A stretch of DNA of 34,420 bases from a virus (IMGVR_UViG_3300032156_001464:1-34420), one strand, 5' to 3'. Positions 1 to 34,420 are shown, numbered from the stretch's first letter. Notes: a model not told the origin generated them from the sequence alone. A program made the numbers and translations.

Positions 1-25
1 CAGCCAAATATTTCAAGGGATAACA

Positions 26-1438
26 ATGGTAGATATTATAAAGAGAGCCGGTTTAGCAATTCCAACTAGTTACAGAAATGAAAAGTTTTACGAGTCCATA
101 AAAGAGTTTCTTACAAGACGAACAAAAACCTATAATTCGTCTGTTTACACATACAATATGTTTTATCTTGAATCGGAAAAGTTTCTTACAGTTCCAAGGA
201 ATTTTCCGATTCAAGATTATGTTTCAAGTTTCAAGCTGGTTGATCGCAGACAAGAAGGTGAAGAGATTTCAATTCAACATAACATAACGTTAAGAAGTGA
301 AGCTCAGAAAAAAGCAGTTGAAATCTTGATGAATAATGAAACAGGAATACTTCAGCTTGCTCCAGGTGTTGGTAAAACAGTTATTTCTATTTTTATGATT
401 GCTGAAAGAAAACGAAAAAGTTTAATTTTGGTTCATAGAGATAGTTTAGCTGACCAGTGGAGAGATAGATTTCTTCAATTCACTAATATTCAAAATTCAG
501 ATATATCAAGATTAGCATCTTCAAGTTTCAAAAAAGATTTATTAAAGCCAATAATAATAGCAACCGATCAAACATTACTTTCCTTATTAAAAAGAAATAG
601 AGAAGAATTTTTAGTAACTTTGAATGAAGCAAATATTGGAATCTTTATTGCTGATGAAGTTCATACTTCGGTAGGTGCTCCAACCTTTTCAGAATGTTCA
701 ATTCATATTCCAGCAAAATATTCCTATGGATTAAGTGCAACTCCTTATAGACTTGATGGAAATGGGGATGTTATAGAATTTCATTTAGGTCATATAACAT
801 CTGATGATGATTTAGAAGGAACAATGTCTGCTAGAGTAACAGTTCTTCTTTTGAATTATGACATTGATACTCCTAAACGATATACATATGTTCATTGGGG
901 TGGGGAATTTCAACGAGCTAGATATTTAAATTTAATAAGAAAATCTCAACCATTTTTAGAAATTTTAAAACAATTATTAGCTAAAATGATTAAAGATAAT
1001 AGACAAATAATATGTATGGTGGAAAGAATTAATTTAATTGAAGATCTATATAAGTGGGCACCAACTGTTGATAAATCAATGTTTTGTGGGATTGGAAAAT
1101 TAGATACTTTGCAAAAACAAGTTACATTCGCTACACCAGGAAAGTGTAGAGATGGTATTGATGCTCCACATAAAGATTGCGTAATTATAACATCACCAAT
1201 AGCAAATATTGAACAACTGACCGGTAGAGTTGTAAGGTCAGTAAAAGATAAGAAAACGCCTATTATAATTGATATGGTGGATTGCGGATCAACAAGAGTA
1301 GGACAAACTTTGAGTTCAAGAGTTAATTTTTATGAGAGAAAAAAGTGGCCTGTTCAATATGTTTTATTAACTAATGGACAAAAGAAATTAATCGACAAAG
1401 AAACTAGTTATAGAATAATTCATGGAGGAGTTGAATGA
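26..1438 (+). CDS. uvsW: SF2 DNA helicase, UvsW-like
   Basis: Predicted ATP-dependent superfamily 2 helicase for phage recombination, branch migration or replication restart. Seen: Walker A APGVGKT at about residues 113-119, a DEVH box near residue 211, the SAT motif in GLSATPYR near 237-244, and motif VI QLTGRVVR near 397-404. About 110 residues precede the helicase core. T4 UvsW (587 aa) is longer than this 470-residue protein, so the RadD/UvsW-type assignment is by motif order and context rather than length. The ATG has a good AAGGGA site five bases upstream; no in-frame stop lies between it and the window edge, so a longer N-terminus is not formally excluded. Its last four bases overlap the start of the gp47-like nuclease gene (ATGA), which fits a recombination operon. 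Confidence 0.85.
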   Translation: MVDIIKRAGLAIPTSYRNEKFYESIKEFLTRRTKTYNSSVYTYNMFYLESEKFLTVPRNFPIQDYVSSFKLVDRRQEGEEISIQHNITLRSEAQKKAVEILMNNETGILQLAPGVGKTVISIFMIAERKRKSLILVHRDSLADQWRDRFLQFTNIQNSDISRLASSSFKKDLLKPIIIATDQTLLSLLKRNREEFLVTLNEANIGIFIADEVHTSVGAPTFSECSIHIPAKYSYGLSATPYRLDGNGDVIEFHLGHITSDDDLEGTMSARVTVLLLNYDIDTPKRYTYVHWGGEFQRARYLNLIRKSQPFLEILKQLLAKMIKDNRQIICMVERINLIEDLYKWAPTVDKSMFCGIGKLDTLQKQVTFATPGKCRDGIDAPHKDCVIITSPIANIEQLTGRVVRSVKDKKTPIIIDMVDCGSTRVGQTLSSRVNFYERKKWPVQYVLLTNGQKKLIDKETSYRIIHGGVE

Positions 1439-2463
1439 AATTTCTAATAACGGCTGATATTCATTTATCAAGATATGGACAAGATAAAGTAGAAGATACA
1501 ACTAATCTTCCAGAAAGATTACATAGTATAAAGAATGTATTATATAGCATGGGAGAATATTGTTTCCAAAATAAAATAAAGGATATGATAATTGCTGGAG
1601 ATCTGCTTCATGGAAAATCTATAATTTATGCTATTGCTCAAGATGTAATGATTGACTTTTTTTCAGAGTTTAAAAATTTAAATTTCTTTGTATTAGATGG
1701 AAATCATGATCTATCCGGAAAAAGTGAGAATTCAATTTCAGCTTTGAAGTCTATTAAACATATTCCCAACGTTACTTGGATTTCACATAATCCAGTATAT
1801 CACATAGACGAACCAATTGTTTTTATTCCATATTCAACAAAAATCAGAGAAAATGTAAAAGATAGCCAAGCAAAAATATTGATTTCTCATTTCGGTTTGA
1901 ATGAGGGAATGCTAAATTCTGGAATAAGTATTGTTTCAGATATAAGATTAAAAGATTTAGTCGGAAAATATGAATTAGTTTTATTAGGACATTATCATAA
2001 ACCCCAAGAAATATTAAAAGATAATTTAAGATTATTTTATACAGGTTCTCCAATTCAATTAGACTGGGGAGAAAAGAATGATGAAAAAAGATTTTTAGTT
2101 GTTGATACAAAAACTCTTGAAGTGGAAAGTGTAAAGACAACTGGTTATAAACGGCATGTTGAATTAGAGTTAACTAATAAAAATAAAGCTCAAGTATTAA
2201 AAATTGCAGAAGAAGAAATCCAAAAAGGTAATTATGTAAAGATAATCAAAAAAGAAGTTGTTGATATTAAAGATTTAGAGAAGTTTAATGTTGTCGATAA
2301 ATCAGATAGAGATATAACGAATAGAGGAATAACAAGTTCAATGGCAAAGGAAGAAAAACTGAAAAGATTTTTGGAAATAAAAGAAATTTCTCCTGAAGAA
2401 ATAGAAGACTATTTAAAGTATGGTATTGAAATAATCAATAGCTGCGAAGGGGATACTATATGA
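1435..2463 (+). CDS. 47: SbcD/Mre11-like recombination endonuclease subunit (T4 gp47-like)
   Basis: Calcineurin-like metallophosphoesterase, predicted nuclease subunit of an SbcCD/Mre11-Rad50 type complex that processes DNA ends for recombination-dependent replication. The metal-binding series is complete and in order: D8 and H10 in TADIHL, D56 and H59 in AGDLLH, N90-H91-D92 in the GNHD motif, H152 in ISHFG, and H186/H188 in LGHYHK. The length of 342 aa fits T4 gp47 (339 aa). The start codon overlaps the helicase stop (ATGA), and the stop overlaps the start of the gp46-like ATPase in the same way, so the three genes are probably translationally coupled. Confidence 0.9.
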   Translation: MKFLITADIHLSRYGQDKVEDTTNLPERLHSIKNVLYSMGEYCFQNKIKDMIIAGDLLHGKSIIYAIAQDVMIDFFSEFKNLNFFVLDGNHDLSGKSENSISALKSIKHIPNVTWISHNPVYHIDEPIVFIPYSTKIRENVKDSQAKILISHFGLNEGMLNSGISIVSDIRLKDLVGKYELVLLGHYHKPQEILKDNLRLFYTGSPIQLDWGEKNDEKRFLVVDTKTLEVESVKTTGYKRHVELELTNKNKAQVLKIAEEEIQKGNYVKIIKKEVVDIKDLEKFNVVDKSDRDITNRGITSSMAKEEKLKRFLEIKEISPEEIEDYLKYGIEIINSCEGDTI

Positions 2464-4682
2464 GGCAAGTAAATTTTGAAGAAGTTGGAATGAAGAATTA
2501 TGGTCCATATATTGATGACATGATTCTACAATTCAAAAAAGGAACGTTAACTTTTATAACAGGACCAAATGGTGTTGGAAAAACTATGGCATTAGATGCA
2601 ATTCCTTTTTGTCTTTATGGAACAACCTCAAAAGGAAGCAAGGGGGATGAAGTTGTAAATAATACCATAGGAAAAGATTGTCATACGTGGTTAACTTTCT
2701 CTATTGATAATGATAAATATAAAATAGATAGATTTCATAAGCATACTAGAAAGAATAATACAGTTATCCTTCAAAAGAATGGTGTTGAAATAAAGAAAGG
2801 TCAAAAAGAAGTATTGCCAGAAATTGAAAGAATTGTTTGTCCCCAAAGAACATTTATGAACACAGTAATGTTTGGGCAAAAAGTAAAAGATTTCTTTACA
2901 GATTTAACTGACTCTGATAAAAAAGAAATCTTTAGAAAGATTCTAGACCTGGATATTTATCAACAATATTATAAGAAATCAGATGATATTCTAAAACAAG
3001 TGAGACCAGCTATTGTTGATCTTCAATCCAGTCAACAAATCAACTCCTCGCTTTTATCAGATTCTCAAGAACAATTGAAAACTTTGAATGAAAAGAAAGA
3101 AGAGTTTGAAAAAGCAAAAACTGAATATTTAAAAAACTTTTCAGAAGAAATAGTTAAAGCTGACCAAGTTTTAAAAGAACTCAGAGAATCTCTTATAGAA
3201 TACCAATTAAAAGATTCAGATATTGAAAAAACGGTTAAAGAAATATCTGACGCTGAAAATCAGTTAAAATCTATTACTAAAGATCAGGAAGTAGCAAGAC
3301 AAGAAGTTAAAAATCAAAAGGTTATTAAAGAGGCAGAATTGAAGAAAACTTCAGACAATATTAAAGCAGAGGTTCTTCAAGCTTGCCAAAAAATGAAAGA
3401 TGAAGCTACAACTGAATTTCAAAATAATACAAATCAAATTCATAAAGAAACAGATGAGTTGAATAAAAAGAAAGTTTTATTTGCATCTGAAGAAACAAAG
3501 TTACAAGTAACAATTAGTATGGCGCAGCAAGAAATTCATAAAATGAATGATGCTCTTAATCTTGAAACGGCCACGTGCCCAACTTGCTTACAAGAAATTG
3601 ATGAAGAAGCAAAGAATGTTATTAAAGAAAAAATAAGAAAACTAGAAAAAGAAATAACAGATTGTAGCAATTTGTTTAAAGAAAATTCTTTAGGACAAAA
3701 CGAATTAAAAGAAAAAAGAAAAGAATTAGATAAGCAAATTGAAAATGAGTTAACATCTTTTCAAAGAAAGAAAGCTGAAATAGAAAAAGAAAGAGAAAAA
3801 GGATTTGATGATGCAGAGCAAAGATTGCAGCTTGCTTTAATAAAACTGAATAATTTAGTATTGGAAAAACTGAGTGCTATTTCTGATGAATATGCTAATA
3901 TAACTGAAGGTATAAATAAAGAACTAGAACGATTAAAACGAATAAAAGGAGAACAAAATTCAGTAAGAACCATTATTCAACAAATTGAATCTAAGATTAA
4001 TAATCAACAAATGCATATAAATTATATGACCAAACAGTTAGAAGAAAAGAAGAAGGAAAGTTTTGATCTATCGCAAATTAGAAGTTATGAACAAAAGATA
4101 AAATCTTATACAGCAGTATTAAAACAGAATCAAGATAAACTTCTAATATTAGAACGAAAGAATGCAATTATTGATTTTTGGAAATCAGCTTTTTCTCCAA
4201 GTGGAATTCCCTCAATGTTAATAGATGAGTCAATTCCATTTATGAATAGGCGAGTTACGTTCTATTTAGATCACCTAACTAATAATAGATATTTAGTTTC
4301 ATTTGATACTCTTTCTGCGATTAAATCTGGAGAAATAAGAGATAAAATATCTGTTAATGTTTTAGATACATATACAAAAGCTAATTCAAGAATTCAACTT
4401 TCTGGTGGTCAGACAAGACTAATTGATATTTCTATAATTCTGACCTTGGGTGACTTGCAAGCAAAAATGCAGGATGTTTCATTTAATATCTTATTATTTG
4501 ATGAAATATTTGATAGCTTAGATGAAGAAAATATTGGATTTGTATCTAAGGTATTAACATTAATAAAAGAGGGATTTAAAGATCCAGATACTAATTTAGA
4601 AAGTCAACCAAGATCAATCTATTTGATTTCTCACAGACATGAAGATCAATTAGAGGCAGATGAAACTTTAAATATAAATTGA
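2460..4682 (+). CDS. 46: SbcC/Rad50-like ATPase subunit (T4 gp46-like)
   Basis: ABC-type SMC-like ATPase partner of the preceding nuclease. Seen: Walker A GPNGVGKT at 35-42; long Lys/Glu-rich coiled-coil arms from about 190 to 570; a zinc hook CPTC with C373 and C376 at the arm tip; the ABC signature LSGGQ near 647-651; Walker B LLFDE with D681/E682; and a switch His in SHRHE close to the C-terminus. At 740 aa it is longer than T4 gp46 (560 aa) and shorter than E. coli SbcC, the difference lying in the arms. It overlaps the gp47-like gene by ATGA. Family assignment is secure; the exact DNA substrate is inferred from T4. Confidence 0.9.
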   Translation: MRQVNFEEVGMKNYGPYIDDMILQFKKGTLTFITGPNGVGKTMALDAIPFCLYGTTSKGSKGDEVVNNTIGKDCHTWLTFSIDNDKYKIDRFHKHTRKNNTVILQKNGVEIKKGQKEVLPEIERIVCPQRTFMNTVMFGQKVKDFFTDLTDSDKKEIFRKILDLDIYQQYYKKSDDILKQVRPAIVDLQSSQQINSSLLSDSQEQLKTLNEKKEEFEKAKTEYLKNFSEEIVKADQVLKELRESLIEYQLKDSDIEKTVKEISDAENQLKSITKDQEVARQEVKNQKVIKEAELKKTSDNIKAEVLQACQKMKDEATTEFQNNTNQIHKETDELNKKKVLFASEETKLQVTISMAQQEIHKMNDALNLETATCPTCLQEIDEEAKNVIKEKIRKLEKEITDCSNLFKENSLGQNELKEKRKELDKQIENELTSFQRKKAEIEKEREKGFDDAEQRLQLALIKLNNLVLEKLSAISDEYANITEGINKELERLKRIKGEQNSVRTIIQQIESKINNQQMHINYMTKQLEEKKKESFDLSQIRSYEQKIKSYTAVLKQNQDKLLILERKNAIIDFWKSAFSPSGIPSMLIDESIPFMNRRVTFYLDHLTNNRYLVSFDTLSAIKSGEIRDKISVNVLDTYTKANSRIQLSGGQTRLIDISIILTLGDLQAKMQDVSFNILLFDEIFDSLDEENIGFVSKVLTLIKEGFKDPDTNLESQPRSIYLISHRHEDQLEADETLNIN

Positions 4683-4689
4683 GGTGGTT

Positions 4690-5088
4690 ATGATAATATC
4701 ATCTGATTTTATTACAAATAGTTCATCTTCTTCATATATTCTTAAAATACCAAACGAAACGACTTGTATAAAATTTAGAGAATATATTAATGAACTTCCA
4801 AAAACTGTATTTAAAGGAATAAGACTATTTCAAACATTTATTAATAAAGAAAAATTAACTGAATTTGCTCAACAAAAAGAATGTGATTGGGTATCAAAAG
4901 TTATGGGACCCAGCGAATATATTTCATTAAATATAAATGAATATATTATTCTTAGACGTGCTATTGAAGAAAAAAAATCATTTGAAATAATTGGTTATTT
5001 AGATATATCATGGGGAAGACAATATGATTCTGTAAAGGTTTATTGTAGTAAAAATTCTATAAAAATGGTTTATCTAATGGACGATTAG
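4690..5088 (+). CDS. Small protein with N-terminal SDFITNSSSSSYI motif, function unknown
   Basis: A 132-residue protein beginning MIISSDFITNSSSSSYIL. A GTG six bases upstream (4684) gives a longer frame, but the ATG at 4690 has GAGGTGG correctly placed and puts the Ser-run motif at the very N-terminus. From memory, an N-terminal F(V/I)xNSSSSSF-like motif recurs in uncharacterised bacterial and phage proteins; its role is unknown to me. The rest is a mixed alpha/beta soluble protein without membrane segments. It sits between the gp46-like gene (7 bases upstream) and a radical SAM/SPASM-like gene (8 bases downstream), so it could be a partner or substrate of that enzyme, which is inference only. 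Confidence 0.7.
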   Translation: MIISSDFITNSSSSSYILKIPNETTCIKFREYINELPKTVFKGIRLFQTFINKEKLTEFAQQKECDWVSKVMGPSEYISLNINEYIILRRAIEEKKSFEIIGYLDISWGRQYDSVKVYCSKNSIKMVYLMDD

Positions 5089-5096
5089 GAGATGAC

Positions 5097-6125
5097 ATGA
5101 TAAGAATAGCAAACTGGTTGTTGACAAGGAAGTGCAATCTGCGGTGTGAATATTGTGCAATAGTTAGGGATTATGAAAATAAACCTGAAGAATATCCTGA
5201 TATGAAACATTATATAGAAAATGAAATGTCAACCGAAACTGTTATAGATGGTTTGAAAAAGTTGAAGTTACATAATCCTGATATGTTTCATATATTTTAT
5301 GGTGGCGAACCATTATTAAGGAAAGATCTCGCAGAGATAATAGACTTTGCAAATAAGAATAATATTCATTATACAATTATCTCAAATAATACTCCAGAGG
5401 TTCGTCCATTAATTGAAAAATTATTTTCTAAGGTAGGAAAAATAAATGGTTTTACCGCATCTATTGATCCTATATTTTCTAATGAACAAAATGACCATAG
5501 AACTTTAAAAACTATTAGTGGTTTTAATAGTCTGGTAAAATTAAAGGAACTAGTAAATGATGTTGTTGGAGAAATAACTATAACCAATGATACCGTAGAA
5601 AATATTTATGAGTTGGTTAAAATGTTATCTGAAAAAGGAATAAATAGCGATATAACTTTTGTTGATATTGCAAAGACTCCATATTATGACTTCTCAAATG
5701 TAAAGGATGAAAAAGAACTAGTTCAAATATCAGGAAAGTTGGGTGATCAACTTCAAAAGTTATGGTATAATTCTTCTTTAGATATACATATGAAAGATAT
5801 TTTGATTCCAGAAATATGGATGATGTTACCGTCAAATTATGATTGTCAAATAGATCAGATATTACATAATATTTCTATTGACGCAGATGGAACTATAAGA
5901 CTTTGTTTAAGAATTAGAGGAGTTTACACTCCAGATGAGATAAGAATATGGAATCTAATAAAAGATGATGGTGCAATAAATGTCGAAGCTATTGGTGCAA
6001 TAAAACTAGATAAGAAACTATTTTGTAAACGATGTAATCATACATGCCAAATTATGAGTAGAGAAATTGAAAGATACAATACAAATCCTGAAGAACTTAT
6101 TCATTTAGATAAAAGGAGTAAATAA
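5097..6125 (+). CDS. Radical SAM protein with SPASM-like C-terminal cysteines
   Basis: Predicted iron-sulfur enzyme that cleaves S-adenosylmethionine to a radical. The CX3CX2C cluster motif is C13, C17 and C20 in RKCNLRCEYC, and the SAM-binding GGEP motif is at 69-72. The C-terminal third has C-x14-G-x4-C (the Cys in YDCQIDQ, then DGTIRLC), followed by CKRCNHTC at about 310-317, resembling part of a SPASM/twitch auxiliary cluster domain. SPASM enzymes commonly modify peptides or proteins, but the substrate here is unknown. It is not an obvious QueE, which is shorter and lacks such a C-terminal Cys set. AGGAG precedes the ATG. Immediate neighbours are the Ser-run small protein and a WYL_2-like protein. 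Confidence 0.8.
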   Translation: MIRIANWLLTRKCNLRCEYCAIVRDYENKPEEYPDMKHYIENEMSTETVIDGLKKLKLHNPDMFHIFYGGEPLLRKDLAEIIDFANKNNIHYTIISNNTPEVRPLIEKLFSKVGKINGFTASIDPIFSNEQNDHRTLKTISGFNSLVKLKELVNDVVGEITITNDTVENIYELVKMLSEKGINSDITFVDIAKTPYYDFSNVKDEKELVQISGKLGDQLQKLWYNSSLDIHMKDILIPEIWMMLPSNYDCQIDQILHNISIDADGTIRLCLRIRGVYTPDEIRIWNLIKDDGAINVEAIGAIKLDKKLFCKRCNHTCQIMSREIERYNTNPEELIHLDKRSK

Positions 6126-6127
6126 AA

Positions 6128-6484
6128 ATGGTTGATAAAAAAGATGATGAAATCCAAGGTGAAGTATTAATAAATGCCATGATGTTTTGGAAAAAAATAT
6201 ATGATTCAAAAGAAGTAACAATAAAATTTGTAAAGAAAAACGGCGAAGTCAGAATAATGAGATGCACATTGGACTTCAAAAAAATACCTAAAAAAGATGT
6301 TCCGAAACAAGTTAACGTTCCAAGAATGTTACAATTGGTAAAGGAAAAACAAATCATTCACGTATATGATTTGGATAATCAAGGTTGGAGGTCTGTTCCA
6401 TTTTCTGAAGTTGAATGGTTGGAAAATAAACAAGGCCGTTTTTACAGCAAAAAAGCACTTGAACTATTGAGGAAAGCCAAATGA
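6128..6484 (+). CDS. WYL_2/DUF2693-like SH3-barrel small phage protein
   Basis: A 118-residue protein whose central part (about 28-90) carries the pattern of a family common in T4-like phages: a beta strand TIKFVKKNGEVRIMRCTL, then a lysine-rich stretch with IPKK, then a strand HVYDLDNQGWRSVPFSEVEW. These proteins are annotated as WYL_2 or Sm-like SH3-barrel proteins, with proposed nucleic-acid or ligand binding but no firmly known function to my knowledge. The assignment is by recall of the MRCTL and WRS signatures, not by search. AGGAG precedes the start, and the stop overlaps the next gene by ATGA. Confidence 0.7.
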   Translation: MVDKKDDEIQGEVLINAMMFWKKIYDSKEVTIKFVKKNGEVRIMRCTLDFKKIPKKDVPKQVNVPRMLQLVKEKQIIHVYDLDNQGWRSVPFSEVEWLENKQGRFYSKKALELLRKAK

Positions 6485-6876
6485 CAATTCTTGATGAATT
6501 ACTTAGTGAAATAAAAACTATAGATGTAGTTGAAAAATTAAGAATAATTTGTGATAAAATTCAAATAGAAGAAAATGAAAAATTTAAATATGCAAAAGAA
6601 TTAATTCCAAAAGGGCCAAATAATTTTCTGGTTGTTGAAGTTCCAGGAAGAAATCAAAAAGAAATAGCTTATTTGGTTTTAGAAAGAGATATGCCGGTAA
6701 TAACTCAAGCATATAATGCAGTATTATATACGTATATATTATCAAAATTAGATTTAACAAAACCTGAAACGTTTCCACCTCCTAAAAGACAACACTCATG
6801 GATAATAGGTGAAACCGACCCGCGAAAAGTATTAAAACAATTTGCAAGACTAGTTAAATTTTTAAAAGGAGAATAA
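6481..6876 (+). CDS. Conserved-looking hypothetical protein
   Basis: A 131-residue soluble protein that I do not recognise. It has an acidic helical N-terminus, a central beta-rich segment (LVVEVPGRNQKEIAYLVLER) and a Pro-rich turn KPETFPPPKRQHSW before a basic C-terminal helix ending KFLKGE. It overlaps the WYL_2-like gene by ATGA and ends directly before the E2-like fusion gene, so it may be the first gene of the ubiquitin-like cassette or merely lie upstream of it. No catalytic motif is visible. Confidence 0.6.
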   Translation: MTILDELLSEIKTIDVVEKLRIICDKIQIEENEKFKYAKELIPKGPNNFLVVEVPGRNQKEIAYLVLERDMPVITQAYNAVLYTYILSKLDLTKPETFPPPKRQHSWIIGETDPRKVLKQFARLVKFLKGE

Positions 6877-9435
6877 ATGCAACAAGAAGAAATACGAATT
6901 AATGATAAGTTCGTATCTGTGATTAGAGTCGACCAAAATGCTGAAAAACCAGATATTCCAGTGGCAAAACTTCGATCTCAATCAACAAATATATTCTTGA
7001 AAAAACTATATGAAAAATATTCCCAAAATCAAACAGGAATGACTCCTAGAAATTGTAGATATATAGAAAGAATTGATAGTAATAAAACAATTATTGTAAT
7101 AGAAGAACCTCCTTCTTTTAGAACTTTATTCTTTTCAACTGAAACAATAAGAAATCATGTCATGGCCTTAACAAAGGAAAAAATATTTAAATATGAAATT
7201 AACATGGCTGATTATGAAAAAGATACTTGTCAATTCAACCTAGCATTACCATATATAGTTTTTACAATGATATTCAATGGTCCAAGACTTGATATTTTAT
7301 TTGGAGCTGTTAGACCAAAACCAATTATAAGTATATCAGATAATCTTTTTGTTCCTCCATTCTTGAATATAAATGATGCTTGTCAAGTTTGTCTTGGAGA
7401 TCAAGTTAGTGATTCGCAAAATATTATACTGGCTATAGACAAACTTCTACTAAGATTTTGGTCTTCTCAGTTTAACAGAGATTATAATTCAAACTTTGTA
7501 AAGTATTCTGCGGTTCCAATATTAGGAAATTTATTTGATTGGCAATATCAGAGTCAAATAGATCCAATGTTTATTTATAAAGCAGAATGGATTCCTATGG
7601 ATCTCTCATGTCTCACATTTATCACCAGTATAAAAGCAACTTATGCTCCTCATAAAGTGAAGGCTTTAACATATACGGAACTGTATAATATTTTTGATAT
7701 AAAACAAAAATATATACATAAAAAAATAGATGTTAAGAAACCTCCATTACTTACAGATGTTTCTAATGGAATTAATTTATTAAAAACTAAAGATGAGCCA
7801 GCAACGATCTTATATGTTGGAGATCCAATTCAATTTAAAACTAAAACTTTTTATGTAGAAACATTTTTGGGGCATGATGCAGTTGGTCCAGCTGAATATA
7901 TTAGATTTATTGGAGAAGATAATAAATCAATCAGTATGAAATTAACAAAGAGGACAAGATCATTTCTTCTAAAACAAAGGAAAAAATTACTTTTTGAAGA
8001 AACAGTAACCTTATCAAACGGCGTAGTTATAACAGCTGGTGATATTTTAATATTAGAAGATAGAATGTTTAAACCTATTTATAAAAAAATTATTTATATT
8101 AGAAAAAGTTCTGAAGGATTGATGGAGCTAAGAGCAGCAGACCAATATCTGATGGCTGATAATCTTCCTAAAAACGCAAAAATATTAGATTTACAAAATA
8201 TAGAAGTAGATGGGCTCAAGTTGAAAGAAGGTGAAATATATGACGTATGTAATAGACAAGTGAGTAATTCTCTTGTATTGCATCTTATAATAAAAGCAAT
8301 ATTTAAAGAGATTGCTATTGTTCAATCAAATAAATTAGTAGCAATGTTTAAACCTTTGAGCGGTGGTGGACCAGATTTTGGTATAAACTTAAATGACAGT
8401 AACTGTATATTTAAAGAATTAAATATTGAAAACCTTCCTGACGTTATATATATAGGGGCTAATATATTAAAAAATCAATCTACTGGCAAAATATTTAAAA
8501 TGAATAATACTATATGTTATAATTATGGTATTATAAGTATAGGAGATAATACTTTCGAGACTGCATGTAAAACAATTCTGAAAGAAGATGCTTTTACTAT
8601 TAGATCAACTAGTCTGGATATCTTATTTGAAGTTGGTGATGAAGTTGTAGTTGCAAATTGGGAAAATCCAAAAGATATGTTGAAAGTAAAAAAAATAATT
8701 GGAATAACAAAAAATAGTGAGAAAAAAACTATTGAATTTAATTTAGTGGATAAGAATAACAATAATTCAACAGCTACTTATGTAGAAAAAAATATCATTA
8801 ATATTGGAACAGTTAGAAGAATAGTAAGAGAATATAAAGGAATAAAAAGAGGATCAAAAATAGTAGCAAAAAATAATTTAAACGGTTTTCTAAAAGGATC
8901 GGTTAATATAATAATTGGATTCTTAGATGATACAGGAACGCCTGAACCGTTAGTTTATTGTTCAAATTGTTTAACATTATGGTTTAGTGATGTAATAGAA
9001 AATTTTGATATTATTGAAAGAGATTTCAAAACATGGAACGAACTAAATCATAATCCAATTGATATAGCAAGAATTGAAATGCAACCCGGGGATATAGTTC
9101 AATGCTCTGGAGGTTATAGAATGCTTGGAGGATATGCATTATTCAGAACTAGTTCATATGATTTAAACTTAACTGCAGTAATTTTAAAAAATAATATGAA
9201 TTTTGGAGATTATTATAATCTAGATAAACAATTTTTATCAGAAATGAAATTTCACGCAATTTTAAATCCAAGAGTTAATAATTCTAAAGAAGAGATTTAT
9301 CCTTGCATTCCAAATTTACATGGTGGTTATTATACAACTCCACAATTAATAGCAAATGTTCCAAATTCTGCAAATGGACCATTTTTTCAACCAGGGAAAG
9401 GAAGGTTATTTAATGTTTCCGATAGCAATAAATGA
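6877..9435 (+). CDS. Large protein with N-terminal E2-like (PRTRC protein B / Prok-E2_D type) domain
   Basis: An 852-residue protein. Residues 1 to about 230 resemble PRTRC system protein B (prokaryotic E2 family D): a PPSFRTLFF segment near 78-86, a hydrophobic strand LDILFGAVRPKP, then PPFLNINDACQVCLGD containing C172. The last piece parallels the family's APFFNV..G.VC.G element, where the Cys would accept a ubiquitin-like protein. This match is from memory of the family. Residues about 300-850 are beta-rich with recurrent barrel-like turns: GDPIQF at 315, GDILIL at 388, GDEVVV at 587, GSKIVA at 659 and GDIVQC at 738, which suggests tandem SH3-like modules; that region I cannot assign. AAGGAG precedes the start. 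The next genes are JAMM, E1 and UBL, the context expected for an E2. At typical PRTRC-B lengths this protein is several-fold oversized. Confidence 0.6.
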   Translation: MQQEEIRINDKFVSVIRVDQNAEKPDIPVAKLRSQSTNIFLKKLYEKYSQNQTGMTPRNCRYIERIDSNKTIIVIEEPPSFRTLFFSTETIRNHVMALTKEKIFKYEINMADYEKDTCQFNLALPYIVFTMIFNGPRLDILFGAVRPKPIISISDNLFVPPFLNINDACQVCLGDQVSDSQNIILAIDKLLLRFWSSQFNRDYNSNFVKYSAVPILGNLFDWQYQSQIDPMFIYKAEWIPMDLSCLTFITSIKATYAPHKVKALTYTELYNIFDIKQKYIHKKIDVKKPPLLTDVSNGINLLKTKDEPATILYVGDPIQFKTKTFYVETFLGHDAVGPAEYIRFIGEDNKSISMKLTKRTRSFLLKQRKKLLFEETVTLSNGVVITAGDILILEDRMFKPIYKKIIYIRKSSEGLMELRAADQYLMADNLPKNAKILDLQNIEVDGLKLKEGEIYDVCNRQVSNSLVLHLIIKAIFKEIAIVQSNKLVAMFKPLSGGGPDFGINLNDSNCIFKELNIENLPDVIYIGANILKNQSTGKIFKMNNTICYNYGIISIGDNTFETACKTILKEDAFTIRSTSLDILFEVGDEVVVANWENPKDMLKVKKIIGITKNSEKKTIEFNLVDKNNNNSTATYVEKNIINIGTVRRIVREYKGIKRGSKIVAKNNLNGFLKGSVNIIIGFLDDTGTPEPLVYCSNCLTLWFSDVIENFDIIERDFKTWNELNHNPIDIARIEMQPGDIVQCSGGYRMLGGYALFRTSSYDLNLTAVILKNNMNFGDYYNLDKQFLSEMKFHAILNPRVNNSKEEIYPCIPNLHGGYYTTPQLIANVPNSANGPFFQPGKGRLFNVSDSNK

Positions 9436-10762
9436 TGGAAATTTAGAGTTACCAAAAGATGATATAATATATATTATAGCAAAAGAAGGAATATTTCTTA
9501 AGAAGAAACTAGATATTTTAGAAAGCATTGTTCCAGTTCAAAATATTTCTTTCTTGCAAAGTATAAATACAATGGCAAGAATGAATATTCCAAAAATACC
9601 AGGTGATGTTATTACACGAGTAATCTTATTCTTCAGAGAGATCTATAAAATACATAGATCAGAAGCTATTGTATTAATCTTCTATAATAAAATCAAAAAG
9701 AAATTTAAAATGGTTCCTCCGTTTCAAAAAGTTAGTGGTGGTTCGCTTGATTATACTAGAACTATTACTGTAGAGGGATTTGATGTAATTGGAACCATTC
9801 ATAGTCATGGAATGATGTCTGCATTCCATTCTGGAACTGACCAGCATGATGAAAAGAGCTTTGATGGTCTCCATATTACTATTGGAAATGTTGATGAAAA
9901 ATTTGTTAGTATGTCAACTTCAATAGTATCAAATGGAAGCAGATTTATTGTAGACACTATTGAGTATATGGATGGATTAAAGAAAGAAATTGATATTGAT
10001 ACAGTAGAAGAAAGAAGTTATGGAAAAACATATACATGGGATTCAGATCTTCAAAAGATGATAGAAAAAGAAAATACATATAAAGTAAAGAAATTTGATA
10101 AAAGATTTTCTCCAATGCCATCAAAAGAAAGTATTTCGTTTAATAAAGAATGGTTAAAGAGAGTAGAAAAGCAAAGCTATACTGTATCATATCCTTACAG
10201 ACATCATTGGGGTAATAGTATTTATAGTCATGGTTATGGCATGATTGATGATGTAGACGCATGGGAAGATTATTTCAAAAAAATGCGAGGAGACTATACT
10301 CCAGCTGGTTTTACTTATAATAGCAAAGACGATAATAAAACTAAGAAACTAGAAACTGATAAATCAAAAGAAATGAAACCAAATGAAACAGTCATTAAAG
10401 ATGAAGATGACTTTAATCCTTGTGAAAGCTGTGTATTTAGGGACAGCAAAATTGATTGGGTAATAGAACAGATAACACAAGGAAAAGAAGATGAATATGA
10501 TGAAAATAAATTAACAGACCATTTTGTAGTTGATGACCTACAAGTCATTGAAAATCAGAAGGGGGAAAGCTATTTACAAGAAGATCAAAAAGCTATTCAA
10601 GAAGAAGTTCTGCGACAAATAGATGAAGAAGAAGCAATGTTTCAAATAGAAGAATCAAAAACTGTTGAAATGATACCCGAACCTGATAAAAAGGCAATTC
10701 CACTAACGTCAAGATTTGGTGGATTGCTTCGTTATTTGGTTCATAGAAAAGAGGGAACTTAA
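9413..10762 (+). CDS. JAMM/MPN+ (JAB) metalloprotease, probable deubiquitinase-like
   Basis: Zinc isopeptidase-type JAB domain in the N-terminal half. The JAMM motif HxHx7SxxD is complete: H130, H132, S140 and D143 in TIHSHGMMSAFHSGTDQHD, with E84 in SEAIVLIF a plausible catalytic Glu. It is expected to cleave isopeptide or C-terminal bonds of the neighbouring ubiquitin-like protein. The C-terminal half (about 280-449) is unusual: Lys/Asp-rich, then CESC, then a very acidic Glu-rich tail, with no recognised domain. I chose the ATG at 9413 because AAAGGAAGG lies seven bases upstream; an in-frame ATG at 9356 would add 19 residues deep inside the preceding gene with no comparable site. It overlaps the E2-like fusion gene by 23 bases and the E1 gene by one (TAATG). 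Confidence 0.85.
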   Translation: MFPIAINDGNLELPKDDIIYIIAKEGIFLKKKLDILESIVPVQNISFLQSINTMARMNIPKIPGDVITRVILFFREIYKIHRSEAIVLIFYNKIKKKFKMVPPFQKVSGGSLDYTRTITVEGFDVIGTIHSHGMMSAFHSGTDQHDEKSFDGLHITIGNVDEKFVSMSTSIVSNGSRFIVDTIEYMDGLKKEIDIDTVEERSYGKTYTWDSDLQKMIEKENTYKVKKFDKRFSPMPSKESISFNKEWLKRVEKQSYTVSYPYRHHWGNSIYSHGYGMIDDVDAWEDYFKKMRGDYTPAGFTYNSKDDNKTKKLETDKSKEMKPNETVIKDEDDFNPCESCVFRDSKIDWVIEQITQGKEDEYDENKLTDHFVVDDLQVIENQKGESYLQEDQKAIQEEVLRQIDEEEAMFQIEESKTVEMIPEPDKKAIPLTSRFGGLLRYLVHRKEGT

Positions 10763-11442
10763 TGCGAATTGTTATAGTTGGACTTGGGGGTATCGGTTCA
10801 ATTCTATCTGAAAAATTGGCAAGATATCTAAAACATATAACAGATGAACAATTTAATTTAATCTTTATGGATGGCGATGATTATGAAACAAAAAATTTAG
10901 TAAGACAAGAATTTGAAACCTATGGAAACAAAGCAGAGGTAAAAGCAGCAGAAATATTTAATAAATTTGAAATCCCTGTAAAACCATATCCTTATTTTAT
11001 AAACGGAGATAATATTGACGCAATTATACAAGGAAATGATATAGTAATGTTATGTGTTGATAATCATAAAACAAGAAGACTAGTATCAAATTATTGTAGT
11101 TTACTAGATAATATTACTCTTATTTCAGGGGGAAATGATTTTATAGATGGCAATGTCCAAATTTATGTAAGAAGAAATGGTCAAGATATAACAGCAGATC
11201 TTACAACATATCATCCAGAAATTAAAGAACCTAAAGATAAATCCCCAGAAGATATGTCATGTGAAGAATTGGAAAAATCAGAACCGCAACTTTATTTCAC
11301 CAATTTGACAGTTGCAACTATTATGTGTTGGGCATTTTATAATATTATCACAAAAAAGAAAATTGGAATAGGTGAAGTTTATTTTGATATAGAAACTATG
11401 TCAGTAAACTCACAACTTCGAGAACCAAATAAAGGAGAATAA
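10762..11442 (+). CDS. ThiF/E1-like UBL-activating enzyme (PRTRC ThiF type)
   Basis: E1-like adenylating enzyme of 226 residues. Seen: Rossmann ATP-binding loop GLGGIG at 7-12; the D37/D39, N45 and R48-Q49 set in DGDDYETKNLVRQ; D100 in LCVDNHKTRR; and DMSCEELEKSE with C167, aligned by eye with the SC(S)xxE element that carries the catalytic Cys in ThiF-type PRTRC proteins. It should adenylate the C-terminal Gly of the UBL encoded two bases downstream and pass it on as a thioester. It has no separate UFD or Cys-domain insertion, as usual for bacterial E1-like proteins. GAGGG precedes the ATG. Confidence 0.85.
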   Translation: MRIVIVGLGGIGSILSEKLARYLKHITDEQFNLIFMDGDDYETKNLVRQEFETYGNKAEVKAAEIFNKFEIPVKPYPYFINGDNIDAIIQGNDIVMLCVDNHKTRRLVSNYCSLLDNITLISGGNDFIDGNVQIYVRRNGQDITADLTTYHPEIKEPKDKSPEDMSCEELEKSEPQLYFTNLTVATIMCWAFYNIITKKKIGIGEVYFDIETMSVNSQLREPNKGE

Positions 11443-11444
11443 CA

Positions 11445-11906
11445 ATGGCTTACAAAAGAGAATCATTAGAAAACATGACTGTTAATGAATTGAAAGACAT
11501 TTGTTGGGACAAAGACATTAAAGGTGTGTCCAAGAAACCCAAAGTTGTCATTATTGACAAAATTATGGAAAAATATGGTGCTAAGGAAAGAGCTTCTATA
11601 ACACCAGCAAAGTCACCAGCTCCAATGAAAGGTCTGTCTGGAGAATTTGAAAGCGAGCTGACCAATCCAAGTGGAAGAACTGGCGATAAAACAACTACAA
11701 CCATTCAAGTTTCTTGTGGTGCTTCATCTGGTAGATTTCCTGTTGTTGGAAGAACAGTAAGAGAAGTATCAGAATTTCTAAAAGAGATTTTGAATGTAGA
11801 TTCGCTTTCTGCAGGTCTGGTCAATGGCCGGGAAGTATCATCTGACTATGTATTAAAATCAAAAGATACTCTGGAATTTATTAAGCCTTCCGGAAGAAAA
11901 GGATAA
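11445..11906 (+). CDS. Ubiquitin-like protein with N-terminal SAP-like motif (Prok_Ub / PRTRC protein C-like)
   Basis: A 153-residue protein in two parts. Residues about 8-46 (LENMTVNELKDICWDKDI and on to IIDKIMEKYG) look like a SAP-type helix-turn-helix motif, usually DNA- or RNA-binding. A Ser/Pro/Thr-rich linker of about 35 residues follows. Residues about 82-153 look like a beta-grasp ubiquitin-like domain, ending LEFIKPSGRKG with the exposed terminal Gly153. PRTRC protein C, as I recall it, ends in a similar G-x-K-G tail. The domain holds the typical pattern VNG.EV..DY.L...D.LEF. The mature form needs no cleavage to expose Gly, so the neighbouring JAMM enzyme may act by deconjugation. 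AAGGAG precedes the start. Confidence 0.8.
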   Translation: MAYKRESLENMTVNELKDICWDKDIKGVSKKPKVVIIDKIMEKYGAKERASITPAKSPAPMKGLSGEFESELTNPSGRTGDKTTTTIQVSCGASSGRFPVVGRTVREVSEFLKEILNVDSLSAGLVNGREVSSDYVLKSKDTLEFIKPSGRKG

Positions 11907-11921
11907 TATTATCTAACTCAG

Positions 11922-11954
11922 GTTGGGGGATTCATAAAAAATGAATCCCCCAAC
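11922..11954 (+). other. 14-bp perfect hairpin between UBL and second E1 genes
   Basis: Arms gttgggggattcat (11922-11935) and atgaatcccccaac (11941-11954) are perfectly complementary around an AAAAA loop. No T-tract follows on either strand, so it does not look like a standard intrinsic terminator. It could be an RNA processing or stability element, or a terminator read by the phage's own polymerase. The AAAGGAG of the next gene begins 13 bases after it. Confidence 0.8.
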
Positions 11955-11980
11955 AAATAATCCTTGAAAGGAGAGTAGTC

Positions 11981-12829
11981 GTGGTGTATAATAATATCAC
12001 TGTAGTAGGCATCGGAACTCTTGGCGGATTTGTTGCAGATGCAATTTCTGAGTTAGAAAAAGTTTCAAAACTTACCATAATCGACCACGATCTAGTTGAA
12101 GAAAAGAATTTAATTAATTCGATTTATAGACAAATTGATGTAGGACTTCCAAAGGTTGATGCTCTTTCTGATATAATAACTTCAAAATATTCGGATATAA
12201 AAATCGAGAAAATTCAAGAAAAATTTATAGAAGGTAGAACAAAAATTCCTAAAACTGATTTAATATTAGATTGTAGAGACTATACATATGATAGATTGGG
12301 TTTAGTAGATGCTAGATTGTATATGTCATCAAGATATTTAATTGTTGACTGCAGACGTTATGTGACTTATATAGATAAGCAAGAAGGAAAATATTTAGTC
12401 CAACTTTCCAGAGAAGATTTAAAATATGCTTCATTTATTGTATCTTTATTAGTAAATAGTAATACGATAGAAATAATGAAGAAATCAGAAATTGTTCAAA
12501 AATATGAATTGGATCATTTTAAAAAAATAAACAAGAAAAATACATATGATATAGTTTATGAAAATGGAGAAAAATTTATTAATTTACCAGAAAGTATAAA
12601 ACCTATAATAGATTTAAATAAATCAAAAGAATTGACAGTATTTATTGGAAGCAAAATGATTCCAATAACACAAACAATAATTCCAGTAAGAACATTACAA
12701 AACGAACTTGATGTAATATCAAACCTATCATCAATTGTGAAAATTCAAGATTTTAATGCTTTTATTATTTCAATACAAAATAGTAGTGAGGCGTTCATAG
12801 AACTAATTCCAGAAACCGGAGCTGCATAA
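11981..12829 (+). CDS. Second ThiF/E1-like adenylating protein
   Basis: A 282-residue Rossmann-fold E1-like protein. Seen: GIGTLG at 10-15; D35/D37, N43, N46 and R50 in IDHDLVEEKNLINSIYRQ; the DVGLPKVDAL segment typical of ThiF-family proteins; and D100 with R105 in LDCRDYTYDR. No SC-type catalytic Cys element comparable to the first E1 is seen; candidates are only C98 and the Cys in IVDCRRY. It may therefore adenylate without a classic thioester, or act as a partner subunit. About 120 C-terminal residues are of unknown fold. The start is GTG, with AAAGGAG seven bases upstream; a second GTG follows directly at 11984. It abuts the E2-like small gene. Confidence 0.8.
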   Translation: MVYNNITVVGIGTLGGFVADAISELEKVSKLTIIDHDLVEEKNLINSIYRQIDVGLPKVDALSDIITSKYSDIKIEKIQEKFIEGRTKIPKTDLILDCRDYTYDRLGLVDARLYMSSRYLIVDCRRYVTYIDKQEGKYLVQLSREDLKYASFIVSLLVNSNTIEIMKKSEIVQKYELDHFKKINKKNTYDIVYENGEKFINLPESIKPIIDLNKSKELTVFIGSKMIPITQTIIPVRTLQNELDVISNLSSIVKIQDFNAFIISIQNSSEAFIELIPETGAA

Positions 12830-13165
12830 ATGCTGAAAGAAATAAAAGTAGAAACTATAATAGTTCCAAATAAAGTAATTTATAATGGTATGCTTTATAA
12901 GATAGTGGATCTTGAAGAAAAATTTATAATAAGTGAATATACAGTTTCTTTATTTGAGGGAAAAATATTTTCAGTTAAAATTAAGTGTGAACACCCTAAT
13001 GCTAATCCTCTAAGTGGTGAGGTATGCATCCCTGCGAAATTACAAAATCATGGTTTTTCAGATAAAAGTAAAGCAATGATACATTCAATATTATGTTGTT
13101 TTAATTTAGATAATTGTTATTTTACTCCGTGGGGCGAATTTGAATATGAAAAAATGGAGGTATAA
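12830..13165 (+). CDS. Small protein with E2/UBC-like HPN...C motif
   Basis: A 111-residue protein. Beta-rich residues 6-52 lead into CEHPNANPLSGEVCIPAKL, with H55-P56-N57 and C66, then a helix SKAMIHSILCCFNL and a Trp/Pro tail FTPWGEFE. In ubiquitin-conjugating enzymes the same order is seen: beta meander, HPN, a Gly-containing turn, the catalytic Cys about 10 residues after the His, then a helix. Here the spacing is 11. The protein is shorter than a full UBC fold (about 140 aa), so it may be a minimal or degenerate E2-like protein. It starts immediately after the second E1-like stop, which supports pairing. The assignment is motif-based and unverified. Confidence 0.6.
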   Translation: MLKEIKVETIIVPNKVIYNGMLYKIVDLEEKFIISEYTVSLFEGKIFSVKIKCEHPNANPLSGEVCIPAKLQNHGFSDKSKAMIHSILCCFNLDNCYFTPWGEFEYEKMEV

Positions 13166-13167
13166 AA

Positions 13168-13419
13168 ATGGAAAACGAACAACAGAAAAAAGAACTATCA
13201 GAAGAGTTACAAAAAAATATTGATGAAACTATTGATGACGTAGATCAATTGACGAGAAAAACAGCAAATAGATTTTCTCAATTTCTTGTAAAAGCATCAA
13301 TGGAAAAATTTGAAAAAATTTTAAATAATGGAAAAGCAATTCTAAAAGAAAAAGTCAAAGAAGGACTAAAACATGGCAAGACCAAGAAAAGACAAAAAAG
13401 AAGTTCAAAAATCAATTGA
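13168..13419 (+). CDS. Small charged helical protein
   Basis: An 83-residue, nearly all-helical, highly charged protein (acidic first half, basic C-terminus KHGKTKKRQKRSSKIN). GGAGG lies just upstream of its ATG. The last 47 bases overlap the next small gene in another frame, and the basic tail is encoded in that overlap. No family recognised. Its place between the E2-like gene and the RNA polymerase genes leaves open an accessory role with either. Confidence 0.55.
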   Translation: MENEQQKKELSEELQKNIDETIDDVDQLTRKTANRFSQFLVKASMEKFEKILNNGKAILKEKVKEGLKHGKTKKRQKRSSKIN

Positions 13420-13621
13420 AAAATCAAAAACTGGATTAGAAAGCGAGATTAGAAAAATAGTATCAGAAGTATTATATGAAGAACAACAAAAATTAAGCGA
13501 AGAAGAACTAAAAGAGATTGTAGCTCACCTATTACCAAATTTAGATCTTATGATAGCTAAAGCAATAAAGAAGCATACAAAGCTTCTTATCGGTTGGATT
13601 GATTCTAATTTAAAGGAGTAA
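13373..13621 (+). CDS. Small helical protein upstream of RNAP beta'
   Basis: An 82-residue helical protein starting MARPRKDKKEV, a basic N-terminus reminiscent of an AT-hook-like patch, followed by amphipathic helices. GAAGGA lies seven bases before the ATG, inside the preceding gene. It ends five bases before the RNAP beta' gene. It is tempting to think of an omega-like or other polymerase accessory subunit, but no omega motif is visible; function unknown. Confidence 0.55.
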   Translation: MARPRKDKKEVQKSIEKSKTGLESEIRKIVSEVLYEEQQKLSEEELKEIVAHLLPNLDLMIAKAIKKHTKLLIGWIDSNLKE

Positions 13622-13626
13622 CTAAT

Positions 13627-16299
13627 ATGCCAAAGATCTTGGACTATAAAAATTTCTGCGAAACACTAGACGAAATATCGTCTCTAAAACTCATAAGCAA
13701 GAAAAAGTTTCATCCAAGGGGATTATTTTCTGAGCAGATTTTTGGTCCAATACGAAATTATACTTGTCAATGCGGGATTTATTATGGAGTTTCAAAAGCA
13801 GGTGGTAAATGTGAAACCTGCGGTGTAGATATAGTTAATAGTGATGAAAGAAGAAAACGATTTGCTAAAATTACTTTACCAATACCTGTAGTAAATCCTA
13901 TAATGTATGACCTAATATGTGACTTAGGCGGAAAAGAAATTAAGAAATCAATTGATGAATTAATGAAAAATGATAAAAGTAGTTTAGTTAAAACAAGCGA
14001 TGATGAGTATTTTGTAAAGACTGAAGATACTGCTATTCCAGAAACTAATCAAACTTGGCAAAAAACAGAAGCCATATATGAAATAATAAAATTTACAGCT
14101 CAAGATCAAGTTGATTCTGGGAACAATGAATGGAAAATAATTTTAGATAATATCGAAAATGTATTATTAAGTACAGTAATTGTTTTGCCACCAGATCTGA
14201 GACCAACTTCAAAAACAATGCAAGAAAGCAAACAATTAATGGATAAAATAAATAGATACTATGTTCAAATACTTACTAAAAAAGAGATTATGAAGGATAC
14301 AATAATTGATATCCAAAAAGATAAACCACTTTATTATACGTACTTTAAGCAGTTACAAAAAGATGTATTTGAGTTATACGAAAGAATTTTAGAAAAGATG
14401 GCAAAAAAAGAAGGTCTAATTAGAGGAAACATTCTTGGGAAAAGAATTGATTTCTCTGGTAGAGCTGTAATAACTCCTGAACCAACTCTTTCTTTAGAGG
14501 AATGTGAGTTACCATATTTGATGATTTTAGAAATCTATAAATTACCTATAGCAAAAAGAATAATTGAGTTGGGTAAGTTTAAATTATTAAATAAAGCAAT
14601 TGATTTTGTTGATGAATGTATCGAAAAACAATCTCCTATTCTATTTAAAATTGCTTCAGAAATAACAAAAGATGAAGTATGCATCTTAAACAGGCAACCC
14701 TCATTACATAAATTAGGAATGTTGGGTTTTAAAATAAAAGTTACGTTAGATCAAGTTGTAAAGATTCATCCATTAGTTTGTCCTCCATTTAATGCAGATT
14801 TTGATGGAGACCAAATGGCAGTATATATTCCTATTACAGAAGAAGCTAAAGAAGAAATTAGAAATAAAATAAGTATAAAAATGAATTTAAGTAGTCCAGC
14901 AAATGAAAGCTTAACAACAACTCCAAGTCAAGATATTGTTTTAGGAATTTATTTCTTGACTTCAAATTGTTTTCCAAACACAAATGGACAAAAAATGTTT
15001 ATGACATGCCTTCCAGAAAATTATCCGGAAGTAACTGGAGTTGTTGATAATAAAAGATTGATTGAAATTTTAACAGAAATTAAAGATAAATATTCTGAAG
15101 ATATTACAGTAAGAACCCTAGACAATATTAAAAAGTTAGGGTTTAAAGCAGCAACTCTTTATGGTTGCACAATTTCATTAGATGATTGTGAAATGCAAAA
15201 TTCAAAAGAAATAAAAGATTTCATTTATGAAGGTAATAGTATACGAAAACAATTATCAAGATATTCAAATCCAAAGTTAGTAGATGAAATGCGAAAGCAA
15301 TATAAATATTCTTATTTTATTGATTCAGGAGCTCGTGGTAGTTGGGATCAAGTAAAGCAATTAATTTTAACAAGAGGTTTTATTTCAAATTTTGATGGTC
15401 AAATTTTGCCAATACCAATAAAGAGCAATTTAGTAGAAGGATTAACACAAGAGGAATTCTTCTATTCAACATATGGGTGTAGAAAAGGTCTTTTAGATGT
15501 TGCCTTAAATACAGGAACATCTGGCTATCTTTCAAGAAAATTAGTTTTTACATGTGCTAACTTACAACTTGATAAAGATTTAAATGATTGTGGAACTAAT
15601 GATACTTTACAGGTTGATGTAAATTCCGAACGAAAAGCCAGAATGTTAGTTAATAGATATCAATTAAAAAATGATAAGTTAGAGAAGATAACAATAAAAA
15701 ATTATAAGAAAATAGTTGGAAAGGTAATAAATATCAGAAGTCCAATATTTTGCAAAAGTCCAAAAATCTGCACAACGTGTTATGGTGATTTATATAAAAC
15801 AATAAGAAGTAGATTTATTGGAGTATTAGCAGCTCAAACTCTTGGAGAGAAAGGAACTCAATTGGTATTACGAACGTTCCATACTTCAGGTTCAGCAGTT
15901 GTTCAAGCAACTGAAGATTCAAAACCAAATATGAAACAAAAAGATATTATTGGTGATCTAGCTATTGTAGCAGAGTTATTGCATAAATTTAAAGATAAAA
16001 CAGCTATACAAATAACTCATCAATTATTTGAGGCATATGATAAAGATATTTATCATATTCATTTTGAATGTGTTGTTTCGCAATTAATGTGGCATGGAAA
16101 TAGAAAATGGAGATTATTGCCAGAAAGAAATCAAGTTAATCCAACCTTTTATAGTATTCAAAGTGTTCCTAATCATGAAAGTTGGATACTAGCAATGGCA
16201 TTTTCAAATCCCAAACGCTCAATCCTAAATGGTGTTTTATATGAAGGTTTATATTCTGGAATTATGGATAAAATTCTTAAAGGAGAAAAAATAACATGA
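13627..16299 (+). CDS. rpoC-like: DNA-directed RNA polymerase beta' subunit, undivided, bacterial type
   Basis: Catalytic subunit of a phage multisubunit RNA polymerase. In order: GLFSEQIFGP near the N-terminus; N-terminal zinc domain C47-C49-C62-C65; GKRIDFSGRAVI; LNRQPSLHKLGM; catalytic NADFDGDQM at 389-397 with D391, D393 and D395; SPANESLTTTPSQDIVLG; DSGARGSWDQVKQL; bridge helix GCRKGLLDVALNTGTSGYL; second zinc site C655, C709, C715, C718; and trigger loop LAAQTLGEKGTQLVLRTFH near 734-752. The Q of NADFDGDQM marks it as bacterial-like. It has 890 aa against about 1200-1400 in bacteria; the shortening is mainly after the trigger loop (jaw/C-terminal region). phiKZ-type phages split beta' into two divergent polypeptides, whereas this one is a single chain. 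AGG-type site (AAAGGAG) upstream. Confidence 0.95.
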   Translation: MPKILDYKNFCETLDEISSLKLISKKKFHPRGLFSEQIFGPIRNYTCQCGIYYGVSKAGGKCETCGVDIVNSDERRKRFAKITLPIPVVNPIMYDLICDLGGKEIKKSIDELMKNDKSSLVKTSDDEYFVKTEDTAIPETNQTWQKTEAIYEIIKFTAQDQVDSGNNEWKIILDNIENVLLSTVIVLPPDLRPTSKTMQESKQLMDKINRYYVQILTKKEIMKDTIIDIQKDKPLYYTYFKQLQKDVFELYERILEKMAKKEGLIRGNILGKRIDFSGRAVITPEPTLSLEECELPYLMILEIYKLPIAKRIIELGKFKLLNKAIDFVDECIEKQSPILFKIASEITKDEVCILNRQPSLHKLGMLGFKIKVTLDQVVKIHPLVCPPFNADFDGDQMAVYIPITEEAKEEIRNKISIKMNLSSPANESLTTTPSQDIVLGIYFLTSNCFPNTNGQKMFMTCLPENYPEVTGVVDNKRLIEILTEIKDKYSEDITVRTLDNIKKLGFKAATLYGCTISLDDCEMQNSKEIKDFIYEGNSIRKQLSRYSNPKLVDEMRKQYKYSYFIDSGARGSWDQVKQLILTRGFISNFDGQILPIPIKSNLVEGLTQEEFFYSTYGCRKGLLDVALNTGTSGYLSRKLVFTCANLQLDKDLNDCGTNDTLQVDVNSERKARMLVNRYQLKNDKLEKITIKNYKKIVGKVINIRSPIFCKSPKICTTCYGDLYKTIRSRFIGVLAAQTLGEKGTQLVLRTFHTSGSAVVQATEDSKPNMKQKDIIGDLAIVAELLHKFKDKTAIQITHQLFEAYDKDIYHIHFECVVSQLMWHGNRKWRLLPERNQVNPTFYSIQSVPNHESWILAMAFSNPKRSILNGVLYEGLYSGIMDKILKGEKIT

Positions 16300-16478
16300 G
16301 AGATCCAAAAAGAATCAAAAAAATGTTGAAGCAAATAGAAAAGATTTGGGAAAAAAATCCAGACTTAAGATTATTCCAATTACTGCTTAATCCATTAGGA
16401 TTATCTGGAAATACTTCAATATATTACCTTGAAGATGATATTCTTGTAGAAGCATTAAAATATTATGATAGCAAATAG
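16296..16478 (+). CDS. 60-residue MRDPKRI-type protein between RNAP subunit genes
   Basis: A small helical protein starting MRDPKRIKKMLKQIEKIW, with NPDLRLFQLL in the middle and YYLEDDILVEAL at the end. I recall similar short proteins (MRDPKRI..., KNPDLRL..QL, FY.EDDEL) in bacteria and phages, loosely resembling the YihD/DUF1040 group; function unknown to me. It overlaps the beta' stop by ATGA and ends 13 bases before the beta start, so it is translated with the polymerase subunits. An accessory role is possible but unproven. Confidence 0.65.
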   Translation: MRDPKRIKKMLKQIEKIWEKNPDLRLFQLLLNPLGLSGNTSIYYLEDDILVEALKYYDSK

Positions 16479-16491
16479 GAGGATTTAAAAC

Positions 16492-19400
16492 TTGAACATA
16501 ATAAATCCGTTATTTAAAGTAAACGAAGAGAAAAACATCTTTACTATAAGAGAAAAGGATTACGATAAAATATTAGATTCAATACGAGAAATTGTAAATC
16601 CTGTCGAAGAGATAGGGTTTACAATTCTCGAAGTAGATATGAAAGATTCAAGATTTTCATCTGGAGAACTATCAAGAACTTTAAAGCAAACAATAAGCAT
16701 AAAATTACAAAAAGGGTCAAAAGAAATTGATCTAAGTTTGTTTATTCCAAAGTTGATTGAGAAGAACTATATTTTTATAAGTGGAAGAAAAAAGATTCCA
16801 TTATTTCAATTGTATGATCTTCCTATTGTAACAAGAGGAGAGAGCATAAAACTAAGAACTAATGTGGCAACTTTAATGCTTTCAAAATCACCAGAAAAAG
16901 AATCTCCATTTGTATATGTTAGCTTTCTAGGAAAAAAGATTCCTCTTGCTTTATTACTTATTGCATATTTTGGTATAGATGAAATAGTAAAGAAGTTTGA
17001 CCTATCAAGGTTTGATTCCACTAATAATAATAGTAATGATCTATATAATAAACTATTAAGCGATTTAAAATTATATCAAGAAGAATCAGAAGGATATTCT
17101 CAAGAAGATTTCTTAACTGAAATTGGACGATTATATTCAAAATATAATGCAAAAACTAAAGGCGAAGATATTATTTATGCTCTAAATCTAATTCCAAAAG
17201 TTGATCCTATAACAGCAAGCTTTTTAACAACGCCTTCAATTTTAGAAGAGCTAGTAGAAGCTATAAAAATACAAGATATTGATGATACATTATTCATAAA
17301 TAAAAGAGTAAGATGTTTTGAGTATGCAATATTAGCAAAAGTATCAAAAATTATCTTTGATTTATGCTACGCCAATAGAACTGCTAGACAGCCAAAATTT
17401 AGTATCAATTCAACTCAAATTCTTTCTGATTGTAATGTTTCGGATATTGTTCAGTTTGATTTCTCAATTAATCCAATCGAAGAGTTAACTAAGTTATCGA
17501 GAGTAAGCCTTTTAGGTCCCGGAGGATTTAAAAGAGAAAATATTCCTAAACATCTGAGGGATATATGTCCTTCAATGTTCGGCAGAGTCTGTCCTGTAGA
17601 TACTCCAGATAGAGATAATTGTGGAGTTCTTCAGAACTTATTACCAAACGTTGACCTAGATGAAAAATTAAGATTTACTGACAAGATACTAGAAAAACAA
17701 CCAATTTCAATTCCAGTTTCTATGGTTCCATTCTTAAAGAATGACGATCAAACTAGACTTCAAATGTCCTCATCTCAAATGAGGCAAGCTGTTATGTTAA
17801 AAGAATTTGATATTCCAATGATTAGCTCAGGTTCAGAGGGTTTATATACAGATTTTACTCAATTTGTAAAAAGAGCTAAACAAGATGGATATGTGGTTCA
17901 TGCTGATCCTCAATACTTAATAGTTTGTTATAATGATGGCCAAGCAGAAATAATAAATATCAGTTATAGAAAAATCTATGTAGAAAATCTGGACTATATG
18001 CCAAGTCATGTTAAGACAGGAGATAAATTTAAAAAGGGTGATATCTTAGCAGAAAGTAACTTCTGTAAAGATGGAAAAATTATGTTTGGAAAGAATTTAT
18101 TGACTGGTGTTATGGTTCACTATGGAAATAATTATGAAGATGGAATTGTAATTTCTGATCGACTTGTAAAAGAGGGAACTTTTAGTTCAGTTCATTATGA
18201 TGAATTATCGTTTGTTTTACCTCCTGATAAAGTTTTATTATCTCTTTCTGAAGATAAATATGAACCATTACCATTGGTAAATAAATCTTTATCACAAGGA
18301 AATCCATATGCGATCATAAAGAAAATCACAAAAGAAGAACCATCAATTATTTTTAGTGAAGAAATAAAACTTCTAGCTGAAAAGCGATATTTTATTTCTG
18401 AAGTAAATGTTTATGCAAACGAATGGAATACTGAAATTCCAGAATTTAGAGACTGGATTGAAAAACGAATAGTAGAGCAACAAGAAAGAGAAAAATATAT
18501 TCAAACTCTAATTTATGAAAATGTAGAAAAAGATCAAGCTCAAAAATTGATAAGAGAACATAGTTTAGATAAATTTTCTCTTGTAGGTAAATACAAAGAG
18601 AAAAAAGAACGAGTAAATGGAATCATAGTTGAAATAACCGGAATTCATACAAGAAATATTCAAGTTGGGGATAAGATAGCAAATAGGCATGGAAATAAAG
18701 GTGTAATATCTAAGATTATTGAACATGAAAAAATGCCACAACTAGAAGACGGTAGACATATTGATATTTGTATTAATCCAATGGGAATAAATTCAAGAAT
18801 GAATATTGGCCAAATTTATGAACTTCATTTAGCTATGTCACTTTTTGATCTAAAAATGGATCTACTCAAAATGATAGACCAAAAAAGAACGAATAAAGAA
18901 TTAAAAGCACATTTATTAAGTTATATAAAAATAATAGATAAGACAGAAGGAAACTGGTATCTTTATCAATTTCAAAAACAGCTTCCAGAAAAAATAGATG
19001 AAGATTTCGTAAAAGATTTAACAATTATTCAAGCTCCTTTTGAGTCTTGTAAAGTTGAAGATATAAAGAAAGCTCTTGCTTTTACCAAAACTAAGTTTAA
19101 ACAAGAAATCTTTGATCCTTTGTCTAAAGAATACTTACTTAATCCAGTAGCAGTTGGGTTCATTTATTTCTTTAGAATGGTTCATATAGCTGAAGAAAAA
19201 TTAGCTGCTAGAGGAATAGGTCCATATACAAGACGAACACTTCAACCTTTAGGTGGAAGAAAACATAAAGGTGGCCAAAGATGTGGAGAAATGGAAACAG
19301 CATGTCTTATTGGTCATGATGCTCCTGTTAATTTATTTGAGTTTTTAACAACTAAATCAGATTGTATTGACCTAAAGAATAATTATATTAGAAACTCAAT

Positions 19401-19506
19401 TTCTGGAGGATTTGTTGATGATAACAAGAATCCAGATATGGTTCCAGAATCAGTAAAATTATTAGATTCATATTTGACAGTTATTGGAATAGATCATAAA
19501 AAGTAG
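16492..19506 (+). CDS. rpoB-like: DNA-directed RNA polymerase beta subunit, undivided, bacterial type
   Basis: Second large polymerase subunit, 1004 aa (bacterial beta about 1180-1340). Hallmarks in order: RVSLLGPGGFKREN; FGRVCPVDTPDRDNCG near 363-378; GKNLLTGVMVHYGNNYEDGI; GDKIANRHGNKGVISK with the N731-K736 core; INPMGINSRMNIGQIYE; QPLGGRKHKGGQRCGEMET near 918-936; and LTTKSD. The C-terminus PESVKLL...IGI matches the normal end of beta, so it is intact. The start is TTG, with AGGAGG nine bases upstream; no better ATG is nearby. Gene order beta' then beta is reversed relative to bacterial rpoBC. No alpha, omega or sigma gene is recognised here. Confidence 0.95.
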   Translation: MNIINPLFKVNEEKNIFTIREKDYDKILDSIREIVNPVEEIGFTILEVDMKDSRFSSGELSRTLKQTISIKLQKGSKEIDLSLFIPKLIEKNYIFISGRKKIPLFQLYDLPIVTRGESIKLRTNVATLMLSKSPEKESPFVYVSFLGKKIPLALLLIAYFGIDEIVKKFDLSRFDSTNNNSNDLYNKLLSDLKLYQEESEGYSQEDFLTEIGRLYSKYNAKTKGEDIIYALNLIPKVDPITASFLTTPSILEELVEAIKIQDIDDTLFINKRVRCFEYAILAKVSKIIFDLCYANRTARQPKFSINSTQILSDCNVSDIVQFDFSINPIEELTKLSRVSLLGPGGFKRENIPKHLRDICPSMFGRVCPVDTPDRDNCGVLQNLLPNVDLDEKLRFTDKILEKQPISIPVSMVPFLKNDDQTRLQMSSSQMRQAVMLKEFDIPMISSGSEGLYTDFTQFVKRAKQDGYVVHADPQYLIVCYNDGQAEIINISYRKIYVENLDYMPSHVKTGDKFKKGDILAESNFCKDGKIMFGKNLLTGVMVHYGNNYEDGIVISDRLVKEGTFSSVHYDELSFVLPPDKVLLSLSEDKYEPLPLVNKSLSQGNPYAIIKKITKEEPSIIFSEEIKLLAEKRYFISEVNVYANEWNTEIPEFRDWIEKRIVEQQEREKYIQTLIYENVEKDQAQKLIREHSLDKFSLVGKYKEKKERVNGIIVEITGIHTRNIQVGDKIANRHGNKGVISKIIEHEKMPQLEDGRHIDICINPMGINSRMNIGQIYELHLAMSLFDLKMDLLKMIDQKRTNKELKAHLLSYIKIIDKTEGNWYLYQFQKQLPEKIDEDFVKDLTIIQAPFESCKVEDIKKALAFTKTKFKQEIFDPLSKEYLLNPVAVGFIYFFRMVHIAEEKLAARGIGPYTRRTLQPLGGRKHKGGQRCGEMETACLIGHDAPVNLFEFLTTKSDCIDLKNNYIRNSISGGFVDDNKNPDMVPESVKLLDSYLTVIGIDHKK

Positions 19507-19515
19507 GAGGAAAAG

Positions 19516-20406
19516 ATGGCATATATAAATAGTAATGACCTTCCTGATATTCAACAATCAGAACCGAAAATTAAAATGCCAATTATGGAAGTTGGAGTAG
19601 AAAATGTTGAAGTACCATTCATACTTGAGTCTAAGTATGGAGGGTTTCATCATATGGTAGCAAACGTGTCGATGAGAACTTCATTGGATTCGTCTATACG
19701 AGGCATCTCAATGTCACGTTTGCTACTAACTTTAAAACCTTATTTAGATCTACCATTAAAAAGTAAACTTATTAGAGAAATTCTATCAAAACTTCTTGAG
19801 TCAATTGATACTTCTACAGCATTTATGAAATTTGAGTTTAGATTACCAATTGTGAGGAAATCCATTCTTTCACAAAATGAGTTTCCCATTTATTATAAAT
19901 GTAGATTTGAAGGAAGAGCATATAAAGTAAGAGTTATTGGTTTAGATCATAAAGAACATATTGAAACATATTACAGATTTTTTGAAGGTGTTACTGTTCA
20001 ATATGCATCATATTGTCCATGTTCAGCAGAATTGTCATGTTCAGGTTCAGAAGGATATCCTCATAACCAAAGATCTTTTGCAAATGTTTTAGTTGAAGTT
20101 GATTCAGATACTAAATATTATCTATGGTTAGAGGACCTTATTGAACTTGTAGAATCAAGAATAAAAACCTTACCATACCCAGTCATTAAACGGATAGATG
20201 AAAAAGAAATTGGTAAAATAGCAAAAGAAAATCCTTTATTTGTTGAGGATGCTATTAGAGAAATTTCAGAAGGATTAGAAACATTACCTGGAATAAGTGA
20301 CTGGATAGTTAAATGTGTTCATGAAGAATCTATTCACACAAGCGAAGCAATAGCAATTAATTACAAAGGTAATCATGGAGGGTTTGATGGACGTTGGTTT
20401 ATCTAA
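19516..20406 (+). CDS. folE2: GTP cyclohydrolase IB (FolE2 family)
   Basis: Predicted GTP cyclohydrolase converting GTP to 7,8-dihydroneopterin triphosphate, the entry step of folate and of 7-deazaguanine (queuosine, preQ0) synthesis. Family marks: an N-terminal segment with RTSLDSSIRGISMSRLL; the metal/catalytic element YCPCSAEL with C167 and C169; HNQRSFANV with H183; and near the C-terminus FVEDAIREI and EESIHTSEA with E270/E271 and H274. The length of 296 aa is normal. AGGAGG precedes the ATG. Its neighbours are RNA polymerase beta (9 bases upstream) and unknown genes. In phages the enzyme could feed DNA base modification or nucleotide metabolism, but no QueD/QueE/QueC is recognised in the window. 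Confidence 0.88.
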   Translation: MAYINSNDLPDIQQSEPKIKMPIMEVGVENVEVPFILESKYGGFHHMVANVSMRTSLDSSIRGISMSRLLLTLKPYLDLPLKSKLIREILSKLLESIDTSTAFMKFEFRLPIVRKSILSQNEFPIYYKCRFEGRAYKVRVIGLDHKEHIETYYRFFEGVTVQYASYCPCSAELSCSGSEGYPHNQRSFANVLVEVDSDTKYYLWLEDLIELVESRIKTLPYPVIKRIDEKEIGKIAKENPLFVEDAIREISEGLETLPGISDWIVKCVHEESIHTSEAIAINYKGNHGGFDGRWFI

Positions 20407-21025
20407 AAAACCATGGGAACATTATGAGTATGAATATACTCATAAGTATTATACACTTTATGGATTTCCACAAAAGTCTAGCGGACCTTTTTACAATGAA
20501 TGTCCAGCTAAATTTCAAACAATTAAAGATTCACCAAGACTTAGTTATAGAAAATGTGACTTAATAAAATATGATCGAAAATATAGGTATGAGTTATTTA
20601 AGGATTGGAGAGATTGGTTTCCTGAAAAACCAAAAAAGAAAAGAGTCCAATTTTCTAAAATTTCAAGATATCTAACAGGACAATATGGAATAGTTATTCA
20701 AAGATTTAGAAAAACAAAAGATAAGGGAATTATTTATAATGACTATGGAACATTAATTCTTTTATTAACAGGAAAACACAAAGGATTAATACAACAATGG
20801 TATAATAGATCATATCCGTTTCAAACCATTGCCAAATTTCCATATGTTGATCCATTACCAAAAATATTAATAAAAAACCTAACAAAAATGTTGGATGATG
20901 ATCCATTTATATTATGTAAAAATATTGAAGATAGCGAAGAACAAAGAAATTTGTTTTTAGAAAGAATCTGGAATTACTTTACAGGAGAAAAAAATGAAAA
21001 AAGAAGATATAGTAAAATTATATGA
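20387..21025 (+). CDS. Hypothetical basic/aromatic protein
   Basis: About 212 residues, rich in Tyr, Lys and Trp (YEYEYTHKYYTLYG, then WRDWFPEKPKKKRVQFSK). A central stretch SRYLTGQYGIVIQRFRKTKDKGIIY...GTLILLLTGKHKGLIQQWY looks like a small beta barrel. I do not recognise a family. The ATG at 20387 follows GGAGGG by four bases; an in-frame ATG at 20375 with a weaker AAAGG is the alternative. It overlaps folE2 at its start and the next gene by 32 bases at its end. Confidence 0.6.
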   Translation: MDVGLSKKPWEHYEYEYTHKYYTLYGFPQKSSGPFYNECPAKFQTIKDSPRLSYRKCDLIKYDRKYRYELFKDWRDWFPEKPKKKRVQFSKISRYLTGQYGIVIQRFRKTKDKGIIYNDYGTLILLLTGKHKGLIQQWYNRSYPFQTIAKFPYVDPLPKILIKNLTKMLDDDPFILCKNIEDSEEQRNLFLERIWNYFTGEKNEKRRYSKII

Positions 21026-21356
21026 AAAAGAAAGAGAATATCAAATTACTGTTTTTGGAGATTATAAGAAAATTACAACTCTTTCTTTTCCTAGTTTTCT
21101 AATTTTCTTAGAGACCTATCTTGATAAAGCCAAAAAAGCTTATTCAGGTCCTTGGACAAAAAATTTACCACAATGGTTGCTATCGTGTTCTGAAAGTAAT
21201 GATGGAACAGCACCAGTAAAAGCATATGAAGAAGTGGTAAAAATAATGACTTTAGCAGGAGCAGCTCTGGAAACTTATGCAGAAATTGATATAGAAAAAT
21301 GGCGGGAAACTGCCGAGATAGATCGTTTGAAATGGGAAGAAGGAGAAAATAAATAA
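20994..21356 (+). CDS. Small helical protein, weakly MazG/NTP-pyrophosphatase-like
   Basis: A 120-residue helical protein. The layout EREYQITVFGDY, SFPSFLIFLETYLDKAKKAY, LPQWLLSC, EEVVKIMTLAGAALETY recalls small phage proteins with an all-alpha NTP pyrophosphohydrolase-like fold, but the EExxE...ExxD metal motif typical of MazG is not clear, so the link is weak. It has AGGAG before its ATG, overlaps the previous gene by 32 bases and the next by one (TAATG). Proximity to folE2 would suit a nucleotide role, by inference only. Confidence 0.5.
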   Translation: MKKEDIVKLYEKEREYQITVFGDYKKITTLSFPSFLIFLETYLDKAKKAYSGPWTKNLPQWLLSCSESNDGTAPVKAYEEVVKIMTLAGAALETYAEIDIEKWRETAEIDRLKWEEGENK

Positions 21357-22096
21357 TGGAAAACTTATCAGAGATGCTAAAAGAAAATGAAACTAAAACA
21401 AAATTTACTGAAAAAGATTTAGATTTACCAGAAACTAAAGAAGATATTCCACCACAAGGAGAAATAGTTTCTACGGTTCCAATAACTTCATTTTCAAAAT
21501 GGTTTGAACAAAATTCGTCAAAACTACAAAATATTAATCAAGTAAAAGTTGCAATACGAGGAGTTGATCCTAATAAAACTTTAATTATTGCAATTAAAGA
21601 TCCTGAAGGTGGAAAAGATACATCTGGAAATGATAAAAAGATTCTAAAAGTATTTGAAGAATCTGATACAATTCCTGTTATAAATCTTCCAAGTTCTGAT
21701 CTACAAATTTATAATAATGGCTTTAGAATTATAAGTAAATTTAATGATAATATAGTATTAAAATCATATGGAATTAAAACTGGCCTAGTTATTGTATTTT
21801 GTAATGAAGTAGATTTAAAATTAATTCCATATACGATATATAGACTTAAGAAAAAAGAAGCTGGAATAGATTCAAGTATTCCAATGTTTTCGAAAGATCC
21901 AACGGACCTTATACGAATATTTGCAGAAAATGCTGATCTGCAAACCTTACAAATTCTTTATAAGCAAAGCGCCAGAGCGGAAGGTTTGAAAACAAAAAAG
22001 GATATAGTTGATTGGTTACTAGAACGTCAAGCAGAAGTTACTGATGTTAACCATCACCTACAAATAGATAGTGTCATTATTGATATCTTAAAGTAA
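21356..22096 (+). CDS. Hypothetical protein
   Basis: A 246-residue soluble protein not recognised. The N-terminal 40 residues are charged and probably disordered. A beta-rich middle (VKVAIRGVDPNKTLIIAIKD, then IVLKSYGIKTGLVIVFCNEV) and a helical C-terminal third (ADLQTLQILYKQSARAEGLK...VDWLLER) follow. No catalytic motif is seen. It shares a TAATG junction with the previous gene and is the last gene before the hairpin at 22102-22126. Confidence 0.6.
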   Translation: MENLSEMLKENETKTKFTEKDLDLPETKEDIPPQGEIVSTVPITSFSKWFEQNSSKLQNINQVKVAIRGVDPNKTLIIAIKDPEGGKDTSGNDKKILKVFEESDTIPVINLPSSDLQIYNNGFRIISKFNDNIVLKSYGIKTGLVIVFCNEVDLKLIPYTIYRLKKKEAGIDSSIPMFSKDPTDLIRIFAENADLQTLQILYKQSARAEGLKTKKDIVDWLLERQAEVTDVNHHLQIDSVIIDILK

Positions 22097-22101
22097 AGGA
22101 A

Positions 22102-22126
22102 TGGGCCGGGCTTATAACTCGGCCCA
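22102..22126 (+). promoter_or_regulatory. GC-rich hairpin lying between an SD-like sequence and a start codon
   Basis: Arms tgggccggg (22102-22110) and ctcggccca (22118-22126) form a 9-bp stem with one G-T pair and a cttataa loop, a marked GC island in AT-rich DNA. A7 rather than a T-tract follows. AAAGGA sits directly upstream (22095-22100) and the ATG of the next gene is at 22135, which has no other ribosome binding site. Folding would bring AAAGGA to an effective distance of about nine bases from the ATG, as described for T4 gene 38. Confidence 0.65.
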
Positions 22127-22134
22127 AAAAAATT

Positions 22135-22872
22135 ATGCAATTAAATGAAAATATGAAATTGGTTCTTCATGATATATATTTGTATGATATTGAAGCGTGC
22201 CATTATTCTATAATGCAGAGTTTAGGTTTAGATCTAACAGGAATTAATAGAGAAGATAAAACTCAAAGAAATATCGAAATAGGAAAATTAATGAAGAAGA
22301 ACCCAAAGCTGACTTCTCTATTGCGAAATACAACAAATAGTATAATTGACGAATATATAAGTCGTAACAATATAACAGAAAGCGATATAATAATAAGACA
22401 ATATGATGGAATTATAACTACTAAAAGACTTTACGAAACAAAAATAGGAAAAATACCTTTAGATATAAGGAAAGCGTTTGAGATATTCATAATGTCTATA
22501 AATAGACAAATGTATATTGCTATAGATAGCAATAAAGAAATAACTGTTAAAGGTGTTCCAAATAAATACGATAAAATAGTTGAGATATATGCTCAATTAT
22601 GCAAGTTAAATTTTCTTAGTAAATTTTCAATATTTTCAACACTTCAAAAGATAAAAGATGAGTTCATGAAGTCAGAAGACGCTGAACTCTTTGCTATACC
22701 TTCAATTGATGATAAACATTCAATAGTTTATCTCAAAAATTATGGAGTAATAGAAGTAACAAAGCCTACTTTAAAAATAGTAGATACAAATGATATTGAT
22801 AAAGAAAGATATTATAAATTCTTTTTAGAACCGTTTATAAAAAGTATAGTCATAGAATATATTAGGAGTTAA
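22135..22872 (+). CDS. Unknown protein with faint family-B polymerase-like motifs
   Basis: A 245-residue protein. Three pieces recall family-B DNA polymerase signatures: YDIEACHYSIMQSLG near the N-terminus (motif A-like), IIRQYDGIITTKR in the middle (a motif C-like YD pair), and KEITVKGVPNKYD (a KG-containing strand). The size is far below a polymerase and the DTD triad is not complete, so this could be a degenerate palm, a remote relative or coincidence. The start lacks an adjacent ribosome binding site; see the hairpin at 22102. An in-frame ATG at 22153 also lacks one. It is followed one base later by a methyltransferase-like gene. Confidence 0.6.
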   Translation: MQLNENMKLVLHDIYLYDIEACHYSIMQSLGLDLTGINREDKTQRNIEIGKLMKKNPKLTSLLRNTTNSIIDEYISRNNITESDIIIRQYDGIITTKRLYETKIGKIPLDIRKAFEIFIMSINRQMYIAIDSNKEITVKGVPNKYDKIVEIYAQLCKLNFLSKFSIFSTLQKIKDEFMKSEDAELFAIPSIDDKHSIVYLKNYGVIEVTKPTLKIVDTNDIDKERYYKFFLEPFIKSIVIEYIRS

Positions 22873-22873
22873 A

Positions 22874-23488
22874 ATGAAAATTCTAAACATAGCAGCTGGA
22901 AAGGTTTTGCCTTTGCCTTTTAAGAATTATATTACATATAAAGATCTACCTGGAATGATAACGGTAAATATTGATAAGTATTATTTTGCTGATAAAAGTA
23001 TAGTAGATGTAGATAAAATTGATGAGATAGTAATAAACTCAGATTATATTAATCGTAACGAAAATTATTATTGTAATACAGATATCTTCAAATATATGGA
23101 ACGAACTAGACTTTTTTATGATAGAGTATGTATCTATAGATTTCTTGAGCACGTAAGAATGCGAGATGTTCCATATTTTATTTATCTAGTTTCCAACGTT
23201 TTATTAGCAGATGGGACAGTAGATATTATCGTTCCAAATTATTCAGAATTAGCTCGTATGTTATATAATGAAGTAATAGATAAAGATTTTGAAGCACATA
23301 ATATATTACTAACTACAGAGTTATTAAATGAACCAGAAGATCCCCATACTTCAATCTGGACAGTAGACAGAATAAAATACTTTTGGGAACTTGAGAAAAG
23401 ATTTAAAGTTCAAGTTATAGAACCTTTTACTTTAGATTGTAGAAACATTTACTTACGAGCTTTAATAAAAAGGGAGAGTTGGTTATGA
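22874..23488 (+). CDS. Class I SAM-dependent methyltransferase-like protein
   Basis: A 204-residue protein. Seen: ILNIAAGKV at the N-terminus (an atypical motif I), MITVNIDKYY (an acidic residue after the second strand), YRFLEHVRMRDVPYF resembling the LEHV element of methyltransferase family 11, then LADGTVDIIVPNYSEL resembling the GG...i.vPN strand. The SAM loop is less glycine-rich than usual, so it may be divergent or inactive. AGGAG precedes the ATG. The substrate is unknown. The stop overlaps the next start (ATGA). Confidence 0.6.
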   Translation: MKILNIAAGKVLPLPFKNYITYKDLPGMITVNIDKYYFADKSIVDVDKIDEIVINSDYINRNENYYCNTDIFKYMERTRLFYDRVCIYRFLEHVRMRDVPYFIYLVSNVLLADGTVDIIVPNYSELARMLYNEVIDKDFEAHNILLTTELLNEPEDPHTSIWTVDRIKYFWELEKRFKVQVIEPFTLDCRNIYLRALIKRESWL

Positions 23489-24396
23489 TACCGTTTGTTG
23501 AACGTGCATCTCAAATGGATTTAAGTACACAGTTTGGATATAAAGGATTATACTCATATAAAGATAAATATGGAGAAGTAATATATAGATCATTAACAAC
23601 AATTGCTTGGTCAGACCAGTTTCCAGATGGTCGTCATGAAACAGATGGAATCGAACTTCCATATTTAGCAGTATATACAAAAGAATCGCAAATTAGAAGT
23701 TATATATATTGTGGAGTAGTATCAAAAATATATAGATTTATTGGTCATGATGTTTTGAATCAAATGATAAGAAACTCTATCAAAGAAGCAGGAACTCCAG
23801 TTCTTGAAGAACGATTTTTTTCAAACTACTTATCAAAGGTAAGAACTGAATTTATTATTAGTTCAGCAGTAAATTCTCCCATAGCTGGAGATCTATTACC
23901 AATAATTATTACATCAAATAGCTATGATGGAAATTCGGCAGCAAAACTATCATTTGGCTTATTATTAGTTAAAGGATCTAATACGTACTCTTTTGCCTTC
24001 AAACTTGGAGAAATGCGAGAAGTTCATATTGCAAAAGAAACAACATCTATGACTGCTAATATTCAACAATATATTAAAGCTTTTGGAGAAAATATGGTTA
24101 GTTTAGTTAATCAAAATTTCAAGATTATATTAACCGAAGAAATGATGCTAAGCGCTCTAGCTGTAGTTGAAAAAATAGGAAAGAAAAAGAGAGAGGCTGT
24201 TTCTACTATTTTGGCTCAACTACAATCTGAAGCAAATCAAGATCAACCATCTGCTTGGTTAGTATTTTTAGCAATAGTTCGGTATTGTAGTTTTGAACGA
24301 AATCTCAATACTAGAAGACTATTGGAGAATGCTGCAGAAAGTGTTCTTGTAGTTCCAACCAATATGATGAATGTATTAGACAAGCTAAATAAATAA
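23485..24396 (+). CDS. Hypothetical protein (possible DUF932-like)
   Basis: A 303-residue soluble protein. The ATG at 23485 follows AGGGAG by eight bases and makes an ATGA junction with the previous gene; a TTG six bases upstream is the less likely alternative. The middle (LPIIITSNSYDGNSAAKLSFGLLLVKGSN) vaguely recalls the DUF932 phage/plasmid family, where a similar strand-turn-helix precedes a (C)SN element; this is a weak resemblance. The C-terminal half is helical. It is the last gene before the terminator at 24434-24483. Confidence 0.6.
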   Translation: MIPFVERASQMDLSTQFGYKGLYSYKDKYGEVIYRSLTTIAWSDQFPDGRHETDGIELPYLAVYTKESQIRSYIYCGVVSKIYRFIGHDVLNQMIRNSIKEAGTPVLEERFFSNYLSKVRTEFIISSAVNSPIAGDLLPIIITSNSYDGNSAAKLSFGLLLVKGSNTYSFAFKLGEMREVHIAKETTSMTANIQQYIKAFGENMVSLVNQNFKIILTEEMMLSALAVVEKIGKKKREAVSTILAQLQSEANQDQPSAWLVFLAIVRYCSFERNLNTRRLLENAAESVLVVPTNMMNVLDKLNK

Positions 24397-24430
24397 TATC
24401 TAACAATTTGCCAATAAAATTAGTTAGATA
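24397..24430 (+). other. AT-rich long hairpin upstream of terminator
   Basis: tatctaacaattt (24397-24409) pairs with aaatt and gttagata (24417-24430, one bulged A), a stem of about 13 bp starting at the base after the preceding stop codon. It stands directly before the GC-rich terminator hairpin and may protect the 3' end of the transcript. It resembles no RNA family I recognise. Confidence 0.6.
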
Positions 24431-24433
24431 TAA

Positions 24434-24483
24434 AGTGGGAGCCGCACTCAAGCGGAAAGCTAAATGCCTCCCACTATTTTTTT
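24434..24483 (+). terminator. Intrinsic (rho-independent type) terminator
   Basis: Outer stem agtgggag (24434-24441) / ctcccact (24468-24475), with an inner hairpin ccgc-actcaa-gcgg (24442-24455), followed by T7 (24477-24483) and soon after a second T-run. It separates the operon ending at 24396 from the virion genes. A longer frame from 24464 would read through this stem and T-tract and is rejected as a start for the next gene. Confidence 0.8.
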
Positions 24484-24520
24484 GTATTTTTTTGGAACAA
24501 AAAATAAAAAGGGAAATATT

Positions 24521-25789
24521 ATGCCAGAAAAAGATCAATATTTTGCTCCTGCTAGATCTTATGATGTAGAATTAAAAATAAAAGGAAAAGACTATTCACA
24601 AGATCTCGGCGAATTTAAAATAGTTTCTTCATTAAGTTCCGGATATCCAAACGTATTTCTAACTCTAAGTTTAGATCCGAATGATATTTTGATTAACAAT
24701 CTTCTAGGTGAAGATTCAATAAGTTTAAGAATTACTTTATTAAAAGAAGATGGTATTCCAGGAGAAAGAGTAGATTTTGATCTTCTTTATTTAAAGTCTG
24801 ACTTTCAATTTGCTGATAAATCACAAGCTCCAGTACATGTTCAAAAAGATAGAACAATTATTCCGATAACAACGTTGGTTAGATCCCCATATAAAACTAT
24901 GACTACTCTAGTTAATGACGTATTTATTGGAATGAGAATGCGAGATATTTTAAATAGTTTGGTCTCAAGGACGGGTGCTAAATTAAAATATGATATTGAT
25001 GGAGAAAATCAAAATGTAGTAGATCAAGTTTGTATCCCTCCAACAACATTATATAAAATTATTAAAGAATATAATCAAGGAAATAGTGATGTTTTTGATG
25101 GATACTTAGATGGAAGATTTGGATTATTTGATGGAGTTCCAGGAATATTCTGTCAACATGATAATACGATTTATATAAAAAATCTTACTGCAAAATTACG
25201 AAAAAATCAGACGTTTACAATGTATCAATTCGCAAGTGATAGTAGCAAAGAAACGTTTGATATGATAATGAAGGAAACTAATACCGAAAATGCTTATTAT
25301 ACTTATGATCCAGTTGATAGTGACTACGCAGGAAACGCTCGTTTTGGTTCGATTGCTTCAAGTATAATAAATATAGTAAAACCAAATAATACTTTGTTCT
25401 CTACAATATCTCAAGAATTAAAAGATGTTGCAAAAAAATATGCTCTAACATATCAAAACTCAAATTTACCTATTGACTCAGGAATTGAAAGAACAAGATA
25501 TTATAATGAAGATACTGGATATAATAAATCACGAACTCAATTCAATGCAAGATTTGGAAGAAAACTATCAGACTTAGCAACTCTTGGAATTAATATAGAA
25601 AGAAACCTTCCAATTCTTCCACTTTTAAATGTTGGAGAATGTGTCAAATTTAAACCACTCGTTTTAGATTATATATCTCTTGAAGGAAAATATATTTTAT
25701 GGAGTTCAGCTTTAAATTTTACTTATAGTAGAAGTGGTTGGGAAACAACTGCAAGAGTAAATCTTGTTAGAACCAACAAAAAGATTTAA
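24521..25789 (+). CDS. Virion protein, probable baseplate-hub/tail-D-like
   Basis: A 422-residue beta-rich protein. The ATG at 24521 follows AAGGGA; the in-frame ATG at 24464 lies inside the terminator. Features recalling tail hub proteins: an N-terminal strand pattern YDVELKIKGKDYSQDLGEF, a middle segment with MRMRDILNSLV, and a C-terminal beta domain ending ALNFTYSRSGWETTARVNLV, like the closing strands of gp27/gpD-type hubs. No enzymatic motif. It is followed by the 211-base intergenic stretch and the terminase. The hub identity is inference from style and context; a structure-based search would decide. Confidence 0.55.
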   Translation: MPEKDQYFAPARSYDVELKIKGKDYSQDLGEFKIVSSLSSGYPNVFLTLSLDPNDILINNLLGEDSISLRITLLKEDGIPGERVDFDLLYLKSDFQFADKSQAPVHVQKDRTIIPITTLVRSPYKTMTTLVNDVFIGMRMRDILNSLVSRTGAKLKYDIDGENQNVVDQVCIPPTTLYKIIKEYNQGNSDVFDGYLDGRFGLFDGVPGIFCQHDNTIYIKNLTAKLRKNQTFTMYQFASDSSKETFDMIMKETNTENAYYTYDPVDSDYAGNARFGSIASSIINIVKPNNTLFSTISQELKDVAKKYALTYQNSNLPIDSGIERTRYYNEDTGYNKSRTQFNARFGRKLSDLATLGINIERNLPILPLLNVGECVKFKPLVLDYISLEGKYILWSSALNFTYSRSGWETTARVNLVRTNKKI

Positions 25790-25934
25790 CCTTCAGTGAG
25801 GCCCAGCCTCACCAAAGGTCTCAAAGGAATATTATAAAAAAGGAGGGGAGTCTTCCCCATAACATACTACCCCCAGTACTGCAGGGTCAGACAAATCAAG
25901 TTCCGAAAAATTAGAATGCATGTTTTCCCTCCTG
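25789..25934 (+). other. Structured intergenic region with SD-like and anti-SD-like complementary strings
   Basis: Within the gene-free 25790-26000. Hairpin one: acctt-ca-gtgaggc-cca-gcctcac-ca-aaggt (25789-25819). Hairpin two: gggga-gtct-tcccc (25845-25858). A long-range pair joins aggaggg (25841-25847) with ccctcct (25927-25933), extendable with G-T pairs. The aggagggg looks like a perfect ribosome binding site yet no ORF follows it. This could be an untranslated leader, a small RNA or a terminator set; none has a T-tract. Confidence 0.45.
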
Positions 25935-25984
25935 TATTATTTAATAATTAATATATATAGAATACTATTTTTATAAGAACAAAA
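25935..25984 (+). promoter_or_regulatory. Possible promoter region for the terminase operon
   Basis: An almost pure A/T block (gtattatttaataattaat, then atatatagaatact and tttttataag) precedes the AAAGGAG and ATG of the terminase gene. A -10-like tatagaat can be picked out, but no convincing -35 box or known phage-specific motif is seen. The call rests on position between two transcription blocks. Confidence 0.3.
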
Positions 25985-26000
25985 ATGAAAGGAGTATCTT

Positions 26001-27662
26001 ATGGTAGCAGCTATAAGCGCACAAACACAAACCAAAATTGGAGCGGCAGATAAGTATGTAGCTGAATACCTCCATTGTAAAAAAGATTTCGAATTCTTTT
26101 GTAATAATTATATTTACATAGAACTTCCAGGAAAAGATGTTCACTTGCATCCATATAGAAAACAATTAGAATTAATTGATTTAATTGAAAAAGATCACTA
26201 TGTTCTAGTTCTAAAAAGTAGACAAATTGGAATATCAACTATAACACAAGCCTACGCTGCTTGGTTAACAATATTTTTTGATAACACAGTTATTGGTATT
26301 ATTTCAAAAGATGGTAAAGAAGCTACAGACTTTGCTAGAGCAATTAGAGGAATGATCGAAAAGCTTCCTGATTGGATGAAACCGCCAAGAGGAGTATTAG
26401 GGCGAGGATTTGCTAAAAGAACAGAACAGTCGTTTATTTTAACTAATGGTAGTAAAGTATTTGCTTCACCAGTTAATCCAAACCAGCCAGATAAAACTCT
26501 TCGTGGTAAAGCAATAACTTTGTTAGTTATAGACGAAGCAGCATATGTTAACTATATTGAAAGTGCATGGACTAGTATGGTTCCTGCTCTTTCTACCAAC
26601 CAAATGCAAGCTAGAAAAAATAATATTCCTTTTGGAACAGTTGTTTTATCAACTCCAAATAAAACAGTTGGTGTTGGACAATGGTATTTTAAAAGATATC
26701 AAAGATCTATTAGTGGTGATGATATTTTTAAACCATTTATTATTCATTATAAAATGATACCAGAATTAGCTGAAGATCCAACCTGGTATAAAACTCAATG
26801 TGAGTTATTTGAGCACGACCATAGAAAAATAGCTCAAGAATTAGAGTTAAAATTCTTACCATCTGAAGGATCATTCTTTGATGCTGTTACAATAGAAAAA
26901 GTTCAAAATTCTGTTATTCAACCCATACAAAAATTAAAGTTATATAATGGTGAAATATGGAAGTTTGCTAATGGAATTCCTGGTAGATATTATATACTTG
27001 GAGTAGATACTGCGCCAGAACATGGAGAAGATAAATCAGCAATTTCAGTATGGGATTATGAAACTCTTGAACAAGTTTGGGAGTATCAAGGTAAATGCAA
27101 AGTACTTGACTTTGTTAAAGTTGTAAAAGTTGCAGCAACTGAATATCCTGGTCTATTAGTTATAGAATCTAATTCATATGGAAATCAAGTTGTTGAAAAT
27201 ATGTATCATAGTGAATATGGTACTATGGTATATAAAGAAACTAGAGGTAGACAAACACAATTTCCAGGAATTTCAACTAATTCAAAAACAAGACCATTAA
27301 TGATAGATGCTTTATATTCTTATATAACTCAATATCCAGAGATAGTTAAATCTGAGCGTTTAGCTTTAGAGTTAGCTGGTTTAGTTACTAAAACAAACGG
27401 AAGAGTAGAAGGTGATTCTGGTTGTAGAGATGACATAGCATTTTCTACTTCAGTATGTTTTTATGTTAGAAAGTATGATCCTCCAGTAATGATTAATATG
27501 ATGCAAAATCAAGTTATGGAACAAGAGTTAAAAGATATTGTTGATTACAATACTGAAAAACGATTTGAGTTCAATAATGAAGATATTCTTGCAGCTGTAA
27601 AAGAAAAGTTTAATGAATATCAAGGATTCACTGACGTTTTAAAAATGTATGATAGGAAATAG
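26001..27662 (+). CDS. terL: Large terminase subunit (DNA packaging ATPase/nuclease)
   Basis: Motor that translocates and cuts concatemeric DNA at the prohead portal. ATPase: a deviant Walker A LKSRQIGIST with K72 at the front instead of the usual GK(T/S), Walker B LLVIDEAAYV near 173-182, and coupling motif VLSTPN. RNase H-like nuclease: D336 in LGVDTAPEHG, E389 in LLVIESNSYG and D477/D478 in CRDDIAFST, with spacing close to T4 gp17 (D401, E458, D542). 553 aa. AAAGGAG precedes the ATG. It is followed nine bases later by an HExxH protein. No small terminase is recognised nearby. Confidence 0.93.
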   Translation: MVAAISAQTQTKIGAADKYVAEYLHCKKDFEFFCNNYIYIELPGKDVHLHPYRKQLELIDLIEKDHYVLVLKSRQIGISTITQAYAAWLTIFFDNTVIGIISKDGKEATDFARAIRGMIEKLPDWMKPPRGVLGRGFAKRTEQSFILTNGSKVFASPVNPNQPDKTLRGKAITLLVIDEAAYVNYIESAWTSMVPALSTNQMQARKNNIPFGTVVLSTPNKTVGVGQWYFKRYQRSISGDDIFKPFIIHYKMIPELAEDPTWYKTQCELFEHDHRKIAQELELKFLPSEGSFFDAVTIEKVQNSVIQPIQKLKLYNGEIWKFANGIPGRYYILGVDTAPEHGEDKSAISVWDYETLEQVWEYQGKCKVLDFVKVVKVAATEYPGLLVIESNSYGNQVVENMYHSEYGTMVYKETRGRQTQFPGISTNSKTRPLMIDALYSYITQYPEIVKSERLALELAGLVTKTNGRVEGDSGCRDDIAFSTSVCFYVRKYDPPVMINMMQNQVMEQELKDIVDYNTEKRFEFNNEDILAAVKEKFNEYQGFTDVLKMYDRK

Positions 27663-27671
27663 GAGATAGAA

Positions 27672-28598
27672 ATGGATAATGTTATTACATTCGATGAGCA
27701 ACTTTTAAATGAAACCTTTTTTATGCCATTTGGTCTATATGTAGTTGCAGAACTAGGAAGTCAAAAACTATATGGGTCTGCAAAACTAAATGCAAAATTT
27801 ATAGAGGCTGTCTCATTTACAGACGCAGGTCAACCAATTACTGGAAAAATAGCAGAATTAGTAGGTGAAACTAAAGTGATACCATGTTTTGTAAATAAGG
27901 GTATTCTTGGTTTTCTTGCTTGGAAAATATTTACACCAATAGGTTATAAATCTATCTTGGCATTCTACACCCAAGAGACCAAAAAGATTTATATTATTCT
28001 TACAAATAATGCTTCTTTACTTTTTGGTTATGCAAACAATATATGGATGACATTATTATTGATACATGAATGTCAACATATGGCAGCACATGATAAACCA
28101 TCTCAATTTATAACAATGTTTTTAGGGGATTTAAATAAATTTTATACCGAATATTTTATGACGTTATTTGATCTTAAAAAAGAACCAGATAACAAGTCTA
28201 TTATATCATTTATTGAAACGATTTCTAAATTTGAACTTCTAGATGGGCCAGAGATAATCAAAAAAGTAAAAGAATTTACTGAAATAAAAGATATTTTAGA
28301 ACAACTAGCAAGCGGAACAAAAATGACGAAACAATCTGTTGAAGATTTAATTGAATTATATAGAACGGCAGTTGTTTCTCTAGCAACAGGAAAATTATTT
28401 GATGATATACCTAATCAATATCGAGCACTAATACCAGTTGTAAAACCTTTATACATTGCTTATAAAAAAGCTTTTGGAATGAAAGGTTTAAATACATTAG
28501 CTATTCAAGAATTAATTTATCCATCAGAAGTAATAGCTATAGCTGCAGAAAGGTTTTTAATTTCTAAAGGCCAGCAAGCAATAAAGCAACTATTGTAA
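27672..28598 (+). CDS. Protein with HExxH zinc-metallopeptidase-like motif
   Basis: A 308-residue protein with LLIHECQHMAAHD at about 129-141 (H132, E133, H136), the classic zincin core preceded by hydrophobic residues. A third zinc ligand cannot be named. It is helical throughout, with a hydrophobic N-terminal half but no signal peptide. The place between terminase and tape-measure-like genes suggests a virion or assembly protein, perhaps a maturation protease, though HExxH alone is a weak predictor. AGGAG before the ATG. Confidence 0.6.
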   Translation: MDNVITFDEQLLNETFFMPFGLYVVAELGSQKLYGSAKLNAKFIEAVSFTDAGQPITGKIAELVGETKVIPCFVNKGILGFLAWKIFTPIGYKSILAFYTQETKKIYIILTNNASLLFGYANNIWMTLLLIHECQHMAAHDKPSQFITMFLGDLNKFYTEYFMTLFDLKKEPDNKSIISFIETISKFELLDGPEIIKKVKEFTEIKDILEQLASGTKMTKQSVEDLIELYRTAVVSLATGKLFDDIPNQYRALIPVVKPLYIAYKKAFGMKGLNTLAIQELIYPSEVIAIAAERFLISKGQQAIKQLL

Positions 28599-28608
28599 GG
28601 AGATTTAG

Positions 28609-31600
28609 ATGGCTAAAGATTATGATCCAAAAAAAATAAACAGTTTATATGGAAAGATGAACCAATCATATAAACAAGATTTCGAAAACTCTAGAAATAT
28701 TGCCGATGAAATTGATTCAGTAAGTAGAAAACATAAACAATCTATGCGAGAATTAAATACTCTTAGAGGTGGATTTGAAGGTGAAACAAATTCTGCTTTT
28801 AGAAAAGTATTTATTGGTTTGGGTAATTCTCTTAATGCTTTAGCTGGTGGAATTAAAAGTATGGCTGCTGCCGGTGCTAATACAATGAGACAATATGGTG
28901 AAGCAATAGGTGAAGATATCAGAATAAACAAACAAAATCTGGTCGCAACTGCATTATCTGGAGCCTCTCCTATATTTGGTTACTTTGCATCAAAATTCAT
29001 GGAAACTGATGTATTTAAGAATGCCGCATCGAGAATTAGAGAAGGTGTTGGTAAAGCATTTAAATTTGGACTATCAAAAATAGGAATAGGTAGAAAAGAA
29101 CCAGATTATGGTGCGATGGGTGGTGACCTATCATATATAAAAGAAAAATTAGATAGAGAATTGCCATCATTACAAAGTGGAGGAATTGTTCAAAAAGGTG
29201 GTATGTTAAAAGTTCATGCTGCCGAGGTTGTAGTACCCGTTGAAAAATTCTATGGAAAAATGGAAAAAGAAAGATCTAGTGAACGAAAGAGTATTCTAAA
29301 AACTTTTGTTGAAGAATGGCAAAATGCTAATAATGAAGAAGAAAAACCTTGGCAAGACAAAGTAGTTGAATTGCTATCAGATTTAAAAATTCAGTTAGTT
29401 GGAACCGGAGGGATTTCAAAATTTAGTCAAGTTTTAACAAAAACTTTAGAGCAACATCCAACTTTTAGAATGATGTATAACTTCGGAAGAGTTCTAACTA
29501 ATACTTTTAAAGCAACTTTAAAATGGTTATTTCAACCTCGTGGTGGTTATGCTAGCAAGGTAAAAAGAGCATCATCAACTGATAATGTATTTGAAAGAAT
29601 AAGTAATCTTTTAGGTTTATTAATAACAGAATTAATGCCAAAAGTTGATGCTATAAATAAAAATTTATTTAGCATAACAGAATCATTTGGTCTTAAAGCG
29701 AAAGGAGCTAAAGATGAAACCTATACTATGTTTGAAAAAATTAAAAAATGGGTTGCAGGTGAAAAACTAGAAAAAGAAAAATCAAAAGGAATTTTTGGTT
29801 ATTTAGTTGATAAACTTGGATTAGATGAACAGGTTCTTGAACAAGCTGGAATAAAATCATTAAAAGATTTAAAGCCTGGAAGTCTGGCTACTAAATTAGG
29901 TGGAGCGGCAGCAATAAAGAAAAGAGCCAGAGAACAATTACAAGAAGCTGCTTCTGACGAAGATAAATTTAAAATTGAAAAACGCTTTTACGCATGGTTG
30001 GCAAGAAGTAAATTTTTAGACGAAGGTGATAAACAACCAGAAACGATAAAAAAAATTGCAGAGAAAAAAGAAAAAATAAAAGAAGAATATAATAAACGTT
30101 ATAAAGAGAAGGTAGACTCGTCAATAACATCTATAAAAACTTACTTAAAAGACCTTGTTAAATTAAAACAAGATCAAGAAGATAGAGAAAAACCTCAATC
30201 TCCAAGTTGGGTTCAATATATAGCAAAAACATTTAAAACAACATATGATGATGCAAAAAGAAGAGTGAAAGATAGTTCTAAAGCTCAAGATACTTTAGAA
30301 AAAATTAGAAAAGAAACAAAAGAAGGACATAAAATTTTTAGTTCAATGCATGGTCTTTTAAAGAAAGGTTTTAGTGGTCTGGGTAGTTCTTTATTATGGA
30401 TTCTTACTACAGGAATTAGTATGTTAAGTAAATTATTATGGAATGCTATAATGTCTATTAAAGATATTATTATGGGTATCTTTACGGGAAAATCTATTGG
30501 AACCAGACTAAGTGAAAGATGGGAAGATGTTAATTATGATTTAAGAGAGAAAAAGAAAATGGAAGGTCATGAAAGAGCAGGATATGAACACGAAAGAAAA
30601 ATGGGACGTCAAGAAAAGCAACGAGGAGCAGAGCAAGGTAAAAAACCATGGTATAGAAAAGCTGGAAGATGGGGAGCAGGAAAAGCAGGAGGTGGTCTAA
30701 AAACTGCTGGTAAATTTTTGGGAAAAGGATTACTTAAAACAAGCGGTATGTTATCTCTTGCAGGTGGAGTTTGGGATCTAATAACTGGGGCACCAAAGGA
30801 ATGGGGAGTTGGTCCTGTTGCTGGTAGAGTAGGAACATTCCTTGGAGGTGAAAGTTCTGGATTATCCGGAGCAGTAATGCAGGGACTTCAAGGGGCATCT
30901 ATTGGAGGAATGATCGGAGGTCCTGTTGGTGCTGCTATAGGTGCAATTATTGGTGGTGGTTTAGGATTTATTGGTGGTGAAAAAATTTCCAAATGGTTAA
31001 GCGGAGTAGGTGATAATACAGAAAAGATAAAAGACATAGCAGAAGAATCTCAAGAATCTCAAGAAGAAAAGCTTAAAAAGATACAAGAAGAAGAAAAAGG
31101 AAAACGAAAAGAATTAGGAACACCTTGGTCAGAATTACAGCAAGCTCAATTTAAAGGAAAATCTCCTCAAGAACAAATGATGCAAATAGCATCTCTAGGT
31201 GCAACAGCTGGACAGTATGAAAATGGTGAATTAGCAAAAGTAAAAATAGGTGATAAATGGTATAATGTTGATGAGCTAACACAAACTCGTGATGGATTGA
31301 AAGATATTGCTTTAGGATCTGGAATAACATCTAAAAATTTATTAGAACAACAACACAATGAACAAATGGCTCTTCTAGATGCTCAAAATTATGCAAATAC
31401 AGAAGTTGCAAAAGTTCTAGTTGAGAAATTAGAAGATGCAACTGAAAAAATGGGAAATGATATAAATATAAATAATACAAAAACTGCAGTTTCAAATAGT
31501 TCAAATGTTATCTCAAATAGAGCAAGTGGAGCAGGAGGTGGTGGAGCAGGAGGTGGTGGTGGTACAGCATCTTCAGCCAATGCCGATGTAAGATGGCTTC

Positions 31601-31620
31601 AAAAATGTGATGTAGCTTAA
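28609..31620 (+). CDS. Tape-measure-like virion protein
   Basis: A 1003-residue protein. A helical N-terminus is followed at about 189-215 by LQSGGIVQKGGMLKVHAAEVVVPVEKF, close to the GGIV...EVVVP elements common in tape measure proteins (the run is split here by position). Long charged helices span 220-650, and a Gly/Ala-rich hydrophobic segment with GGMIGGPVGAAIGAIIGGG near 770-790 may enter or span a membrane during infection. The end carries a GAGGGGAGGGGG tract near 976-990. Order after terminase and before a tail protein fits. It could instead be an internal or baseplate-associated virion protein. AAGGAG precedes the ATG. Confidence 0.6.
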   Translation: MAKDYDPKKINSLYGKMNQSYKQDFENSRNIADEIDSVSRKHKQSMRELNTLRGGFEGETNSAFRKVFIGLGNSLNALAGGIKSMAAAGANTMRQYGEAIGEDIRINKQNLVATALSGASPIFGYFASKFMETDVFKNAASRIREGVGKAFKFGLSKIGIGRKEPDYGAMGGDLSYIKEKLDRELPSLQSGGIVQKGGMLKVHAAEVVVPVEKFYGKMEKERSSERKSILKTFVEEWQNANNEEEKPWQDKVVELLSDLKIQLVGTGGISKFSQVLTKTLEQHPTFRMMYNFGRVLTNTFKATLKWLFQPRGGYASKVKRASSTDNVFERISNLLGLLITELMPKVDAINKNLFSITESFGLKAKGAKDETYTMFEKIKKWVAGEKLEKEKSKGIFGYLVDKLGLDEQVLEQAGIKSLKDLKPGSLATKLGGAAAIKKRAREQLQEAASDEDKFKIEKRFYAWLARSKFLDEGDKQPETIKKIAEKKEKIKEEYNKRYKEKVDSSITSIKTYLKDLVKLKQDQEDREKPQSPSWVQYIAKTFKTTYDDAKRRVKDSSKAQDTLEKIRKETKEGHKIFSSMHGLLKKGFSGLGSSLLWILTTGISMLSKLLWNAIMSIKDIIMGIFTGKSIGTRLSERWEDVNYDLREKKKMEGHERAGYEHERKMGRQEKQRGAEQGKKPWYRKAGRWGAGKAGGGLKTAGKFLGKGLLKTSGMLSLAGGVWDLITGAPKEWGVGPVAGRVGTFLGGESSGLSGAVMQGLQGASIGGMIGGPVGAAIGAIIGGGLGFIGGEKISKWLSGVGDNTEKIKDIAEESQESQEEKLKKIQEEEKGKRKELGTPWSELQQAQFKGKSPQEQMMQIASLGATAGQYENGELAKVKIGDKWYNVDELTQTRDGLKDIALGSGITSKNLLEQQHNEQMALLDAQNYANTEVAKVLVEKLEDATEKMGNDININNTKTAVSNSSNVISNRASGAGGGGAGGGGGTASSANADVRWLQKCDVA

Positions 31621-31630
31621 AGGAGGGAGA

Positions 31631-32878
31631 ATGGATTTTTTAAATAATACAATTGGTTACCCACCACGATCTCACGTTAGTGATACACAAATAATTAATA
31701 GCATGCCAGTGGTTGAAATAACACCATCTAAACCATATTTTGAAAGTGGATTAACATTATTCGCAGTCTTTCCTGATTGGGAAAGATATGAAAAAATTTT
31801 ACGAAATCAAGATACTTCATTTTCTATCCCTAGCAAACCATTACGATTTGCATATATTGCTGATAGTTTTCCAAGTGATTCATTTACTAATGAATATGGA
31901 GAGACGTTCTTACAAAAGATGACAGATGTTGCTTCACAAGGAATTGGGGATTTAGTTCAAATTACAGGAAGTAAGGATATATTTGAAGCTGTTGGAAAAA
32001 CTGGAAAAGGTTTAATGGAATTTGGAGAATCTGTTGGTGGAATGGCAGGAGAACTAGCAAAACAAGGTGGAGGAATGGCTATTTCTGGCGCAGGTTCAAT
32101 GAAGAATTATATTTCAAAAATGGAACAAAGTGATAATAGTTTACGAAAAGCAATTGGTGGAGGTTTGGCTGTTGCTCATGGTTTAGCATCTAATCATAGA
32201 ATAGATTTTCCAATGGTATGGAGAAATAGTTCTTTTACTCCAGCATATTCATTAACAATAAGATTATGGAATCCAAATCCGTCAAATCCTGAGTCATTGG
32301 TGAAATATATTATTTATCCATTAGCAGTAATTTTATGTTTAGCCTTACCAACTACAGAAAATGGTTTCTCATTCAGCTATCCATTTTTTCATACAGTAGT
32401 TTCAAGAGGACTTTTTTCTCTCGATCCTGCTGTTATAACAAATGTTACTGTTACAAAAGGTGGAGATCAACAACAAATTGCTCATAATCAACAATTAGGA
32501 ATGGTTGATGTTAGAATTGATTTTGCTGGATTATTTACAAGTATGGTTCTAGAAGAAAAAGGTAGAGTCCCCGGTGAAAGACCAACACTTAAAAGATATC
32601 TGGATAATTTACGAGGAACAAAATATAATACAACCAGTAGAAAATATTTTAACCAGTTATCAGCAGTTCAATCAGGTATTTCACAAATAGTAGAACTTCC
32701 ACCAGAAGCACTAACTAACAAACAAATGGGAGTAACAGACGAAAAACCATCTCCTGACGTATATAAAGCAAGAGTTGAGTCTAAGAAAGTAACAACAGAA
32801 GCTAAATTAATTAAAAAACCTGTTACCGAACAAGTTTATCCTGAACCTGATTATGAATCTTTTGCAAGCACAGGATAA
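31631..32878 (+). CDS. Tail/baseplate structural protein
   Basis: A 415-residue protein. Residues about 60-190 contain a Gly-rich helical insert (GKTGKGLMEFGESVGGMAGE) between beta-rich parts. A C-terminal beta domain includes LWNPNPSNPES, FSFSYPFFHTVVSRGLFSLD and ITNVTVTKGGDQQQIAHN followed by VDVRIDFAGLF, a pattern seen in virion structural proteins of large myophages, where such strands form a tail-tube or baseplate-like barrel. Family not named with certainty. AGGAGGG precedes the ATG. It ends one base before the stop of the convergent gene. Confidence 0.6.
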   Translation: MDFLNNTIGYPPRSHVSDTQIINSMPVVEITPSKPYFESGLTLFAVFPDWERYEKILRNQDTSFSIPSKPLRFAYIADSFPSDSFTNEYGETFLQKMTDVASQGIGDLVQITGSKDIFEAVGKTGKGLMEFGESVGGMAGELAKQGGGMAISGAGSMKNYISKMEQSDNSLRKAIGGGLAVAHGLASNHRIDFPMVWRNSSFTPAYSLTIRLWNPNPSNPESLVKYIIYPLAVILCLALPTTENGFSFSYPFFHTVVSRGLFSLDPAVITNVTVTKGGDQQQIAHNQQLGMVDVRIDFAGLFTSMVLEEKGRVPGERPTLKRYLDNLRGTKYNTTSRKYFNQLSAVQSGISQIVELPPEALTNKQMGVTDEKPSPDVYKARVESKKVTTEAKLIKKPVTEQVYPEPDYESFASTG

Positions 32879-32879
32879 G

Positions 32880-33998
32880 TTAGCATACTGAGTTTCTAAA
32901 TACTATAGTTATATAGTATGCTAAATATAGATTGATTAAGAATTGAGTTTGAGGGGTAAGTTTTTCATACGTACTTTTATATCTCTTTCTACTAAGAATA
33001 TCTATAAGCAAAATATTAATTTGTTGTTTGAAAAATAATCTAGATCTAGTTCTTTTTACTGACATTAATGTTCTTACATAATCGTAAAAATCTTTTCCAC
33101 ATAATTGGTTAGAAGCAGTCAAACTTTTAACATATAATTTCAAAATAATTCTTAGATTATCAATATATTTAGTATCGCCAATACCACTAGCAATAATTGT
33201 AGCAACCGAACTATTTATTTTACTAAATTCTCTTGCTTCCTCTTGAGCTTTAATATCAACAGTTTTATATACTGCAATTTTTTTAATAATATTTTCTATT
33301 TGTTTGCTAACCTTTTCTGTTACTTCTTTTTGATATGAATTTTCTTCATCTTCTGTAGGTTCTAAAGTAGGTTTGAAACCAGAACCTTCTTTCATTGATT
33401 GATAATATGCTTTTAAGAAACTTCTAGTACTTTGAGCTACTCTATGTCTACTCCCACTAATAAACTTTGCCATTCCATCTAAATCATTTTTTTCTATAAC
33501 TTCAGTCCATTGCCTTATACCTTCCATAGCTAAATAATATAAAGCATTTCCAATTGTTCCTTCTCTAATAAATAGATGATTTTTAGTAAGAATTTCAAGA
33601 GCATATTTAAAAGAGTCTGAAATACAATAATCTAGATTCTGGGATAAATAGTTAGTATAATTTCGTATGTAATGAAATAACATCATATTTTTATATGCTG
33701 CAATATCTCTCTTTTTTAAGAAATATTGCATAAGAAAAATATAAAAATTAGTAATCGGATCAACAATAATATGAAGATTATATTTTTGATATATTGTTCC
33801 TTTCCATTTTCTCTTAGTAAATTCTCTCATATCTGGTTCATTCAAACCACATAAACTTAAAAACTCATAATATTTCTTTTTCAGCTCAGGATAGAAACAA
33901 GGTTCTGCCAACGAACTTAAATTATATGCGACACTTCTATTAAGCTCATGCTTTAATGTTTGATAATCAATCTTTGCTTTTTTAAGTAATTCTTCCAT
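32880..33998 (-). CDS. Hypothetical protein next to baseplate gene
   Basis: A 372-residue, mainly helical, Lys/Tyr-rich protein that I do not recognise. It has no membrane or catalytic motif; a charged linker (TEDEENSYQKEV) lies near the middle. On the minus strand, AAGGTGAT sits eight bases before its ATG, inside the end of the upstream gene, which is only three bases away, so the two are co-transcribed. A structural or assembly role at the baseplate is inferred from position only. Confidence 0.6.
   Translation of the reverse strand: MEELLKKAKIDYQTLKHELNRSVAYNLSSLAEPCFYPELKKKYYEFLSLCGLNEPDMREFTKRKWKGTIYQKYNLHIIVDPITNFYIFLMQYFLKKRDIAAYKNMMLFHYIRNYTNYLSQNLDYCISDSFKYALEILTKNHLFIREGTIGNALYYLAMEGIRQWTEVIEKNDLDGMAKFISGSRHRVAQSTRSFLKAYYQSMKEGSGFKPTLEPTEDEENSYQKEVTEKVSKQIENIIKKIAVYKTVDIKAQEEAREFSKINSSVATIIASGIGDTKYIDNLRIILKLYVKSLTASNQLCGKDFYDYVRTLMSVKRTRSRLFFKQQINILLIDILSRKRYKSTYEKLTPQTQFLINLYLAYYITIVFRNSVC
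32881..32923. other. Inverted repeat at a convergent gene junction
   Basis: tagcatact (32881-32889) and agtatgcta (32915-32923) form a 9-bp stem; an alternative inner hairpin actata-gtta-tatagt overlaps its right arm. It lies in the last codons of the minus-strand gene and starts three bases after the plus-strand stop. No T-tract follows on either strand, so a bidirectional terminator is possible but not shown. Confidence 0.5.
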
Positions 33999-34001
33999 AA
34001 T

Positions 34002-34420
34002 TTATATCACCTTAACAGTTATATTATCCTCGGTAAAAAATACATACTCTGGACCATATCGTAATAACTGCTCTTGTGTTAAAGTTTTTAACTCAAATTT
34101 AAAGAATATGCTTGTTTCTGGTTTTCTAACTCTACAATGACTAACTCCATCAATATTATGGATCACGTCAATTATTTCAGATCTATAAAGTTCAGAGTTA
34201 GTACCAAACCTACTTTTGAAAGCAGAATATAATGTTGAACGTACTGTAGTAACCATATCAGATAAGGTTCCACTAAATGTAGGTTCTCTAAATACTTCAA
34301 CTTCAATATCAAGTGGAATTGTATAATTAGGAATAGTAATCCATCCTCTTTCTGAATAAATATATTTCTCAGCCAAATTAGTTACGTAAACAATTGTATC
34401 AATAGATGGTTGTTCATAAT
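34002..34420 (-). CDS. Baseplate wedge-like protein (gp6/J-like), C-terminal fragment
   Basis: Partial: the reading frame is open to the window edge. A TTG at 34376 could be taken as a start, but it has no ribosome binding site, and upstream codons read DTIVYVTN without a stop, so the gene begins beyond the window. The visible roughly 139 residues include YSAFKSRFGTNSELYRSEII followed by DVIHNIDGVSHCRV, the pattern (rSxI...I..i.GV..v.v) of the C-terminal domain in baseplate J/T4 gp6 type wedge proteins. It is followed three bases later by the minus-strand hypothetical gene. Confidence 0.55.
   Translation of the reverse strand, partial: YEQPSIDTIVYVTNLAEKYIYSERGWITIPNYTIPLDIEVEVFREPTFSGTLSDMVTTVRSTLYSAFKSRFGTNSELYRSEIIDVIHNIDGVSHCRVRKPETSIFFKFELKTLTQEQLLRYGPEYVFFTEDNITVKVI

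Follow-up and report, generated by a model that had tools for sequence, protein, structure and literature searches.

In bacteria, conjugation of ubiquitin-like proteins (UBLs) is known mainly from anti-phage defence and from plasmid cargo. In the Bil and Bub systems a UBL, an E1, an E2 and a JAMM-type protease occur together. The plasmid PRTRC cassette corresponds to operon type 6d of Iyer, Burroughs and Aravind 2006 (PMC1779556), and in the row for this type a His on the C-terminal side of the E2 Cys is listed as absolutely conserved. The same paper describes the lambda/T1 tail assembly proteins TAPI (Ub-like) and TAPK (JAB). A phage-encoded UBL conjugation system is described neither in two reviews on jumbo phages (PMC7824862, PMC13282480) nor in a paper on crAss-like phages (PMC7886860). 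We found no description of one elsewhere in a search that did not include most subscription papers or any preprints, and novelty is therefore unsettled.

The locus analysed here lies in IMGVR_UViG_3300032156_001464, a virus record from IMG/VR which is probably a fragment and whose 34,420 bases are referred to as the window. Besides genes for a helicase, SbcD, SbcC, RNA polymerase beta' and beta and a terminase, the window contains a weak match to a tape-measure protein. Positions 6877-13165 hold six genes on the plus strand in the order E2D, JAB, E1a, UBL, E1b, E2b (Table 1). They are bounded by a run of radical SAM, WYL_2 and 131-aa protein genes on one side and by RNA polymerase genes on the other, all on the plus strand. 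We consider it likely that this phage-borne cassette enables large phages to conjugate a UBL to proteins in a reversible manner; its activity and its targets are unproven. The six consecutive, co-oriented genes of the original prediction were all recovered as ORFs. Its claim of a resemblance to the UBL core of the PRTRC cassette without the ParB-like genes was borne out as well, with PRTRC_A, PRTRC_B and PRTRC_ThiF as the leading NCBIfam matches, although none of them reaches the curated cut-off. ParB was absent from the window and from 8 large clade contigs. The 'lytic' setting, which had also been proposed, received only indirect support: 10 large virus records gave no match to Phage_integrase.

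Table 1 Features of the cassette and of its neighbours (positions in the window)
Feature	Position	Strand	Basis and remarks
Radical SAM protein	5097..6125	+	Pfam Radical_SAM; upstream neighbour of the cassette, order conserved
WYL_2 (Sm/SH3-like) protein	6128..6484	+	Pfam WYL_2 (33.0 bits); conserved neighbour
131-aa protein (p131)	6481..6876	+	Conserved neighbour without family match
E2D, E2-like, 852 aa	6877..9435	+	Pfam Prok-E2_D
JAB, JAMM isopeptidase (predicted)	9413..10762	+	Pfam Prok-JAB, PRTRC_A; listed ORF start 9356
E1a, ThiF-type UBL-activating enzyme (predicted)	10762..11442	+	Pfam ThiF, PRTRC_ThiF
UBL, 153 aa	11445..11906	+	Rho_N-like N-terminus, ThiS/TGS-like beta-grasp at the C-terminus
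E1b, second ThiF-type protein	11981..12829	+	ThiF; AlphaFold model
E2b, small E2-like protein with modelled UBC fold	12830..13165	+	AlphaFold model, HPN...C
RNA polymerase beta' and beta genes (phage)	13627..19506	+	PHROG matches; also downstream across the clade

Residues 116-210 (approximately) of E2D match Pfam Prok-E2_D with 28.8 bits (gathering threshold 25), and the best NCBIfam match is PRTRC_B (E 4.8e-4, under the equivalog cut-off). About 600 aa of unknown fold follow as a C-terminal extension. The spacing of N164 and C172 corresponds to that between the HPN Asn and the Cys in canonical E2s, and both are conserved in 70/70 homologues, which agrees with the E2-D-like domain originally assigned to this protein. 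In a wider set that also contains sequences from plasmids and MAGs, all 108 aligned rows have the Cys and 104 have the Asn, which is located eight positions upstream of the Cys, the distance seen in HPN-type E2s. In place of the classical HPN His there is another residue, and no invariant His downstream of the Cys was found among the invariant E2D columns.

JAB matches Pfam Prok-JAB with 28.7 bits (gathering 25) and, as best NCBIfam family, PRTRC_A at 1.9e-12, again under the equivalog cut-off. The JAMM motif that had been noticed is a complete E...HxHx7SxxD zinc site, E103 and H149-x-H151-x7-S159-xx-D162 in the numbering of the ORF, and all five residues are retained in 77/77 homologues. C356xxC359 is present in most homologues. 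The ATG at 9413 (M20) appears more likely as the start of translation than the listed position 9356, since the homologues begin there and a ribosome-binding site is present.

E1a matches the ThiF family (73.6 bits against a gathering threshold of 28.1), and its top NCBIfam match is PRTRC_ThiF (3e-12, under the equivalog cut-off). The adenylation motifs expected of an E1-like ThiF protein are present, and D37 and R48 are found in 76/76 homologues. The candidate catalytic Cys proposed for this protein, C167, sits in the motif MSCEEL and is kept in 75/76.

The window UBL alone gave a weak ThiS match (E 0.06). ThiS was matched by 9 of 11 homologues (best 6.9e-4) and Rho_N by all 11 (best 1.2e-6), in agreement with an extra N-terminal Rho_N-like domain. 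Prok_Ub (the type of PRTRC_C) was matched neither in the window nor in its large relatives by a search that recovers four repeats in the Bacillus phage vB_BauM_KLEB27-3. The window protein terminates in -PSGRKG, which corrects its end to one Gly (-RKG) instead of Gly-Gly. Among 75 non-redundant homologues 51 end in KG, 16 in KGC and 6 in other short tails. The motif [ATS]GxKG was found near the C-terminus in 117/138 UBL matches compared to 3/8,910 other ORFs. According to this, the beta-grasp protein ending in Gly was supported with regard to a beta-grasp family (ThiS) and an essentially invariant terminal Gly, while its fold remains unpredicted and a match to Prok_Ub is missing. An apparent fusion of UBL and E1b in one locus (L056) was rejected; since its UBL part lacks the KG end, this is more plausibly a degraded or frameshifted copy.

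E1b also matches ThiF (51.4 bits, gathering 28.1). In an AlphaFold model (pLDDT 82.9) residues 1-200 resemble the E1 adenylation domains of Cap2, PaaA, UBA5 and SAE2 with Z up to 16.1, and the adenylation domains of E1a and E1b are homologous by hhalign (probability 98.9). The second E1-like protein of the original prediction is thus supported, with a reservation: the Arg of the NLxRQ motif is absent in the alignment and there is no obvious or conserved catalytic Cys, C98 being located in a VLDC motif. Lacking these residues, E1b may not be an independent E1. Residues 218-277 are predicted to form a beta-beta-alpha-beta-beta domain without a separate match to a known fold, followed by an ETGAA tail; the protein ends in GAA in 42/66 and in GGA in 15/66 sequences. 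Homology of this C-terminal domain to the UBL was considered and dropped, the hhalign result being not significant (E 0.025, probability 2).

E2b alone shows a weak UQ_con match (E 0.16). When its profile was compared to the PDB, the only matches were nine E2 sequences (UBE2L3 or variants) with E of about 0.6, in an alignment pairing HPN with HPN and Cys with Cys; the spacing between both elements is one residue longer than in UBE2L3. The motif consists of H55-P56-N57 and C66, with H55 in 60/60, N57 in 58/60 and C66 in 60/60 homologues. For the AlphaFold model (pLDDT 93.7) all 50 matches listed by VIA-align are E2/UBC entries with modest Z (4.2-5.2), and Foldseek returned weak E-values and no significant match. 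The HPN...C protein is thus modelled as UBC-like, an assignment which rests on fold, HPN...C motif and position in combination. E2b could not be accepted as a homologue of E2D (E 0.034, probability 1.5). The weak alignment of the two pairs HPN...C with N164...C172.

Relatives were collected by scanning IMG/VR, which yielded ten close E1a relatives at first and then 112 by an alignment query, 80 of which were kept; 50 loci from the scans carry E1b. Iterated profiles gave the clade order radical SAM, WYL_2, p131, E2D, JAB, E1a, UBL, E1b, E2b, rpoC, rpoB, on contigs of up to 312 kb. In 60 of 67 viral loci that also carry rpoC (non-redundant by rpoC) all six cassette genes are found in this order on one strand. 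This conservation rules out chance and is the outcome hoped for when a check in related phage genomes was proposed. Several of the remaining loci are cut at contig ends or have diverged ORFs in the place of E2b. A specific linkage to the RNA polymerase genes was considered and dropped, because the conserved block extends to SbcC upstream of the radical SAM gene (38/38 loci) and to a FolE2-type gene downstream (60/72 loci). A phage-encoded ClpP was dropped as a degradation partner, as 8 large virus records from the clade contained none.

A second group of giant-phage contigs (up to 527 kb) contains E2D, JAB, E1a and UBL only. Among 19 MAG loci revealed by an E1a scan of species genomes, two from bins assigned to Thermoplasmatales and Woesearchaeota contain the block together with the RNA polymerase genes and E1b, and their contigs are probably of phage origin. 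Most of the others have a four-gene or partial core with a UBL usually ending in KG or in KG plus a short tail. Since most MAG loci and the core-only giants have E1a without E1b, E1a can dispense with the latter. Cellular relatives of E1b were not found in the species genomes with the search patterns used. In the E1a tree, in which several deep branches are unresolved and some rows are long, phage and MAG sequences are set apart from plasmid PRTRC and several cultured-phage sequences (support 94/93), and the E1 of KLEB27-3 is sister to the E1 of a Cytobacillus plasmid (100/98).

Relatives are also present in cultured phages. KLEB27-3 has E2_D, JAB and ThiF genes and nearby gp199, in which four near-identical Prok_Ub repeats of 57 aa are arranged head-to-tail. 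Each repeat ends in AGVKG, each following one begins with Met, and a tail of seven residues comes after the fourth. The genome of Vibrio phage D69 contains E2_D, JAB, a ThiF frame longer than annotated and a three-repeat poly-UBL with TGTKG ends; the UBL profile found no match in this genome, although the poly-UBL is clear from the repeats and the C-terminal motif. Salmonella phage Arash encodes E2_D (gp248), JAB (gp247) and ThiF (gp246), and an ORF ending in RTGTKG (locus L158, 50-307) overlaps the annotated gp251 in a different frame. All three Arash proteins are among 116 reported in purified particles (PMC10585845), which may reflect carry-over into the preparation, as this is not excluded. 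The E2_D matches in KLEB27-3, D69 and Arash fall under the Pfam gathering threshold. JAB and ThiF members also occur in Acinetobacter phage ME3 and in crAss-like phage cr128_1.

The reading of the cassette as a conjugation pathway is backed by the domain matches, the gene order, the catalytic residues, the E2b and E1b folds, the [ATS]GxKG motif, the C-terminal tails and the cultured relatives, and we regard it as probable. Profile matches, the UBC fold of the small E2, the terminal Gly, C167 and C172 were the points on which it could have failed, and all of them were decided in its favour. Adenylation, thioester relay, conjugation to lysines, and JAMM-dependent maturation and removal are inferred; no thioester or conjugate has been demonstrated. 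The UBL would be made with a C-terminal -[AS]GxKG, sometimes extended by a short tail to be trimmed by the JAMM enzyme. E1a, judged by its family and by conservation, would adenylate the terminal Gly and load the UBL on C167. From there the UBL would be handed to C172 of E2D and then to target lysines, with the long C-terminal part of E2D possibly helping to select targets, and the JAMM enzyme would undo the conjugation. Trypsin, cleaving behind the Lys of -KG, would leave a single Gly (+57.02 Da) on a modified lysine; carbamidomethylation adds an identical mass, and such a remnant would be overlooked or misassigned in ordinary mass spectrometry searches. E1b and E2b may constitute a second branch or an adaptor in this phage clade, with the C-terminal domain of E1b as a built-in UBL or as a docking domain for E2b. 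The proteins to be modified probably belong to the phage or to the host and are handled in infection, where the tag might serve phage assembly, transcription, host takeover or the countering of host immunity. As a guess, the Rho_N-like domain of the UBL hints at nucleic-acid-bound machinery.

A UBL of the ThiS/MoaD type, activated by the ThiF proteins, could also feed the modification of small molecules, tRNA or DNA as a sulfur-carrier pathway together with radical SAM and FolE2-type enzymes. The ThiS/TGS matches of the UBL and the conserved radical SAM gene upstream and FolE2-type gene downstream in the clade would fit such a role. We nevertheless find it highly improbable: two E2-like proteins with an invariant Cys and a JAMM protease are retained, the four-gene core is found without the adjoining rSAM-rpo block in core-only giant phages and in most MAG loci, and cultured phage relatives encode head-to-tail poly-UBLs. 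Still less credible, and hardly to be entertained, is a PRTRC-derived module of plasmid type that is carried as a chance passenger and unused in phage biology. The nearest named families are indeed plasmid PRTRC proteins, but such a passenger is at odds with an order kept in 60 of 67 loci within a core block shared with SbcC and RNA polymerase genes, and with the separate grouping of the phage and MAG E1a sequences.

Bacteria deploy UBL conjugation against phages (PMC10097602), PMC13373217 cites the Bil and Bub papers, and the JAMM motif is intact in every homologue covering it. These points would be in line with a cassette that mainly counters host Bil, Bub or type II CBASS as a deconjugase with a competing UBL. 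A decoy could do with less than a full E1-E2 set whose catalytic residues do not vary and whose position in the core block is constant, the PADLOC matches to the two ThiF proteins are of the generic E1-E2 kind only, and we judge this explanation unlikely. The division of labour within the pathway is less settled. One UBL could serve two E2s through an E1a-E1b heterodimer like SAE1/UBA2, in which the beta-grasp-like C-terminal domain of E1b docks E2b. The homologous adenylation domains, the lack of the NLxRQ Arg and of a conserved catalytic Cys in E1b, and its C-terminal beta-beta-alpha-beta-beta domain make this a serious possibility. We do not favour it, however, as the core-only giants and most MAG loci carry E1a without E1b and as the conserved GAA/GGA C-terminus would not be required for docking. 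A more far-reaching proposal is a widespread phage ubiquitin-like code, equipped with enzymes for maturation, conjugation and removal, to which this clade adds an E1b with its own conjugatable GAA/GGA beta-grasp, passed to the HPN-type E2, giving two tagging chemistries from a single gene block in infection; we offer it as speculation that is rather doubtful at present.

If large phages indeed keep an entire conjugation pathway in their core block, the usual roles would be reversed, with the virus doing the protein tagging. The question is directly testable, because cultured phages carry relatives, one with a polyubiquitin-like gene and one with E1, JAB and E2 reported in virions. In addition, viral sequences are added to the evidence on the origin of HPN-type E2s, E1s and polyubiquitin-like genes.

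Compared to known systems the cassette is closest to PRTRC in that genes for a UBL, a JAB, an E1-like and an E2-like protein of family D are grouped, and the UBL end AGTKG is also found in a Cytobacillus plasmid cassette. Unlike PRTRC, it is located in the core block of large phages adjoining phage RNA polymerase genes, its UBL is ThiS/TGS-like with Rho_N and not Prok_Ub, its E2D has 852 aa compared to about 228 in the PRTRC counterpart and lacks the invariant His of row 6d, and E1b and E2b are extra. Neither the window, probably a fragment, nor 8 large clade contigs gave a match to ParB_N; the two core-only giants have one, located far from the cassette. As judged from sequence, the cassette is PRTRC-like rather than a PRTRC member, because the Prok_Ub, ParB and conserved-His features fail.

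The lambda/T1 tail system likewise has phage-encoded Ub-like and JAB domains, but as described in PMC1779556 it has no E1 or E2, whereas a whole pathway is predicted here. With type II CBASS Cap2/Cap3 the cassette shares the E1 adenylation fold, and Cap2 with the CdnD C-terminus bound is among the top structural matches of E1b. Different from CBASS, the cassette has a gene dedicated to a UBL, and neither a fused E1-E2 nor a CD-NTase was found among the cassette and neighbouring genes scanned, a search that for the CD-NTase did not cover the whole genome. The four head-to-tail repeats of KLEB27-3 resemble eukaryotic polyubiquitin; the UBL sequences differ, and the likeness is one of arrangement. 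The HPN...C motif of E2b is a likeness to HPN-type E2s. PADLOC reported only generic E1-E2 matches, to both ThiF proteins, and no matching Bil or Bub gene set. The cassette joins UBL, E1, E2 and JAMM-type protease as Bil and Bub do, and the E1b fold matches the Bub E1 (BubCD). While those are bacterial immune operons, the set described here is owned by a phage and comprises two ThiF and two E2-like proteins.

The gap between the gene for the ubiquitin-like protein (UBL) and the second ThiF gene (E1b) contains a strong hairpin with a 14-bp stem (folding z-score −6.1), at which no T-run is present. It may represent the boundary of two transcription or processing units. In many relatives an additional ORF with a GVSICSxLD motif lies between the two genes, and the window lacks an ORF of this type. 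Some relatives have a conserved small ORF of about 81 aa in the same interval. Pfam searches gave no matches for the L005 copy of the former or the L007 copy of the latter. The UBL gene itself varies: in two relatives it apparently comprises two Rho_N-like segments versus the usual one.

Downstream of rpoB lies a gene for a FolE2-type GTP cyclohydrolase, which is kept in 60 of the 72 relatives with sequence at that place. Together with the radical SAM gene upstream of the cassette it may hint at a nucleotide modification pathway.

Some giant phage contigs carry two to three paralogues of the Prok-E2_D family (E2D) close by one another, and in one giant phage group an AAA ATPase gene (Pfam AAA, 3.4e-24) adjoins UBL. 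Prok-JAB and ThiF genes are located side by side in the crAss-like phage cr128_1 (MT774392.1), where the Prok-JAB match falls slightly under the cut-off.

Positions of the features in the window and in loci (L) of relatives, the latter in locus coordinates
Sequence	Position	Feature
Window	11922-11954	Hairpin
Window	19516-20406	FolE2-type gene
L005	11189-11755	GVSICSxLD ORF
L007	7162-7698	GVSICSxLD ORF
L007	7776-8021	ORF of about 81 aa
L011	11212-11454	ORF of about 81 aa
L073	1787-2371	UBL
L116	9215-9769	UBL
L067	6264-8569	E2D paralogues
L076	4414-8861	E2D paralogues
L077	11124-12746	AAA ATPase
L160 (cr128_1)	4525-6651	Prok-JAB, ThiF
L159 (D69)	8800-9819	ThiF
L158 (Arash)	50-307	RTGTKG ORF
L012 (KLEB27-3)	3709-4416	gp199

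Among cultured phages, the annotated ThiF start of Vibrio phage D69 (OZ195729.1) is too late; the open frame reaches further upstream and takes in the nucleotide-binding motif. In Salmonella phage Arash (OQ632216.1) an ORF ending in RTGTKG, in another frame than the overlapping annotated gp251, looks like the UBL of its cassette. Bacillus phage KLEB27-3 (OM634661.1) encodes gp199, annotated as hypothetical, in which four nearly identical Prok_Ub repeats of 57 aa are arranged head-to-tail, each ending in AGVKG.
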